This document shows positions 1-64,000 of a stretch of DNA of 64,000 nucleotides, in pieces (the stretch's first letter is position 1; each line of letters starts with the position of its first letter). The stretch lies in the NCBI GenBank assembly GCA_947495125.1, contig CANLXL010000001.1, forward strand, positions 806,001 through 870,000. Direction: 5' to 3'. The position numbers and the translations under genes are program-made. The DNA is from an uncultured Flaviramulus sp. (GTDB lineage: Bacteria > Bacteroidota > Bacteroidia > Flavobacteriales > Flavobacteriaceae). The notes under the pieces were generated by a model. It worked only from the letters and a program-made list of their open reading frames with translations. It was not told the origin of the DNA and searched no databases.

Positions 1-59
1 CTAAACTTTAATCTTTCAGAAATTTCTGTATACCCTTTTTCTTCTATAGAATTTTTCAT
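1..59 (-). CDS. Partial CDS cut by window edge, unknown
   Basis: Only the first 19 codons of a minus-strand gene are visible. It starts at an ATG at 59-57 and runs off the left edge without a stop (MKNSIEEKGYTEISERLKF). It begins 6 nt after the stop of the SLATT-like gene, so the two are probably co-transcribed. SLATT proteins are often encoded next to nucleotidyltransferases of the SMODS/CD-NTase type or other sensor proteins, so the identity of this gene would decide how the SLATT protein is used. Nineteen residues are too few to name a family. Confidence 0.45.
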   Translation of the reverse strand, partial: MKNSIEEKGYTEISERLKF

Positions 60-65
60 GTATAT

Positions 66-548
66 TTAATCCTTTTTTGTATCGACCATAACATCATTCC
101 AATATTCTATGTTTTGGTTTGTAATATTATTTAAATCATTAAATAAGTTACTTAAATCATTCTTAGAAATCCCTTCTTCTTTATAATATAAAAAAACAAA
201 ATGATCCCTTAAATTATTTAATTTTAAATGGTTAGAAACACTTCTCATCCAAAATCTTTCAATATTAAAATAACTTAATACAGCAGTAAGTAATGTTATT
301 AACGCTCCAAACACAATTGCAAGGTTTTTTGCTAAAACTTCCATCCCTTCATTTTCAATACCCAAAACAACTGTAGTACCTCCTGCTAAAACAAAAACTA
401 AAATCTTTAATAAATTAGAGTAAATCTTCATTCTATTATTCCTTTTCGAAACTTTATCATGATAATAGAGTATTTTCTCAAATAAAAACCTTTCTTGAGG
501 TTTCAACCCCTCTATCAACCCTTCGTAATCGTATTTTTTTATATTCAT
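66..548 (-). CDS. SLATT/DUF4231-like two-TM membrane protein
   Basis: A 160-aa protein with a charged N-terminal stretch that includes the helix FLFEKILYYHDKVSKRNNR. Two hydrophobic segments follow (about residues 46-64 and 75-95) separated by a short acidic loop (ENEGMEVL), then a charged helical C-terminus. A long amphipathic helix, two membrane helices and a C-terminal helix at about 160 aa match the SLATT (SMODS- and SLOG-associating two-TM effector) family. SLATT proteins are predicted pore-forming effectors of nucleotide-sensing phage-defence systems. A gene of unknown function starts 6 nt downstream. The location beside mobilization genes fits a defence cargo on a mobile element. The assignment rests on topology and overall resemblance, so an unrelated two-TM protein is possible. 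Confidence 0.5.
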   Translation of the reverse strand: MNIKKYDYEGLIEGLKPQERFLFEKILYYHDKVSKRNNRMKIYSNLLKILVFVLAGGTTVVLGIENEGMEVLAKNLAIVFGALITLLTAVLSYFNIERFWMRSVSNHLKLNNLRDHFVFLYYKEEGISKNDLSNLFNDLNNITNQNIEYWNDVMVDTKKD

Positions 549-1101
549 TTTCTGTAACTTATATAATATAAAATATTAAACACAAATACAAACTTATACC
601 TATGTTCTTTTTCATTAAGAATGACAAAAATTTAGCCCATATAGACGTATAACAAATATATTTTTTTCAAATTAAAAAAGCATATGGTTTGATTAATATT
701 TATTAATCAAAAATCACATTGATTTATTGAATTTACCAAATCATTCTGAGATTAAGCACACCTTCCTCAGGAGATTAATTTGTCTTTTTTTAGTACAGTA
801 TATGTTTTGCCGTTTTATAGCCTAAAGTTTAATAGCCTTTAGTTAAAACCAAACCAATCTTCTTTTAGAAGACAGTAGTTTAGTAAAAATGATATTAAGT
901 CCAATTAGGACTTCTAACCTCAAGATTTAATATTTTGTTTTTCAAACACTTAACAGAAACCGTATAATAATTAGTAACAATTAGCGTATAAAATATAAAG
1001 GTGAAAACTGTATTCTTTAAGGAAATTTGTTACGTCGGTTACCTTAATAATATTAATCGATACTGTCCTAGCTACTTACCGTATCGTATCATTTTTTTTA
1101 A
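549..1101. other. Intergenic stretch with a 10-bp-arm palindrome
   Basis: No convincing gene is present. The notable feature is an inverted repeat at 689-710: arms TTGATTAATA and TATTAATCAA around a TT centre. It has no T-run typical of a terminator, so it could be an operator or recombination site. The rest is AT-rich sequence without recognisable coding remnants. Confidence 0.4.
589..596 (-). promoter_or_regulatory. Candidate Bacteroidota -7 box for the SLATT-like gene
   Basis: The minus strand reads TAAGTTTG here, an exact match to the Bacteroidota -7 consensus TAnnTTTG, 40 bp upstream of the ATG at 548. I see no well-spaced -33 TTTG, so this is a weak call from one box. Confidence 0.25.
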
Positions 1102-1662
1102 CTATATCTTAGCTGAGTCTAAGGGTTTTGCGCTATCACTACCCTCAATCGGATTCATATTATTAGCTATTTGCAACAATTCATTTTCATGACCGTCCAC
1201 ATCATTTAATAAATTAAAATGCTTTTTAAAAACCATTATCTCTATTCGCATTTTAAGTTTCTCAACATATTCCCTAACATTCGAAAATGTACCAAACGCC
1301 AAAAAGGAAAAGAAAACTACTATGATTGCTACTACCTCAATCCAATTTAATAATTCTCCCAAATTGGTAACTCCAAAACCATGGTATAACATTAGACAAT
1401 AGCTAGTAAAAATCCCTAGCAATGAGAGGCGAACTCCAAAGTATATCCATTTAAATTTTTTTGTTAGCTTTTTATACAAAGTCTTTTTTGCTTCTACCAA
1501 TTTTTTCAACTTCTCATATCTAACCTTGAGACTATCGTTAGACTTTTTACCATTGTCTTTTTCGATTTTTTCCCCTACATCTACCTTTCCACCAGAAAAA
1601 GTGTATACGAACACTATAAATAAAATAAGACCAATAATTAACCAGCTATTCTTTATTTTCAT
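1102..1662 (-). CDS. Hypothetical three-TM membrane protein
   Basis: A 186-aa protein of unrecognised family. An N-terminal membrane helix (about residues 7-22) is followed by a lysine-rich, coiled-coil-prone stretch (about 30-70). Two further membrane helices lie at about 75-95 and 108-128, then a charged helical tail. The hairpin of two helices preceded by a coiled coil loosely resembles the SLATT-like protein 550 bp away, but I cannot show homology. It lies within the mobile-element part of the window and probably belongs to the cargo genes. Function unknown. Confidence 0.6.
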   Translation of the reverse strand: MKIKNSWLIIGLILFIVFVYTFSGGKVDVGEKIEKDNGKKSNDSLKVRYEKLKKLVEAKKTLYKKLTKKFKWIYFGVRLSLLGIFTSYCLMLYHGFGVTNLGELLNWIEVVAIIVVFFSFLAFGTFSNVREYVEKLKMRIEIMVFKKHFNLLNDVDGHENELLQIANNMNPIEGSDSAKPLDSAKI

Positions 1663-1741
1663 TCTTTAAAACCCAATTTTTTAAATCAAAAATAGCTAAT
1701 AAATAAGTATTAAACATAAAAATTAAAACTGTATTCCGAGA

Positions 1742-1933
1742 CTAAAGATATTTTATAAGCTCTCTAAATTTTATGCAAAGGTTGCGATGTAATAAATTAT
1801 AAGTAGATTCATCAATGGCCACATAATCTTCCCACTCTTCTAATTCTTCCAGAACTTCATCCCATACAGAAAACTTAAAAACCATAAAATCATAACTATC
1901 AGATTTCATCAGTGTTTCTTTAGACTGCTTCAT
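1742..1933 (-). CDS. Small hypothetical acidic protein
   Basis: A 63-aa ORF when started at the in-frame ATG (MKQSKETLMKSDSYDF). A longer version would use a TTG at 1948. It is acidic with several tryptophans (VWDEVLEELEEWEDYV) and shows no signal peptide or membrane helix. I do not recognise the family. It is placed between a membrane protein and the mobilization operon, on the same strand as both. It could be a real small protein or a remnant. Confidence 0.35.
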   Translation of the reverse strand: MKQSKETLMKSDSYDFMVFKFSVWDEVLEELEEWEDYVAIDESTYNLLHRNLCIKFRELIKYL

Positions 1934-2167
1934 AGAGTGCCATAGCAACTTGATTAGCCACTAAAATATAAGTAAGTTCTGTATGTCTCATAAACCTTAT
2001 AAATACTAAATAAATGTAATAAGAATTGACATGAGCTTCAAACAAAAGCTCTGCTTTTAGTAAGGACTAACGTGTTTAATCCGTTACAGTCAATCCCCAA
2101 TCCCTTAAAGTCAATTTTCAGTAACCCTTTTTGTCTTTCAATAGAAAAATGCCATCAATCCATTGTG

Positions 2168-3754
2168 TTATTTCCCAAACAAGGATTGTGCTTCCCGATG
2201 AATCCGTTTAAAATTCCTTTTAAGATCTTTTTTTGAATATTTTTTTGCTTTTGGCAGCTCCTTTACGATTTTCTGTAATTTGAACTGTACCTTTTGGTCA
2301 TTACCATCAGCAAAGCTTATAAATTCTCCAGGCTCTAATTTAAAGAATATATCTGCCCGTACTTTTGATACTTCCTTTTCGCCTTTAGTAACTCTGGTAT
2401 CAAAATTCAAGTTATGTCCTTTATTGATACTTGTGGTTTTCATTTTAATGAGTTCAAAAAAACGCTCGTAGTATTTTGCCGTGTCCGGATCATTGACTTT
2501 TCCAAAGAACTGATAGGACAAATTACTCAAAATGGCTCTACTCACTTTATCACCATACATGATATCATTTTGGACTTTATCCTGCATCACATAAATGGTC
2601 GCAATGTTATAGCTTCTAAGCGTGGCAGGAATGCGTTGCATATTCAAAAGCCGAATGGTAGACGCTTCTTCCATTAATAAAAAAGAAGGCTTTTGCTGCC
2701 GCACGCTCATTTGTTTGATAATGGTATGCATGACGGTCGCGATCAGTGGTGCATAAGCCGTTTCCAGTTTAGGGTTATTGACCACGGAGATAACCCCAGG
2801 AAACTCCTGCCCATTAATATCCAAAGGCACTTCGTCAGCCGATAATGCCATAAAACCATGTTTTGAGCTTATTTTTTTTAAGGCATTGGCTAAGGTGCTT
2901 TTAACACCTGCCGTTTGGCGGTCGGAATCCTTACCACTGATAAAGGCATTGGCCATCCCTTTTGACGTCAAATTAGATTCCAAAAGCGCGACAAGACTAT
3001 CGGTATTTAAATATTGATAAATGGCTATGACATGCGGCAGGGTACAATAAGCCGGATAGCTGGTTTTGAGTAGCCATATGAGTCCACCAATAATCCCTTC
3101 GGCAGCATCCGTAAAGAACTTACTAGAGGCATTGGTTCCGGATTCCTTATGCTCCAGTAAATTTTCCATAAGGACACGCGATACTTCATTGACACTTTCT
3201 TCATTCTCCATATACCGAGGAGCTATGGGATTGACACGATGATAAATGGTATCAAAAGAGATGATATAAAAAGGGATGTTGTGGGCTTTAAAAAGCGGGT
3301 ATGCCATTTCTGTGATTTCAAAATCCTTATAGTCATGGATCACACCAGAAAAGCGTTGCTTACTAAAATGTTGCAGGAAATTATAAACGACACTTTCTGT
3401 TTTCCCGCTTCCTGCTGCTCCTATAATGGAGGCTCCACGTTTGATATTTTGGATGACTAGCTTACCCCGTTTTAATTTAAAGTGTACCCGGCACATTTTT
3501 TCGGAAGGGGTTGTGCTCCCTGATTCATGAAGAAAGACATACATAAACAGATTGATAAGCAATAAGGGACATCCAACAGCAAGGCCGGTTTTATTAAAAA
3601 ATGTGGGTGCGGTTAAAAAAAGAACTCCAAAACCACCTAGAAGCAGTAATAAATTCAGGGCAAACGCATATCTAGATAGTTTATAAAGCACATAAAAAAC
3701 GCCAGATGTTACGAGTAGAGTCAGTAAAATGGTTGTAAGATTAAAAGATTGCAT
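2168..3754 (-). CDS. TraG/VirD4-like type IV coupling ATPase
   Basis: A 528-aa membrane-anchored ATPase. Hydrophobic helices fill the first 80 residues, the Walker A motif GAAGSGKTE is at 112-120, and a Walker-B-like segment SFLLMEEAS lies near 357-365. This is the architecture of VirD4/TraG coupling proteins, which bring the relaxase-DNA complex to a type IV secretion channel at the inner membrane. It is the last gene of a three-gene mobilization block, 24 bp after the relaxase. No mating-pore genes are visible, so the element is probably mobilizable rather than self-transmissible, unless tra genes lie outside the window. Its ATG start at 3754 leads directly into the first hydrophobic helix. 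Confidence 0.85.
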   Translation of the reverse strand: MQSFNLTTILLTLLVTSGVFYVLYKLSRYAFALNLLLLLGGFGVLFLTAPTFFNKTGLAVGCPLLLINLFMYVFLHESGSTTPSEKMCRVHFKLKRGKLVIQNIKRGASIIGAAGSGKTESVVYNFLQHFSKQRFSGVIHDYKDFEITEMAYPLFKAHNIPFYIISFDTIYHRVNPIAPRYMENEESVNEVSRVLMENLLEHKESGTNASSKFFTDAAEGIIGGLIWLLKTSYPAYCTLPHVIAIYQYLNTDSLVALLESNLTSKGMANAFISGKDSDRQTAGVKSTLANALKKISSKHGFMALSADEVPLDINGQEFPGVISVVNNPKLETAYAPLIATVMHTIIKQMSVRQQKPSFLLMEEASTIRLLNMQRIPATLRSYNIATIYVMQDKVQNDIMYGDKVSRAILSNLSYQFFGKVNDPDTAKYYERFFELIKMKTTSINKGHNLNFDTRVTKGEKEVSKVRADIFFKLEPGEFISFADGNDQKVQFKLQKIVKELPKAKKYSKKDLKRNFKRIHREAQSLFGK

Positions 3755-3778
3755 GGTATTTGTTTTTTTAATGAATGA

Positions 3779-4807
3779 TTAGATCCCTATGGATCCTGAT
3801 TTTATAGCGATATCGATACCGCGTTTTAAGGTTCTGATGGTTTTCAAGGCGAGTTGCACGTGATTGGTTGGAATGCTGGCTATTGGCACGCCTGCCTTTC
3901 CGAGAATTTTAAAAGCCATAGCTTTTTCATGGGTAGGTAGCCCTAATAAGGTAGAAAAATAGGCATTGGGATTTTTGATAAAGTCTTTTTTGGCTTGATA
4001 GGATTCGGCGTAATTCCGTTTGTATGCAAAGGTCTTGTCAAAGGTTTGTTCTGCTTTGGAAAAAAAGGCATCTCTATCAAAGCCTCGCTTTACAAGTTTG
4101 CCATTTATCATAACATCTGAAGCTTTGTATTTGCTCCCTGGAGACAAACTAACCGAATTGGAAGCATCCTTCCGGCTAACAATAATATGGATATGGCTTT
4201 GATTACCATCTTTTCTCATGCCTTGCACGATGCGCTTGCCATTTTGCCTATGTGGTGCGCTGCGTTCTAAGGCTCTTATTTTTTGTTTATTCTTTTTGAC
4301 ACTGCCTTCCAACGTACCCCGTTCAATTTTTCGGATGTCTTGCTTGAGTTTTAAAATCTTAGTGGCATTAGGTTGGTTTTCTATGATTTGTTTATCTGTG
4401 CCTTTAAAATGTCGCGTATGTTCTATTTTGGCATAATATTTAATGTCATTGATGGTAATCGGCTTGCCATTGATTTCACGATTAAAAGCGGTGACATAGT
4501 CTTTCATCAAGTCACGCGTGTAGCGTTTTAAATCTTCCGTATGGTTTCGTAAATGTTTCAGTTCATAGGCACTTGGACTTACAGTAATACTATAAAACTT
4601 AGGCTCTTTCTTTTTTAGTTTTGCGGTGTTACCATCAATGTCCTTTATGACCTCTTGGGTAGAATATGCATCACCATATTGATTAAAAAAATGCTCACGT
4701 TCATCAAGCACTAGACCTTGATTTTCTTTTTCCAAATAGTCCACAAAAACTGAAACACTTTGGGAAAAGTGTCCGCCTAATGATTGCGCTGAAATACTGA
4801 TATACAT
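3779..4807 (-). CDS. Relaxase/mobilization protein, BtgB/DUF5712-like
   Basis: A 342-aa mobilization protein. The key motif is SHIHIIVSRKD at about residues 204-214, with H205 and H207 forming the HxH metal site typical of rolling-circle relaxases. A tyrosine-containing N-terminal half (YSITVSPSAYELKHL) could supply the nicking tyrosine. The overall sequence fits the Bacteroidota BtgB/DUF5712 mobilization group. It would nick at oriT, stay bound to the transferred strand and pass to the coupling protein encoded downstream. The accessory protein gene ends 15 bp upstream, so the block is an operon. The relaxase role is established for the family; which tyrosine is catalytic is inferred. Confidence 0.8.
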   Translation of the reverse strand: MYISISAQSLGGHFSQSVSVFVDYLEKENQGLVLDEREHFFNQYGDAYSTQEVIKDIDGNTAKLKKKEPKFYSITVSPSAYELKHLRNHTEDLKRYTRDLMKDYVTAFNREINGKPITINDIKYYAKIEHTRHFKGTDKQIIENQPNATKILKLKQDIRKIERGTLEGSVKKNKQKIRALERSAPHRQNGKRIVQGMRKDGNQSHIHIIVSRKDASNSVSLSPGSKYKASDVMINGKLVKRGFDRDAFFSKAEQTFDKTFAYKRNYAESYQAKKDFIKNPNAYFSTLLGLPTHEKAMAFKILGKAGVPIASIPTNHVQLALKTIRTLKRGIDIAIKSGSIGI

Positions 4808-4822
4808 AGATTTGATCTTTTA

Positions 4823-5194
4823 CTATTTTTTAAGGAGCGATGGCTTCTTTTTTTTGGCCTCTTTTACTAAAAGCAATGGCTTCTTTTTAGGCTCTGCTTC
4901 TTGAAATAAAGATTGCATCATGGCGACTGTGGGTTTAGTTTGATTCTTTTCAATGTCTTTCATTATAGCGATAACGCCATTGATTCTTTTTTTGATGAGG
5001 CTCTCCAGGGTTTGCATGTGAGGTCCCATGGCTTCATCTGGAGAGATCCCGTTATCCTCAAAAAATTCAATCATTATTCGAAGTGTCATGGATTGCGATT
5101 TGGAAAGACCACGAGAATAGCGTCTAAACTTTTTAGCCACGGAAACCTTAATTTTTAAGGTTTCAAATCCTTCTTTTTCATATCCTCTATCCAT
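4823..5194 (-). CDS. BfmA/BtgA-family mobilization accessory protein
   Basis: A 123-aa protein with a ribbon-helix-helix-like core (LKIKVSVAKKFRRYSRGL, then SMTLRIMIEFFEDNG) and a very lysine-rich C-terminus. This fits the small DNA-binding BfmA/BtgA proteins that pair with BtgB-like relaxases on Bacteroidota transposons. It is the first gene of the mobilization block, with an oriT-like palindromic region directly upstream. It probably binds oriT and helps assemble the relaxosome, and may also regulate its own operon. Confidence 0.8.
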   Translation of the reverse strand: MDRGYEKEGFETLKIKVSVAKKFRRYSRGLSKSQSMTLRIMIEFFEDNGISPDEAMGPHMQTLESLIKKRINGVIAIMKDIEKNQTKPTVAMMQSLFQEAEPKKKPLLLVKEAKKKKPSLLKK

Positions 5195-5674
5195 TTTTTA
5201 GTAAAAAAATCATTGATTTTAAAGGGCTGCCAGCATTTTTTAGTAAAAATTCAAGATCTCTTATTCAATTTCAACTATTACTTTAATCATAAAACACTCA
5301 TTAACAATACGTTATGTATTTTTAAATTATCGTAACCTCGCGAAGCGGGTTACCCTCTTGCTTCTCCATTTCGTCACGTTTTAACGTGACAAAATTCCAA
5401 ACAAGCAACTAATCCCGATAGTCATCTGGACGGTTGCTTTTTTGGTCTTAACGACCTATTTAAAGGTATTGATTTGGAAGATAAAATTGAAACGCGACAT
5501 GTTCTCAAATGCTTCGATTTCGCACTAAAACATATGATTTTGATGAAAACATAAAAATGGAACGTCAGATTTTAAATGTCTAGGGTTTGTTTTTGCATCC
5601 ATTAAAGCTTTACCATAAAAAAGACTCTTGAATTTTCAAAAGCCTTTTCTATGATATGATTTTTATTCATTTAT
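5195..5674. other. Candidate origin of transfer (oriT) region
   Basis: This 480-bp non-coding stretch lies directly upstream of the mobilization operon, the usual place for oriT. It contains two copies of a TTTTTTAGTAAAAA-like motif (about 5194-5209 and 5235-5249). A hairpin at 5332-5353 pairs GTAACC and CGC with GCG and GGTTAC around a GAA loop with one bulged T. A near-perfect palindrome GTCACGTTTTAACGTGAC is at 5373-5390. A longer inverted repeat pairs AAGCAAC at 5403-5409 with GTTGCTT at 5433-5439, followed by a T-run. Relaxosome binding at these repeats is inference; the nick site is not identified. Confidence 0.55.
5403..5443 (+). terminator. Stem-loop with T-run, possible terminator in the oriT region
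   Basis: AAGCAAC (5403-5409) pairs with GTTGCTT (5433-5439) across a 23-nt loop and is followed by a T-run on the plus strand. It has the form of an intrinsic terminator, but no plus-strand gene ends here. It may instead be part of the transfer origin. Confidence 0.3.
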
Positions 5675-5872
5675 CTATATATTAAATACATACTTGTAAT
5701 TATATAGGTTTCGTATAGCCTCTTCTTCCAATAGGGTCTCATAATCCAAATGGTTTTCTATGGCATAGGCTTTCAAATCATTTCCAGATTGTTGCTCCAC
5801 CTCATGCTTTGAGTTTTGAAGCAAACGGTTTTGGGTTTCAGCATCGAGGTTGTTATAATTCAAATAGACCAT
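5675..5872 (-). CDS. Small conserved-type mobile-element protein
   Basis: A 65-aa acidic protein (MVYLNYNNLDAETQNRLLQ...) with no signal peptide or membrane helix. It starts 37 bp after the stop of the RadC gene on the same strand. Small proteins of this kind accompany RadC and SSB genes on Bacteroidota integrative elements, but I cannot name a domain or function. Confidence 0.5.
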   Translation of the reverse strand: MVYLNYNNLDAETQNRLLQNSKHEVEQQSGNDLKAYAIENHLDYETLLEEEAIRNLYNYKYVFNI

Positions 5873-5908
5873 GAGTATTGATTTAAATTAGGATTATTGA
5901 TCCTTAAA

Positions 5909-6358
5909 TTATAATAAGCCATTATCCGCAAAACTGTAATAGTTGCCGTCTGGTGTGATGATTAAATGGTCTAGTACATTGACATCAAACAATATTGAAG
6001 CTTTCTGAATCTTGTCCGTTAATTGTTTATCTGCTTCACTGGGTTTTAACTTCCCACTAGGATGATTGTGTGCCAAAATAATGCCTACGGATAAGGTTTT
6101 GATTATAACGGCAAATAAAATCCGCATATCCACTAAGGTACCAGAAATACCTCCAGTCGATAATTGATATATTCCTTTAATCTTATTAGCATTATTAAGA
6201 AGTAACACTTTAAAGGACTCTTGAAAACCAATGGTATCTTGATTCCAATGCTGAAAAATAGTATGGGCTGCATCTTCCGAACTTTTAATGGATAATGCCT
6301 TAGACATGCTTATTTTTTCTCGGTAACTAATCTTTATTTCGGTAACTTTGTCATTCAT
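5909..6358 (-). CDS. RadC-like JAB/MPN domain protein
   Basis: A 149-aa protein with the JAMM metal-binding motif HNHPSG followed by the conserved segment KLKPSEADKQLTDKI, and a closing VLDHLIITPDG stretch. This is the C-terminal JAB domain of RadC-family proteins. The helix-hairpin-helix N-terminus of chromosomal RadC is missing, as is usual for copies on plasmids and integrative elements. The biochemical role is not settled; association with mobile DNA is well known. It sits between SSB and a small hypothetical protein on the same strand. Confidence 0.85.
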   Translation of the reverse strand: MNDKVTEIKISYREKISMSKALSIKSSEDAAHTIFQHWNQDTIGFQESFKVLLLNNANKIKGIYQLSTGGISGTLVDMRILFAVIIKTLSVGIILAHNHPSGKLKPSEADKQLTDKIQKASILFDVNVLDHLIITPDGNYYSFADNGLL

Positions 6359-6438
6359 TGTTATTTCCTTATTTTGAGGTTAATAATAAAAAGAGGGTGT
6401 GTCTCTCAAAAACATAAAGCACCCTCTTCATTTTTTAG

Positions 6439-6795
6439 CTATTCACTAGCATTGTTTTCGCTTTTAATTCCCAAAAGCAGGATTTCATTAGCTACCACTT
6501 CGGTAACATATCTTTTTTCTCCTTCTTTAGTTTCATAGTTTCTAGAAGTCAATTTACCTTCAATAGCAACTTCTTTCCCTTTGCCTACATACTTTTCTAC
6601 GATTCCAGAAATCTTGCCCCAAGCCACTATATTGTGCCATTGCGTGCTCTGCTGTTTCTCACCATCAGAGTTTTTGTAAAACTCGTTAGTAGCGATTGAA
6701 AATTTAGCAATTTTCTTACCGCTATCTAGATTCATAATTTCTGGCTCGTTTCCAACGTTACCAATTAACTGTACTTTGTTTTTAAGTGTACTCAT
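6439..6795 (-). CDS. ssb: Single-stranded DNA-binding protein
   Basis: A 118-aa OB-fold protein. It starts MSTLKNKVQLIGNVGNEPEI and contains the SSB signature WHNIVAWGKISGIVEKYVGKG and the strand GKLTSRNYETKEGEKRY. It is shorter than chromosomal SSB and lacks the long acidic tail, though it ends with acidic residues (SENNASE). A version like this on mobile DNA probably coats the transferred single strand. It is immediately upstream of radC in the same direction. Confidence 0.9.
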   Translation of the reverse strand: MSTLKNKVQLIGNVGNEPEIMNLDSGKKIAKFSIATNEFYKNSDGEKQQSTQWHNIVAWGKISGIVEKYVGKGKEVAIEGKLTSRNYETKEGEKRYVTEVVANEILLLGIKSENNASE

Positions 6796-6859
6796 AATTA
6801 AAAAATTTAAAGATTAATATTGACCTCTCTGAACCATTCAGAAAGGCTTTGTTATTGAT

Positions 6860-7015
6860 TTACTTATTATATCCAGAGCGTTTTCCTTTTTTAGTTTTTT
6901 TATCTTGTGCTCCGCTTCCTTTTTTATTGATTTTGTAAGATTTCATAAGATTCATTTTAGATTTACTTCCCATAGTGCCTTCACTGTTACCTTCTTTTTG
7001 TTGCTTGACGTTCAT
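6860..7015 (-). CDS. 51-aa highly basic small protein
   Basis: This ORF starts at an ATG at 7015 and stops at 6862-6860. The product is very lysine-rich, with the C-terminus GAQDKKTKKGKRSGYNK, and contains few acidic residues. It lies 65 bp upstream of ssb on the same strand, with an imperfect hairpin (6824-6846) between them. Its first 12 codons and the upstream DNA belong to a repeat found again near 32.3 kb, where the ATG is lost. A nucleic-acid-binding role is plausible from the charge, but no family is recognised. Confidence 0.45.
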   Translation of the reverse strand: MNVKQQKEGNSEGTMGSKSKMNLMKSYKINKKGSGAQDKKTKKGKRSGYNK

Positions 7016-7324
7016 TCAATATTCAGATTTGTTAAGACATATAAAAAGTGCGACGAAGGCGCCTGGTTATGCTGTCGTACAAAACTGAATGTTGTTATTT
7101 TGCTGTCAAAAAAAGGTATAACGGTGATGGTTCGGGGTGTGATTCTAAACCAATTGTGAAGTGTAAAAGCATAGGAAGCGGAAGACAATGACAAATATAA
7201 TTTCTCTATGAAGCGAACGCTATTTCAAAGTTTTATATTGGGAACGAAGTATTCCTGCTCTCGATGGCTATTGGGATCCGGTAGGAGTTATTGAAGAGGA
7301 CATCTAAAACTTTGGGATTGTGTT
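6980..7324. repeat. Dispersed ~350-bp repeat, copy 1
   Basis: This stretch matches 32297-32650 over its whole length with scattered substitutions and small gaps. Shared blocks include CAATATTCAGATTTGTTAAG, CAATTGTGAAGTGTAAAAGC (one mismatch) and CAAAGTTTTATATTGG. It overlaps the 5' end of the 51-aa basic ORF and then runs through non-coding DNA. It has no transposase and no obvious terminal inverted repeats. It may be a conserved leader or structural segment of a mobile element. Confidence 0.75.
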
Positions 7325-7641
7325 TAAGATAATATTAGAGAAACCCTTTTTACGAGATGAAGAGCAGCGGAATGTATGAGCATGTGCTGAGTTCTGTATT
7401 TGTCTTTTTTGGAACGTACTTATCTGGACTTGCGATGAAAAGGAGATATTTAATTTTTAAAATACAACAATGTCCGCTAATCAGTTTCTACAGATGCTGA
7501 GGGCATGTTAACCTTCCAAATATAAACTGTTTAAAAAGTCGGTTCGAACCCTGCCCAATCCAAATCCTTGATATATAACATTAAATTATTACTTATTAAT
7601 CATTTAATACTATTTTAATTCTTCTTTATAAATATTAAAGC
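7325..7641. other. Non-coding end of the mobile region
   Basis: No gene was recognised. The only feature of note is the tRNA-like 3' fragment at 7538-7562, annotated separately. The rest is AT-rich sequence with short meaningless ORFs. Confidence 0.4.
7538..7562 (+). other. tRNA 3'-end fragment, candidate attachment site
   Basis: The sequence GTCGG-TTCGAAC-CCTGC reads as a T-arm (5-bp stem with one mismatch and one wobble around a TTCGAAC loop), followed by CCAATCC and A as in an acceptor 3' strand plus discriminator. The matching 5' acceptor GGATTGG is absent within 100 bp upstream, so this is only a 3' piece. Integrative elements that insert at tRNA 3' ends leave such pieces at one junction. 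It would place the boundary between the mobile region (left) and chromosomal genes (right) here. Confidence 0.4.
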
Positions 7642-7836
7642 TTACTTTTTTGAGAGCGAATTTCCATTGGATTGGGTTTGAAAGAAAGCAAGATTCCTGC
7701 TCCTATTGAAATCAGCGTTTTGTCTTTTCATAAAGTTGACGTCTGATGTCGAAAACTTTTCTAAGTCCAGCGCAATAGTCAAACCACATATATTTCCTTC
7801 TATTATACAGTAAATAGTATTGCTTGTTTTAAACAA
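7642..7836 (-). CDS. Small ORF, doubtful
   Basis: A 64-aa ORF with no recognised domain, next to the putative tRNA-fragment boundary. It is separated from the SPW-like gene upstream by a strong hairpin. The codon content is unremarkable, and nothing beyond an open frame supports expression. Confidence 0.2.
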   Translation of the reverse strand: MFKTSNTIYCIIEGNICGLTIALDLEKFSTSDVNFMKRQNADFNRSRNLAFFQTQSNGNSLSKK

Positions 7837-7841
7837 TAAAA

Positions 7842-7872
7842 ATAAAGCACATCAATTATTATAATTGATGCG
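7842..7872 (-). terminator. Intrinsic terminator of the SPW-like gene
   Basis: CATCAATTA (7850-7858) and TAATTGATG (7862-7870) form a stem with a 3-nt loop. On the minus strand the stem is followed by TGCTTTATTTTT. It lies 64 bp after the stop of the SPW-like gene. Confidence 0.6.
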
Positions 7873-7934
7873 CTCCCAGCATTCCATGATTGAAACTTGT
7901 GGTAATGTTATGTATAAAAATTTCAAATAATAGG

Positions 7935-8288
7935 TTAAACTACTGTTTGTGGATTATGCATACTGACCACTGATAGCACGACAGCACCATTAATCCAATA
8001 ATAAAAGGCATCAATTCCTTCAAACGAAAAAACAAAAGGAGTAATAATAAATACTATCGCAACCATAAAATCAACAATCAAGTGAATTTTATAAGAAACC
8101 ACACGAAAGACTCCTAAATGGTGGTCCGTCAATAATGTTAATATAAATGCTGCGATCCCAGTTGCTATTGAAAGTTGCAATGCCAGTGGATTGGAATTTC
8201 CAAGTCCTAATAAGAAAGGAAGTACTATCAGTGCAATAGCAACAGGATAATCTAAGAATGCGTGTATTCTTTTAGTTACAAATCTCAT
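7935..8288 (-). CDS. SPW-repeat-like four-TM membrane protein
   Basis: A 117-aa protein of two similar halves, each with two membrane helices: the first half starts KRIHAFLDYPVAIALIVLPF and the second YKIHLIVDFMVAIVFIITPF. The internal duplication and the pattern His, Asp/Asp-Tyr/Phe, long helix, conserved Pro-Phe match the SPW-like small integral membrane proteins. These are common in Bacteroidota and have no established function. It is a single gene with its own terminator, between the mobile region and PUL 1. Confidence 0.65.
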   Translation of the reverse strand: MRFVTKRIHAFLDYPVAIALIVLPFLLGLGNSNPLALQLSIATGIAAFILTLLTDHHLGVFRVVSYKIHLIVDFMVAIVFIITPFVFSFEGIDAFYYWINGAVVLSVVSMHNPQTVV

Positions 8289-8396
8289 AATATAAATGTT
8301 TAAGTTATTTAAGCCGAAATTAGTCGATTATCAAAGGGCTTATGCTACAAAAAACGCCTCTTTTATTGTATTTTTTAGACTCATTACACTTTACAT

Positions 8397-8945
8397 TCAA
8401 TCTTTGGATAAAACTTCCTTTCTTATAAAGGAAAAAGCCTTGGAAATTTGAGTCTCCACAGTTTTTACAGAAATATTCAATTCATCTCCAATTTCTTTAT
8501 AAAGTAGCCCTTCTTTTTTGCTTAGCAAAAAAATCTCTTTACATCGAGGCGGTAAAGTTTCAATTAAGGATTGAACTTTGTTTAGTCTTTCTTGTTGAAT
8601 TATTTTATCTTCATCCAGGGTTTCTTCCAGGGTCTCGAAAGTTAATTTCTCAATTAAGCGAAGCTCACTTTTTCGCTTTCTATAACCTTTTATAAAACTA
8701 TGATAAACAGATTTGTATAAGTAATTTTTGAGAGAGGTGTGAATGTTTAAAGATGCTCTTTGTTGCCAAAGATTGACCATTGTTTCTTGAACGACGTCTT
8801 CCGCTTTTGCTTCGTCATTAGTTAAACTTATAGCATACAATAATAAGTCTGAATAGAAATTAGTAAATAGGAATTGATAGGCTGCCTCATTACCAAATTT
8901 CAGTTCGCTAATAAATGTTTTGCTATTATTAAAAGGAGATTTCAT
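8397..8945 (-). CDS. ECF RNA polymerase sigma-70 factor
   Basis: A 182-aa ECF sigma factor. Region 2 spans about residues 10-80 (FLFTNFYSDLLLYAISLTND, AEDVVQETMVNLWQQR) and region 4 about 125-175 (LPPRCKEIFLLSKKEGLLYKEIGDELNISVKTVE). I chose the ATG at 8945 (MKSPFNNSKTF). The open frame continues to 9056, but that extension is encoded by a low-complexity A/T tract and reads as Lys/Phe-rich sequence unlike any sigma factor. It is divergent from a FecR anti-sigma gene 153 bp away. This is the standard sigma/FecR/SusC signalling set, in which FecR releases the sigma factor when the SusC transporter is loaded. Confidence 0.88.
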   Translation of the reverse strand: MKSPFNNSKTFISELKFGNEAAYQFLFTNFYSDLLLYAISLTNDEAKAEDVVQETMVNLWQQRASLNIHTSLKNYLYKSVYHSFIKGYRKRKSELRLIEKLTFETLEETLDEDKIIQQERLNKVQSLIETLPPRCKEIFLLSKKEGLLYKEIGDELNISVKTVETQISKAFSFIRKEVLSKD

Positions 8946-8970
8946 TGTCAGTTTTGAGATAATGATCTTG

Positions 8971-9028
8971 ACAAATAAAAGAAAAATAAAAATGAAATAA
9001 ATAAAAATAAAAAAAAATAAAAAAAAAG
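8971..9028. repeat. A-rich low-complexity tract before the sigma gene
   Basis: About 58 bases made almost only of A with scattered T and rare G, within the divergent promoter region between the sigma factor and fecR. On the sense strand of the sigma gene it is T-rich and would lie just upstream of the ATG at 8945. Such tracts bend DNA and may affect promoter strength. Confidence 0.6.
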
Positions 9029-9097
9029 TAAGGGTTTTTGTTTTGGGAAGCTTCAATAGATAGAATTAACTAAGAGTTAAGTATTGAATAATGACAA

Positions 9098-10291
9098 ATG
9101 AAAGATATAGATTTATTATTTGCTAAATATTTCAAAGGAAATATAAGTGACGAAGAAATGTCTTATTTACAAGATTGGGTTTCAAATAATGAAACTTCTT
9201 TCAAGGAAGTCGTCAAAATTAATTTTTCAATAAATAGTGTATTAAAAAATGGTGATAAAACTGACACTGATATCTCTTTTTCAAAATTTTTGGAGCAAAC
9301 GAAAAACGTTAAAGTTATAAAATCAGAACCTAAAAAGAGATGGTCTGGATGGTTAAAGTATGCAGCTGTGTTTGTCGTTTTAATAACATCTAGTTATTAT
9401 TTATTAAATAATAAAGTATTTGTTTCTAATGATAATATTGAAGAAACAAATAGCGTGACTGAAATTTCTCTTACACTTGGAGACGGTACTGTTAAAAGAA
9501 TTGATACTAATATAAATCAAGATATTTATTCTGAGGAAGGAACCTACGTTTCTACTCAGAATAAAGATGAATTAATTTACGGTAAATCAAAAGGCGAAAT
9601 CGAAAACAAGGATGATCAATTGTCTTATAATGTTCTTTCAATCCCTTATGGACGCATTTTTAGGGTGTCACTGGCTGATGGGACAAGAGTTGTATTAAAT
9701 GCAGGATCTTCTTTAAAATACCCAGAAACTTTTAGTAAAGATGAAGTGAGAGAAGTGTTTTTAGAAGGAGAAGCTCTATTTGAGGTCACTAATGATGTTA
9801 AGCGTCCTTTTTTAGTTAATACTACCAAGCATAAAATACGGGTTTTAGGAACGCAATTTAATGTAAATTCTTATGAAGAAGATCAGATGATGCATACGGT
9901 ATTGGTTGAAGGCTCAGTTGGAATTTATAAAACAAATGACGTTTTTGATATTAAGAAGTCTACGTTGTTAAGTCCTGGGGAAAAAGCTACCTGGACTAGA
10001 TTAGAAAACACAATGAGTGTAGAAAAAACGAACGTAGACCAATATACAGCATGGACAAAAGGTGAATTGATTTTTGTAAATCAACCTTTCAAACAAATGA
10101 TTAAAAGGCTAGAACGACATTATAATGTGAAGATTGAAAATAATTATTTGGAATTAGGAAAGAGTAAATTTTCAGCAACTTTTAAGGGGGAAACTATAGA
10201 TCAAGTAATGAATACAATTCAAAAGTATAGTCACTTCTCTTATAAAATAGAAAACAATAAAATTATTATTAACCATAAAAACCAAAAATAA
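9098..10291 (+). CDS. FecR-family anti-sigma factor
   Basis: A 397-aa inner-membrane protein. The cytoplasmic N-terminus (MKDIDLLFAKYFKGNISDEE) binds the sigma factor. A single membrane helix lies at about 85-105 (YAAVFVVLITSSYYLL). The periplasmic FecR domain is at about 190-285 (LADGTRVVLNAGSSLKYP, FLEGEALFEVTND, VLVEGSVGIY). The C-terminal DUF4974-like domain is at about 320-395 (QPFKQMIKRLERHYNVKIE). It should contact the STN domain of the SusC encoded 94 bp downstream and relay substrate loading to the divergent ECF sigma factor. A strong hairpin separates it from susC. Confidence 0.9.
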   Translation: MKDIDLLFAKYFKGNISDEEMSYLQDWVSNNETSFKEVVKINFSINSVLKNGDKTDTDISFSKFLEQTKNVKVIKSEPKKRWSGWLKYAAVFVVLITSSYYLLNNKVFVSNDNIEETNSVTEISLTLGDGTVKRIDTNINQDIYSEEGTYVSTQNKDELIYGKSKGEIENKDDQLSYNVLSIPYGRIFRVSLADGTRVVLNAGSSLKYPETFSKDEVREVFLEGEALFEVTNDVKRPFLVNTTKHKIRVLGTQFNVNSYEEDQMMHTVLVEGSVGIYKTNDVFDIKKSTLLSPGEKATWTRLENTMSVEKTNVDQYTAWTKGELIFVNQPFKQMIKRLERHYNVKIENNYLELGKSKFSATFKGETIDQVMNTIQKYSHFSYKIENNKIIINHKNQK

Positions 10292-10335
10292 TATGATTTG
10301 AAAACCAACTAAACCAAGGAATCTACTTTAAAAAA

Positions 10336-10365
10336 AATCGGAAAATGTTCGTGCATTTCCCGATT
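10336..10365 (+). promoter_or_regulatory. Stem-loop between fecR and susC
   Basis: AATCGGAAAATG (10336-10347) pairs with CATTTCCCGATT (10354-10365) at 11 of 12 positions around a 6-nt loop. It sits 20 bp before the susC start. On the plus strand it is preceded by an A-run and not followed by a T-run. On the minus strand it would look like a perfect terminator, but no minus-strand gene ends here. It may set the ratio of fecR to susC mRNA by processing or attenuation. Confidence 0.5.
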
Positions 10366-10385
10366 ATAAGTGATTCAACAAACTA

Positions 10386-13300
10386 ATGTTAAACCACCAA
10401 ATACAGTACAAAAGTATGAAAAAAATCATAGTACATAAATTTCTATGTCTTAATACAACCAAATTAAGTTTAAAAATGCGATTGACGACAGTATTATTAG
10501 TAGTCTCCCTTTTTAAAATTCAGGCAAATACTTATTCTCAGAATACTAAAATTACGTTAAATCTTAAGAATGTAACTATTTTAGAGGTTTTTAAAACCAT
10601 CGAGTCCAAAACGGAATTTAGTTTCTTCTATAATAACCCTGATATAGATATTAACAGAAAAGTATCGATAAAAGTTAGAAAAACTACAATTAGCGAAATA
10701 TTAGATAAATTATTATTTGGTACTAATCTACACCATGATGTAGTAGATAGACAAATTGTTTTATATCCAAAAGAGCCGGATCCTGTACCTATTAATAAGA
10801 TAGAGCTGGAAATTATTCAACAGAACGAAGTTAAAGGAGTCATAACAGACGAGAATAATGTACCATTGCCTGGAGCCAATATTTTAGAGAAGGGCACCAG
10901 CAATGGAACCCAGACCGATTTTGATGGTAATTTCACATTAAGTGTAGGCAGTGTTAATTCGGTATTAGTGGTGTCTTATGTAGGGTATGTATCCCAAGAA
11001 ATTACTGTGGGCACTAAAACAAATTTTAATATTAAATTACAAGAAGATTCTGCAAAATTAGATGAAGTTATAGTGGTTGCTTTTGGTACGCAAAAAAAGG
11101 AGAGTGTTGTATCTTCGATAACATCTATTGATGTAGGCAACCTCCAAGCCATTCCAACAAGCAATATTACAACGGCATTATCTGGTCAAATGACAGGACT
11201 TGTATCATATCAAAGTACAGGAGCACCTGGTGACGATAATGCTCAATTCTTTATCCGTAATGCAGCTTCATTTGGAAATAACGTAAGATCGCCATTAATT
11301 CTGGTTGATAATGTTGAAATAGACTCACGCCAATTATCGCGTCTTAGCCCAGATGACATTCAAAGCTTCTCTATCCTTAAAGATGCTGCTGCAACAGCTT
11401 TATATGGAGCACGTGGTGGTAATGGTGTAGTGCTTATTACAACTAGACAAGGTAAGGAAGGTAAAGCTGTTATTAGCCTTAGGGCAGAATCTTCTGTATC
11501 AACACCTACAACGAAGGTTAGTCTTGCAGACCCAATTAGCTATATGAAAAATTTTAATGAGGCTATTTTAACGAGAGACCCCGTGGCCTCACCGCGTTAT
11601 TCCTTAGAAAGAATTGAAAGAACACAAGATCCAAACCGTAACCAATATGTTTACCCGGCTACCAATTGGTTAGAAGAATTAACTAGAGATTATTCTATAA
11701 ATAAAAGAGCAAACCTGAATGTTAGTGGTGGTGGTAAAGTTGCACAATACTATGTAGGTGGTTCTTTCTCGCAAGATAATGGTATATTAAAAGTTGATAA
11801 TGTCAATAAATGGAATACTAATATCCGGTTTAGAAAATATACATTGCGCTCAAATGTCAATGTCAATATCTCGCCAAAAACAAGGATGGTTGTTCGTTTG
11901 AATGGTGCATTTGATGATTACCGTGGACCAATAGGAGAATTAGGAAATAATGGTAGAAACACTTACTTTCAAGCGTTAAATGCTGATCCTGTTTTATTCC
12001 CTGCCGTGTACGCACCCGATGAAGCGTTTTCATTCGCACCATATTTATTATTTGGTAATTCTCAAGCTAACGGAGCTACTGATGAGTCTGTTGGATTTAT
12101 TAACCCATACGCAAGGTTATTACAAGGTTATGAAGATAATAGGTCTAGTACTTTGTCTGCACAGTTAGAATTATATCAGGATTTAGACTTTGTTACAGAC
12201 GGGTTAGACCTGAAATTTATAGGTAACCTTTCAAGGTTTGGGAATTTTAGCCTTAGAAGATCTTACAACCCCTATTATTTCACAATCCCATCAAATGGTT
12301 ATAGTCCCAGCCAAGATGCTTTAACACCTGAGGATGATGGATATACTTTATTCCCAATAAATCCAACCACGGGTAGTAGATTTATTAATTATGCCGGTGG
12401 TGATCAAAATGTATCCTCTACTATGTATGGAGAGTTGTCCTTTATTTATAGTAAAGCCTTTAATGAAAAACATGAAGTTGGCGCTTTGCTCGTAGGTACA
12501 ATAAGAGAGTTTCTTGACGGAAAGAGTACTTTCCCTACTGATGACGGTGGACAACGTACTCTGTTTGAAAACACTCTACCTAACCGAAATTTAGGAGTTG
12601 CAGGACGTCTTACCTATGCTTACGATGGAAAATATTTTACAGAGTTCAATTTTGGATACAACGGTTCTGAGAGATTTGCTAAAGGTGACCGTTATGGCTT
12701 CTATCCTTCGTTTGGTATGGGATGGTACATATCTAAAGAGGATTTTTTCTCTGACTCAACTATTGGTAAGACTGTTTCTAAGCTTAAACTTAGAGGAACT
12801 TATGGAACGGCTGGTAATGATGATCTTGGTGGACCTAATAGATTCTACTATCTGTCAAGCGTAAACTTAAACTCAAATCGTGGAGGATTTTGGGGCAATA
12901 ATCCAGCTCAAGAACTTTACACTAGGCCAACCATTTCTATTAACAGTCCCGGTAACCCTGATATCACTTGGGAGGTTACTCAAAAGGCAAATTTAGCCCT
13001 TGAGATAGGGCTTTTTGATAATAAACTGTCTATCATTCCAGAAGTTTACTGGGAGAGAAGAAAAAACATATTACAGAGAAGATCAGAAATTCCAGCAACA
13101 TTAGGTTTGCCGTATGAATTATATAGTAATGTACAAGTTAATGTTGCAAAGGGATTCGAAGTAGCAACAGATTATAAGGGTTATGTTACTATTGGATCAG
13201 ATGATATGTGGTTTTTAGTAAGAGGAAACTTTACTTATGGTACCGCTAAAGTGAAAACTTTTGATGAAATTGGGACAGATAAAGCACCCTGGATTTCAAG

Positions 13301-13982
13301 AGTAGGACATTCGCCTTCTCAGAATTTTGGATATGTTGCTGAGCATCTTTTTGTTGATGATCAAGAAGTAGCAAACTCTGCATCACAGGAAGCCTTAGGT
13401 GATCAAATAATGGCTGGAGATATCAAGTATGTTGATATTAACAAAGATGGTGTTATCAACCAGTTTGATGTTGTCCCTCTTGGATATCCAAGAGTTCCAG
13501 AAATTCAATATGGCTTTGGAGGAAGTGCAGGATATAAGAATTTTGATCTTAACTTTTTCTTTCAAGGTCAAGCACGTTATTCATTTTGGATTAACCCTAA
13601 TGAAATAGCTCCTTTTATACCAACAGGTGGTGGAAATAGAGCCCTGTTAAGTTGGATTGCAGATAACCACTGGACAGAATCTAATAGAAATCTCCACGCT
13701 CAATGGCCAAGACTCTCAAATACTACTGGAGTTGGAAACCAGAATAACTTTCAGACCAGTACATACTTTATGAGAACTGCTTCCTATTTAAGGTTAAAGC
13801 AAGCGGAGATTGGATATACATTTCCAGATAAAAACAATATGACAATCAGGGCTTATGTAAGTGGTACAAATTTATTAACTCTATCAAAATTTGATCTTTG
13901 GGATCCTGAAATGGGAGGAAATGGTTTGGCTTACCCGCTGCAAAAGGTGTTTAACCTGGGACTTCAAATTAATTTTAAATAA
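10386..13982 (+). CDS. SusC/RagA TonB-dependent transporter with STN domain
   Basis: A 1198-aa outer-membrane transporter. The signal segment is at about 30-50 (LTTVLLVVSLFKIQANTYSQ). An STN domain spans about 55-125 (LNLKNVTILEVFKTIESKTEFSF split over two strands), followed by a carboxypeptidase-D-like domain at about 150-225 (KGVITDENNVPLPGANI). The plug domain starts after the TonB-box-like stretch DEVIVVAFGTQKK, and the C-terminal barrel ends LGLQINFK. The STN domain marks it as a signal-transducing transporter working with the upstream FecR and sigma factor. SusD follows 14 bp downstream. The start lies well upstream of the signal peptide; a shorter start at the in-frame MKKIIVHKF (10416) is equally plausible. 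Confidence 0.93.
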   Translation: MLNHQIQYKSMKKIIVHKFLCLNTTKLSLKMRLTTVLLVVSLFKIQANTYSQNTKITLNLKNVTILEVFKTIESKTEFSFFYNNPDIDINRKVSIKVRKTTISEILDKLLFGTNLHHDVVDRQIVLYPKEPDPVPINKIELEIIQQNEVKGVITDENNVPLPGANILEKGTSNGTQTDFDGNFTLSVGSVNSVLVVSYVGYVSQEITVGTKTNFNIKLQEDSAKLDEVIVVAFGTQKKESVVSSITSIDVGNLQAIPTSNITTALSGQMTGLVSYQSTGAPGDDNAQFFIRNAASFGNNVRSPLILVDNVEIDSRQLSRLSPDDIQSFSILKDAAATALYGARGGNGVVLITTRQGKEGKAVISLRAESSVSTPTTKVSLADPISYMKNFNEAILTRDPVASPRYSLERIERTQDPNRNQYVYPATNWLEELTRDYSINKRANLNVSGGGKVAQYYVGGSFSQDNGILKVDNVNKWNTNIRFRKYTLRSNVNVNISPKTRMVVRLNGAFDDYRGPIGELGNNGRNTYFQALNADPVLFPAVYAPDEAFSFAPYLLFGNSQANGATDESVGFINPYARLLQGYEDNRSSTLSAQLELYQDLDFVTDGLDLKFIGNLSRFGNFSLRRSYNPYYFTIPSNGYSPSQDALTPEDDGYTLFPINPTTGSRFINYAGGDQNVSSTMYGELSFIYSKAFNEKHEVGALLVGTIREFLDGKSTFPTDDGGQRTLFENTLPNRNLGVAGRLTYAYDGKYFTEFNFGYNGSERFAKGDRYGFYPSFGMGWYISKEDFFSDSTIGKTVSKLKLRGTYGTAGNDDLGGPNRFYYLSSVNLNSNRGGFWGNNPAQELYTRPTISINSPGNPDITWEVTQKANLALEIGLFDNKLSIIPEVYWERRKNILQRRSEIPATLGLPYELYSNVQVNVAKGFEVATDYKGYVTIGSDDMWFLVRGNFTYGTAKVKTFDEIGTDKAPWISRVGHSPSQNFGYVAEHLFVDDQEVANSASQEALGDQIMAGDIKYVDINKDGVINQFDVVPLGYPRVPEIQYGFGGSAGYKNFDLNFFFQGQARYSFWINPNEIAPFIPTGGGNRALLSWIADNHWTESNRNLHAQWPRLSNTTGVGNQNNFQTSTYFMRTASYLRLKQAEIGYTFPDKNNMTIRAYVSGTNLLTLSKFDLWDPEMGGNGLAYPLQKVFNLGLQINFK

Positions 13983-13996
13983 CAATTAAATCAAAC

Positions 13997-15973
13997 ATGA
14001 AACGCATGAAAAACATAATAAATATAAAGAAGATTGCACTGATATTTATCTTAATAGCTTTCAGTACAATTTCCTGTAGCGATTATTTAGATGTCGTTCC
14101 GGGAGACAGTCCTGTGCTTCAAGATGCCTTTCTTGATAGGAATGAATCTGAAAAATATCTGGTAACTTGTTATACCTTTATTCCAAGTTATGGAAACCCA
14201 ACTAGAAGTTTACCTCTAGTGGGATGTGATGAGATTTTTTATACAACGGACGACATTCAGTTTACTGCTCGAGGTCCTTTGCCAAACCCTTATCGTTATG
14301 GATATGGAGCTACAAATACATCCAGTAATCCGATAATGAATTTCTGGGAAGGAAATAATGGAGCTGCAAACTTATGGGAAGGGATCAGACATTGTAATGT
14401 CTTCCTAGAGCACATGCCATTAGAAGCTGGAGGACCTGTGAATATGGAGGAGAGTGAACGTAAACAATGGATGGCAGAGGTAAAGGTATTAAAAGCATTT
14501 TACCATTACTACTTATTTACGTTGTATGGCCCTATACCAATTGTAGATAAAGCTGTTTCTACAAATTCTGGAGTTAATGAATTTAAGATCTATCGTGAGC
14601 CTGTTGATGTCGTTACAGATTATATTGTGAAGACTATAGATGAAGCACTTCCTGATTTAAAAAATCATACAGGTATTGCCCTTGGTAGCGAAGCCGGGAG
14701 GATAACCAAAACGGTAGCTCTTGCTATAAAAGCCAAGACATTGGTCTGGGGAGCTAGTCCTTTGTTTAACGGTAATAGTGACTTTAGTCTAGTAGACAAT
14801 AGAGGTGAACAATTGTTTCCTCAGTCTTATGACCAAGGCAAATGGCAATTGGCTGCAGATGCAGTAAAGGATGTGCTGGATTCAGCAGAGGAAAATGGTT
14901 TCAGTTTACATTATTCTGATGGCAGCGAAATAAGAGGGGATGCACCAAGTCAGGCAACTATTGACCGTTTATCTGTAAGAGAAGCTGTGGTTACGCATTG
15001 GAATAACGAAGTTATTTGGGCAAACTATGAAGACAATGGTTCTAGAACCTTACAGACTTGGGCAGGAGCATATTATCCAGGAACACAACCACAAGGTAAA
15101 TCAGTTGGCCAAAGGCAAGCTTCACCTCTTCATGTTGTTGAGCAATTTTATTCAGCTAATGGAGTACCTATTAGTGTAGATAATGACTGGATTAATAATG
15201 GATGGTATAATAACAGGTTTACACCTGTTGAAGTAGGGGCTTCCAATAGCACTGAGGCTGTAGAAGGTCAAACTACTGCTCAAATTAATTTAAATCGTTC
15301 CCCTCGTTTCTATGCAAGCGTTGGTTTTGATCGAGGGTATTGGGAAGGGCTTGACTACAGTGAAGCTGATTTTAGGCATTTACGTGCCCGTGCAGGTGAA
15401 GTAAGTGGAGCTATAGGCGTGCAGTCTATATCAATGACCGGCTATTATTGCAAGAAGGTTTCCGGAATTAACAACACCTTTCTTAGTCCTGTAACGGGAA
15501 CAGGTTTTCAATCCACTCCTTATGCTTTTCCAATTTTCAGATTAGCTGATTTTAAACTTCTTTATGCGGAATGTTTAAATGAGTTAGGAAATGGTTATAA
15601 TGAGATTTTACCCATTTTAGATGAGATAAGAGATAGGTCTGGAATTCTTCCCGTTAAAGAAGCCTGGGACAATCATACAAATCTTACTGATTATGATAAT
15701 CAAGCTGGGTTAAGACAAATTATCAGAAATGAAAGATTGAATGAATTTGCATATGAAGGTGAACGCTTTTGGGATACAAGACGCTGGCAAACAGCTTTGT
15801 CTAATATGAATACTCCTATACGAACTTGGAATATTTGGGGCGAAACAATAGATGATTATTACAATGTTATCACTAGACAAAGGCCATCTTATTCATTTAA
15901 GAATTACTTAATGCCAATAAGTGAAACATCGTTAATTAATAACTCTAACCTTGTACAAAATCCGGGTTGGTAA
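13997..15973 (+). CDS. SusD/RagB-family glycan-binding lipoprotein
   Basis: A 658-aa surface lipoprotein. The N-terminus has a membrane segment ending in the lipobox FSTISCSDYLD, with Cys at about residue 27. A TPR-like helical region follows (MAEVKVLKAFYHYYLFTLYG), and the C-terminal motif NERLNEFAYEGERFWDTRRW is diagnostic for SusD. It forms the lid of the SusC barrel and binds the oligosaccharide before import. The ATG at 13997 follows susC by 14 bp; a second Met (MKNI) could also serve. It overlaps the long version of the next ORF by 7 bp, showing tight coupling. Confidence 0.93.
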   Translation: MKRMKNIINIKKIALIFILIAFSTISCSDYLDVVPGDSPVLQDAFLDRNESEKYLVTCYTFIPSYGNPTRSLPLVGCDEIFYTTDDIQFTARGPLPNPYRYGYGATNTSSNPIMNFWEGNNGAANLWEGIRHCNVFLEHMPLEAGGPVNMEESERKQWMAEVKVLKAFYHYYLFTLYGPIPIVDKAVSTNSGVNEFKIYREPVDVVTDYIVKTIDEALPDLKNHTGIALGSEAGRITKTVALAIKAKTLVWGASPLFNGNSDFSLVDNRGEQLFPQSYDQGKWQLAADAVKDVLDSAEENGFSLHYSDGSEIRGDAPSQATIDRLSVREAVVTHWNNEVIWANYEDNGSRTLQTWAGAYYPGTQPQGKSVGQRQASPLHVVEQFYSANGVPISVDNDWINNGWYNNRFTPVEVGASNSTEAVEGQTTAQINLNRSPRFYASVGFDRGYWEGLDYSEADFRHLRARAGEVSGAIGVQSISMTGYYCKKVSGINNTFLSPVTGTGFQSTPYAFPIFRLADFKLLYAECLNELGNGYNEILPILDEIRDRSGILPVKEAWDNHTNLTDYDNQAGLRQIIRNERLNEFAYEGERFWDTRRWQTALSNMNTPIRTWNIWGETIDDYYNVITRQRPSYSFKNYLMPISETSLINNSNLVQNPGW

Positions 15974-16002
15974 ACACTTTTAAAAATCTAAAAACGATTA
16001 TT

Positions 16003-17337
16003 ATGAGAAAAATAAATATTTATACACGCAATACATTAACCCTGATGTTGGCAGCATTACTATTTTTCGGGTGCGACACATATTTGTCTCCAGAGGTTCA
16101 TGTAAAGAACAATGAAGCACCTCCAGTACTTGAGAGTGCTACTGTAACCAATATTAGTGGGGGTGCTAAGATTGCGTTTGAATTGCCAAAAGGGATAGAT
16201 GATTTGTTATATGTAAAAGCTACATATCTAAGAAATGGTGAAGTTGCGGAAGCAAGAGTATCTCGATATGACAATGTGCTTTTTGTTAGAGGATTAAGGG
16301 ATACCGAAAAAACAGTAGACGTAACATTAGTCGTTGGTAATTCCAGTGGTAAAGAATCGGAACCAACAATTGTTCAAGTAAAACCTTTTATTGCTCCTAT
16401 TGACTATGCTTTAGAATCTATGCTGGCAGGTGAAACCTTTGGTGGGCTTGACCTTAGTTGGGAAAATCCTACTGAAGCAACTTTAATTGCTAAAGTCTTT
16501 ACTGCTGCTGTGGTGACACCCGATGGAGACCCTGTTCTAACAGAGATATTCTCTGAAGACACAAAATTGGTAGCTCCTGCATATAAAGTCCGAGGGGAGG
16601 TAATTGGAGGATTAGCTGCAGTTCCAACCGACTTTCAATTCATATTTAAAGATGTTTACGGGAATGAAACTGAACCTTTAACCCTTACAAGAACACCTAT
16701 TTTTGAAGAGTATTTAGAGCCTATAGCAACTGGCATTTTTCCATTCAACGGAATATCAGAACATAGTGCTACATTGGCAGCAGCAGACCCTACTTTAACA
16801 TGGGATGGCCCTAACTGGGGAGACAGGTCTTCTTATAAATTGTGGGATGGCAGATGGAATAGTAACCCTGATTGTTATTGGGCAGTAGGTCATGATGTAA
16901 ATAACCTGGGAGGACCTGAAGCATTTAAAGACAAAAAAAGTGCTTTTGTTACCATCGATTTACAAAATCCTTCCAAACTGAGTCGATATCATATCCATGG
17001 CATGAGGAATAAGCAATTCGTATGGAATGAATCTGCTCCTAAAAAATGGCGTATTTGGGTGACCTCAGATTTAACTGAAGAAGAAGCAAGTGTATGGGGT
17101 CCGGGTTCAAATTGGGAAATTGCTAATGATTTTACGGTTCCAGATCCTCTTGACGGCAAAATTGCTCATGACGTGACAAACTCTGATTATGATACTTGGA
17201 ATGAAGGTTGGGAACAAGAGCTTACACATATAGATTATCCTGTCCGTTTTCTTAGGTTGGAAGTATATGAAGCTTGGACTACTACAGTTACCGGTGGAGC
17301 CACAGCCGAACTTCAGGTTTACGGAGCTCCCCAATAA
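16003..17337 (+). CDS. DUF4959/DUF5000-type surface lipoprotein
   Basis: A 444-aa lipoprotein from the ATG at 16003 (MRKINIYTRNTL); the frame is open back to 15967. The lipobox is ALLFFGCDTYLSP. Two fibronectin-like segments follow, one an acidic-Gly-rich DUF4959-type domain (about 45-130) and one spanning about 130-240. The C-terminal discoidin-like domain (about 260-440) contains YKLWDGRWNSNPDCYW and FVTIDLQNPSKLSRYHIHG. It occupies the SusE/SusF position and should be an outer-surface glycan-binding protein of PUL 1. Domain names are from sequence resemblance. No catalytic residues are apparent. Confidence 0.8.
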   Translation: MRKINIYTRNTLTLMLAALLFFGCDTYLSPEVHVKNNEAPPVLESATVTNISGGAKIAFELPKGIDDLLYVKATYLRNGEVAEARVSRYDNVLFVRGLRDTEKTVDVTLVVGNSSGKESEPTIVQVKPFIAPIDYALESMLAGETFGGLDLSWENPTEATLIAKVFTAAVVTPDGDPVLTEIFSEDTKLVAPAYKVRGEVIGGLAAVPTDFQFIFKDVYGNETEPLTLTRTPIFEEYLEPIATGIFPFNGISEHSATLAAADPTLTWDGPNWGDRSSYKLWDGRWNSNPDCYWAVGHDVNNLGGPEAFKDKKSAFVTIDLQNPSKLSRYHIHGMRNKQFVWNESAPKKWRIWVTSDLTEEEASVWGPGSNWEIANDFTVPDPLDGKIAHDVTNSDYDTWNEGWEQELTHIDYPVRFLRLEVYEAWTTTVTGGATAELQVYGAPQ

Positions 17338-17374
17338 ATAATTAATAAGATTGTTTGATTTTAAACAAAATAAA

Positions 17375-18868
17375 ATGAAAAAAATATTAATACTTATAGC
17401 AATCATTGCGGCATTTATAGGATGTGACAATGTAAATGAGATGCATGAACAGTATCTTCAGGAAGGATCTCCTGTATACTCGGGAAAGATTGATAGCTTA
17501 GATTGTTTTTCAGGTCTATACCGGCTAAAGGCATCTATCTATCCATCGCCTGATGTAAACAGAAAGGAGTTCAGGGTATATTGGAACAATTATGCAGATT
17601 CAATTGTTTTCCCTTATGACGAATCTGATATAAACGCTGAGACGGGAAGGTACGAAGTAATAATTGATGGCTTCGACCAACAGGCTATCGAAGGTTTTAC
17701 AACTTTAGTCTTTAGGAATTATGATGTTCAAGGGAATAAGTCCAGGGAAGTTGAATCGAATGTACTTATTTACGGAGATGATTTTAGATCGAGGTTGTTC
17801 AACCAGAGTGTGTCCGGTTTTGATGGCCAATATTTTAATCTTTTGCCTCGTGATAATATGGTAGGCCTGTGGGTTGAATACACAAAGAATGATGATACGC
17901 AAAACATTGTTGAATTTGAAGGCGGTGTTGAGAGTTTAAAAATGTTAGGTATCGAGCCAGACTTACCAGACTACAAAAGCGGTACGAGTTTCAAGTATAG
18001 AACATTATACCATTTGAATGAAACTGACATAGATTCAATTTATGTAGGAAACCCCAGTGAAACTGCACCTGTTGTTTTCCCGGACCCATTGATTATTGAA
18101 AATAATACGATTAATAAATACGGTTTTACCGAGACATTCAATATTCCGATTGGGGTCTATGAAGGAGAGACTTTTACTTCAGAATCTGATCAGTCATGGT
18201 GTACCGTAGTAAACAATAATGATAATGGTGTTATTGAGGTTTCAGTTGCAGAAAACATCACAGGAGACCCAACCATTACCTCCAGAACAGCAACAATTAC
18301 AGTAAGTGTGGTTGGTAAAACTGGAGATGAGTTCACTAAAGAAATCCAAATTATACAAAGCGATGCAATCAAACTGGACAACACCAAAGTCAACTGGTCT
18401 GTTGTTTCACTTTCGGACGAAGCCTATGGCGAAACCGCATGGGGTTGGGGTACAGCTAACCTGTGGGATGGTAGTTTAGGAGAACCAGGGTATCATACCA
18501 ATCCCCCTCAAACAACACCATTCTTTTTCAGTGTTAATTTAGGACAACCACTACTTATTGATGGACTAGAAATTGTACCAAGGCAACAGCATATTAAAAA
18601 TCCCGAAGTCTTTGAAGTATGGGCATCAAATACTGAAACTGAAGTAGGTGTCGATAAGGAATCTCCTGAATGGGAAGCTGCAGCTATTGCAGCCGGATGG
18701 GTAAAATTAAAACATATAGATTTTACTGGATGGACAGGGACTGATACAAGAACCGCCTATATAGGAGCATCCGAGAAATATCAGGTTATAAGAGTACGAG
18801 TTTTGAAAAATTCTCATGCAGGAGGCCATTTGAACCTCTTGGAATTATCAGTTATTGGAAAAGAATAA
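17375..18868 (+). CDS. DUF4998-BACON-discoidin-like surface lipoprotein
   Basis: A 497-aa lipoprotein starting at the ATG at 17375, 37 bp after the previous gene. The lipobox is AFIGCDNVNE. The first 200 residues resemble DUF4998 (KEFRVYWNNYADSIVFPY). A BACON-like domain lies at about 235-330 (SESDQSWCTVVNNNDNGVIE). A C-terminal F5/8 type C-like domain follows at about 345-497 (GTANLWDGSLGEPGYH, FTGWTGTDTRTAYIGASEKY). It is probably a glycan-binding surface protein and the last gene of the PUL 1 operon. Its final ~50 codons and terminator are duplicated in decayed form at 31.9-32.1 kb. Confidence 0.82.
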   Translation: MKKILILIAIIAAFIGCDNVNEMHEQYLQEGSPVYSGKIDSLDCFSGLYRLKASIYPSPDVNRKEFRVYWNNYADSIVFPYDESDINAETGRYEVIIDGFDQQAIEGFTTLVFRNYDVQGNKSREVESNVLIYGDDFRSRLFNQSVSGFDGQYFNLLPRDNMVGLWVEYTKNDDTQNIVEFEGGVESLKMLGIEPDLPDYKSGTSFKYRTLYHLNETDIDSIYVGNPSETAPVVFPDPLIIENNTINKYGFTETFNIPIGVYEGETFTSESDQSWCTVVNNNDNGVIEVSVAENITGDPTITSRTATITVSVVGKTGDEFTKEIQIIQSDAIKLDNTKVNWSVVSLSDEAYGETAWGWGTANLWDGSLGEPGYHTNPPQTTPFFFSVNLGQPLLIDGLEIVPRQQHIKNPEVFEVWASNTETEVGVDKESPEWEAAAIAAGWVKLKHIDFTGWTGTDTRTAYIGASEKYQVIRVRVLKNSHAGGHLNLLELSVIGKE

Positions 18869-18899
18869 ATAATTTTGAGTTTTGTTTTGAGCTAATTGA

Positions 18900-18940
18900 A
18901 AAGGCTTCAAGGAGTTTTTCTCTTTTGAAGCCTTTGATTT
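18900..18940 (+). terminator. Intrinsic terminator of PUL 1
   Basis: AAAGGCTTCAA (18900-18910) pairs perfectly with TTGAAGCCTTT (18925-18935), with partial pairing of the inner GGAG/CTCT, and is followed by a T-rich stretch. It starts 31 bp after the last PUL 1 gene. A second copy is at 32079-32113. Confidence 0.8.
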
Positions 18941-19186
18941 TGTCCGTCGAATAAAGAATAAAATAAAAATCAGTTGACGGTTTGTAAATTCTTCTTTTAT
19001 TGATAATGAATAAGAATTTTCATCTCTTTTCTTGTGGAAGCTAAAAGTCATAAATACTTCGAAAACTTCAGCATAGCCATCTTTTTTGGCTGGATAAAAG
19101 GATAAAAGTTCCGTGTATTAACACGTTGGTAACAAGCTGACAAATAAATAGAAACCAAAATTTAAATATAATAGTAAAACTACATT
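18936..19186. other. Intergenic region before the export cassette
   Basis: Apart from the terminator just before it, I see no gene. The next gene must have its promoter here, but I find no clean TAnnTTTG box. Confidence 0.3.
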
Positions 19187-19639
19187 ATGAAAAAAACATT
19201 ACAAAAGATAATAATTGCTCTTACAATAGTAGTAATAGTAGCAAGCTGTTCGACCTCGAGTAAAATTGCTAAAACTAATAATAATGCGCTTATAGGAACA
19301 TGGCAGTATTGTAACCAAGATGGAACTCCCATTATAAATAGATTTAATCAAGAAAATATTGCAACCTATAAAATATATTCCAACACTAATTATACGGTAG
19401 CCGATGTAGGGTTAGCTAATAAAAAAATATTTAGAAATCACATTGGTTCTTATGCTATTGACAATGATCAAATAACTGAAAGTGTTGGATATGTAGACGC
19501 TGGTTGGAAAAATATTAAAGGAAAAAAATACATATATAAATTTAAAATTGACAATGATTTATTAACCATTTCCAACGAAGATGAGGGCATTAAAGAAGTC
19601 TGGAAGAAAGTTGGATTTCTTATAGAAACGCCGAATTAG
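19187..19639 (+). CDS. Small DUF4488/lipocalin-like lipoprotein
   Basis: A 150-aa lipoprotein with signal segment and lipobox VIVASCSTSS. The mature part begins after a linker with ALIGTWQYCNQDGTP, then strand-rich sequence (IGSYAIDNDQITESVGYVD, KYIYKFKIDNDLLTIS). The GTW start and eight-strand pattern resemble lipocalin-like/DUF4488 proteins of Bacteroidota. Function unknown. It is the first gene before the TolC-led export cassette on the same strand, separated by 250 bp. It could be an accessory or immunity protein of that cassette or an unrelated gene. Confidence 0.6.
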   Translation: MKKTLQKIIIALTIVVIVASCSTSSKIAKTNNNALIGTWQYCNQDGTPIINRFNQENIATYKIYSNTNYTVADVGLANKKIFRNHIGSYAIDNDQITESVGYVDAGWKNIKGKKYIYKFKIDNDLLTISNEDEGIKEVWKKVGFLIETPN

Positions 19640-19891
19640 AAATGAAATTCCCAGTGAAAATAAGATAAGCAAGCCAAATATATGGAAGTGTTCATCTAAT
19701 GTGTGTAGGGAAGGCTACAGATTCACTGATGTAATACTTATAGGTGTCGGTGATAAACCATGCCAGTTCCCTAGAGGACAGTTCAGGATTTTCCAAAGCT
19801 ACCTAACCCTTAAAAATGGAACTTATCTTATAAATAAGGCTTTGTTGCTTAAATCACTCATGATTAAAAAGTTTTATAAATTAATATTTAA

Positions 19892-21418
19892 TTGTTACCC
19901 GATGTATTAGGCATAAAAGATCAATTTATCAAAGTTTTTATATTACAAATATTCTCTCTCATAGGCTTAAATGTTTTTGCCCAGAATTCAATGACTTTAT
20001 CTTTTGAGGAAGTAGTTAACAACCTGAGTTTAAAAAGTCCCTCAGCTAAAATAGTTAGTATAGATTTAAAAAATAGTAAGCTAGAGTTTGATAATTACAA
20101 AAAGAGCTTTTTGCCATCAATATCATTATCTCTTACACCATTTAATTTTAATCGCTCAATTAATTTGTTACAGAATCCAAGTGATGGTTCATATAGGTAT
20201 GTAGAAGATTATTTGGGTAATACCAATGGAGAGCTAAGTTTATCTCAAAATATTGGAGTTACAGGAGGACAGCTTACGATAAATACTAGTCAAAATTTTG
20301 TCAACGAGTTTTCAAGTTCTAGAAGAACTTTTAATAGTTTACCCTTTTCAATTTCATACAGTCAAAGTTTATTTGGCGGATATAGAACATACAGATACGA
20401 AAAAGAGCAAGCTTATAAAAAGAATACAGAGTCAGAACTTGATTATTGCATAGAAATTCTAAAAATTCAGCAACAAGCATCAAATCTTTATATCTCTGTT
20501 TATGCATCTTTACTTGAAAAAAACATCAAATTAAGTAATCTAAAACAATCAGACTCTTTGCAAAGAGTAGCTGAGGTTCGATTTGAAACAGGTAGTATTA
20601 CAAAACATGATTACGATCTTATAAAAATTAAAAAAACTGAAAGAGAATACCAATTGGAGGAAGCAAAAGCGAAATATAAAAAACATATGAAGTCTTTGTT
20701 AGATTATTTGGGATTGCCAACACATAATAATCTTCAGAAATACAAGTTATTTAAGCCTGATTTTAATTTGCCCTTTGGCTTGAATAAAGAAACAGTTCTT
20801 TCTATAGTAAACCAAAATAATCCTTTTAGATTAAAGCAAGAATTAAAGAAGCTGGAGATTGAAGCAGAATTCTTTAATAAAAAGTTAAACAATTCAGTAA
20901 ACCCTAATATTAGTATTAGTTATGGAAGTAACCAATTTTCTGATAATTTTTTAGATTCTTATAGGAACCCAAATTCTAGACAATCTGTTTCTCTTTCTTT
21001 ATCTATACCTATTTTTAAGTGGGGAGTTGATAAGAATACTTTAAAAATTGCCGATAACAATTATAAGAAAAAATTAACTATTCTTAAGAACGAAGAAATT
21101 GAATTCTATAATGATTTAGAGGAAAAAACCTTGGTATATAATTCTACTATTAATCAATTCTTTTTATCAGAACAAAAATATAAAATTTATAAAAAGCACT
21201 ATGAATTAATGCAACAAACATTTTTATTAGAAAAAGCTTCTATATATGATTTATATTCAGCAAAAAATGAAGAGCAAAATGCCATGCAAAAATATATTGA
21301 TGCATTAAATAATGTATGGGATGCATATTTTACACTAAGAACCCTAACCTTATATGATTTTGTGAAGAATGAAGAGCTTATCCCTAAAATAATAGTGAAA
21401 ACAAAACCTAATTTATAA
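19892..21418 (+). CDS. TolC-family outer-membrane export channel
   Basis: A 508-aa TolC-like protein with an N-terminal hydrophobic signal (FILQIFSLIGLNVFAQN), long amphipathic helices (ASNLYISVYASLLEKNIKLS, VAEVRFETGSITKHDYDLIK), strand-rich barrel segments (LSLSIPIFKWGVDKNTLKIA) and a repeat of that pattern in the second half. The only in-frame start before the signal is a TTG at 19892, because a TAA precedes it directly. An ATG in another frame at 19861 reads MIKKFYKLIF, which looks like a natural N-terminus, so a small frameshift near the start is possible. With the HlyD adaptor and C39-ABC exporter downstream it forms a tripartite type I system. Its last ~40 codons recur in decayed form at 23.0 kb. 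Confidence 0.82.
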   Translation: MLPDVLGIKDQFIKVFILQIFSLIGLNVFAQNSMTLSFEEVVNNLSLKSPSAKIVSIDLKNSKLEFDNYKKSFLPSISLSLTPFNFNRSINLLQNPSDGSYRYVEDYLGNTNGELSLSQNIGVTGGQLTINTSQNFVNEFSSSRRTFNSLPFSISYSQSLFGGYRTYRYEKEQAYKKNTESELDYCIEILKIQQQASNLYISVYASLLEKNIKLSNLKQSDSLQRVAEVRFETGSITKHDYDLIKIKKTEREYQLEEAKAKYKKHMKSLLDYLGLPTHNNLQKYKLFKPDFNLPFGLNKETVLSIVNQNNPFRLKQELKKLEIEAEFFNKKLNNSVNPNISISYGSNQFSDNFLDSYRNPNSRQSVSLSLSIPIFKWGVDKNTLKIADNNYKKKLTILKNEEIEFYNDLEEKTLVYNSTINQFFLSEQKYKIYKKHYELMQQTFLLEKASIYDLYSAKNEEQNAMQKYIDALNNVWDAYFTLRTLTLYDFVKNEELIPKIIVKTKPNL

Positions 21419-21441
21419 TAAACCTTTAAATTTTTAATACA

Positions 21442-22086
21442 ATGAAAAAACTAAAAAAACTTAATCTAAATCAATTAGCTACAGAGATGCATGAGATTGG
21501 TGAAGTTGATCAATCTAATTATGTAGGGGGAAGTGTGTTTTTTGACCCAAGTGGAAATTATTTAGGAACAAGTGGGTTGGGAGATGACATTCAAATAATT
21601 TCTGCAGATGAGTTTATCCATAACCAAACTTATGGGTTGAGTTCTTCTGGAGTAGCCATATCAAGCTCTAGTTCGGGTACGCAATGGGCAGTAGTTAATC
21701 ATTATCTTTCTGGTTCTGGGTCTTCAGGTTCAGGTTTTTTAATGAATAATGTACAGATAGCAAGCCCTACTATTGATGCTGAAGCAGGTTTTACTACGGA
21801 TGGTGATTTCTATATTAAATCAGGTAGTTATGTATTGGACAATGAATCAGATTTAATTAATACTCTTGCGCATGAAGAGAACCATTATATAAATAATTTC
21901 GACGGAAGTGCTACAGGAGAGATTAACGCTATTAATGCACAAATAGCACATGCTTCTTATTCAACAACAAGTAGTTATTATAAAGGTGAAGTAGCAGACT
22001 ATTTATACGACCAATGGGAAAGACAAGGTATTGCAAACGATCCTGGTTATACATTAGCTGATGCACGGACCCATTGCGGTTTGTAG
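21442..22086 (+). CDS. Double-glycine-leader HExxH protein 1 (putative exported effector)
   Basis: A 214-aa protein with a charged leader of 30 residues ending in NYVGG, a typical C39-peptidase (double-glycine) cleavage site. The predicted mature part starts SVFFDPSGNYLG. A Ser/Gly-rich section lies at about 66-98 (AISSSSSGTQW, LSGSGSSGSGF). H144-E-E-N-H148 fits HExxH, with a candidate third ligand E160 in GEINAI. One Cys lies near the C-terminus (HCGL). It sits 23 bp after tolC and upstream of the HlyD/C39-ABC genes, so export by that system is likely. The function is inferred: a secreted metallopeptidase-like toxin or processing enzyme. I do not recognise the mature family. A paralogue follows at 23146. 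Confidence 0.75.
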   Translation: MKKLKKLNLNQLATEMHEIGEVDQSNYVGGSVFFDPSGNYLGTSGLGDDIQIISADEFIHNQTYGLSSSGVAISSSSSGTQWAVVNHYLSGSGSSGSGFLMNNVQIASPTIDAEAGFTTDGDFYIKSGSYVLDNESDLINTLAHEENHYINNFDGSATGEINAINAQIAHASYSTTSSYYKGEVADYLYDQWERQGIANDPGYTLADARTHCGL

Positions 22087-22277
22087 GTGAATAGTTTTTA
22101 ATATGAAAAAACAATAGTGTTACCCAGTTAAGTCTCATAAATTCTACTTTATAGTCTTGTAGCAAATGCCGTTATTGGGTTTGTTGGAAATTTATCTTTA
22201 AAATCACAAAAGTAATTGCTAGTGATTTTTAGCACCTTGAGAACTAAATGGGTAATCCAATTAAAAAATATAAAATT

Positions 22278-22910
22278 ATGAGAGTTATAGTGTATATAGT
22301 GCTAATGATATGCTCTGTTCATTTATTCGGACAAGAAGCCTTTAATAATTTGGAAAAAGAGACCGAAAAATTATTTCAAAAAGAAGGATTCAATTATCAA
22401 GATGCAGACTGCGATAAATTATTGATAGATTCTAAGAGTTATTTTTTTAAAAAATCACCAATAACTTACTTTAAAGGTTACACAAGAGTTTTTGATGAGC
22501 AAGAAGTTTTAGTAGTAATGATTCCTTTTTTACCGGGAAATAAAGGCTATAATATTACTTGGGTATTAAAAAAAGAGAGATTATATATTCAAAATATAAG
22601 TTTAATTGAAAATAACGGAAAATTTGAACGAACATCAAAGGGAGAAATAATAGAAAAACCTTACAAAAAACTTAAGAAAGAAGAAATAAAAAAACGTATT
22701 GAGAAATTTACTAATTCTAAATTTAATAAAGAAGGATTACTACCTGCTAAATGGGTAAATGGAGAATTTGGACTAATTACAATAAAGCTAGATAATAGTA
22801 AAAAATATAATAATTCATATGGAGAATATTTGGAAAAGAATCAAAAGCACTATAAAATGATTTTTAAAAAAGGTAAGCTAAAACTAATGCTTTTGGCTAA
22901 AAAAGGATAA
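22278..22910 (+). CDS. Partner protein 1, Sec-exported (putative immunity)
   Basis: A 210-aa protein from the ATG at 22278 (MRVIVYIVLMICSVHLFGQ is a clear signal peptide); the frame is open back to 22248. The mature part contains a domain of about 150 residues also found at the C-terminus of the protein encoded at 23794. Shared blocks include YFKGYT/HFKGYT, KGYNITWVLK/KGYSIKWVVK and KFNKEGLLPAKWVN/KFNKEGLLPATWVN. Each copy follows a double-glycine HExxH gene. Pairing, Sec export and strand-rich character suggest an envelope immunity or inhibitor protein, though a chaperone or target-binding partner is possible. No known domain recognised. The C-terminus is very lysine-rich. Confidence 0.65.
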   Translation: MRVIVYIVLMICSVHLFGQEAFNNLEKETEKLFQKEGFNYQDADCDKLLIDSKSYFFKKSPITYFKGYTRVFDEQEVLVVMIPFLPGNKGYNITWVLKKERLYIQNISLIENNGKFERTSKGEIIEKPYKKLKKEEIKKRIEKFTNSKFNKEGLLPAKWVNGEFGLITIKLDNSKKYNNSYGEYLEKNQKHYKMIFKKGKLKLMLLAKKG

Positions 22911-23007
22911 GAATTTTATGTAAACGCGTTGATTTTTCAAGTAGTGTATAGCATTAAATAGTTTTAATGACAGGATTTCAGATATGGTTATTGTAAGTCA
23001 TTCTTAG

Positions 23008-23145
23008 TGCATTAATAATGTATAGGAGGCATATTTTACACTAAAAACCCAAACCTTAAATGATTTTGTGAATAATGAAGAGCTTATTCCTAAATTAATA
23101 GTGAAAACAAAACCTAATTTTAATAAACCTTAAATTTTTAACATA
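23008..23145 (+). pseudogene. Decayed duplicate of the tolC 3' end
   Basis: This 138-bp stretch is nearly identical to 21301-21441, the last ~40 codons of tolC plus its downstream spacer. It still encodes DFVNNEELIPKLIVKTKPNF, against DFVKNEELIPKIIVKTKPNL in the intact gene, but frameshifts and a stop interrupt the upstream part. It shows that a unit running from the tolC 3' end through effector and partner was tandemly duplicated. Confidence 0.85.
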
Positions 23146-23778
23146 ATGAAAAAACTAAAAAGATTAAACAAAGCCAAACTTGCATTTGATATGCTGGAGA
23201 AAGAGATGACAGTTATTAATGACTCTGATGAACTTAAAAGTTATACTGGGGGTGATTATTATTATGATTCTAGTGGTAATTTAATTAGTCAGACCCCCAC
23301 GGGAGACCAATTGTTCGTGGTCATTAATGGTGTGACTAAAAATTTAACAGAAGCTGGCGCTCAAATTCAGCAAAATGTTGTTAATAATAATTTTCTAAGT
23401 GGCACTCCATTTTCGTCTGGTGTAACTATGAACAGTAGCTCTTCTGGGGATGTATCTGGGTTGTCTGCAAATGGAAGCTTAATAATAGGTGCTAATAGTT
23501 ATATTCTTTCTAATTATTCGTCATTAGAAAGTTCTATAGCTCATGAAAAATACCATTTTGATAATAATCATTATATGATAGATAATTTTACTCAACAACA
23601 ACAAAAACAAAATGAAGTGAACACATATGAACACCAAATTGGTCTACCCGGATATTTAGACACTAGTAACAGCTATAGATCAGCTGTAGCGGTGCAGCTA
23701 CACTTATCTAGACAAGCAGCTGGAATTGAAAGCACTATAGAACAAGCAAAAGTAGATTGTCTTGTTCAGGGTTATTAA
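23146..23778 (+). CDS. Double-glycine-leader HExxH protein 2 (putative exported effector)
   Basis: A 210-aa paralogue of the protein encoded at 21442. The leader MKKLKRLNKAKLAFDMLEKE ends at KSYTGG (cleavage after residue 36). The mature start DYYYDSSGNLIS parallels the FFDPSGNYLG start of copy 1. Shared features are a Ser/Asn/Gly-rich central part, H133-E-K-Y-H137 (HExxH) with candidate ligand E157 in NEVNTY, and a Cys near the C-terminus (KVDCLVQGY). Sequence between motifs has drifted strongly, which would fit diversification of toxin or substrate specificity. The first codons and upstream 130 bp remain close to copy 1. The partner gene starts 15 bp downstream. Confidence 0.75.
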   Translation: MKKLKRLNKAKLAFDMLEKEMTVINDSDELKSYTGGDYYYDSSGNLISQTPTGDQLFVVINGVTKNLTEAGAQIQQNVVNNNFLSGTPFSSGVTMNSSSSGDVSGLSANGSLIIGANSYILSNYSSLESSIAHEKYHFDNNHYMIDNFTQQQQKQNEVNTYEHQIGLPGYLDTSNSYRSAVAVQLHLSRQAAGIESTIEQAKVDCLVQGY

Positions 23779-23793
23779 TTTAAGATTAAAAAT

Positions 23794-25020
23794 ATGAAAA
23801 AGTTATTTATTTTATTATGCTTCATGAGTATATCTATACACAGTATAGCGCAGTACTTTCCAATAGACACTTTACATTTAAATAATTCATACAGAGAACT
23901 TCAAAAAGATTTTAATTCTTTAAAAAAACAACAGGATTTTCTAAAAGCATTTCCCTCTACATACACGGAAATGATTATGACTTATCAATATGTTCCAGAC
24001 CCAAACTATGATTTAACAATGTACCATAAAACGTCTAATCATTTTTACCATGGATTGGGAAAATTACATTTAATACAAGACAGTATCTATTGCGATAAGT
24101 TAATTAACCTGAGCTTAGGAGGGAGAAAAGACTATGATGGTGGTGCAGGTTTCAAACTACAATGGATAATAGGCGAATACTTGATAGAAAACTTAGAAGT
24201 TATGTTGGATAGACTCCATAAAAAAACATATGTTGAACAATTTTCTTTTTGGTATTTCTTTTTTCTTAATACATCATCATTTATGCATGCGAAAAAATTT
24301 AATTATACCAATTTAAAAAGAATAATGCATAAATACGATAGTGATCTAAAATTAATAGAAGCTGCGTATAATGCATCTTATGATAAAGATTTAAAGCTTA
24401 TTCATACATATCCATATCCTTATTTATATAGAAAAATGTTAGGAGAAGATAGTTCTTTATTTAGAGAAAACAGGGACAAAGAGGATGCGCGAAAAACGGG
24501 AATAGACTATGCAGACAATCGGTGCGATATGATAGTAATAGATAAAAAAATATTTTTTATCAAGCAAACACCTATAAGTCATTTTAAAGGGTATACAAAT
24601 CTGTTTAATGATTATAATGTTATTAAGTTAGCAGGCTTTAAAGGAATTGGAGATAAAGGTTATTCTATTAAGTGGGTTGTAAAAAATAATCTGCTTTTTA
24701 TTAAAGATATTGAATTAAGCCTACCAGTGTCATCTTCAAACCCACACATAAAGATTATAAGTGATGTAAGTGATGCAGAAATAAAAAAGCGCATTGAGGA
24801 ATTTACAGGTGAAAAATTTAACAAAGAAGGATTATTGCCAGCAACTTGGGTTAATGAGGAATTGGGCGTTTTAAGTATACATCCTAAAGATTACAAAAAA
24901 ATGTTTGAAAGAATAGGCAATACCTCACATCATAGAAATAATCAAGAGCATTATGGTATAAAATTTAAAGATGGAAAATATATAGGAATAAAACTTATAA
25001 AAGGAAAAACTATTGAATAG
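23794..25020 (+). CDS. Partner protein 2, Sec-exported with extra N-terminal domain
   Basis: A 408-aa protein with the signal peptide MKKLFILLCFMSISIHSIAQ. Residues about 22-235 form a helical, Tyr/Lys-rich domain not present in partner 1. Residues about 240-405 are homologous to partner 1 (CDMIVIDKKIFFIKQTPISH, AEIKKRIEEFTGEKFNKEGL). It starts 15 bp after effector 2, so the two are surely co-transcribed. By analogy with toxin-immunity pairs it may protect the producer, but the added N-terminal domain suggests a further role such as anchoring or sensing. No named domain recognised. Confidence 0.65.
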   Translation: MKKLFILLCFMSISIHSIAQYFPIDTLHLNNSYRELQKDFNSLKKQQDFLKAFPSTYTEMIMTYQYVPDPNYDLTMYHKTSNHFYHGLGKLHLIQDSIYCDKLINLSLGGRKDYDGGAGFKLQWIIGEYLIENLEVMLDRLHKKTYVEQFSFWYFFFLNTSSFMHAKKFNYTNLKRIMHKYDSDLKLIEAAYNASYDKDLKLIHTYPYPYLYRKMLGEDSSLFRENRDKEDARKTGIDYADNRCDMIVIDKKIFFIKQTPISHFKGYTNLFNDYNVIKLAGFKGIGDKGYSIKWVVKNNLLFIKDIELSLPVSSSNPHIKIISDVSDAEIKKRIEEFTGEKFNKEGLLPATWVNEELGVLSIHPKDYKKMFERIGNTSHHRNNQEHYGIKFKDGKYIGIKLIKGKTIE

Positions 25021-25550
25021 TAAAAGTTTTAAAAGACTTAGCTTGCTTTAAGTAACTGTTAAAATCTAAAAAATTGTATGCCGTATTTTGTAATAAAGAT
25101 ACCCCAAATGCAAATGATGACTTAGAATCAGGTTGTTACTATTCTATTAAATGAAATGAATTTTTAAATGATTAGAAGGTATCCTAAAAGAGAATGTGTT
25201 CTGAGCTAAAAAAAATAGAATAAGGTTGAATTGTAATTACATTTCAATTTATGGATTATAAGAACTTTAACTTTATATGTAATGCAATTTCGGATCAAAA
25301 TAAATCGAACCTAAACACTTGGAACAACAATAAATATAAGTTTATCGATGTTAAAAAAATAATTGATCTAAAATTAATAATTGGTAAAAAAAGACAGTTT
25401 TTTTTCAAATAAATTATTTGTGCACTGAGGCTGCTAAAGATAGTACAGATACAGGAATTTTAAGAACGAATAGCGAATTACTTAAATTCAAGGAATAATT
25501 GATTAGTTATTACTAAAACATTTGTCTTCATATAAAATAAATAAGAATTT
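25021..25550. other. 530-bp gap with a broken or small ORF
   Basis: A possible 53-aa ORF runs from an ATG at 25251 to 25412 (MDYKNFNFICNAISDQNKSN...) and is very Asn/Lys-rich. Around an A7 run near 25386-25392 the frame switches to one continuing to 25497 with CTEAAKDSTDTGILRTNSEL. Together they could be one ~80-aa gene with a frameshift, or chance. No double-glycine leader is present. Nothing else was recognised in the gap. Confidence 0.25.
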
Positions 25551-27758
25551 ATGATACACCTTTATGTTATAGACTTTTTCAAATTAAAAAACACACATGG
25601 CTTAGATACTTATGTATCCCAAATGTTTGATCCCTTAGAAAAAAGAACTAAAGAAATAAAAATCAATTACATATGGATAAACAGCCCTATTTATAAAGGT
25701 TTTAAAAAAGAGTTTATACAAGGTACTTCTCATTTTTTTGTTCCTGGAAATATTGCAAGTAATAGCGGTAATCCTAAATTTGATTTTATTGTTGCTGAGT
25801 GGCTTGCTGGCCACGTAAAAGAACATAAGAATATCATATTTCATTTTAATTGGATAACCCACTGCCCTTTTGCTCACCTGTTAAAAAGGCATATACATTG
25901 TAAAACGATACTAACGAAGCATTGTATTCCTTGGAGAGATTTAATTACTGATAGCTTTCAAGTTTTTTTGAGGTTAAATAAGTTGTTTGTATCAAACGAA
26001 TCAAAACTAAGTATTACACCTCAGCCTTTATTAAATGAACAATTTTCTTTTTCTAGTATAGATCATGTTATTTGTAATACTCAAATAGCTAAGCATTCAT
26101 TAATTAAAATGCATGATTATTCTAAAGAAAAAGTATCTATTATTAACAACAGTATTGATTTTGATTTTCTAAATACTCAGAAATGCTCCAAATACGAACT
26201 AAGGTGTAAATATGGTTTTACTCATGATGAGCAAATAATTTTGTTTGCCGGGTCTATAAATGAAAGAAAAGGAGCTTATGATCTTTTAGAAGTTTTTGAT
26301 CAAATTGTAGAAAATAATCCAAAGATAAAAATACGATTGATTTTTGCTGGATTGGGAAATCATAATGTGTTACTGGAGAAAACTGTAAACTGGTCAAAAA
26401 TAACCATTACTGGAACATTGAATAAAGAACAATTGTATAATTTCTATGTCATGGCAGATATTGGGGTCGTTCCATCTTATGTAGAACAATTTAGCTATAC
26501 AGCTATTGAAATGATGAGTATAGGTCTCCCTATTATAGTGGCCAATGTTGATGGACTTAAAGAAGTAGTTCCTAATGGTTGTGGTCTTAAGGTTGAATTA
26601 AAGTTGAATGGTAATCAAGCGAAAATAAATAGAGAAGACTTAAATAAAAAACTTCTCCATTTTATTGAGAATAAAACAGAATCAAAAACTTATGCCCAAA
26701 GGGCAAAATTGCATGCTATGGAGCATTTTTCTTCAAAGAAAATGATTGAACAAACTATTGATGTTTATAAAAAATTACTTGTAAGGAAATCAATGGTAGG
26801 CAGTCAACCTTATATAAAAGACAAATTTTTAGTTAGTATAATATTATTTTGTAATAATACAGAAAGATTCCTTGACGATTGTATAAAAAGTATTATTGGA
26901 CAAAGTTGGAAATATTTCGAGTTAATTATAATAAACGATAATTCTTCTGATAACAGCGAATCTATTATCAAAAGTTATAATGATACTAGGGTTAAGCATA
27001 TAAAAAATGAAACTCCTAAAGGTGTTGCTTATAGTTTAAACATAGGTATCTCTGAGGCTAAAGGAAAATACGTTACCATGATTGATTCTAATTTCTTAAT
27101 ACATCAAAGTTGTATAGAAAAGCAAGTTGAATTTCTTGAAAATCAATCTGACATAGCTCTTGTAGGTACGTGGTCTTACATTATTGATAAATTTAAAAAG
27201 GTAATAGGGTTAGAACAGTATTTTATTAAAGATGAAGAAATAAAACTAATATTACCCTTTAAAAGCCCATTTTCAGATGCTTCTGTAATGATCAGAACAA
27301 ATATTTTAAAATCAATGGAGGGGTATAGCAATTCATATGCTTATTGCGAAAATTATAACCTTTGGAGAAAAATTGTACCTAATTTCAAAACAGCAAATAT
27401 ACCTGAATATCTTACTTACCATAGGATACATTCAACAAATAATATAAAGGAGCACATTCAAAAGCAAAACCATAATGCGCTCAAATTGCAATCAGACATA
27501 ATGGACAATATGGGAGTAAATCATTCAGTTGAAGAATTACTTATGCATGCGAAAACAAACGCGCTACATGCTAAACAATTTTTCGCTTCTAAAGAAAAGA
27601 TTAGTGAGTTAGAAAGATGGATTGATAAAGTGATGAAGCATTCACAGCAAAACTATAATCACCCTACATCTTTGATAAATAAAATGAAGGAATATCTTTT
27701 ATATGACCATTGCCAACTCAACCCAAGTGCTCTGAAAAAAGAAGTCATTTTGCATTAA
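25551..27758 (+). CDS. Two-domain glycosyltransferase (GT4-GT2 fusion)
   Basis: A 735-aa cytoplasmic protein with two transferase domains. Residues 1-220 and about 228-405 make a GT-B, GT4-like unit (FAGSINERKGAYDLLEVFDQ; EQFSYTAIEMMSIGLPIIVA with the GT4 Glu). Residues about 425-640 are a GT-A, GT2 domain (VSIILFCNNTERFLDDCI, IIINDNSSDNSESI, YVTMIDSNF). In GT2 enzymes the last motif normally gives the DxD metal site; here it reads D-S-N. The C-terminal 95 residues are helical. Glycosyltransferases occur beside double-glycine precursor genes in Bacteroidota. The gene sits between the effectors and the exporter, so it may glycosylate the Ser/Gly-rich effectors before export. That role is inference. 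Confidence 0.8.
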   Translation: MIHLYVIDFFKLKNTHGLDTYVSQMFDPLEKRTKEIKINYIWINSPIYKGFKKEFIQGTSHFFVPGNIASNSGNPKFDFIVAEWLAGHVKEHKNIIFHFNWITHCPFAHLLKRHIHCKTILTKHCIPWRDLITDSFQVFLRLNKLFVSNESKLSITPQPLLNEQFSFSSIDHVICNTQIAKHSLIKMHDYSKEKVSIINNSIDFDFLNTQKCSKYELRCKYGFTHDEQIILFAGSINERKGAYDLLEVFDQIVENNPKIKIRLIFAGLGNHNVLLEKTVNWSKITITGTLNKEQLYNFYVMADIGVVPSYVEQFSYTAIEMMSIGLPIIVANVDGLKEVVPNGCGLKVELKLNGNQAKINREDLNKKLLHFIENKTESKTYAQRAKLHAMEHFSSKKMIEQTIDVYKKLLVRKSMVGSQPYIKDKFLVSIILFCNNTERFLDDCIKSIIGQSWKYFELIIINDNSSDNSESIIKSYNDTRVKHIKNETPKGVAYSLNIGISEAKGKYVTMIDSNFLIHQSCIEKQVEFLENQSDIALVGTWSYIIDKFKKVIGLEQYFIKDEEIKLILPFKSPFSDASVMIRTNILKSMEGYSNSYAYCENYNLWRKIVPNFKTANIPEYLTYHRIHSTNNIKEHIQKQNHNALKLQSDIMDNMGVNHSVEELLMHAKTNALHAKQFFASKEKISELERWIDKVMKHSQQNYNHPTSLINKMKEYLLYDHCQLNPSALKKEVILH

Positions 27759-27801
27759 TTTTTTGTTTTCTCAATCCTTGTCTATATAAGTGCGTATTTT
27801 T

Positions 27802-29115
27802 ATGGAGTCTCTAATGTCCAACCAGCAATCCCCTCAACACTCAGAAAAAAGCGAAGAAGTTCAGGTCATTATTGATCGAATGCCTACTAGATATAGCAAG
27901 TATATTGCTTTGTTAGTAGGGACATTTATATTGATGCTACTTTTCCTCAGCTTTATCATAAAATATCCGGATACAGTAGATGGAAAAATATCCATCACCT
28001 CTTTACATGCTCCTGTTCGTATAGTGGCGAATAACTCAGGAAGAATCCATTTGTTAGAAAAAGATAAAAACAAATTGGAAAAAGGACAGATTATAGCATA
28101 TATAGAAAGTGGAGTCAATTTTTCGCATATTTTAAAATTAGACTCTTTATTAAAAGCTTATGATATAAACAAAGTAGACGAAATTCTAATACCCACGAAT
28201 CCAGTGTTAGGAGATATAGGCCCAAGCTTTAACTCATTTGCTCTAGCTCATACGCAATATAAACGTTTTTTAAATTCAGATTTATATACATCAATAAAAA
28301 ACAGTTTAAACAAACAGGTAAAATCTGATACAGATATTATAACCAATTTAAATAAAGAGATTTTACTAAAACAACAAGTACTAATCCTAGCCCAAGAGCA
28401 ATTACAAAAAGACAGTATTTTATTATCTATACAAGCTATTACCGAGCAAGAATATCAAAAATCACATAGCTCTAATTTAATGTTAAATGAAGCATTAATT
28501 AATTTTCATAGTACTAAGCTAATCAGGCTATCAGAAATAAATAAAAAAGAAGCGGAAATAGATAAACTTAATTTAGAAGAATTTGAAAATAAAGAAAAAC
28601 TATATTCAGAATTAATTCTTCAAAAAAATGCTTTAGTTAATGCTCTCTCCATATGGAAAGAAAAATATGCCATATATGCCCCAATAACAGGAGAGCTGCA
28701 ATATCTAGGTTTTTGGAGGGAGAACAGCTATGTGCAATCAGGAGAAGAGTTGTTTACAATTATACCAGAACAAAACAAAACTATAGGAGAAGTATTAATC
28801 CCATCATTTGGATCTGGAAAAGTAAAAATAGGACAATTGGTAAATGTAAAAATAGACAATTATCCCTATGATGAATATGGGCTTATAAAAGGTACTGTCC
28901 AGTCCATTTCCAGAATGACCAATAAAATAAATACCAAAGACGGCCCAATAGACTCTTATTTGGTCACGATATCATTTCCTGAAGGAATGAAAACAAATTT
29001 TGGAATAGAACTTCATTTAGATTTTGAGTCAAAAGGTACTGTAGAAATAATTACGGAGCCGAAACGATTATTAGAAAGATTATTTGACAATTTAAAATCT
29101 AAAACAGAAAAATAA
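27802..29115 (+). CDS. HlyD-family periplasmic adaptor
   Basis: A 437-aa adaptor starting at the ATG at 27802 (MESLMSNQQ); a GTG at 27790 and an ATG at 27814 are alternatives. A single membrane helix lies at about 34-54 (YIALLVGTFILMLLFLSFII). A half-lipoyl segment follows (GRIHLLEKDKNKLEKGQIIA), then a long coiled coil (about 120-290), the second half-lipoyl segment (IYAPITGELQYLGFW) and a beta-barrel domain (GQLVNVKIDNYPYDEYGLIK). It bridges the C39-ABC exporter and TolC. It starts 43 bp after the glycosyltransferase gene and ends 10 bp before the exporter gene. Confidence 0.88.
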   Translation: MESLMSNQQSPQHSEKSEEVQVIIDRMPTRYSKYIALLVGTFILMLLFLSFIIKYPDTVDGKISITSLHAPVRIVANNSGRIHLLEKDKNKLEKGQIIAYIESGVNFSHILKLDSLLKAYDINKVDEILIPTNPVLGDIGPSFNSFALAHTQYKRFLNSDLYTSIKNSLNKQVKSDTDIITNLNKEILLKQQVLILAQEQLQKDSILLSIQAITEQEYQKSHSSNLMLNEALINFHSTKLIRLSEINKKEAEIDKLNLEEFENKEKLYSELILQKNALVNALSIWKEKYAIYAPITGELQYLGFWRENSYVQSGEELFTIIPEQNKTIGEVLIPSFGSGKVKIGQLVNVKIDNYPYDEYGLIKGTVQSISRMTNKINTKDGPIDSYLVTISFPEGMKTNFGIELHLDFESKGTVEIITEPKRLLERLFDNLKSKTEK

Positions 29116-29125
29116 CTGACACCCA

Positions 29126-31303
29126 ATGATCATAAAACGATTTCCTGTTGAATACCAAATGGATTCCAATGACTGTGGTCCGGCATCCTTAAAAATAATA
29201 GCAAAATATTTTGGTAAATTTTATTCATTGCAATCCCTTAGGGATAAATGTGGTATAACCAATCAAGGGGTCTCTTTGCTTGATATTAGCACAGGCGCAG
29301 AAAATATTGGATTAAGAACTTTATCTATAAAGTGTGCTATTACAGATATTGTAAACAAAGTACCTTTTCCCGCTATTATTTATTGGAAAGAGAGCCATTT
29401 TATTGTAGTATATCATGCGAATAAAAAACATGTATGGGTATCAGACCCGGCCAAAGGCCTTATAAAATATAACATTAAAGAATTCCAGAAAGGTTGGTAT
29501 CAAAAGGGTGAAAACTATGGTGTATTATTAGCTATTGAGCCTACTGTTAATTTTCATGAATCGAAACAGGAAAGAGATATTAAATCCAAGACATTTTCCC
29601 ATATATTAAAGTATTTCTTCCCCTATAAGAAAAACTTTTTTTTAATATTTGGAGTAATGCTTATAGTAACCCTACTTCAGGGAATTTTGCCTTTTATTTC
29701 TAAAGCTGTGATTGATGTAGGTATAAAATCCTCAGATGTTGATTTCATTAATATGGTGTTGATAGGTAATATTTGTATTTTAATAAGTATTACCATTTTT
29801 AACGTGATTCGAGATTGGGTACTCATGCATATTACGTCTCGCGTTAATATTGCGCTTATTTCAGATTACCTTATTAAGCTGATGAAGCTCCCGGTAACTT
29901 TTTTTGAAAACAAACTACTGGGAGATATTTTACAGCGTGCCCAGGATCATGAGCGTATTCGTAGTTTTATAATGAATAATTCTCTATCACTAATCTTTTC
30001 ATTATTAACTTTTATAATTTTTGGCATTATCTTACTAATCTATAATGCTGTTATTTTTTACATTTTTTTAGCAGGATCTGTGTTATATATATTATGGGTA
30101 TTATTATTCTTAAATATCCGAAAAAAATTAGATTGGGAATATTTTGAATTACATGCAAAAGATCAAAGTTATTGGGTAGAAACTCTAAGTGCTATTCAAG
30201 ATATTAAAATATATAATTACGAAAAAGCTAGACGTTGGAAATGGGAAGAAATACAAGCAAAGCTTTATAGAGTGAATAAAAGGGTTTTAACGGTTACTAA
30301 TTCACAAAATTTAGGAGCACAATTTATAGACAATATTAAGAATATGGGTATTGTGTTTTTTTGTGCAACCGCAGTAATAAGGGGTGAAATTACTTTTGGG
30401 GTAATGATTTCTGCTCAGTTCATTTTAGGTATGCTTAATGGCCCTTTAATCCAGTTTATAAATTTTGTAGTTTCTGCTCAATATGCTAAAATTAGTTTTT
30501 TAAGAATTAACGAAGTTAACCAGTTAGAAGATGAAAGTGAATTGTTGTCGTTGGGAAACTCAAATATTATTCCAAAAAAGTTAGACATTGTATTAAGAAA
30601 TATCAATTACCAATATTCTATGAATTCAGAATTGGTATTGAAGAATATATTTTTAAAGATTCCCGAAAATAAAATTACTGCCATAGTTGGAGGTAGTGGC
30701 AGTGGAAAATCTACCCTCCTAAAATTATTAGTACGCCTTTATAAACCAACCTATGGTGATATAGAAATAGGAGGTATGAATATGAACTCTCTTAATTTAA
30801 GAAAATGGCGGGATATGTGTGGAGTTGTTATGCAAGATGGTAAAATATTTAGTGATACCGTATTAAATAATATTGTACTGGATGATGAACATATAGATTA
30901 TGAAAAATTACATAATGTGTGTAAAATAGCACAGATAGAGGGAGAAATAAATGCTATGCGAAAAGGATATGATACACTCATTGGAGAAGAAGGGAGAGGC
31001 TTAAGTGGCGGACAAAAGCAACGAATACTTATAGCCAGGGCATTATATAGAAACCCTAAGTTTTTGTTTCTTGATGAAGCTACAAATTCATTAGATGGTA
31101 TTAACGAGAAAAAAATCGTTGATGCATTAAATGCTTCATTTAAAGGTAAAACAGTAGTGGTGATAGCGCATAGGCTAAGTACCGTAAAAAACGCTGATCA
31201 AATTGTGGTAATGGATAAAGGCGCTATCGTTGAAATAGGAAACCATGAGTTTTTAATGGAGCAGAAAAAGTATTATTATTCGCTTGTTTCAACCCAAACT
31301 TAA
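29126..31303 (+). CDS. C39-peptidase-containing ABC exporter (PCAT)
   Basis: A 725-aa bacteriocin-type exporter. The N-terminal C39 peptidase has Cys17 in SNDCGPASLKIIAKYFG, His91 in ESHFIVVYH and Asp107 in VSDPAKG, the full catalytic triad. A six-helix membrane domain spans about 165-460. The ATPase domain has Walker A GGSGSGKST at about 521, signature LSGGQKQR at about 625, Walker B FLFLDEAT and the H-loop in VVIAHRLSTV. Such proteins cut double-glycine leaders during export, matching the two leader-bearing proteins upstream. It is the last gene of the cassette, 10 bp after the HlyD gene. Confidence 0.93.
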   Translation: MIIKRFPVEYQMDSNDCGPASLKIIAKYFGKFYSLQSLRDKCGITNQGVSLLDISTGAENIGLRTLSIKCAITDIVNKVPFPAIIYWKESHFIVVYHANKKHVWVSDPAKGLIKYNIKEFQKGWYQKGENYGVLLAIEPTVNFHESKQERDIKSKTFSHILKYFFPYKKNFFLIFGVMLIVTLLQGILPFISKAVIDVGIKSSDVDFINMVLIGNICILISITIFNVIRDWVLMHITSRVNIALISDYLIKLMKLPVTFFENKLLGDILQRAQDHERIRSFIMNNSLSLIFSLLTFIIFGIILLIYNAVIFYIFLAGSVLYILWVLLFLNIRKKLDWEYFELHAKDQSYWVETLSAIQDIKIYNYEKARRWKWEEIQAKLYRVNKRVLTVTNSQNLGAQFIDNIKNMGIVFFCATAVIRGEITFGVMISAQFILGMLNGPLIQFINFVVSAQYAKISFLRINEVNQLEDESELLSLGNSNIIPKKLDIVLRNINYQYSMNSELVLKNIFLKIPENKITAIVGGSGSGKSTLLKLLVRLYKPTYGDIEIGGMNMNSLNLRKWRDMCGVVMQDGKIFSDTVLNNIVLDDEHIDYEKLHNVCKIAQIEGEINAMRKGYDTLIGEEGRGLSGGQKQRILIARALYRNPKFLFLDEATNSLDGINEKKIVDALNASFKGKTVVVIAHRLSTVKNADQIVVMDKGAIVEIGNHEFLMEQKKYYYSLVSTQT

Positions 31304-31656
31304 TAGAAAATATAATATAACTGTAACCACACGAGCTCTATGGATAAGCAAAGTCATTTCCAAAACAAAAAGTCTTCAATCTTTTGTTTCGCATCGTTTC
31401 CGTTTTTTGCTACGCCAATAACGTTAAAAGTTTCGTGGTGGCAGGTAGACTACCATTCCCTTTATCTTTTTAATAATCAAAAAGTTACATTTTATTAGAT
31501 TCACTTGGTAACCGAATTAGTAACTTATTTGATAAGAACTTTTGTTGCTATTTGCTTTTTTAAAGCGATGTAAATATACAATATAAACTAAAAAACATAA
31601 ATAAAATTCCGGTCTATTAACCTAAAAAAGAATACTTTGTAAAAACAGAGGAGAGG
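31304..31656. other. Non-coding stretch after the exporter
   Basis: No gene, RNA or clear terminator was recognised. Short T-rich runs follow the exporter gene, but I see no convincing stem. Confidence 0.3.
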
Positions 31657-31893
31657 TTATACATTGCTTGTGCTTTTTACTATTCTTATTAATTCAGTCA
31701 ATTCGTTTTTTGATAAAGATTGTTTCCATAATTCATTCACCAACCACAGCCCACTATCTTTTATTTTTTGTTTTGGTGAGGATAACCCTAACCATTTTTC
31801 ACTCTGCTTACAATTCTTACAATTTGAAACAGTTGAAATAATGCGTGATTCGATTTGTAATCTTTGTTCTTTCTCCAGAACCTCAAAAACCAC
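31657..31893 (-). pseudogene. Truncated gene fragment, unknown family
   Basis: A 78-aa minus-strand ORF with well-conserved-looking protein character (CKNCKQSEKWLGLSSPKQKI, SGLWLVNELWKQSLSKNELT) and a natural stop. Its N-terminal side ends abruptly where the DNA becomes homologous to the discoidin gene (about 31902), so it looks like the C-terminal end of a gene cut at a recombination junction. The CxxC pair may bind metal. I cannot name the family. Confidence 0.45.
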
Positions 31894-31901
31894 AAATGAA
31901 A

Positions 31902-32051
31902 AATTTTACCGGATGGACAGGCACTGATACAAGAACTGCCTATATAGGAGCAACTGAAAAATATCAAATTACAAGAATACGGGTATTGAAAAACTCTCAT
32001 GCCGGAGGTAATTTAAACCTATTGGAATTATCGGTTATCGGAGAAGAATAG
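31902..32051 (+). pseudogene. 3' fragment of a second discoidin-domain gene
   Basis: This encodes NFTGWTGTDTRTAYIGATEK and continues to a natural stop (LNLLELSVIGEE). It matches the last ~50 residues of the protein encoded at 17375-18868 with few changes, mostly silent or conservative at DNA level. The matching DNA continues through the terminator. No start or upstream part exists here. It is the remnant of a tandem paralogue or a duplication left at the far side of the export cassette. Confidence 0.85.
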
Positions 32052-32078
32052 ATTGCTTTTTATTTTGAGTTAATTATT

Positions 32079-32117
32079 AAGGCTTCAAAGAGTTTTACTC
32101 TTTTGAAGCCTTTTATT
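32079..32117 (+). terminator. Intrinsic terminator, duplicate of the PUL 1 terminator
   Basis: AAGGCTTCAAAGAG (32079-32092) pairs with CTCTTTTGAAGCCTT (32099-32113) and is followed by TTATTTG. It is homologous in sequence and position to the terminator at 18900-18940. Confidence 0.75.
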
Positions 32118-33046
32118 TGCACGGAGAATAAAGAATTAATATAATACTTATCCAACAACTTATTTAAATTAGCTTTATTTGACCAATTTCTTTTGGATTA
32201 CACCTGATTTATTTCAATTTTTCAATCAGTAATGACTAGTTTTTAATCTAGTTACATTTTTGTAAAATCTGTATTTTTAATTCTTCAGTATAAGTCGTCA
32301 CTGTTACTTTCTTTTTGTTGCTTGAGGTTCGGTTCAATATTCAGATTTGTTAAGGCATATGGCATATAAAAAGTGTGAGGCAGGAGCCTGATATGCTGTC
32401 ATACAAAACTGAATGTTGCTATTTTGTTGTCAAAAAAAGTATAGCGATGATGGTTTAGGATATGAATCTAAACCAATTGTGAAGTATAAAAGCATAGGAA
32501 GCGGAACACAATGACAAATGTAATCCTTCTATGACGGGAACGCTATCTCAAAGTTTTATATTGGAAACCATGTTGTATTGCTGCTCCCTATGGCTATCGG
32601 AATCTGACAGGAGTTAATGAAAAGGAACTCCAAAATTTTGAAATTGTGTGAAAGACTTCTCTACGACCCCTCATTCCCCAAAATGTAGATCAACGGCATT
32701 TAAGAAAATATGCTGAATCGTTTGGCCATTTCAAAAGATAACATGGTATGTATAAAAACCGAAAAAGAAGTTAAAAAGAACTATTTAAAAACAAAATTTG
32801 TTTGCCTTCGTTATCACAAGTACAAATTATATCAATATTATTAATGAAAATATGAAGTATGTACAGGTTTATAGTTGAGATATACTGGATGGAAAACTTA
32901 TTTTGTCATTAATAAAGGCTTTTGTTTTTAGTTTAACCGTCTTAAATTTCATTCAAAGTAAATATGGTAAAATATTACCGAGTTTTACAATTTGACATGT
33001 AATCAATATTCATATTATTATTGAAAAGCATCCATCGAATAATCAT
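32118..33046. other. ~930-bp non-coding region holding the second dispersed repeat
   Basis: No intact gene. The middle (32297-32650) is the second copy of the ~350-bp repeat. The flanks are AT-rich without recognised remnants. Confidence 0.5.
32297..32650. repeat. Dispersed ~350-bp repeat, copy 2
   Basis: Homologous to 6980-7324, with shared blocks CAATATTCAGATTTGTTAAG and CAAAGTTTTATATTGG and small insertions (for example a doubled GGCATAT at about 32353). The start of the 51-aa basic ORF present in copy 1 is destroyed here (ATG replaced by CCG). This points to a decayed second mobile element at the right flank of the export cassette. Confidence 0.75.
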
Positions 33047-33405
33047 TTAATTGGCTTTTGTCAGAGATTTTATCAATGTCACTTCTTCTTCTGAAAAAGG
33101 TGTGCCATCTTTTCTTAAAATATCATGAAACCAATGCGCTTTAAATAGGCTTCAGAGTTTTGTTGCCATACTAAATTGTGAAGAAAAACTCCATGCATAT
33201 TAAAATCTAAATCGGCAGACCACTTTAATTCACGATCTAAAGTTTCTAAATCGAATGTTTCTGTTTGCCACATCTCCAATTGATTTATTGCTGAACTCGA
33301 GCTAAAATTAGTTCCAACAATCCAATTATTTTGAGTATACCATTTGTTAACTTTTTCTTCTGACCATCGTTGGCTATATGCTTGTTTAAAAACCATTATC
33401 AACAT
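33047..33405 (-). pseudogene. Glycoside hydrolase (cellulase-like) pseudogene with internal deletion
   Basis: The N-terminal ~90 residues (QRWSEEKVNKWYTQNNWIVG, SSSAINQLEMWQTETFDLET) look like the start of GH5/GH39-like TIM-barrel glycosidases of Bacteroidota. In the next frame the DNA encodes FHDILRKDGTPFSEEEVTLI ending at 33047, a typical C-terminus of the same type of enzyme. The ~250 residues between, including the catalytic centre, are missing, and the signal peptide lacks its ATG (LVFLMLIMVFKQAYSQ after a stop). It is a dead gene. Confidence 0.7.
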
Positions 33406-33484
33406 CAGAAATACTAATTACTTATATTTTTCAATCATCTTATTTAATTTAAAAGTTAATAAATTTATTCAGTGTGTTAAAAAC

Positions 33485-35347
33485 TTAGTTCAATTTTATT
33501 TCTACTAAATCATTAAGTGTCTTACTTTTAATTTTTAGCATATCATCTACCCAAATGCAAAGTGCACCTTGATTTCCTTTTTTATCAACATCCCAATCTT
33601 TCTTCCAAATAATGTCAATATCATGATCGTGATAACGAATATTTCCAAGATAGAAGTAATCCCATTTATTTTCTGGTAACAAGGGTTGTAGCGAGAAACT
33701 ATTTTCATGAGACGATTTAAATCCTAATAAATCTTCAATAATAATATCCGGAAAAGTAGAATGAAAATAATCTTTTACGCCTCCAAACTGTTTTCCATTG
33801 CTAGGAATATACCATTCACCAATGTTGCGTTTCTCACCGTGCATGTTTACTAGTTTTTGGATATAATCATAAAGTAATCCTTTATCCGATATAGTAATTT
33901 CATCTTTATAATTCCTTAAATAATTTGCATAAGCTTTGTAGACTATAGAGTTTTGAAATGGCCACCCTCTACCGTTCCATGCATAAGCTTGTTCGTCGTA
34001 ATAAGGACTTTGCTGTTCTGCAGTGGTCATTCCGCTATCATTATAAAAACCTTTAGTAGATGCAAACATATCCCAAGCAGCGTCATATTTCTTTGAAGTT
34101 TTAGGAATCATATTAAAATACCAAGGCGTATAACCTACCGATTCTCGTACACGTGATTCCCAATCTTTAACACCGTGATTATTATCCGCCGCTGTGTACG
34201 AATTGAAAAACTGATCTTCTTCGTTCCAAAGTGTTGATAATGTTTTCTTTTGTAATTCTTCTGCTCTTCTTTTATATTTTAGGCTTTTAACCTTATCATC
34301 GTTATTATCTGATTCCTCGAATTTCAAACTATAAAGATTACTTAGCGATTTTAAATTGCCATAATAATAGCTATTAATTGAAGGCCTCGCTAAATACATT
34401 AATGGATAAGCATTGGCAAAGGCATCTTGGTTTTTAACCAAATCTGATGATCTAAGACGGTCTATACTCTCCCAGCCTAAATAATAATCACGCCATTTTT
34501 CTTCTGTGTAGATCTTATAAGGACCATCACTAGCTATAAGTGGCATAGTGGCAGAAATTGTAAATTCCATACCATCATATAAATCTAGCACTTTGTATAA
34601 ACCATCTGTTTTACTTCCTGATTTATTAACTACGAATTTATCATCCCATACTTTTTGGTGCTGCTCCATATAAGGTAATATATCGTTACGCCATTCGGTA
34701 TTGGGATGAATTTTTAAAAAAGATTCTGTTGCATCCACCAACCAACTTGAAAAGTGATGACTTTCTGGTCTGCTAATATGACTATGAAAGGCTCTATTCT
34801 CTCGTTGATTATGCTTAGAAGCAAATCCTTTCATATAAAACTCTGCATAAGAACGTAAGTACTTAGGGTCTCTCAACCATCGTAAATCATAAAATTGATG
34901 TGCTGATGGACAAGGAATGGCACCACTTAAACTGCCATGAGCAGGCCAACCATAAAACTCTGTAATAACCCAATAATCTTTATTCTCTTCTGGATCTTTC
35001 CATGAGCGAAAATGTTTGGACATCATCCACCATCGGTAATTAAATACTTCTGTAAAGTCCTCGTTGGAGGATATAAAATATGGGATATTTTCTTGCAAAA
35101 ACACCTCGTTATTGTCCTTATTATAAACCCCGTCAGATTCTGGACGTCCTTTATAGTCATTAAACTCTCGAACATCTTCTGAAAGTATTTTTCGAGCTTT
35201 ATTTTTTAGAAGTACTAATTCTTGATTAAATTTAGCATCTTCTTTATCCCGATCCCCTTTCTTATCATACTTTTTTTGTCCACAAGATAAAACGTTCAAC
35301 AAAAGACATAAACCAAATAGCCGTATAATGAAATTCATTTCGTTCAT
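33485..35347 (-). CDS. MGH1-like (alpha/alpha)6 glycoside hydrolase lipoprotein
   Basis: A 620-aa lipoprotein with signal segment and lipobox LLLNVLSCGQKK. The body fits six-hairpin glycosidases of the mannosylglycerate-hydrolase/GH63-like group: WRWW-type aromatic stretches (VFNYRWWMMSKHF), ESVGYTPWYFNMIP, and the conserved CWNGP-like segment read here as YAWNGRGWPFQNS. A C-terminal beta-sandwich-like tail (about 540-620) is present. The substrate is unknown. It lies 3 bp after the aldose 1-epimerase gene in the same direction, so the two are co-transcribed. Its neighbours on both sides are broken, but the gene itself looks intact. Confidence 0.7.
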   Translation of the reverse strand: MNEMNFIIRLFGLCLLLNVLSCGQKKYDKKGDRDKEDAKFNQELVLLKNKARKILSEDVREFNDYKGRPESDGVYNKDNNEVFLQENIPYFISSNEDFTEVFNYRWWMMSKHFRSWKDPEENKDYWVITEFYGWPAHGSLSGAIPCPSAHQFYDLRWLRDPKYLRSYAEFYMKGFASKHNQRENRAFHSHISRPESHHFSSWLVDATESFLKIHPNTEWRNDILPYMEQHQKVWDDKFVVNKSGSKTDGLYKVLDLYDGMEFTISATMPLIASDGPYKIYTEEKWRDYYLGWESIDRLRSSDLVKNQDAFANAYPLMYLARPSINSYYYGNLKSLSNLYSLKFEESDNNDDKVKSLKYKRRAEELQKKTLSTLWNEEDQFFNSYTAADNNHGVKDWESRVRESVGYTPWYFNMIPKTSKKYDAAWDMFASTKGFYNDSGMTTAEQQSPYYDEQAYAWNGRGWPFQNSIVYKAYANYLRNYKDEITISDKGLLYDYIQKLVNMHGEKRNIGEWYIPSNGKQFGGVKDYFHSTFPDIIIEDLLGFKSSHENSFSLQPLLPENKWDYFYLGNIRYHDHDIDIIWKKDWDVDKKGNQGALCIWVDDMLKIKSKTLNDLVEIKLN

Positions 35348-35350
35348 ATT

Positions 35351-36487
35351 CTATTTAGAAATTGAAAATTTATAAATGCATATTGAATAATATTCCTCTT
35401 CTGGATTTAATTTTGTAGAAGGAAAATGCTCATTATTCGGGCTATCTGGAAAATGTTGGGTTTCTAAGCAAAAAGCCGTTCTATGTTTATAGGTTTTTCC
35501 TTCTTTTCCTATGATGCTTCCATCTAAAAAATTACCTCCATAAAACTGAAGACCAGGCTCGTTAGTATAAACTTCCATGGTACGCCCTGAGGTAGGTTCT
35601 ATAACTTTAGCCGCATAGTTATATCCTTCTTGATTTTGATTAAGCACCCAATTGTGGTCATAACCCAAGCCAAATTGTAATTGTTCAAAATCCGAATTTA
35701 CTCGCTTTCCTATAGCAATGAGTTTTTGAAAATCCATTGGTGTATCTTCCACTGTTGCTATTGTTCCTGTAGGAATTAAACCTGCATCGACCGGCGTATA
35801 ATAAGGCGCGTTAATTTGAAGATGATGGTCATTTATTGAACCATTACCTGCTCCTTTAAAATTGAAAAATGAATGGTGAGTAAGGTTAACTACCGTAGGT
35901 TGGTCTGTGGTTGCCCAATACTCAATTTTTAACTCATTCGCATCCGTAAGTTGATACAATACTCTTATTGTAAGATTTCCTGGATAACCTTCCTCCATAT
36001 GCTTTGATAGATAGGTGAGTTCTATGCTTTGATTATCAATTTGTTTGGCATCCCATACCACAGTATCATACCCTTTATTTCCTCCATGTAAATGATTTGT
36101 ATCATTGTTTGTTGCCAGAGTATATTCTTCACCATTTAATGTAAACTTGCCTTTTCCTATCCTGTTACCATATCTGCCTATCAATGCTCCAAAGTATTTT
36201 TCTTTGGCTGTTAAAAATTCATCAATATTGGAATGCCCTAATACAACATCCTCATAATTCCCATCTCTATCTGCTACCCATAATGAAACGACCTTACCAC
36301 CGTAATTCGTGATTTCTGAAACCATTCCAGAACTGTTCTTTAGTGTATAAAGGATCACTTGCTTACCATCTATTACTTTTTCAAAATCACTTTTATTAAG
36401 TAATTTAATGTTTGTTTTTTGTTTTTCTTGCGCCAAATTTATAGTGTTTATCAGCAAAAAACCCAGAATTAATACTCTGTTTTTCAT
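35351..36487 (-). CDS. galM: Aldose 1-epimerase (mutarotase)
   Basis: A 378-aa protein with a signal peptide (MKNRVLILGFLLINTINLAQ), so periplasmic rather than cytosolic. Motifs of the GalM family are present: LIGRYGNRIGKGKF, HLHGGNKGYD, catalytic His in VNLTHHSFFNF, and catalytic Glu in FCLETQHFPDSPN near the C-terminus. It converts the anomers of free aldoses such as galactose or arabinose and fits the sugar-releasing enzymes nearby. It is followed 3 bp later by the MGH1-like glycosidase gene. Confidence 0.9.
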   Translation of the reverse strand: MKNRVLILGFLLINTINLAQEKQKTNIKLLNKSDFEKVIDGKQVILYTLKNSSGMVSEITNYGGKVVSLWVADRDGNYEDVVLGHSNIDEFLTAKEKYFGALIGRYGNRIGKGKFTLNGEEYTLATNNDTNHLHGGNKGYDTVVWDAKQIDNQSIELTYLSKHMEEGYPGNLTIRVLYQLTDANELKIEYWATTDQPTVVNLTHHSFFNFKGAGNGSINDHHLQINAPYYTPVDAGLIPTGTIATVEDTPMDFQKLIAIGKRVNSDFEQLQFGLGYDHNWVLNQNQEGYNYAAKVIEPTSGRTMEVYTNEPGLQFYGGNFLDGSIIGKEGKTYKHRTAFCLETQHFPDSPNNEHFPSTKLNPEEEYYSICIYKFSISK

Positions 36488-37078
36488 TTATTTATTTTAT
36501 TAAAAATTATATTATCAATCTATAATAGTATCATCTCAGTTATAAGAAAAGTACTTATTCTTAAGCATATTTCTCCAATTCGTATAAACTCCATGTAAAC
36601 GAGAAATTATCTTTAATTCAAAGTTCTTTTTATGTAGAAGTCAAAAAATAATAACCTCTTTTGTTCTTCTTATTTTTTCAATCAAAAGCTTTGTTAATTC
36701 CAAATTCATGCTTTAGTTTATGATATGCCGTTTTTCTTCATATAAATCTTTATAAAAAGACATGAATTTTCGCATAAAGACTTTCCTTTTTATATCATTT
36801 TTCCAAACTAATAGGTCAAAACGTCGTAGATTCAGCTTAAAAACAAGTTTCTGAACCAAAATGCATACGCCTGACACAATTTGTTGAATATTAATTTTAG
36901 CTTTAATATTAACTTTCATACAGCTATTTAGGTATCATATATATTGGGGCATAGAAATTCACTTGAGGCAATAACTAGAAACAAAAAGCAAAAAAAATCG
37001 TTTGAATTTGCGTATTCTAAAGAGTAAACAACCTCGATTAAAAATGGAAGCTTTGATTTTCAGATTAGCCCTAAGGAT
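36488..37078. other. ~590-bp region without a supported gene
   Basis: It holds only a 68-aa Lys/Arg/Ile-rich minus-strand frame (36713-36919) that I do not regard as a gene, and short fragments such as AYHKLKHEFGIN in another frame that may be relics. The upstream promoter of galM must be in the left part. Confidence 0.3.
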
Positions 37079-37375
37079 GTTAGACTTCAACAAAAAGTGA
37101 ACTTTTAAAGGGTTAAATCTAAGAGAGAGATTTAATATATTTATTAATCCTTTAAAAGCAGAAAAATGCCAAAAAAGCAGAATGCCAGTTCATTAATTAA
37201 TGAACTAAAGCGAAAGACGAGAAGTAAGTTTTCCGCAGAAGAGAAAATCAGAATTATTATTGATGGGATACGTGGAGAGGCCTCCGTTGCAGAGCTGTGC
37301 CGTAAATAAGGAATAGCACAAACCTTATACTACAAATGGAGTAGAGACTTTATGGAAGCAGGAAAGAATAAGCTT
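37079..37375 (+). mobile_element. Truncated IS3-family element with broken orfA
   Basis: orfA starts at 37166 (MPKKQNASSLINEL) and shows the HTH transposase pattern KFSAEEKIRIIIDGIRGEAS ... LYYKWSRDFMEAG. A TAA at 37307-37309 interrupts it where a Glu codon (GAA) is usual, after LCRK and before GIAQ. The frame continues to about 37370 and then runs into an unrelated glycosidase fragment, so orfB and the right end are missing. A TGTTAGACTTCAAC stretch at 37079 could be the left terminal repeat. The element is inactive. Confidence 0.75.
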
Positions 37376-37379
37376 TATC

Positions 37380-37839
37380 TCTCATAGCTCTACCTCCCCA
37401 ACGGTCATGGTTTTTAGAAGCACCTGTTATATGTGCAACGTACAAATAACCGTCTTCTTTTTGGGCAGCAGCAATAATATCTATAATACCATCCATACGA
37501 TTTTCGATCTTAGAGTTAGGGTTTTCCATTAAAATTAGGGCTACACCCTCCATTACTTTGAATAAGCCTGAATATTGGTATCTATGAGCCTTAGATAAAT
37601 CATCTTCAATACCAGCTAAAAAATTTCCTGCCTGTTCTAAAGCTTCTTCGCGCTTTAATAGTTTTATCTAAAGCAAAGAGCACTAATGTTTCTGTTTGTG
37701 TTTTTAATCTGGGCTTCCAAAAATTATCATCTAAACTTACCTCATTAAAAGGAATTGGAATCAACCGAGATTGATTTTCATTTAAAGTATTTTCTTCTGA
37801 AGTTTTACACCCAACAAAAAATAAAATCATTAAAATCAA
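37380..37839 (-). pseudogene. GH127/DUF1680 pseudogene, N-terminal fragment
   Basis: It starts as a lipoprotein (LFFVGCKTSEE) and continues VSLDDNFWKPRLKTQTE, similar to VNIQDNFWQPRMQTNRD of the intact GH127 protein encoded at 44404. A one-base frameshift near 37655 moves the reading to REEALEQAGNFLAGIEDDLS and then AAAQKEDGYLYVAHITG. After about 150 residues it ends abruptly at the IS fragment, so the catalytic part is lost. Confidence 0.8.
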
Positions 37840-37938
37840 TAATGATAAAAGGACTGTCTTTGCATGTTTATATATGTCTTATTTTTTATGTATTTATATT
37901 GTTTTAAATTTGATTATAAAGCTTTCATTCTTTAAACT

Positions 37939-40167
37939 TTAAGACGTTTTCTTATGAAATTTCCCATCTATAAATACAGTTAAAACAAATATTATTATAG
38001 CCACATAACCAAAGATTTTAAACCCTAATAATAAAGGAATTGAAGCTGCTAAAAGTGAGCCTACACCTGCTCCAATAGCATCAAAAGCAAAAACGCCTAA
38101 TGGGTTTTTTGAAGCTTTTTCAAATAACGTCGGGAAAAACATTCCTGAAACTACTGCTGTTGGTATAATTAAGATTAATTGGAATTCTTGAGGGAGCCAT
38201 TGCGAAAATGCTATAGAGATAATAAAAGTAATTATAGAAAGTACAATTAGTGGTTTTTGTGTTTTATGAGTTGAAATCATACTTCCTATTCCTGATAATA
38301 TCAGGAAACTAACTGCTCCTATCATAAGGGCATCAGAATATACAAATGTAGTTTGAAATAACATGAGTACCAGATGATGTTCTACAACAAGGAAATTTGC
38401 ACCCAGTAAAAATGACAATAAAGCCACTGAGCTATAGGTTTTATTAGGTATTTTAGGGTTTCCTTTTTTGCGTAAACCAAACCAAGTTAAAATACCAACA
38501 AGAAATAATATTATCGCACCAAAGCCATATAACTGAATGACTTGAGTTGTTGAAAATATGTGTCTTAAATTTCCTCCTAAAAAAGGACGGTCGTCTGTTA
38601 CAGGTCTAAATAATTTATCCTCGCTAACATTATATGCCAAAGGTTTAATATTTTGCGGAATATTATTAGGCGATACCGTTGCTCTACCTTTTGAAGGTAA
38701 AAGTTGAGTTAAAAGTTCTGATACTTTTTTAACTGTTGGTAATGGAAGGCTTAAGTCTTTTCTAGCAAGAATTAGAAATTCTCCTTGATTTTTGTAAGCT
38801 CTAACATTCATCTCTAGTGAGCGCAAAGTACGCACGTATTGATCTGTTAGCAATCCTTTTTCGTCTAAACCTAAAGGATACCAAATGGCAAAATACCCGT
38901 TTTTAGAAAGTTTACTTCTAATCGTTTTATAAGCTTCAATAGTTCTTATAAGATTTCCTGGTTCTAACATCATTTGTGGATAACCACCAACACTGGGTAA
39001 AAATATTAAATCGAACTCTTTATCAACCGAATTTAAAAATTGTCTTCCTTCAGAGCGTATTAAGTGTACGCCCTCCACATCATATACATTTTGAAATTCA
39101 TCTCGCAAATGTTCTTTATTGCGTACGGCATTAACCACTGCTGGTTCAATTTCCACAGCGGTTATATCTGTATGCCCAATAACGCTAGCATATCTTACTT
39201 GGCGGCCACCACCACTACCTATAATAGCAATACAGGATTCTTTTTCAACTAATTTAATAGGAATTGCTCCCATAGAAGGTCCATAAAACCCATAACGTGA
39301 ATGAAATTCCCATTGAAAAAAATCATTATAAAAACCAAAATAACTTGTTCCATTTGGGGATGCCATTATTTCGGTTAAACTATAGCGACCCCATTCTTGA
39401 AATGCCATTTCAAAGCCTTTTTGTTCAAATTGCTGCGTTGAAAGTGGTGCTACGCCTTTATATAGTTTTAAAAAACTCTTCTCTAAGTTTGGAGTGAAAA
39501 AACAGGCTATAATAATAACAATCTGTAAAATGGCCATTAATCGCTTTTTTCCTTGCGTAATTAATAATCCTGAAATGCCCATTATTAGCAAAACAAAGAG
39601 TAGCGATTTGGTTATTCCTAAAAAAGGAACAGCCCAATAAGCAATAAGATAAGAAGCGGCTGCACCAAATAAATAAATAGCATATACACCACTCATTTTT
39701 GCCGAAAATCGTTGTCTTCCTATCTGATAACCTATATACTCGGAAAGCCCATACGCTATAAAAAAAGGGATGAAAAGCACCGTAAAAATTGCTATATTGA
39801 TTAAAAGTTGAGATACCTCTACATCAAACAAATGAATACGTAAATAATCAAAATTATGAGTAAAAAGTGACGCTATTATAGATATTACCAATGCGCCTTG
39901 AAGTATCCAAAGTGTTTTTATAAACGATTTTATATTAATGGAGAAAAAAGTGGCTCCAAACAAAGCACCAACGGGAAAGCCAATGAATAATAGATCAAAA
40001 AATAGCGATGGCATTATAAAAAAGCTGAGCAACCTAAAAATAATCAACGTAAACAAAACGGTTGCAAAAGACAACAGAAAGAGCACAATTGCAAGATTCC
40101 TGGAACTAATTAATAATTTATCAACTAGTTGAATATCGAGTTTATTTATGTTTTTATTTTCTTGCAA
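37939..40167 (-). CDS. Polytopic membrane protein with spermidine-synthase-like domain
   Basis: A 742-aa protein. Residues about 18-230 carry six to seven membrane helices. A Rossmann methyltransferase-fold domain follows at about 300-470, with the motifs IAIIGSGGGRQVRYAS, TAVEIEPAVVNAV and DLIFLPSVGGYP, as in spermidine synthases. A second membrane block spans about 545-735. The GGGRQ and EIEP segments would bind a nucleoside cofactor such as dcSAM or SAM. Polyamine synthesis is not proven for membrane-fused forms. It is the last gene of the PUL 2 train, 124 bp after the GH2 gene, and may be independent of glycan use. Confidence 0.7.
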   Translation of the reverse strand: MQENKNINKLDIQLVDKLLISSRNLAIVLFLLSFATVLFTLIIFRLLSFFIMPSLFFDLLFIGFPVGALFGATFFSINIKSFIKTLWILQGALVISIIASLFTHNFDYLRIHLFDVEVSQLLINIAIFTVLFIPFFIAYGLSEYIGYQIGRQRFSAKMSGVYAIYLFGAAASYLIAYWAVPFLGITKSLLFVLLIMGISGLLITQGKKRLMAILQIVIIIACFFTPNLEKSFLKLYKGVAPLSTQQFEQKGFEMAFQEWGRYSLTEIMASPNGTSYFGFYNDFFQWEFHSRYGFYGPSMGAIPIKLVEKESCIAIIGSGGGRQVRYASVIGHTDITAVEIEPAVVNAVRNKEHLRDEFQNVYDVEGVHLIRSEGRQFLNSVDKEFDLIFLPSVGGYPQMMLEPGNLIRTIEAYKTIRSKLSKNGYFAIWYPLGLDEKGLLTDQYVRTLRSLEMNVRAYKNQGEFLILARKDLSLPLPTVKKVSELLTQLLPSKGRATVSPNNIPQNIKPLAYNVSEDKLFRPVTDDRPFLGGNLRHIFSTTQVIQLYGFGAIILFLVGILTWFGLRKKGNPKIPNKTYSSVALLSFLLGANFLVVEHHLVLMLFQTTFVYSDALMIGAVSFLILSGIGSMISTHKTQKPLIVLSIITFIISIAFSQWLPQEFQLILIIPTAVVSGMFFPTLFEKASKNPLGVFAFDAIGAGVGSLLAASIPLLLGFKIFGYVAIIIFVLTVFIDGKFHKKTS

Positions 40168-40291
40168 AGTTTATATTTTTTAGCATTTTGTTTAAAATTT
40201 CATGTTCGCTTCCTTCAATTATCATTGGTGGACTAAGAAATGAGTCCTAATTAAAGATTTTTAGATATATATGCTTATTTTAAATTTTTTG

Positions 40292-42175
40292 TTATTGATT
40301 CTTTAAATTTATTTTATACAATTTTGTATTTATCTTATTCATTTTTTTAACATCCATTTTTATAACGGCTCGATCGTATGTCATCAAACCATTTACTTCA
40401 GTTTCTATATCTGTTGTTTGTGTATAAATTGCTGCAGCAAGCCCCTTTTTTATTAATTCAGACATTTTGTCCATCAATGCTTTATAGTTATCTAAAAGAC
40501 TCTGTTGGTTGGCTATTTTTTTGTAGCCTCTATTTCCATCTTCCTTCCATAGATGCCCGTCAATGGATAGCCCTAGTCCTCCAAATTCACCTAAAACCAT
40601 GGCTTTATTTTCAAAAACTCTGGGTGCATGATTAGCTCTTTGTGGTATACCTGGGCCAGGATAAATGTGTGTATCTATCATGTGACCGACTGGAAAAGGG
40701 TTCCCACCACTAAATCCATTTACTAATCTGGAAGGATCCTTTTTGATAGTCCAGTTGATTGTTCTCACAGTATTAAATTGTCCCCATCCTTCATTAAATG
40801 GTACCCAAACTACTATAGACGGGTTATTATGATTGGCTTCCATAATGGTTTTCCATTCTTTATAGAATTGCCTTGCAGATTGCGGATTTCGTTCACCTTC
40901 TCTTTCATCGTAACCTGATGGTTTTTTCCAGGGGCCATAGCCATTACCATTAGGCATGTCTTGCCAAACCATTATACCCAGTTTATCACAATGGTAATAC
41001 CATCGTGCAGGTTCTACTTTTAAGTGTTTGCGTATGGTATTAAAGCCTAATCTTTTGGTGATTTCTATGTCGTATTTAAGTGCTTCATCAGTAGGTGCTG
41101 TATAAATACCATCGGGCCACATACCTTGATCTAATGTGCCATATTGAAAAAGCACTTTGTTGTTTAATAGAAGACGTTGATAACCATTTTGGTCTTCTTC
41201 CATAGATATTTTTCGCATCCCAAAATAACTATCTACTTTATCAATTGTTTTTCCTCCTCTAGTTAGAGAGATTTTAAGATCATATAAAAAAGGTGTATCA
41301 GGAGACCAAAGTTTTGGCTTTTTTATAGGTAGCGTTAAGGTTTCTCCGAAGCTTCCTTTTACACTGACTACTTTTTGTTTGCCATCAAATGCAGTGATGG
41401 TTAAGTAATCTTCTCCAGACAAATGTTTGTGTCCCTGTACTTCTATTGATAGTTGTTCATTGTCAATATCTGGAGTCATCCGAATGGATTCTATCCCATA
41501 ATCTGATACGGGTTCTAACCAAACTGTTTGCCATATTCCTGAAGCTGGTGTATAGAAATAAAAGAGCCTATTGGGATCCAGTTTTTGTTTTCCTACGGAT
41601 TGAAAACCATCGTCTGATGGGTCCCATACCGCAACAATAATTTCCTGTTTTCCAGATTCATGTAAGGCTGTAGTTATATCAAACGAAAAAGGATCATAGC
41701 CTCCTTGATGGTTTCCTACTTTTTGCCCGTTCACAAATACTTCGGTTTCCCAATCTACGGCACCAAAATTAAGCACTACTCTTTTGTTTTCCCATGTTGA
41801 TGGAATTTCAAAATGTCGACGGTACCAGATACGCTGTTTTGAAGTCACTTTCTTTCCCGCTTTTGATAGTGGTGATTCAATAGGAAAAGGAACGGTTATC
41901 TTTCCTTCATAAGAAACAGGAGACTCATCGAGCCAATCTTGTATCTTATAATCCCATTGACCATTTAGATTTTGCCATTCTACCCGCTTCATCTGGGGTC
42001 TTGGATATTCAGATAATGGGTGTTCAAAATTGACCTTATCGCTCCATTTGGATTTAAGTTCTCCTCCTGTTACACTTTTTTGCGCATAAAGCGTTCCTAT
42101 GATGAACAAAAAAATGATTGTAATGCTATGATTATGTTTCTGCACTGTATCTGTTTTATTCTTTAATAAAAGCAT
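40292..42175 (-). CDS. Glycoside hydrolase family 2 enzyme
   Basis: A 627-aa secreted enzyme with an N-terminal hydrophobic segment (about 19-32: IIFLFIIGTLYAQ). A jelly-roll sugar-binding domain is at about 50-215 (WYRRHFEIPSTWENKRVVLN), an Ig-like domain at about 220-325 and a TIM barrel at about 340-620. The acid/base Glu is in VPFNEGWGQF at about 460 and the nucleophile Glu in MVLGEFGGLG at about 524. It would release beta-linked galactose, glucuronate or a related sugar; the specificity cannot be read here. The preceding gene (42180-44333) ends 4 bp before it. In-frame ATGs are scarce near the signal, so the start is uncertain by about ten codons. Confidence 0.85.
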   Translation of the reverse strand: MLLLKNKTDTVQKHNHSITIIFLFIIGTLYAQKSVTGGELKSKWSDKVNFEHPLSEYPRPQMKRVEWQNLNGQWDYKIQDWLDESPVSYEGKITVPFPIESPLSKAGKKVTSKQRIWYRRHFEIPSTWENKRVVLNFGAVDWETEVFVNGQKVGNHQGGYDPFSFDITTALHESGKQEIIVAVWDPSDDGFQSVGKQKLDPNRLFYFYTPASGIWQTVWLEPVSDYGIESIRMTPDIDNEQLSIEVQGHKHLSGEDYLTITAFDGKQKVVSVKGSFGETLTLPIKKPKLWSPDTPFLYDLKISLTRGGKTIDKVDSYFGMRKISMEEDQNGYQRLLLNNKVLFQYGTLDQGMWPDGIYTAPTDEALKYDIEITKRLGFNTIRKHLKVEPARWYYHCDKLGIMVWQDMPNGNGYGPWKKPSGYDEREGERNPQSARQFYKEWKTIMEANHNNPSIVVWVPFNEGWGQFNTVRTINWTIKKDPSRLVNGFSGGNPFPVGHMIDTHIYPGPGIPQRANHAPRVFENKAMVLGEFGGLGLSIDGHLWKEDGNRGYKKIANQQSLLDNYKALMDKMSELIKKGLAAAIYTQTTDIETEVNGLMTYDRAVIKMDVKKMNKINTKLYKINLKNQ

Positions 42176-42179
42176 CTAT

Positions 42180-44333
42180 CTAATGCTGGTCGAATACTGG
42201 AAATTCTGTAATTCGAAGCGTTGTAGTACCATAAGGCACTAAAATAATGTCTTCAAACTTGGCTTGCGCTTTTCTATCTCCGCTTGTACCCCACCAAGCA
42301 GGAAAGGTCGGAATGCCATTTTGTAATGTCCATTCGGGAAAATCTACTCCACGAGTTTTAATCTGAATAGGAGCGTTTTCCAAATTCCATGGATACGAGC
42401 CATCCCAATCCAACTCCTCAACGGCAAAGGCCTTTTCTGCATTATTTAAATCGTCAGCGTGCAAAGCATAGTTCCATTTATCTTTAGCAAATACTTCATA
42501 AAAGGTTTTATAACCATCCCCTCTATTTTTTGCTGTTGTTTCAGCATTTATTTTTAATGCATATACTAATGGTCCTCTTTCTACGCTCTTAGCAAAATCA
42601 AACCATTGGCTAATTTTAATTTCCATGGACATTTGAATGCTCACTTGGTCATTATTGTTCCATGTTCTATCAATAATTGCAACCTGATTAGTGATAGTTC
42701 CTTCCCATACTTTTTCGTTCACACTAATTTTTGCTCCTTTCGCCCATCCTGGGATACGCAAATGGAAAGGAAACTTACCCGTTTTATCAACACTAATAGA
42801 GAAGTTTACTGTTTCTCTAAAAGGAAACCCTGTAGTTTCTGTAATTGTAGCTGTTATATCGTCTCCGACTTTAAGGGTAACTTCACTAGGGGCATATAAT
42901 AATGCTGCAACCCCTCCATCTGCTGTGGCATACCATAGGTTTTGCACATATTTAGGCCAGCTTTGGTGCATATTTGTAGTACAACACGGGTATCCCGTTA
43001 GTAACCCAAACACAAAGTCAGTCCCTCCATGTCCTGAAGTTTGATATGCCGTTTGTAATCTATCTGAGATTTCTATTTGATTGGCTGCTTGAAAGTATTG
43101 TCTGGTTGTAAAATCGTCAGATGCTTGTGTAGGTAAAGCATTATAGGTTATTTTTTCTAACAAATCTGCATATTCCATATCTCCTGTAATGGTAAGCATG
43201 GATTCTAAAGAAAACATAGACTCTGATATAGAGCAAAATTCTACTCCTTTTGTTGGGTCTTGTCCGTGCAAACCTTCATCTCCACCAAACATACCTTGTG
43301 GCTGTCCGTGAAAAAATTTAATATCTTCTAAGGCTTGTTTGGTTGCTTTTATATGCTTTTCATCCTGATTTTGCTGATAATAAATGATGGGTTCTTTAAG
43401 CCCTTGTGCAAAATTAACACAATGGAAGCTTCCTAATTTGGAAATATGTGTATCTTTTAATTCTTCAGGATTGTATGGATATTTATTTGTTCTTAAACTT
43501 TCCCATGGTGATTCTATTTTCTTTCTTGTAATATCATTTAAAAACGCTTCAGTCCAAGGAAAGGTTTGTTCTGCAATTATTTCACTTAATTCTAAAAGGA
43601 ATTTATCTCCAGTTATATTATAAAGCCAATATACTACTTGTAAATTGTCTCCTCCTCTACGGTTTCCCCAAATGGTTATAAAATCAAGTGGTCTTTCTGG
43701 CAATTCTTTCAATTGAAACTTGAAATAATTAGTAAGTACAGTAATCACGCGCTCATCGCCTGTGGCATTATAATGCTGTTGTAATATTTTTAACATGACC
43801 ATTTTTGGCCACCAGTCTTTGCGTTGTCCTCTTTGAACTCCATGTTCATATTTTGGCTCCACTTCAAAAGGGATAGGTCCTAAGTAGCCATCTTCTTGTT
43901 GGTTATTTAATGTCCATTCTATCCATGGTTGCACTTTGGATTTTAGAGCTTCATTATCAAGAATATAGGCAAGTGGTAATAAACCGTCTATCCAGTATGG
44001 TCCTCGTTCCCAACCATCGCCATCGCCACCAAGCCAACCGTTACGGTCGCCAACTACTTCTGGGTATAATTCATCCAAATGCCCCGTCAAACCCGTTTTC
44101 ATACTTTCTAATTGCGTCAATAACCATCCTCGAGGCTTAATAGTTCCTAAAGGTAATTCCAAATAGGGTTTGGTTTTTAATGGTGAACGATTTTGGAGGT
44201 AATTGGCTTCTTTATTTGTTGAAATATCAGAAGATGATGACGTCTTTAAATCCTCATTACAGCCAATAAATACTGTTATAACTGAAATTAAAATAAGTTT
44301 TGAAACCTTTTTTTTAATGTTTAATAAATGCAT
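42180..44333 (-). CDS. GH127-like (DUF1680) beta-L-arabinofuranosidase-type lipoprotein
   Basis: A 717-aa lipoprotein (lipobox ITVFIGCNEDLK). It has the DUF1680 (alpha/alpha)6 fold with segments LGTIKPRGWLLTQLESMKTG, GDGWERGPYWIDGLLPLAYI and NNQQEDGYLGPI. The Cys pair in GYPCCTTNMHQSWPK at about 445 matches the catalytic/zinc Cys region of GH127. C-terminal beta-sandwich domains follow (FPFHLRIPGWAKGAKISV). It is divergent from the classical GH127 protein encoded next to it and may have a different linkage specificity, as in related families GH146 or GH121. It is encoded 70 bp after the GH127 gene and 4 bp before GH2. Confidence 0.78.
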   Translation of the reverse strand: MHLLNIKKKVSKLILISVITVFIGCNEDLKTSSSSDISTNKEANYLQNRSPLKTKPYLELPLGTIKPRGWLLTQLESMKTGLTGHLDELYPEVVGDRNGWLGGDGDGWERGPYWIDGLLPLAYILDNEALKSKVQPWIEWTLNNQQEDGYLGPIPFEVEPKYEHGVQRGQRKDWWPKMVMLKILQQHYNATGDERVITVLTNYFKFQLKELPERPLDFITIWGNRRGGDNLQVVYWLYNITGDKFLLELSEIIAEQTFPWTEAFLNDITRKKIESPWESLRTNKYPYNPEELKDTHISKLGSFHCVNFAQGLKEPIIYYQQNQDEKHIKATKQALEDIKFFHGQPQGMFGGDEGLHGQDPTKGVEFCSISESMFSLESMLTITGDMEYADLLEKITYNALPTQASDDFTTRQYFQAANQIEISDRLQTAYQTSGHGGTDFVFGLLTGYPCCTTNMHQSWPKYVQNLWYATADGGVAALLYAPSEVTLKVGDDITATITETTGFPFRETVNFSISVDKTGKFPFHLRIPGWAKGAKISVNEKVWEGTITNQVAIIDRTWNNNDQVSIQMSMEIKISQWFDFAKSVERGPLVYALKINAETTAKNRGDGYKTFYEVFAKDKWNYALHADDLNNAEKAFAVEELDWDGSYPWNLENAPIQIKTRGVDFPEWTLQNGIPTFPAWWGTSGDRKAQAKFEDIILVPYGTTTLRITEFPVFDQH

Positions 44334-44403
44334 TGCTTATATATTAGCTTTTTAATAACTTCTTAAATTATTTTATAAAATGTATGTCTAAATTGTTTTG
44401 ACA

Positions 44404-46392
44404 CTAATTGGTATTTATCCATACCGCCATTTCGCCTACTTTACGATGCGCCCAAGCATAATATGGGATAGCAGTAAATGTTGTGCTTTTAGAATTTTTT
44501 GTTGCCGTGCCTTTAATTTTTCCTAAGCCTCCAAAAAGATCATTATCAAACGAATAATTAAAGACATCGTTTGTATTTACTTTTAGATTAAGTATGCCAT
44601 TAGGGTTATCAATTTCTTCGGCACAATACACTAAAGGGCCACGTTCAAAAGCAACTTTGTTTTTATTAGCTTCTACTTTTTCGTGCGTAATCACTTTACG
44701 AACAGCCATATCAAACTCAATTTGTATGTGGTCTCCTTTTTTCCAAGTATTTTGTTCTAATACTATATATCCATTTTTAGCAATAGCCTCTTGTTTAACT
44801 CCGTTAACAGATAAGGTATAGCCTAGTTGCTTTTTAGTAACATAACTATAAAGGTTTCCTGGCATGACTTCATCTCGTAACCAACCAGGTATACGAATGT
44901 TTAAGTGCGCTGGAACTGGTTCATTATTATTGATAGTAAGCGCTACTTTTCCATCCCACGGATAGTTGGTTTTTTGTTCAATTTCGAGCAGTTTTCCATT
45001 AACATCAAATGCCGATTCATTCCCAATAAACAGATTTACATATACATCTTCTCCTAGGGTAGCGTAAATATATCCTGGTAAAGATGGAAGTATGCGCACC
45101 ACATTTACAGGACAGCAAGAACAATCAAACCATGGTGAGCGACCACAAACACCTTGATTGAATTTATAAACACCATCTGCTTCTAAAGGGTTTGGATAAA
45201 AAAAGGTATTACCTTCAAACGATACCCCTGAAAGGAATCCATTATAAAGTGTTCGTTCAAATACATCCATGTATTTTACATCGCCCTGTAGTAAAAACAG
45301 CCGATGATTCCATAACATTAATGAAATGGCCGCACAAGTTTCGGTATAGGCTGTCGCATTTGGCAATTCGTAATCGGGCCCAAAACCTTCATGTTTTGGT
45401 TCTGCGCCTATGCCACCCGTTAGGTATATTTTCCTTTCAATAATATTTTTCCAAATTTTATCCAGTGCTTTATCATATTCTTTTGTGCCGGTAATGGCTG
45501 CAATATCTGTAGCTCCAGCATAAAAATAACCTGCTCTTACTGAATGCCCAACAGCTTTTTCTTGTTCAGAAAATGGTTTATGGTCTTGTGAATATTTACC
45601 ATATAGCTCATGTCCTTCAGCATTTCCTCTTTGGTCTACAAAAAATTTAGCGAGATTCAAGTATTTTTCATTTCCTGTAACTCTATACAGTTTCACCAAG
45701 CCTATTTCTATTTCTTGATGCCCTGGAACACCCATATTTTTTCCTGGACCAAAAACACTATCAATAAGATCTGCATTTTTAATAGCAACGTCTAAAAGGG
45801 TACGTTTTCCTGTTGCTTGAAAATGTGCTACGGCTGCTTCATACATGTGACCTACGTTGTATAGCTCATGGTGTATTCTTAGGCTTGTCCATCTTTTTTC
45901 TCCGCCTTTATCTGCTGCTTTATTTGGGTCGATTGTGCGGTTGGTATATAAATACCCATCTTCTTCTTGTGCAGCGACTATTTTAATAATAAGATTATCC
46001 AAGTATGCCCTAAGTTTTGGGTCTGGGTTAACTTGTAGTGAAAAACTGGCGCCTTCAATAATCTTGAATACATCAGAATCATTGAAATAGATGCCTTCAA
46101 ATTCGCCTTTCTCTAAACCTCCTGCTATAGCAAAATTTCGAAGCCTTCCTGTTTCTTCACTTTTCTGGAACGTATAAGGTACCGTTACGTCTCTATTGGT
46201 TTGCATACGTGGTTGCCAAAAATTGTCCTGTATGTTTACCTGAGTAAAAGGGACAGGCGTAATGGAATAATCATTTTTTATGGATTGAGCATGTAAACTC
46301 ATACTTATGAATGAAAAACTCATCAAATAAAAGAATATTCTTGCCGTTACTTGTGGCTTCAATTTCAATTTGTTTGTAGTTGTAGTTTTCAT
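44404..46392 (-). CDS. Glycoside hydrolase family 127, beta-L-arabinofuranosidase
   Basis: A 662-aa secreted enzyme with a signal segment at about 18-36 (IFFYLMSFSFISMSLHAQ). The predicted zinc and catalytic set of GH127 is complete. Glu335 in KHEGFG could be the acid/base. Glu351 and Cys353 lie in TETCAA. Cys426 and Cys427 in FDCSCCPVN match the catalytic cysteine and its neighbour. Residues about 510-650 form a C-terminal beta-sandwich. The family removes beta-L-arabinofuranose from plant or algal glycans. It points to an L-Araf-containing substrate for PUL 2. A decayed relative lies at 37.4-37.8 kb. Confidence 0.9.
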   Translation of the reverse strand: MKTTTTNKLKLKPQVTARIFFYLMSFSFISMSLHAQSIKNDYSITPVPFTQVNIQDNFWQPRMQTNRDVTVPYTFQKSEETGRLRNFAIAGGLEKGEFEGIYFNDSDVFKIIEGASFSLQVNPDPKLRAYLDNLIIKIVAAQEEDGYLYTNRTIDPNKAADKGGEKRWTSLRIHHELYNVGHMYEAAVAHFQATGKRTLLDVAIKNADLIDSVFGPGKNMGVPGHQEIEIGLVKLYRVTGNEKYLNLAKFFVDQRGNAEGHELYGKYSQDHKPFSEQEKAVGHSVRAGYFYAGATDIAAITGTKEYDKALDKIWKNIIERKIYLTGGIGAEPKHEGFGPDYELPNATAYTETCAAISLMLWNHRLFLLQGDVKYMDVFERTLYNGFLSGVSFEGNTFFYPNPLEADGVYKFNQGVCGRSPWFDCSCCPVNVVRILPSLPGYIYATLGEDVYVNLFIGNESAFDVNGKLLEIEQKTNYPWDGKVALTINNNEPVPAHLNIRIPGWLRDEVMPGNLYSYVTKKQLGYTLSVNGVKQEAIAKNGYIVLEQNTWKKGDHIQIEFDMAVRKVITHEKVEANKNKVAFERGPLVYCAEEIDNPNGILNLKVNTNDVFNYSFDNDLFGGLGKIKGTATKNSKSTTFTAIPYYAWAHRKVGEMAVWINTN

Positions 46393-46452
46393 AAGTATTA
46401 ATTTTTAATTAATAAAAGTTTACTATAAACAGATTTGATATACTGATTTTAT

Positions 46453-46938
46453 TTATACGCTATGTAAGTACTCCTTAATTAGATTTTTATCTTTGGCTTT
46501 TAACTTATCATTCACTCTTTTTGAACTTTTTGCTGGCCAAATCACTATTAATGCACTTATAATGATTAAATTTTTCATAATGTATTGACCTATTAATGTA
46601 AGTGTTGCAGGGTTTTTACCAAAAACTATGTCTGAAATCAGAAACAATGGTGTAAACGTGCCTAGCATATGCAATAATGTTAACACAATAACTATTCTTA
46701 ATTTAAAATTAAGTATCAATAAGAGTCCTATTACTGTTTCCCAAAAAGCTAATACGCAATATGATATTGAACTTGGTACTAAATAAAATGTCAATAAATT
46801 AATGGTGTCTTTAGCTAATTCTTCAGCCGGACTTATATGCGGAAAAAATTTGAGTGTACCAAACCATAAATAAATTAAGCCGATACTTATGCGTAATAAG
46901 CATAGTTTGTTAAAATGCTTTATAGATCTATTTTTCAT
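46453..46938 (-). CDS. DoxX-family membrane protein
   Basis: A 161-aa protein with four membrane helices (LLRISIGLIYLWFGTLKFFP, ISYCVLAFWETVIGLLLILN, IVIVLTLLHMLGTFTPLFLI, NLIIISALIVIWPAK). The WFGTLKFFPHISPAEELA stretch after the first helix is typical of DoxX-like proteins. The role is uncertain; family members act in redox or quinone-linked membrane functions. It lies between the FG-GAP proteins and the GH127 gene on the same strand and is probably part of the PUL 2 train. Confidence 0.75.
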   Translation of the reverse strand: MKNRSIKHFNKLCLLRISIGLIYLWFGTLKFFPHISPAEELAKDTINLLTFYLVPSSISYCVLAFWETVIGLLLILNFKLRIVIVLTLLHMLGTFTPLFLISDIVFGKNPATLTLIGQYIMKNLIIISALIVIWPAKSSKRVNDKLKAKDKNLIKEYLHSV

Positions 46939-47101
46939 TTGTTAAACTTTGTAATTTATAGACGGTAATGTGACCACGCTTAGTAAGCAAAGTTCAGTTC
47001 AGCTATGTAATTCGTCTATAATCATTATTGTTATGACCTTATTTCATAGCTATACTTTTTTACCACTACTTAATTTTCAAATAATATATTTTAATTGAAC
47101 G

Positions 47102-50100
47102 TTAATTTTCATACGAAAAAAGCTGAAGGCCTTCATTATTTCGGCTAACTAACAGCAACTTTTTATCTCCAGTTGATTTAAGTACTTTAATATCTCTAAC
47201 TTCGCCATTAATAGCAAATCCAGAAATTCTTGGTTCCATAATTTGCCAACCACCTTTATCATTCTTTTTTATAAAATGTCCAAAGGAGGCATCACATTTT
47301 CCGATATTGATTTGATTGTTATAAAAATTACCTGCTGCCAATATATCTTCTGTTCCGTCTTGATCAAAATCAGCTGTAGCAAAACCATATAAAGGTGCCA
47401 TCTGTAGTTCTAAAGGCAATGTATTTTCTGCAAAGTTTCCTTGTCCTTTATTTTCAAAATATACTGATTCAAAAGTGAACGCCTGTAAGCGTCCGGCACC
47501 TTGAAGTGCTTCTTTAGGAAAAACTTCTGAAAAACTACTGACAGCATAGCTTTTATAGGTTCTATATATTTTTTTTAGAGCTACAAGTTGATTCGCCAGC
47601 TCATCAAGTCCATAATATGGATATTCTACTCCATCTTTATAATAACTTAAAATCGGGTCTAAGCTTTCATTGTTATCAAAATCCTTTAAATATAAATTTA
47701 CTGGATATTTTTTTGAAGCTTTAAGATTAGTATTGATTCCTGCATTACCTAACAACAAGTCTTTGTCTCCGTCTCCATCTATATCAGAAGCATGAATGGT
47801 ATTCCACCAACCCGATGTATATTCGAGCTTTTTTTCTGTTAAAGGAATATTTTTAAAGTCTAGTATAGTTACAGGCATCCACTCACCAACAACAACCAAT
47901 TCTCTACTTTTCTCTAACCAAACAGCATCTGTTACCATACCTAGATTAACATTATTTCCAAATATTTTGGCTGTTAAATCATAGAGTTCCCCATTCCCTC
48001 TACCCAATAATATTTTACTTCTATGATGTTTTCCGTAAGAACCAGGTATTGAACGTGCCCCTACGAATACATCGATATTACCATCTTGATTAAAATCTGC
48101 CGATACAACACAAGATCCATTAAAGCTTAATTGTGGATGCTTATTAGATTTTGAATAATTCCCTTCTCCATCATTAATATATAATCTATCTGCTAAAGCC
48201 AAATTATCAAACGGTTCACCACCACCACTTACGACGTATAAATCTAAATCGTTATCCCGATCTATATCTAAAAAAACAGCTCCTATGTCTTCAGCTATTC
48301 TATCATTAAAAAAGACTTTAGATTCTGATTTTTCGAAAAGAGTGGTTTTATCTTTTTGTTGTAGATATAGCTCTCCCGATTGATTTTTTGCTCCTCCAAC
48401 ATAAAAATCATCTAGACCGTCACCATTTACATCTCCTACTGCCATTTTAGGCCCTTCACTAGATAACATTCGAGGTATTAGTTTTTCATATTCAAAATCG
48501 ACAAAATTATTCTCTTCATGTACAAAGCTTATACCACTTCTTTTATCAATATTTTTAAATATTTTTTTTCTTTCTATCTCATTAGACTTTGAAACAACAG
48601 ATTGTGCATTTTTATATTGCAACAACAGGGTTTGATTGTTCGATATGTTTTTTAATATCTGTTCCTTACCATCATGCCATCGTACGCTTAATTTATCTAC
48701 TTTACTTATACTATCTAAACCAAATATTACTGTTGGTTCGGTAGTTGAAACCCATCCTTTAACAGGATATAATTCTTGAATTTGTATGCCCTTTGCTGTT
48801 TCAATAGTAACCCTAGCACCTATGCCATAAGTATTTTTATCAGCACCTTTAAATTTTATTTTCAAATAGCCATTACTGCCGTTTTTATCGAAAACTGTAT
48901 TTTTATAAATGGAGGCAGAGGTATTTAAGTTATTTACCACTAAATCTAAGTCACCATCATTATCCAAATCGCCATAAGCAGCACCATTAGAGCTTCCATA
49001 TAAATCTAATCCCCACGCTTTGGTGTAGTTCTCAAACTTAGTCCCATTGTTTCTATAAGCTATATTAGCTACTTCTCCTTCTGGTATAGAAGCTATGTGT
49101 GTTTTAAAATCGAGGGTTCCTTTTTTATCTTGCTCATCAAACTCGTAATTAATATAATCTAAATCATTGGGTCTGTGCGGAATTCCATTAGATATAAAAA
49201 GGTCTTTATTACCATCGAGATCAAAATCTGCAAAGAGTGCTCCCCAGCTCCAATCTGTAGCAGATATACCGGTATATTCACCAACTTCACTAAATTGCAC
49301 CATGTTGTTGCCAAATAAATCTCCCTGATTGAGTTGTAACATATTTCTTGGATACTGAAAATGGTAGGAGTGATTTATTTTGAATTGATAAATACTATAC
49401 GATTCTACACCCATTAAGGTTTTCAATACTTTTTCTTCATGTGGGCGCATATCTAGAGTAATAACATCTAACCAGCCATCATTATTTATATCTGCTATGT
49501 CATTACCCATAGAGAACGTAGAGGTATGCCCCATAGATTCAGCAATAGCTTCTTTAAAAGTCCCGTCCTTTTGGTTATAGTATAAATAGTCGTTTTCATG
49601 AAAATCGTTGGATACATAAATATCTGGATATCCATCATTATTTATATCTGCCACATTTAGAGCCAATCCATAGCCATTAGAACCACCATAAATACCAGCT
49701 TCTTCACTAACATCTACAAACTTATCGTCAATATTTTTATATAAGCGGTCTCCTGCTAAACTATCTCTTTCTTTTCTGATTTTTCCTGGCCTGTAAGAAT
49801 TGGGGGTATGTACAGCTTGATTAAGTAAATACATATCTAAATCACCATCGGCATCATAATCAAAAAAAGCAGCTTGGTGTGAGTAGGTGCCAATATCTAA
49901 TCCATATTTATTTGCTTGTTCTGTAAATGTTCCATCGGTATTATTTACATACAATTTATTGATGCCTTTTTGGTTTTTATATCCATGCATCATACAGACA
50001 TAAATATCCAACCAGCCATCATGATTTATATCTACCATGGTTGTTCCTGTTGTCCAACTGGAAAGTCCAGTATCTCCTTTTACACCAGCGGTATCTGTAA

Positions 50101-50413
50101 TATCTTCAAATTGTAAATTCCCTTTATTAAGATATAGTTTATTAGACTCTTGATTCGCGGTAAAATAAATATCTGATAAGCCATCATTATTTATGTCGCC
50201 AATAGCAACACCACCACCCATATACATGTTGTTATATGATAAGATGCTGAATTTTTCACTCTCCTCAATAGTATTGGCAAAGTCGATCATGGTTGTTTTA
50301 GAAGACAATAATTCAAACAATGTCTCTTTATCGGAGTTTTCATTGCAACCCCATAAAATTAGCACTATCCCAAGTACTAAAATTTTATCTATTGTCTTGT
50401 TTATTTGCATCAT
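47102..50413 (-). CDS. Giant FG-GAP/ASPIC-UnbV lipoprotein 1
   Basis: A 1103-aa lipoprotein (lipobox LILWGCNENS). Many VCBS/FG-GAP repeats carry calcium-binding loops of the type DINNDGLSDIYF, DINHDGWLDIYV, DLDNDGDLDLVV. An ASPIC/UnbV-type domain is in the middle at about 520-600 (GIGARVTIETAKGIQIQELY ... VIFGLDSISKVDKLSVRWHD). A second repeat block follows to the C-terminus. The fold is probably two beta-propellers at the cell surface. These proteins accompany SusCD genes in marine Bacteroidota and may bind or position glycans or peptides. The next paralogue (50417-53785) ends 3 bp before its start. Confidence 0.85.
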   Translation of the reverse strand: MMQINKTIDKILVLGIVLILWGCNENSDKETLFELLSSKTTMIDFANTIEESEKFSILSYNNMYMGGGVAIGDINNDGLSDIYFTANQESNKLYLNKGNLQFEDITDTAGVKGDTGLSSWTTGTTMVDINHDGWLDIYVCMMHGYKNQKGINKLYVNNTDGTFTEQANKYGLDIGTYSHQAAFFDYDADGDLDMYLLNQAVHTPNSYRPGKIRKERDSLAGDRLYKNIDDKFVDVSEEAGIYGGSNGYGLALNVADINNDGYPDIYVSNDFHENDYLYYNQKDGTFKEAIAESMGHTSTFSMGNDIADINNDGWLDVITLDMRPHEEKVLKTLMGVESYSIYQFKINHSYHFQYPRNMLQLNQGDLFGNNMVQFSEVGEYTGISATDWSWGALFADFDLDGNKDLFISNGIPHRPNDLDYINYEFDEQDKKGTLDFKTHIASIPEGEVANIAYRNNGTKFENYTKAWGLDLYGSSNGAAYGDLDNDGDLDLVVNNLNTSASIYKNTVFDKNGSNGYLKIKFKGADKNTYGIGARVTIETAKGIQIQELYPVKGWVSTTEPTVIFGLDSISKVDKLSVRWHDGKEQILKNISNNQTLLLQYKNAQSVVSKSNEIERKKIFKNIDKRSGISFVHEENNFVDFEYEKLIPRMLSSEGPKMAVGDVNGDGLDDFYVGGAKNQSGELYLQQKDKTTLFEKSESKVFFNDRIAEDIGAVFLDIDRDNDLDLYVVSGGGEPFDNLALADRLYINDGEGNYSKSNKHPQLSFNGSCVVSADFNQDGNIDVFVGARSIPGSYGKHHRSKILLGRGNGELYDLTAKIFGNNVNLGMVTDAVWLEKSRELVVVGEWMPVTILDFKNIPLTEKKLEYTSGWWNTIHASDIDGDGDKDLLLGNAGINTNLKASKKYPVNLYLKDFDNNESLDPILSYYKDGVEYPYYGLDELANQLVALKKIYRTYKSYAVSSFSEVFPKEALQGAGRLQAFTFESVYFENKGQGNFAENTLPLELQMAPLYGFATADFDQDGTEDILAAGNFYNNQINIGKCDASFGHFIKKNDKGGWQIMEPRISGFAINGEVRDIKVLKSTGDKKLLLVSRNNEGLQLFSYEN

Positions 50414-50416
50414 ACC

Positions 50417-53400
50417 TTATCTGTATTTAAAAAATTGCGCAGGGGCATTGTTCTTAATAACTATTAGAATGTTTTGTCCATCAATTTCTGTGAGCTCAAA
50501 ATCTCTAATTTCTCCTTCCAATATCAAACCGCTTTCTTGTGGTGACACGGCTTTGAACGTACCATTTATATTACCTTTTAAGTACTGCCCGTAACTTGCA
50601 TCATACCGTCCTGCTTCGGGTTTTACGCTATGCAAATTACCTCCCAATAGAATATCATTGTATCCATCTTTGTCGATATCCTTGATTGAAATTGCATAAA
50701 TAGGAGATAGCTGTGCTTCTTGTGGCAATGGTTTTATTTTAAAAGTACTATCTCCGTTATTTAATAGAATAACACTCTCCAACATGGTAACCTCGTGGAT
50801 AACCGAACCTTGTAATTCTTCCTCCGTAAAGACCTCTTGAATAGATTGTCCTTTATATGCTTCATATTTTAAGTATTTTTTCTTTAAATGTGGTAGTTGC
50901 ATCACCAAATCATGACGAAGTACTTGTGGGTATGAGATACCATCATTATATACACAGATAAGTTGTTCTACTGTTCCGTTTTGGTCAAAATCGTTAATAT
51001 AACACGAAATCGGTTCTTCTTTACTGGCCTTAAATCTTGAATTTAGACCATGATTTCCAGCAACGTAATCTACATCACCATCACCATCTACATCTGCAGC
51101 TTTTAAACTATTCCACCAACCAGTAGTTTCTAATAAACCGGCAGTTTCAGTGACTTCGACCAGAGTTCCTCCTTGATTATTGAATAATTTTATCGACATC
51201 CATTCACCTAAAATCATTAAATCTTCATCACCATCGTTATCGTAATCGCTCCATACGGCATCAGTAATCATCCCTACATCTTTCAATTGCAGAGCAACAG
51301 TACTCGTTATATTTTTAAAAATACCTTTACCATCATTCTCAAGAATGTAGCCATTTTGCGGCACACCGAAAAGTCCTGGTCGCAAACGCACACCTACAAA
51401 AAGGTCTTGGTCACCATCAGCATCAAAATCACTCGCCGCGACTATAGAACTGCTTTCTGGTTTACCTACTGGTAATATTTGATTTGACCTCGAATAGTTC
51501 CCTTTACCATCATTAATATAAAGCCTATCAACCAATGCGAAAGAATTTACGGAAAATTCAGTACCTCCACTGGCTACGTATAAATCTAAATCTTTATCCC
51601 CATCTACATCTACAAAAATAGAATGAGTATCCTCACTTTCTTTATCTTTTTCAAAAACGATTACATTAGTGTTCTTATATTTTCCAGAAGGCGTCTGTAT
51701 AAATAGCTTGCCTGCCGAACCTTTAGCACCACCTACATAAAAATCGTTCAAGCCATCATTGTTTATATCTGCAGTCGTTATTTTTGGACCTTCGGTGGAT
51801 TTCATATGATACAATAAGCGGTCTCTATCAAAATCTACGAAGGTGTTTTCAACATGCTTAAAATCGAATCCTACTTCTCCTGTAACGTCTTTAAAAATCG
51901 TATTTACAGAATCAGAATCATCAGTTATTTTTAATCCTTGTTGACCAGTTGCATCAGCTTCCTTTAAAACCAAGGTTTGATCTACTTTTACTTGAGTCAT
52001 TAAGGTTTGCTTTCCGTAATACCAATCTACAAGTAAAGTATCTATTTCTTTAATGCTTCCCAACCCGAAGTTAAGCCTATTGTCTACTGAAGATTGGAAT
52101 CCGCGATTAGGAGACTGCTCTAAATAAAACGTTTTTCCGCCTACTTTTAGCGTCACTTTTGTGCCAACGGCAGATTTATTTTTATCAGCTCCTCTCAGAT
52201 CTATTTTGAGATAATGATTTTTATCTACTAACTTATCACTTTGATTACGATATACAAAAGGAGGCATATTTGCATTGTTTACAATCAAATCTAAATCGCC
52301 GTCATTGTCTAAATCGCCATAAGCAGCTCCATTAGAATGACTTGGTTTAGCTAAACCCCATGCTGCTGTTTTATTGCTAAACTGCAATGCTTTGTTTCCT
52401 GCAAAGGCATAATTCGGAATACGATTAACAGGTATGATATCTATAAGTTGCTTATAATCTACACCATCGTCTTTAACCACCATACGTGTCACTTCATCGT
52501 TTGCGACATAGTTTAAATAATCTTGATTTAAAATATCTTGAGCTAGTCCATTGGCTATATATAGATCTTTATAGCCATCATTATCCAAATCTGTAATTAA
52601 AGCACTCCAACTCCAGTCTGTTGCTTCTACTCCAGCCAATCTACCTACTTCACTAAAAGCAACCCCCTTTTCAGGTAAAACACCATTATTTTTGTGTAGC
52701 ATATTTCGGGTAAACTGATGGTAATATCCATTTTTTACACTGTATTGATATTTATCCCAACTTTCGAAAGTCATTGTGGTTTTAAACCGCTCGTCTCCTT
52801 CAGGAAGCATTTCTGATACAAATATTTCAGGGTAACCATCACCATTCAAATCTGCAATATCGGCCCCCATAGAAGCCACACTTATAGAACGCATTTGCTT
52901 TTCTAATTCTTCTCTAAAAGTTCCATCGCCATTATTCATATAGATATAATCGCGTTCAAAAAAATCGTTACAAACGTATAAATCCATCCAGCCGTCCTTA
53001 TCTATATCGGCAACAGAAACCCCTAAACCAAAACCTATTTCACTTCCATATATTCCTGCTTGTTCACTAACATCTGTAAATTTGCCATTATCATTGCGCA
53101 ACAACTTATCGCCACCAGATTCGTCCCTTATTGGACGTTGATTTTTACGAAGGTTAAAGCTTCCTATAGAACGGTAAGAGTTATTTAATAAGTATACGTC
53201 TAAATCTCCATCTTTATCATAATCAAAAAAGGTAGCATGTGTAGAAAAACCAGCATCGGCTAGTCCCATTTCTTCAGCCTTTTCGGTAAAAGTGCCATTG
53301 CCATTATTGATAAAAAATTCATTTTGTTTATTATCTCCTTCAATATCTCCAGAGTTGCATACATAAATATCTAACCAACCATCGGCATTAACATCAACCA

Positions 53401-53785
53401 TCGAGACTCCTGTAGACCAAGCTCGTGACCCTCCTACTTTTGCAGTGTCAGTAATATCTTCAAAAGTAAAATTGCCTTTATTAATATATAATCTATTGGG
53501 TAATAAGTTTGCTGTAAAATAGATATCTAATAAACCATCATTATTTATGTCTCCTAAACCAACACCTCCTCCATTATAATAATTTCGATATTTATATATA
53601 TTAAAATCGTTGGTATAGATAAGTGTATTTTCAAAATCAATATTTGTTTGCTTTGCGCTTAAAGATTCAAACAATGGTTTATCTATAGTGTCTTGCTTAT
53701 TACATGATATAATAAACATAACGGTTAAAAGAAGTCCAAAAAATTGAACTTTTATCATATTATAACATTTGTGGTTCATTTTCAT
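50417..53785 (-). CDS. Giant FG-GAP/ASPIC-UnbV lipoprotein 2
   Basis: A 1122-aa paralogue of the proteins encoded at 47102 and 55720. The signal segment ends at a Cys in MFIISCNKQD. The same order of FG-GAP repeats, ASPIC/UnbV domain (FQSSVDNRLNFGLGSIKEID) and second repeat block is seen. The start abuts the stop of the haloperoxidase-like gene with no gap, so translation is likely coupled. Calcium-loop signatures such as DVDADGDVDYV and DIDKDGYNDILL recur about every 50-70 residues. Confidence 0.85.
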   Translation of the reverse strand: MKMNHKCYNMIKVQFFGLLLTVMFIISCNKQDTIDKPLFESLSAKQTNIDFENTLIYTNDFNIYKYRNYYNGGGVGLGDINNDGLLDIYFTANLLPNRLYINKGNFTFEDITDTAKVGGSRAWSTGVSMVDVNADGWLDIYVCNSGDIEGDNKQNEFFINNGNGTFTEKAEEMGLADAGFSTHATFFDYDKDGDLDVYLLNNSYRSIGSFNLRKNQRPIRDESGGDKLLRNDNGKFTDVSEQAGIYGSEIGFGLGVSVADIDKDGWMDLYVCNDFFERDYIYMNNGDGTFREELEKQMRSISVASMGADIADLNGDGYPEIFVSEMLPEGDERFKTTMTFESWDKYQYSVKNGYYHQFTRNMLHKNNGVLPEKGVAFSEVGRLAGVEATDWSWSALITDLDNDGYKDLYIANGLAQDILNQDYLNYVANDEVTRMVVKDDGVDYKQLIDIIPVNRIPNYAFAGNKALQFSNKTAAWGLAKPSHSNGAAYGDLDNDGDLDLIVNNANMPPFVYRNQSDKLVDKNHYLKIDLRGADKNKSAVGTKVTLKVGGKTFYLEQSPNRGFQSSVDNRLNFGLGSIKEIDTLLVDWYYGKQTLMTQVKVDQTLVLKEADATGQQGLKITDDSDSVNTIFKDVTGEVGFDFKHVENTFVDFDRDRLLYHMKSTEGPKITTADINNDGLNDFYVGGAKGSAGKLFIQTPSGKYKNTNVIVFEKDKESEDTHSIFVDVDGDKDLDLYVASGGTEFSVNSFALVDRLYINDGKGNYSRSNQILPVGKPESSSIVAASDFDADGDQDLFVGVRLRPGLFGVPQNGYILENDGKGIFKNITSTVALQLKDVGMITDAVWSDYDNDGDEDLMILGEWMSIKLFNNQGGTLVEVTETAGLLETTGWWNSLKAADVDGDGDVDYVAGNHGLNSRFKASKEEPISCYINDFDQNGTVEQLICVYNDGISYPQVLRHDLVMQLPHLKKKYLKYEAYKGQSIQEVFTEEELQGSVIHEVTMLESVILLNNGDSTFKIKPLPQEAQLSPIYAISIKDIDKDGYNDILLGGNLHSVKPEAGRYDASYGQYLKGNINGTFKAVSPQESGLILEGEIRDFELTEIDGQNILIVIKNNAPAQFFKYR

Positions 53786-55132
53786 TTATTCCTTTGCAAT
53801 ACGTGTTTGCAAATTATTTACTATATGTTTTCCTACTTGCTCCCCTTGGGTTACCCCATTATCTATGGCCATCATATAGTGAATTCCGCCGTATAATCTA
53901 CTAATAGCCGCTTCTTCAGAAGCTTCCAGAAAACTCTCATAATCTCTTGAAGGTAAATCGAACTCTACCTCAACCGTATCTTTATAAGCAAAGCCTTCTC
54001 CATATATATCGGTAAGCGTTATGGCTGCGGCTCGTGAGACGACACTATGCCCACTTGTGTATTCTGGAAATGGTGGCGTTTGTAATAATGGTAACCAATC
54101 TTCATCTATATGTTCATTAATCAATGTTTCTGGACGCACCATTAAACTTCTCCACTTTTCATCCCAGCAACTAATAAAAGCATCAAAAAGTGTTATAGAT
54201 ACTTTAGCATGTGTTTCTATGGTTTCATCAAACGAGTTATTAGCTTTTCTAGATGCTATTGCTGCAATACCCATCCAATGTCCTCCTGGTGTAATTTTTT
54301 TGGTTGCAAACATAGCATGCCCTCTATGGTGTGACACATAAGGGTTACAATCCCAAAAACTAGCTATGGCTTTTTGCTCTTCGTTTAATTCATTTCCTAT
54401 ATCGTATACTTCTTTTAATTGGCGGTAAAACTCACTAGATTCGTTTAAGTCAAAATCAACAGGTGGTATAGGTGGATATTGTTGGGCTGAACTTAAAACC
54501 ATAGGTCTAATTTTCATCCAATGCGGTTCAATCCCTACCATATAATCGGGAGGTGTTGGTTTCCATAGTTTATCCTCATTAACAATCGTATATTTCGGAT
54601 AACTTCTGGTTTGTTTGTACATATCTTTATCTGCCCAATCTAAAATATGCTGAGCAACTTGATTTCCATAAGCCATAGAGTTATTAAAAACTTGTTTAGG
54701 TAATCCGTCATTTTTTAATTTTTTATAGAGTGATTGGGAATATGCTTCCATTTTTTCTTCGGAAAAAATTAACGCTTTACCAACCACAAGATATGCTTGA
54801 ATAGATGCTAAATGATAATTTATGTTTTCTTCAGAAGGTTTTGGAGTTCTTGATAGTCCATTTAATTGTCCAGAAAGCGACGCATACTTATTTGGATAGG
54901 CAGGCAACATAGCCTCGTAGGCTGCTATACTAGGGTAAGCATATACTCTACTCGCTACGGGAGGAGAAAAAATATCATAAACAATAACATCTGTTAACTG
55001 TTTAGTGGTTGTCAAATAGAGTTCAGGATTATTTAACTGTTTTTGATAGGCTGTATTTTCTTTACAGGCAGAAACTAAAAACAATAATATTACTAATCCT
55101 ATAAAAGTTAAATTATATTTCATTTTTATCAA
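53786..55132 (-). CDS. Vanadium-dependent haloperoxidase/PAP2-like lipoprotein
   Basis: A 448-aa lipoprotein (lipobox LFLVSACKEN). The three vanadate/phosphate-binding motifs are in order: KWRSLMVRPE at about 327-336, PEYTSGHSV at about 353-362, and SRLYGGIHYMMAIDNG at about 408-423. These match the K-RP, PSGH-type and SR-H motifs of vanadium haloperoxidases and PAP2 acid phosphatases. Either halide oxidation or phosphatase activity is possible. The gene overlaps the upstream 218-aa gene by 20 bp and abuts the downstream FG-GAP gene, so it is a fixed part of this operon. Confidence 0.8.
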   Translation of the reverse strand: MIKMKYNLTFIGLVILLFLVSACKENTAYQKQLNNPELYLTTTKQLTDVIVYDIFSPPVASRVYAYPSIAAYEAMLPAYPNKYASLSGQLNGLSRTPKPSEENINYHLASIQAYLVVGKALIFSEEKMEAYSQSLYKKLKNDGLPKQVFNNSMAYGNQVAQHILDWADKDMYKQTRSYPKYTIVNEDKLWKPTPPDYMVGIEPHWMKIRPMVLSSAQQYPPIPPVDFDLNESSEFYRQLKEVYDIGNELNEEQKAIASFWDCNPYVSHHRGHAMFATKKITPGGHWMGIAAIASRKANNSFDETIETHAKVSITLFDAFISCWDEKWRSLMVRPETLINEHIDEDWLPLLQTPPFPEYTSGHSVVSRAAAITLTDIYGEGFAYKDTVEVEFDLPSRDYESFLEASEEAAISRLYGGIHYMMAIDNGVTQGEQVGKHIVNNLQTRIAKE

Positions 55133-55769
55133 TAGGTTTTAAGTCTTCAAATAGTATGTTTAATTCTTGCTCCGAATAGGTAGGTTGCAATAATATTTTT
55201 CGATTTCCATCAATTTTAATATATTTATATTTAACCCATATGTCTTCGTCATTAGGAATCGTAAAAAACTTATTTCCACCATACCCTTTTTCAAAAAAAT
55301 CAATGGTTTCCATAAGTAAATTTTCCATAGACATATCTTTATTATAATGAGAATACGCTTTGTATCTAATGATAGCTTTGAACTTACTTATTGGCATTAA
55401 TTTATTATTGATATCGGAAGAAGGAAAAAATTCAAATACCGTAGGGTAGCTAAACTTATTTTTAAATTCACAGGTAACTGCATTACCACTTGTATTAGGT
55501 TTGAATAAACCGTCAGCATTCCTAGCCCAACAATAATAATAAAAATCTTCATAAGTCATCCCTAAATGTATGCCATAAATTATGCTATCCTTACGTACAT
55601 TCTTTTTCATCTCTTCTTTCACTACTTCATTATAGGACCTTTTGTGTCTACACGATAATACTAGAATTGATCCTAATACAACTATGAGAAGCATTCCGAT
55701 TATATGTCCCTTGTTATTTTTATTCTTTTTTAATAGCATATAACTTAATTTTTTCATTATTTCTAGCAA
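55113..55769 (-). CDS. Membrane-anchored hypothetical protein
   Basis: A 218-aa protein. An N-terminal membrane segment ends in a Cys (GMLLIVVLGSILVLSCRHKR) that could be a lipobox. The rest is soluble with mixed charge (SIIYGIHLGMTYEDFYYYCW). No family was recognised. It overlaps the upstream FG-GAP gene by 50 bp and the downstream haloperoxidase-like gene by 20 bp, both in the same direction. The start could also be the Met at 55757. Because it is locked into the operon it probably acts with its two neighbours at the cell envelope. Confidence 0.6.
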   Translation of the reverse strand: MLEIMKKLSYMLLKKNKNNKGHIIGMLLIVVLGSILVLSCRHKRSYNEVVKEEMKKNVRKDSIIYGIHLGMTYEDFYYYCWARNADGLFKPNTSGNAVTCEFKNKFSYPTVFEFFPSSDINNKLMPISKFKAIIRYKAYSHYNKDMSMENLLMETIDFFEKGYGGNKFFTIPNDEDIWVKYKYIKIDGNRKILLQPTYSEQELNILFEDLKPIDKNEI

Positions 55770-58700
55770 TGATTAAATGCTCTTCACCTTTTATATTAAT
55801 TTTTTTTATATCGCGTATTTCCCCTTTAATATGAAAACCAGATTCTGAAAAATTTACCGTTTGCAAGTTTCTTTTCTTTAATGACTTAAAAACAGCACCA
55901 TAACTTCCTGCATAGATACCTGTTTGTGGTTTGGCTTTATATTGATTCCCTCCTAATATAATATCCATTCGCTCATCATGATTAAGATCTTTCGCGTAAA
56001 TTGCATAAATTGGAGCCAATTGACCTTCTAATGGCAATTCTTCAGACACGAAACGTTCTCCCTCATTCCAAAATATCATAGATTTGTTTGTATATGCTTC
56101 ATGCACAATAGCATTTTCTAATTCACCGTCAGAAAAAATGTCTTGAATTGTTTGTTCTTTATAATCTGAATGTTTTAAGTACTTTTTAAGCAAATAGGGC
56201 ATTTGTGATGTTATTTCTTTTTTTTGTGCAACTGGATAGGCTTTTTCACCTCTATAGGTAGTTATTACCTGCTCAACAGAACCATTTTTATCAAAATCAT
56301 TCACATACATTCGCACCGGCTTTTCAGAACTTGCCCTAAATAAAGTATTTTGACCAAGATTTCCAGCTATAAGATCCTCATAACCATCTCCATCTATGTC
56401 TGCTTTTTCTAATGTATTCCAAAAACCATTTGATCCTTTTAAACCAATTTGATTTGTAATCTCTTTAAATTTACCTCTAGTATTAGAAAACACCCTTATA
56501 GGCATCCATTCCCCAGCTACAATCAAATCCATATCTCCATCAATATCAAAATCCATCCAAACGGCATCTGTTACCATACCAATATTTGATAACTCAATAG
56601 CTCTTTCTTTGGTAACATTCTTAAAATTCCCTTTGCCATCATTCTCCAATAAATAACTGGAAGTTGGAATACCGTAAGCAGAAGACACCAACCTACCTCC
56701 AAAAAATAAATCTTGATCGCCATCTAGATCAAAGTCTGCATCAATAACCACTGAAGTACTTAAAGGTTTTCCTGTAGGAAGTAATTGCTGTGATTTTTTA
56801 AAATTTCCTTCACCATCATTAATATACAAACGATCTATAAGTGCAAAAGAACTGTCCGAAAACTCAGAACCACCACTACTTACTAATAAATCTAAATCAT
56901 TATCATTATCAGCATCAAAAAGTAATATTCCTAAATCTTCTGAAAGCCTGTCTTTTTCAAAAATCGTTGTCTCTTTTGGCAAAAATCCATTTTCATACTG
57001 CAAGTAGAGAACTCCTGCAATATCTTTGGCTCCACCAATAAAAAAATCGTCCTTTCCATCACCATTTACATCTCCAACAGCTACTTTAGGTCCTTCGTTT
57101 GATATCATATGATATAATAACTTTTCCCTATCAAAATCCACAAAATTACTTTCTGTATGATAATGTTCAATACCCAAACGGGCTGTAACATCTATTAAAA
57201 AAGGCGTTGCTTTGTCTATATTGATTGAATTTTCTTTTTTTAAAGTTTCATCATGTTGCTGATATAGTAAAAATTGATCAGTAGCAACATTATTACTTGT
57301 TTGTTTGGCTCCATTAGGCCAAACGATTTCCAGTGTATCTATGTTCGTTGCTTTTCCTATTCCAAAAAACAAACGATCATCCACAGCTGACATTACTCCA
57401 CGCATGGGAAACAGTTCTTGATAGTACTTTTTACCTTTAATAGTAAGTGTAACTTGTGCCCCTATAGCGGTTGCTCCATTTTTATTTTTAATATTTATAT
57501 TTATAAAATGGTTATCTTGATGATCAGTATCATTTTTATAGATGAATGGAGGGGCATTTATATTGTTAATTACCAGGTCTAAATCTCCATCGTTGTCAAT
57601 ATCTCCATAGGCGGATCCACTAGAAAAACCTGGCTGATCCAATCCCCATTCGGTGGCGACATTCTTAAATTGCAAATTTCCTTTATGAGTAAACATATGA
57701 TTTGATAATGGTATGGAAGGAATGTTATCGATAAGTTCTTTAATTACCGCACCTTTTTTTCTTAGAATTCTCCTAATTTTTGCTGGGTCTTTATAAAAAT
57801 CTATATGATCTTGATCTAAAAGATCTTTTGCAATACCGTTGGTCACAAATATTTCGTTGTTACCATCAAGATTAAAATCTACTAATTGTACACCCCAGCT
57901 CCAATCTGTTGCTTCTACACCTGAATATCTAGATATTTCGCTAAAAGCTATCTCTTTCTCTTTTCCAACCCTTCCAGTATTCATCTGAAACACATTTCTA
58001 GGAAATTGTCTGTGATACCCATTTCTTTCTTTAAGTACATATTTATCCCAATCATCAAATACTGTTTTGGTTTTAAGGCGTCCTTCATCAGATGGAAGCA
58101 TCTCTGTTACAAAAATTTCTGGATATCCATCATGATTCATATCAGCTATATCTACCCCCATAGAACCTAAACTAAGTTCTTCAATAACGGTATCTATCGA
58201 CTCTGTAAAGGTTCCGTCTTGGTTATTTAAGTATAAATAATCTTTCTCAAAAAAATCGTTAGCTACATAAATATCTGTCCAACCATCTTTATTAACATCG
58301 GCCACCGAAATCCCCAAACCAAAACCTATGGAACTACTATAAATACCCGCTTCTTGACTCACATTAATAAAAAAACCTTCATCATTTCGGTATAATTTAT
58401 CACCACCTCCTATATCTTGTCTTTCACGCAAACCCTTTCTTACGTCTATAACTATTTCTGAAGGGCTAATAGAATTGTTAGAGAGGTACATATCCAAATC
58501 GCCATCATTATCGTAATCAAAAAAGAGAGCATGCACAGAAAAACCTAAATCATTGATACCATATTCTGCCGCTGATTCCTTAAAAACAGGAATCCCATCA
58601 GGATTTAACCCTGTATTGATAAATAATTCATTTCTGCGATTTTTGTCTTTAGGATTGCCGCTTTTACAAACATAAATATCTAACCAACCATCTTGATTAA

Positions 58701-59088
58701 TATCAACAACACTTACTCCTGTACTCCATGCATTAGTACTGGCAACACCAGCACTTTTAGTGATATCTTTAAAATGAAAATTCCCGTCACCCAAGTAAAG
58801 TGCATTATTAACCTGATTGCCGCAAAAAAAAAGATCTAGCAAGCCATCATTGTTGAAATCTGCCAAGCCAGTACCTGCACCGTTATAAAAACCACGATAT
58901 AGGTACGTATTGAATTCTTCGGTATATACTAATGTGTTTTCAAAATAAACACCCACATCTTTAGCATCCAAAGACTTAAAAACAACATCTGAGTTATTTG
59001 TTATTTTATCGCCACAAGAAATTAAATATGATATATAACAAATAATACCACTATAAAAAAAAATCTTTATACGTTTAAATTTAGTCAT
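55720..59088 (-). CDS. Giant FG-GAP/ASPIC-UnbV lipoprotein 3
   Basis: A 1122-aa lipoprotein (signal ending ISYLISCGDKI), the first of three paralogues in transcription order. FG-GAP loops include DFNNDGLLDLFF, DINQDGWLDIYV and DIDNDGDLDLVI. The ASPIC/UnbV domain is at about 540-620 (GVMSAVDDRLFFGIGKATNI), with a second propeller block to the C-terminus. It ends overlapping the 218-aa gene. It starts 131 bp after SusD, across a stem-loop that could lower its expression relative to SusCD. Confidence 0.85.
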   Translation of the reverse strand: MTKFKRIKIFFYSGIICYISYLISCGDKITNNSDVVFKSLDAKDVGVYFENTLVYTEEFNTYLYRGFYNGAGTGLADFNNDGLLDLFFCGNQVNNALYLGDGNFHFKDITKSAGVASTNAWSTGVSVVDINQDGWLDIYVCKSGNPKDKNRRNELFINTGLNPDGIPVFKESAAEYGINDLGFSVHALFFDYDNDGDLDMYLSNNSISPSEIVIDVRKGLRERQDIGGGDKLYRNDEGFFINVSQEAGIYSSSIGFGLGISVADVNKDGWTDIYVANDFFEKDYLYLNNQDGTFTESIDTVIEELSLGSMGVDIADMNHDGYPEIFVTEMLPSDEGRLKTKTVFDDWDKYVLKERNGYHRQFPRNVFQMNTGRVGKEKEIAFSEISRYSGVEATDWSWGVQLVDFNLDGNNEIFVTNGIAKDLLDQDHIDFYKDPAKIRRILRKKGAVIKELIDNIPSIPLSNHMFTHKGNLQFKNVATEWGLDQPGFSSGSAYGDIDNDGDLDLVINNINAPPFIYKNDTDHQDNHFININIKNKNGATAIGAQVTLTIKGKKYYQELFPMRGVMSAVDDRLFFGIGKATNIDTLEIVWPNGAKQTSNNVATDQFLLYQQHDETLKKENSINIDKATPFLIDVTARLGIEHYHTESNFVDFDREKLLYHMISNEGPKVAVGDVNGDGKDDFFIGGAKDIAGVLYLQYENGFLPKETTIFEKDRLSEDLGILLFDADNDNDLDLLVSSGGSEFSDSSFALIDRLYINDGEGNFKKSQQLLPTGKPLSTSVVIDADFDLDGDQDLFFGGRLVSSAYGIPTSSYLLENDGKGNFKNVTKERAIELSNIGMVTDAVWMDFDIDGDMDLIVAGEWMPIRVFSNTRGKFKEITNQIGLKGSNGFWNTLEKADIDGDGYEDLIAGNLGQNTLFRASSEKPVRMYVNDFDKNGSVEQVITTYRGEKAYPVAQKKEITSQMPYLLKKYLKHSDYKEQTIQDIFSDGELENAIVHEAYTNKSMIFWNEGERFVSEELPLEGQLAPIYAIYAKDLNHDERMDIILGGNQYKAKPQTGIYAGSYGAVFKSLKKRNLQTVNFSESGFHIKGEIRDIKKINIKGEEHLIIARNNEKIKLYAIKKE

Positions 59089-59151
59089 TTAATAATACCT
59101 AATTTTTAATCTACATCTAATTCTAAAGTTACAAAATTCTATAAAGATCAA

Positions 59152-59185
59152 AATTCCGGAAAGTAATAAGTACCACCTTCCGGAA
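59152..59185 (-). terminator. Stem-loop between susD and the FG-GAP operon
   Basis: ATTCCGGAA (59152-59160) pairs perfectly with TTCCGGAAT (59177-59185). On the minus strand the stem is followed by TTTTGATC, a weak T-run. It lies 35 bp after the susD stop. A leaky terminator or mRNA-processing site that keeps SusCD mRNA in excess is a reasonable reading. Confidence 0.5.
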
Positions 59186-59219
59186 TAATAACACTAAAAC
59201 TCAAAACAAACTCAAAAAA

Positions 59220-60845
59220 TTAATATCCTGGATTTTGTTGTAAACTTGGATTAGCTTGCAAAGCACCAGTTGGTATTGGATAATATCTACGAAATTCTTC
59301 ATTAAAATTAACTGATGGTTGACCTTTTTGATTTCCAATTCCTTTTAAAAACCAATCATCTTCCCAATGCCCAAATCGAATAGTAGTGGCTCGACCATGA
59401 TTTTCCAAGGCTAATTCCTTTTTAATTTCCCAATATAAATCATCTTCTGTCAGAGCTCCCAAAGCATCAAGACCTGCTCTTGCTCTAGTCATATTAACTA
59501 AAGCTAATGCTTCTGTACTACCATTATCTAATCTCCATAATGCCTCAGCTCTCATTAATAAAACTCCAGCATATCGGTAAATTGGAAAATCATTACTTAT
59601 ATCCCCTGTTTCATTTAGAGCTAACTCAAATTTTGCATACCTCGCTCCATGCCTATAGGGATAACGATTATCAATTTCATTATAATCAGTAGTAATAAAT
59701 ATATTACAACCACCAACTAATTGGTCTTCAAACCCACCAGATAAATAATTATCAAAATCCTCTACACAGTCTGTTAATTCAAAAGCCGGGTCAGGGTTAG
59801 CATAACCAAATCCGTTATCATTTGTCCAATTAGGACCAGCTTCAATAGTATATTGTTGACCGGTTAAAAACATACCTTTACGCTTATCTTCATCTTCAAA
59901 AGCATTATAAAAATCCTCTTGTATAGCAAAACCTCCCCAAGGTGTATCACTCATACCAAAAGTAGCATCTGCAGATTGATGTAAGGCTGTATGTCTCACA
60001 TTAAACCCATTTAAAAATCCTCTTTCGTAAGGAATTACAAAAATATTTTCGGAAGAACTTTCATTTTGTGTTCTAAAGTTAGCAAAATATCCCCCTTCTA
60101 AACTGTAAGCTCCACTATTAATGACCATATTGGCAGCATCAGCTGCTTCTTGCCATTTAGGTATTCCTGTAATACGCTCAGAATTCAAGTATAAATTTGC
60201 TAAAATGGTATAGCCAACCCATTTATTTACTTTTCCATAGGTAAAACTACTTCTTTCTTCTGATAATCCATCTATAGAAGCTAATAATTCAGCTTCAAGG
60301 ATATTCCAGGCTTCCTGAGGTGATACTTGTGGCGGTGCTGGATCAGCGTCAGCAAAACGTAATTCTACTGGAATATTACCATAATAGCTAAGCGCTAAAT
60401 AAATATAATGTGCTCGTAATGCTCGCAATTCTAATACTGCCGGAGAATCTGCTCCTGCTTGTTCCGTAAAGATTTCTATCAAACGATTACATACAGATGT
60501 TCCTTCAGCACTTAAACTCCATACATTATTTGAATAGAATTCACTTGGTTGAAAATCGTGGGACATTAAGCGTGGCCATAAACCTCCATCATCCCAACCA
60601 TTGTTAGAACGTACAGCAACGGTTGCTATATCTGTTACAACATCTGATACAGGATGTACTCTATCCTGTGTTCTTCTTAATGGTAAATATGCTGCTGAAG
60701 CTGCTGATGCAAACTGTTCAGGGCTTTTAAAAAATTCTTCAGGAATTATTTCAGAATATATTTCTGGTTCTACATCGCATGATTGATATGCAAAAGACCC
60801 AAAAATTAAAGTCAAAATAAATAATTTGTTTTTTATTTTCATCAT
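59220..60845 (-). CDS. SusD/RagB-family lipoprotein (PUL 2)
   Basis: A 541-aa SusD protein starting at Met 60845 (MMKIKNKLF); the frame is open to 60869, overlapping susC, but the signal peptide supports the shorter start. The lipobox is AYQSCDVEPE. SusD features are the helix LRALRAHYIYLALSYYGNIP, the segment GVLLMRAEALWRLDNGSTEA and a C-terminal YYPIPTGALQANPSLQQNPG. It binds glycan at the surface as lid of the SusC encoded 10 bp upstream. Confidence 0.92.
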   Translation of the reverse strand: MMKIKNKLFILTLIFGSFAYQSCDVEPEIYSEIIPEEFFKSPEQFASAASAAYLPLRRTQDRVHPVSDVVTDIATVAVRSNNGWDDGGLWPRLMSHDFQPSEFYSNNVWSLSAEGTSVCNRLIEIFTEQAGADSPAVLELRALRAHYIYLALSYYGNIPVELRFADADPAPPQVSPQEAWNILEAELLASIDGLSEERSSFTYGKVNKWVGYTILANLYLNSERITGIPKWQEAADAANMVINSGAYSLEGGYFANFRTQNESSSENIFVIPYERGFLNGFNVRHTALHQSADATFGMSDTPWGGFAIQEDFYNAFEDEDKRKGMFLTGQQYTIEAGPNWTNDNGFGYANPDPAFELTDCVEDFDNYLSGGFEDQLVGGCNIFITTDYNEIDNRYPYRHGARYAKFELALNETGDISNDFPIYRYAGVLLMRAEALWRLDNGSTEALALVNMTRARAGLDALGALTEDDLYWEIKKELALENHGRATTIRFGHWEDDWFLKGIGNQKGQPSVNFNEEFRRYYPIPTGALQANPSLQQNPGY

Positions 60846-60855
60846 AACAATAGTT

Positions 60856-63800
60856 TTAAAATTTAACATTTACACCAAAGGTAAATGTCTTTGTTGGCAA
60901 ATAATTAACCCTTCTGTCTATTCCTGGAACTAATATATCGCCTCCAAAAGATGGGTCAGCATTACCCTCTGTGCTTGGCCCTGGATCTGAATATCTAACT
61001 TCTGGATCTGATCCAGAATATCCCGTAATGGTAAATAAATTATTTGTAGAAACATATACTCTTAAATCTTGTATTGGGCTATTTTTTGGCAAATTAATAT
61101 TATAACCAAGCGTTGCATTATCCAATCTTAAATAATCGGCTTTTTCAACATGCCCAGAATGGTATGCATCCAATTCTGAATCCTCTGAATTAAAATTGTC
61201 TGTAAGCACAAAATTTTGCCTACCACTTAAACTTGGATGCTCCCAATAGGCTCTAGGTATATTCACTAATGAATGACCAACAGCTCCTCGTAAGAAAACA
61301 TTAAAGTCCCAATTTTTATATTTGAAGGTATTATTAAGACCAAAGGTGAAATCCGGTAAACCATTACCAACAATCACTCCATCACGATCTAAATCTCTTT
61401 CAGTTGTGGCTTCTCCTGTTTCTTGATTTATAATTAATGTTTGTCCGGCATCATTATATCCAGCAAACACACCAGCACGTATTTGACCAATTTCAGCACC
61501 TTCCTCAATTACAATTGGTAAAATACCATTAAGACCTGGTGCTCCTAAATTTCCTCTAAATTGAATAACTTGATCTTCATTATTTAATGTAATTAGAGTT
61601 GTTTCAAAAGTCGAAATATTACCACCAAAATCCCAGCTAAAGTTATCATTTTTTATAACGGTATAATTGATTTGTGCTTCAAAACCTTTAGTTTCTAACT
61701 CTCCAACATTAAGCAATGTTTCTTCAAAAATATTTGGTGGAGATGGAACATCTACAATCTGCAGTAAATCGCTTGTTGTTCGATTAAAATAATCAAAAGA
61801 ACCCGAAAGTTTAGAATCAAGCAACTCAAAGTCCAATCCAATATTAAATTCAGCTTTCTCCTCCCACTTTAAATCTGGATTTGGATTAGAAGTTGGCCCT
61901 ATAGCAGTTATAAACTCTGAATTAATAAATCCTGACCCTACACTATTTAAAGTTTGCAAATAGGCTAGTCTTTCAATAGGTTCGTTTCCAGTAACACCAT
62001 AACCTGCTCTTAATTTTAATTGATTAAGTTCTGGAATATCAAAAATTTCATTTAAACTTAAGCCTCCACTTATGGCCCAAAATGTACCATTACGATTATT
62101 AGCACCAAATCTTGAAGACTCTTCATTACGAACACTTGCAGATAAGAAAGCTAAATTTTTATAATTTAAGTTGAATCTTCCAAAAATGGATGATAATTTT
62201 GCCTCTTGGCGAAATGATGCTATATGAGCATTGTTTAAATCTGTAATACCTAAGCCTAAACCTAAATTATTAAATGTAACTTCATCAGTAATAAAATCAC
62301 TATTACTAGCTGACAATCCTTGAAAGTCAAACTTTTGAAAAGAATATCCTCCTAAAACATTATAGTTAAAATCATTAAACTTTCCATTATAAGTAGTAGT
62401 AACTTCAAAAAGATTTGACGTATTACGGTCAGATGAACGTGCTGCAAAACCACTTCTGGCTAGCCCCCTAAACTGTGCATCACTCGGAAAAAACTCTCCT
62501 TTTAAAATGTTGGTTACTTCTCTGGAATAATTTGCACTCACTATTAAATTATTTACAAGTTGCAAATCTGCTTTAAAATTGGTAAAAAGGGTTGTTCTTT
62601 CTTCTTCTCTTAGATTTTGTTTGGTAATTGCAACAGGGTTAAAAACATCTTGTGCTCCAGTTTCAAAAAAACTTCCATCAGTATCAAAAATTGGTGCTGT
62701 TGGATTAAATGTTAAGGCATAACGCTGTGCTTGTGAAAAACCTATATCACTATGACGATCGGTATTAGATATAATTCCTGTTAATTTTAATTTATCATCA
62801 AATAGCTTTTGCGTAACATTAATACGTGTATTAAGTTGATCGAATCCTGTACCATTGGTAACTGCCTCTATATCCCTATAGTTAACAGAAGCTCTATAGT
62901 TAAGTCCATTCTGAGAAGAACCAGAGTACGAAATATTATGAACATTAGACACTGCTGTTCTTGTTGTTTCATCCAACCAATCCGTATCAGATCCTAAATC
63001 CAAACCTCCATTAGCTAAAAATTGTTCTCTATTGGCAATAGATATAATATTGCCTAGATTTTCAACAGCCATATAACCTCTATATTCCAATACAGGCTTA
63101 CTTTCTCCTTTACCAGATTTGGTTGTGATAATAATTACACCACTGCTACCTCTAGTTCCATAAATAGCTCCAGCAGAAGCATCTTTCAAAACATTTATAG
63201 AAGCTATATCGCTAGGATCTACAGAATCAATGGAGCCTCCAATGACACCGTCGATTATTACTAAAGGCTGTGCATTAGCTCCAAAGGTACTTAAACCACG
63301 TAGTCTAATAGCAAAAGGCTGATTTGGGTCACCTCCTACTTTAGAGATATTCAACCCAGCTACCTTTCCTTGTAACAATTGGTTTGCATCATTTACATTG
63401 CCGGCATTAAATGATTCTGCATCTATTCTAACAATTGAACTAGTAATTTCCTCTTTCTTTTGAGTACCATAACCTATTAGGACTATTTCGTCTAGTTGAG
63501 ATGTATCTTCTTCTAAAATTAAATCAATGTTAGTCTGACCTTTTAGAGGCACTTCTATGTTTATATACCCTAAATAAGATACAACTAAAATTGCATTAGC
63601 ATCAGAAACCGTAATAGTAAAATTACCATCAAAGTCAGATTGTATTCCATTTGATGTTCCTTTTTCAATAATATTTGCTCCTATTAATGGCTGCCCATTA
63701 ATATCCTTCACAGTTCCATTTACTGTTTGTCCCTGAATTATATAATTATCAATAGATACAAATTCATTTTTATTAGACGCGTAAGTAAAAGAAACAAATA

Positions 63801-63876
63801 ATATTAATATATATATTAGCTTCTTCTTTTTTAAAGATAAAAAGCTAATCTCTACTATTCTTTTTATTTTTCTCAT
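60856..63876 (-). CDS. SusC/RagA TonB-dependent transporter (PUL 2)
   Basis: A 1006-aa outer-membrane transporter. The signal segment is at about 20-34. A carboxypeptidase-D-like domain is at about 50-130 (VKDINGQPLIGANIIEKGTS). The TonB-box-like DEIVLIGYGTQKK is followed by the plug (VAGLNISKVGGDPNQPFAIR, VLKDASAGAIYGTRGSSGVI) and a barrel ending FTFGVNVKF. It lacks the STN domain of the PUL 1 SusC, so it does not signal through a FecR; control must come from a regulator outside the window. It is the first gene of the minus-strand train, with only 124 bp before the right edge. Confidence 0.93.
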   Translation of the reverse strand: MRKIKRIVEISFLSLKKKKLIYILILFVSFTYASNKNEFVSIDNYIIQGQTVNGTVKDINGQPLIGANIIEKGTSNGIQSDFDGNFTITVSDANAILVVSYLGYINIEVPLKGQTNIDLILEEDTSQLDEIVLIGYGTQKKEEITSSIVRIDAESFNAGNVNDANQLLQGKVAGLNISKVGGDPNQPFAIRLRGLSTFGANAQPLVIIDGVIGGSIDSVDPSDIASINVLKDASAGAIYGTRGSSGVIIITTKSGKGESKPVLEYRGYMAVENLGNIISIANREQFLANGGLDLGSDTDWLDETTRTAVSNVHNISYSGSSQNGLNYRASVNYRDIEAVTNGTGFDQLNTRINVTQKLFDDKLKLTGIISNTDRHSDIGFSQAQRYALTFNPTAPIFDTDGSFFETGAQDVFNPVAITKQNLREEERTTLFTNFKADLQLVNNLIVSANYSREVTNILKGEFFPSDAQFRGLARSGFAARSSDRNTSNLFEVTTTYNGKFNDFNYNVLGGYSFQKFDFQGLSASNSDFITDEVTFNNLGLGLGITDLNNAHIASFRQEAKLSSIFGRFNLNYKNLAFLSASVRNEESSRFGANNRNGTFWAISGGLSLNEIFDIPELNQLKLRAGYGVTGNEPIERLAYLQTLNSVGSGFINSEFITAIGPTSNPNPDLKWEEKAEFNIGLDFELLDSKLSGSFDYFNRTTSDLLQIVDVPSPPNIFEETLLNVGELETKGFEAQINYTVIKNDNFSWDFGGNISTFETTLITLNNEDQVIQFRGNLGAPGLNGILPIVIEEGAEIGQIRAGVFAGYNDAGQTLIINQETGEATTERDLDRDGVIVGNGLPDFTFGLNNTFKYKNWDFNVFLRGAVGHSLVNIPRAYWEHPSLSGRQNFVLTDNFNSEDSELDAYHSGHVEKADYLRLDNATLGYNINLPKNSPIQDLRVYVSTNNLFTITGYSGSDPEVRYSDPGPSTEGNADPSFGGDILVPGIDRRVNYLPTKTFTFGVNVKF

Positions 63877-64000
63877 AAAAGTTTGTTTAATAATTCGTGT
63901 TTGGTTCTTGATTTAATTTATTTTTTTTGTTCTCCTTGTAGTTTTTCTTCATAAAATTCAGTTTTAAAATTAGTTAGTAATCTTTACTAATTCAAAACAA

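Follow-up and report, generated by a model that had tools for sequence, protein, structure and literature searches.

The SusC/SusD operon on the - strand of the window (the whole stretch of DNA analysed, 64,000 nucleotides) is interpreted, with about even confidence and from sequence alone, as a SusCD-type locus for sugar uptake at the cell surface that includes a vanadium-dependent haloperoxidase (VHPO) as a built-in part. The encoded lipoproteins would surround the SusC/SusD importer on the outside of the cell, with the large FG-GAP/ASPIC (FG) proteins and their calcium-type propellers as capture and scaffold parts. More tentatively, the VHPO may make hypohalous acid from H2O2 and halide at the uptake site, iodide being the likeliest halide because of the kinship with a Zobellia enzyme, and might thereby remove peroxide and/or oxidise sugar-carrying material before capture by the FG proteins and SusD, after which the sugar would be imported in a TonB-driven step. 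Among the genes of the window operon, no source of H2O2 was recognised.

Conserved membership of the VHPO in a SusCD operon would give bacterial enzymes of unsettled role a concrete, testable setting and connect sugar uptake with halogen chemistry in marine Bacteroidota. For the large FG-GAP/ASPIC lipoproteins, their fixed, position-specific types in this operon offer a first clue. No account of the combination of SusCD, FG-GAP/ASPIC and haloperoxidase was found in open-licence PubMed Central full text, where haloperoxidase co-occurs with the word-start 'aspic' or with VCBS in one to two occurrences each. The operon is likewise not described in the accessible parts of PMC5064120, PMC11871015, PMC9296495, PMC8490876, PMC12188728 and PMC13198595.

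Operon layout and predicted folds

According to the open reading frames of the window, the genes are arranged in the order SusC, SusD, FG, P, VHPO, FG, FG, all on the - strand. The SusC-like TonB-linked outer-membrane transporter (60856..63876, 1006 aa) scores 650.9 bits against TIGR04056 (cut-off 368.25) and the SusD-like protein (59220..60869, 549 aa) 81.6 bits against PF07980 (cut-off 23.1). After a gap of 131 bp follow the First-type FG-GAP/ASPIC lipoprotein (55720..59088, 1122 aa, 12 Dx[DN]x[DN]G motifs), the small lipoprotein P (55113..55769, 218 aa), the vanadium-haloperoxidase-type lipoprotein VHPO (53786..55132, 448 aa, lipobox Cys23), the Second-type FG-GAP/ASPIC lipoprotein (50417..53785, 1122 aa, 13 calcium-type motifs) and the Third-type FG-GAP/ASPIC lipoprotein (47102..50413, 1103 aa, 11 calcium-type motifs). 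FG-GAP_3 and UnbV_ASPIC (PF13517 and PF07593) score over cut-off in 3/3 large proteins. The initial annotation had described three ~1100-aa paralogues, a haloperoxidase-like protein and a 218-aa protein as tightly joined behind SusCD, and the four joints bear this out: FG and P overlap by 50 bp and P and VHPO by 20 bp (38 and 11 bp when the start is placed at the first in-frame ATG and not at TTG), VHPO and the following FG gene are separated by 0 bp, and the last two FG genes by 3 bp. All five proteins (three FG, P and VHPO) have a hydrophobic stretch at the N terminus that runs up to a Cys; the regular expression used for lipoboxes is crude, matching 125/199 VHPO, 121/172 FG and 23/29 P sequences and missing the window SusD.

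The next gene on the - strand encodes a DoxX-family membrane protein (46453..46938, 161 aa; PF07681 25.1 bits, cut-off 23.6) that shares 86% identity over 159 residues with its positional counterpart in the closest relative found (locus L154), and probably closes the conserved block. A GH127 beta-L-arabinofuranosidase family gene (44404..46392; PF07944 363.4 bits), a gene for a GH127-like protein (42180..44333; PF07944 99.6 bits) and a GH2-type glycosidase gene (40292..42175; beta-galactosidase/glucuronidase models, all below cut-offs), likewise on the - strand, probably belong to the same locus. This locus also carries an HTCS-type regulator and a sulfatase gene, besides the adjacent SusC and SusD.

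The AF2 model of the First-type FG protein (pLDDT 89.7, pTM 0.90) has murine CRTAC1 as its best solved match (9etn; Z 38.1, 464 aligned, rmsd 2.5; Foldseek E 1.2e-26 to 9etn_A), and its residues from about 625 to 1122 match propellers in the predicted structure. An assignment of the FG proteins to the integrins was rejected, since integrins are weak by sequence (E 7.4e-06 and worse) and CRTAC1 is far better (1.3e-25). P (AF2 model pLDDT 90.1) matches no family among Pfam and NCBIfam. Against solved structures, the profile search gave one row with E 0.97, Foldseek a best E of 0.042 and VIA-align a best Z of 6.6, within the range called common; no new fold is claimed.

The haloperoxidase-type protein

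The VHPO aligns with the Zobellia vanadium haloperoxidase 4CIT over residues 10-442 of 448 (E 1.1e-154) and keeps K326, R333, S360, G361, H362, R412 and H418, the seven vanadate-site residues. All seven are present in 185/204 aligned rows, and K326, R333, H362, R412 and H418 are invariant in every covering row among the 204, so that the vanadate-binding His/Arg set, whose loss the initial annotation had named as counter-evidence, is not lost. PAP2 phosphatases are characterised by a PSGH motif and a signature ending in SRxxxxxHxxxD. In the window VHPO, the terminal Asp (H418+4) is replaced by Ala and the Pro of PSGH by Thr (TSGH); among the strong-group rows, the Asp occurs in 2/184 covering sequences and the Pro in 22/186. 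Because this terminal Asp is missing, dephosphorylation looks less likely than peroxidation, as far as motifs can tell.

A surface phosphatase, in which the PAP2-fold protein would dephosphorylate sugar phosphates for import by SusCD, with any haloperoxidase activity a by-product of the site that both reactions use, is consistent with the site plan common to PAP2, with the sugar loci that surround VHPO genes and with the sole Pfam match, PAP2 (PF01569; E 2.6e-05, 24.4 bits, below the 27.2 cut-off, and 43.9 bits in a second VHPO of the same genome, C14). PF01569 is a superfamily model that also covers haloperoxidases. Given the Ala and Thr substitutions, the rarity of the Asp and Pro in the strong group, and the haloperoxidase name of the best solved relative, we regard the phosphatase as quite unlikely.

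The C14 protein scores 725 bits against 4cit, compared with 519 for the window VHPO; its gene is located directly behind one FG gene grouping with the Third set, and SusCD was not found at that locus. The same genome further encodes two FG-GAP/ASPIC and VHPO-domain fusions with an intact vanadate site, both with a tail domain for type IX secretion (above cut-off in one, just under in the other). The notion that this type of VHPO domain is generally fused was discarded: elsewhere it is mostly unfused, with 6/28 matches lying in open frames >1,000 aa, 2 of them from the own genome.

Co-inheritance and separation of the operon genes

VHPO loci were drawn from all 104 listed matches outside the own genome with E up to 9.6e-89 and from 16 weaker listed ones, other weaker matches being omitted; further loci were the best 80 of 588 confirmed stretches. 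All trees were built with FastTree only. The closest relative among the matches listed, L154 (78% in VHPO), has the same order C-D-F-P-V-F-F. Homologues of P occur in 29/203 loci and lie directly behind an FG gene in 29/29 (27 within the locus, 2 by added flank); 21/29 of these loci read FG-P-FG-FG-VHPO. In the window version, the VHPO gene seems to have changed its place within the operon while remaining part of it. Across the sampled relatives, the FG proteins group by their position in the operon, the First and Second types each forming one group with support 99, and nine long FG proteins of the own genome without a separate VHPO gene form another group. On this tree, the three FG proteins are distinct subunits of long standing. 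Because the order in L154 is identical and the FG proteins sort by position, the arrangement is more than chance. The survey of relatives' loci thus upholds, through the 29 loci with P homologues, the proposed coupling of the five genes by co-inheritance.

The coupling is incomplete with respect to VHPO and FG. No same-strand FG gene was found within 8 kb in 60/184 strong VHPO loci sampled, some of which end at contig ends, and the VHPO tree requires a minimum of 28 changes of the FG-neighbour label (3/202 rows left out as short or weak, 16/199 with too little upstream flank for scoring). The idea that VHPO and FG never separate is ruled out by these results. Free separation of neighbouring genes, which had been named as evidence against a single machine, was accordingly observed in part, in the FG-less loci and the label changes. 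SusC or SusD was found in the same-strand upstream run of 34/104, 3/16 and 12/80 VHPO loci, many of which end too soon; the SusD counts are rough because the profile seeds were picked by position behind SusC in the own genome. Ten of the 13 long FG proteins of the own genome stand third, behind SusC and a SusD-position gene, and 9/10 of these lack a separate VHPO gene; SusCD and FG therefore occur without the enzyme.

This pattern bears on the view that VHPO genes are mobile passengers within uptake loci that share no mechanism with FG or SusCD. The FG-less loci and the repeatedly changed neighbourhood are in its favour, whereas the 28 changes fall below every one of 500 shuffles (mean 47.6), the order changed inside the operon without loss, and ASPIC proteins are encoded in 71/71 genomes with a strong VHPO match, as opposed to 126/321 others. 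With VHPO matches of any strength, the figures are 86/90 and 111/302 genomes, and the four VHPO genomes without ASPIC have weak matches. Both comparisons hold among the matches listed (at most 4 candidates scored per genome), with shared ancestry uncorrected. We consider a passenger role improbable.

Sugar setting and comparison with known systems

In relatives, the neighbours of VHPO genes include kojibiose hydrolase, trehalase and sugar transporters (families defined as single-linkage clusters, one or two examples of each run against Pfam). Of the 23 kojibiose hydrolase genes in VHPO genomes, 14 have a strong VHPO gene within 1 kb, against 0.06 expected, and 12/39 full-length trehalase genes have one within 10 kb, against 0.35 expected; the expectations assume uniform placement, and a trehalase was counted among the 39 if its E was under 1e-100, to the exclusion of shorter or weaker matches. 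Judged from these neighbourhoods, the sugar link of the VHPO genes is real. Together with the HTCS-type regulator and the GH127/GH2-type genes adjoining the window cassette, it agrees with the setting in sugar use proposed at the outset. No kojibiose hydrolase over cut-off was found in the own genome, and the idea that kojibiose hydrolase accounts for the substrate of the window locus was therefore rejected.

Peroxide or halogen defence, or halogen metabolism, would leave the operon shared for timing only, with the VHPO removing H2O2, producing hypohalous acid against competitors or forming halogenated metabolites upon algal attack. One vanadium iodoperoxidase of Zobellia is reported to be upregulated on A. 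nodosum, a brown alga, and is discussed beside algal oxidative defence (PMC9296495), and Zobellia VHPOs are proposed to feed haloacetate recycling (PMC8490876). The DoxX protein bears a weak resemblance to RclC (16.2 bits, cut-off 275). Kojibiose hydrolase and trehalase, by contrast, are not defence genes, and the position-specific conservation of the operon and the FG-GAP/ASPIC fusions call for more than shared timing, which renders such a role unlikely. Iodine capture, in which the cassette would oxidise iodide and take up iodine species, can point to Arenibacter C-21, whose iodine uptake requires glucose, O2 and calcium, for which a pairing of glucose oxidase and haloperoxidase was proposed, and whose genome holds at least 5 4USZ homologues (PMC5064120), and to the 11-13 calcium-type motifs per FG protein. 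Since the recurrent identified neighbours are sugar genes, no halide transporter was seen among the families run and some relatives may, to judge by the names in record titles alone, come from reactors or freshwater, where iodide is scarce, we give it little credence.

Our preferred reading, sugar uptake with a built-in haloperoxidase, may tentatively be extended. It is conceivable, if less than probable, that the Zobellia-type 'iodoperoxidases' of Bacteroidota belong to a widespread machine for sugar uptake at the cell surface, built on SusCD together with dedicated CRTAC1-like propeller lipoproteins and one small lipoprotein, in which halide-dependent oxidation would be needed for trehalose/kojibiose-type alpha-glucosides (or glycerol conjugates) and, in the window version, for an arabinose- or galactose-type substrate. 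If so, sugar gain and not halogen defence would be the main role of these enzymes.

Surface glycan-binding proteins and endo-enzymes are usual directly behind SusCD. The window locus shares SusC, SusD, the adjacent HTCS-type regulator, glycosidases and a sulfatase with SusCD-type polysaccharide utilization loci of Bacteroidota, but that place is taken by three giant FG-GAP/ASPIC proteins together with a haloperoxidase and a small lipoprotein. FG-GAP repeats, an ASPIC domain and, as modelled for the First-type protein, a predicted CRTAC1-like fold are common to CRTAC1 and the FG proteins, which differ in being lipoproteins of bacteria, in having roughly double the length and in carrying a second propeller-like part behind ASPIC. 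The K-R-SGH-R-H site plan is shared with PAP2 phosphatases, although the window VHPO is without their terminal Asp and PSGH Pro. The Zobellia galactanivorans VHPO (PDB 4CIT/4USZ, 'group 2'), whose representative is described as an iodoperoxidase in a 2026 paper (PMC13198595), resembles the window VHPO in near full-length kinship, the seven site residues and a lipobox-like start. However, the C14 copy, not the window VHPO, is the closest kin of 4CIT in the own genome, and the window VHPO sits in a SusCD-FG-P operon, Zobellia having been compared at the protein level.

Operon architecture and the vanadate site

SusC, SusD, an FG-GAP/ASPIC lipoprotein (FG), the small lipoprotein P, a vanadium-haloperoxidase-type lipoprotein (VHPO) and two further FG proteins are encoded in a single run on the minus strand (47102-63876), and the locus is built like a SusCD sugar-uptake locus. 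The tight coupling of five genes behind SusCD proposed in the initial annotation was confirmed: the genes for the First FG (55720-59088), P (55113-55769), VHPO (53786-55132), Second FG (50417-53785) and Third FG (47102-50413) form a series in which the first two joints overlap, by 50 and 20 bp, and the last two leave 0 and 3 bp between genes. Downstream on the same strand lie a DoxX-family gene (46453-46938), two GH127-type genes and a GH2-type gene. The DoxX-family gene is kept behind the Third FG in L154, the nearest relative found (86% identical); its product resembles the reactive-chlorine protein RclC only very weakly. Just outside the window, a gene for an HTCS-type regulator (Reg_prop, Y_Y_Y, HisKA, HATPase, response regulator and AraC-type HTH domains) is divergent from SusC, followed by a sulfatase gene.

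VHPO (448 aa) is related over nearly its full length to the Zobellia galactanivorans vanadium haloperoxidase 4CIT (E 1.1e-154, 518.9 bits). The residues K326, R333, S360, G361, H362, R412 and H418 align with the seven vanadate-site positions. The vanadate-binding set, whose loss would have spoken against a haloperoxidase-like protein, is intact in the window, and all seven residues are likewise kept in 185 of 204 aligned rows. The remaining 19 rows comprise two truncated sequences and 17 altered only at the Ser or Gly of the SGH triplet. Cys replaces Ser in L083, L084, L087, L091, L093, L097 and L110, Ala replaces Gly in L047, L049, L113, L119, L124, L136 and L153, and Ala or Gly replaces Ser in L099, L130 and L137.

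The same genome encodes a second full-length VHPO (contig C14), which is nearer to 4CIT (725 bits) and lies 4 bp downstream of an FG gene grouping with the Third set. In addition, FG-GAP/ASPIC proteins of 1246 aa (L031:9652-13392, contig C7) and 1367 aa (L029:7432-11535, contig C1) are fused to a C-terminal VHPO domain that keeps the seven site residues in both; their type IX secretion tail domains score 32.0 and 25.4 bits, respectively (cut-off 27). The gene for the shorter fusion comes directly after a long FG gene, itself preceded by SusC and a SusD-position gene. Where the PAP2-phosphatase signature ends in Asp, the window VHPO has Ala422, and among the 184 strong-group rows that extend over this position only 2 have Asp; Asp is present in 9 of 16 weaker-group rows and in both fusions.

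FG subunit types and the small protein P

Besides the two VHPO fusions, the genome encodes 13 ASPIC proteins of some 1100 aa, which makes 15 in all. Ten of the 13 long FG genes are immediately downstream of SusC and a SusD-position gene; of the remaining three, two belong to the later part of the window operon, and for one (C14) SusCD is not in view. A FastTree phylogeny was built from 99 FG proteins; those at the First position (8 rows) and those at the Second (24 rows) each formed one group with a support of 99. The Third position (24 rows) required three changes, because the final FG of operons with two FG genes groups within it. A group of their own was formed by the nine long FG proteins encoded in this genome with no separate VHPO gene. 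The grouping by position across these sequences indicates that the three paralogues in the window have long been separate subunits and did not arise by recent tandem duplication.

The First-type FG was predicted with confidence (pLDDT 89.7, pTM 0.90), and its model best matched murine CRTAC1 (Foldseek E 1.2e-26; Z 38.1 across 464 residues). Residues 625-1121 form a second propeller-like part that aligned with the sugar-converting propeller enzyme aldos-2-ulose dehydratase at Z 28.6, little above many other propellers. A shorter FG-GAP protein (494-600 aa) immediately follows VHPO in the SusC-SusD-FG-VHPO operons of 11 loci (L098, L099, L100, L102, L104, L105, L106, L115, L142, L151 and L152).

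Homologues of P were found at 29 of 203 loci, in every case immediately downstream of an FG gene (27 within the locus; L038 and L044 via added flanks). P is followed directly by FG-FG-VHPO in 21 loci, and by an extra frame or a further FG before VHPO in four (L038, L044, L155 and L227). VHPO lies between P and the next FG in L154 and the window, and on the opposite strand from P in L170, L216 and L223. SusC and SusD are in view upstream of ten P loci (four within loci, six via added flanks); the remaining loci end before either could be seen. The model of P is confident (pLDDT 90.1), but no clear solved relative emerged from a profile search of solved structures, Foldseek or VIA-align.

Linkage of VHPO and FG genes across the phylum

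VHPO was matched at E 1e-8 in 90 of 392 sampled genomes of the phylum. Among the matches listed, 104 strong ones were fetched: 61 have FG as the next gene upstream on the same strand (gap at most 50 bp in 52; median 6), 80 have an FG on that strand within 5 kb, and in 34 the same-strand run upstream includes SusC or SusD. The corresponding counts are 7, 7 and 3 for the 16 weaker matches and 29, 41 and 12 for the named loci (the best 80 of 588), six of which have no upstream gene in view. ASPIC proteins occur in all 71 genomes with a strong VHPO match versus 126 of 321 without, and in 86 of 90 with a match of any strength versus 111 of 302, counts uncorrected for ancestry.

Free separation of the neighbours was found in part. 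No same-strand FG lies within 8 kb in 60 of the 184 strong loci, and the VHPO tree shows 28 changes of the FG label, both of which count against a locked VHPO-FG unit; these changes are many, but each of 500 shuffles gave more (mean 47.6). In ten loci (L043, L045, L046, L050, L052, L056, L059, L062, L063 and L064), a gene for a protein of about 300 aa begins 0-8 bp downstream of VHPO, the cluster example carrying a GyrI-like small-molecule-binding domain.

Sugar setting and possible working of the cassette

Genes on the same strand as one of the 184 strong VHPO genes, and no more than 7 kb from it, were clustered. Recurrent neighbours were GH65 proteins, sugar-type MFS transporters and GH37 trehalases (20 loci each), sodium:solute symporters (12), glycerol-kinase-type FGGY kinases (8), ROK kinases (7) and aquaporin-type channels (6). 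NCBIfam identifies the GH65 example as a kojibiose hydrolase (1209 bits, cut-off 800). As a control, both enzymes were searched for in 70 other genomes with strong VHPO matches. Kojibiose hydrolases over the cut-off lay within 1 kb of a strong VHPO in 14 of 23 cases (0.06 expected under uniform placement), and full-length trehalases within 10 kb in 12 of 39 (0.35 expected), none of the 39 being within 1 kb; five trehalase genes of the named set (best 80 of 588) are at most 28 bp from VHPO. No kojibiose hydrolase over the cut-off is encoded in the genome of the window itself, and there the cassette is accompanied by GH127/GH2-type genes; the sugars it serves may therefore differ from host to host. 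At L230 (11360-15708), the genes that follow the P-FG-FG-VHPO run encode a glycerol kinase, a protein of the glycerol-3-phosphate dehydrogenase/oxidase type (below all cut-offs) and an aquaporin-type channel, a set that hints at a substrate containing glycerol.

Composition, conservation, an intact vanadate site and a sugar setting are established for the cassette. We infer that its lipoproteins would sit on the cell surface around SusC/SusD, the calcium-type FG proteins serving for capture and as a scaffold; more tentatively, VHPO might turn halide and H2O2 into hypohalous acid at the uptake site. The halide used cannot be told from sequence, and the determinants of halide choice are called largely unknown in one study (PMC13198595). 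Iodine capture by the cassette is a lead, given that Arenibacter C-21, in which five or more homologues of the Zobellia enzyme are encoded, takes up iodine in dependence on glucose, O2 and calcium (PMC5064120). A role of VHPO in defence or halogen metabolism is another, suggested by the upregulation of a Zobellia iodoperoxidase on a brown alga (PMC9296495) and a proposed haloacetate cycle (PMC8490876). Our searches of open-licence PubMed Central yielded neither the fixed SusCD-FG-P-VHPO combination, nor the P family and position-specific FG types, nor the link of VHPO to kojibiose hydrolase and trehalase, all of which other literature may hold; taken singly, FG-GAP/ASPIC proteins, SusCD loci and the VHPO family of enzymes are already known.
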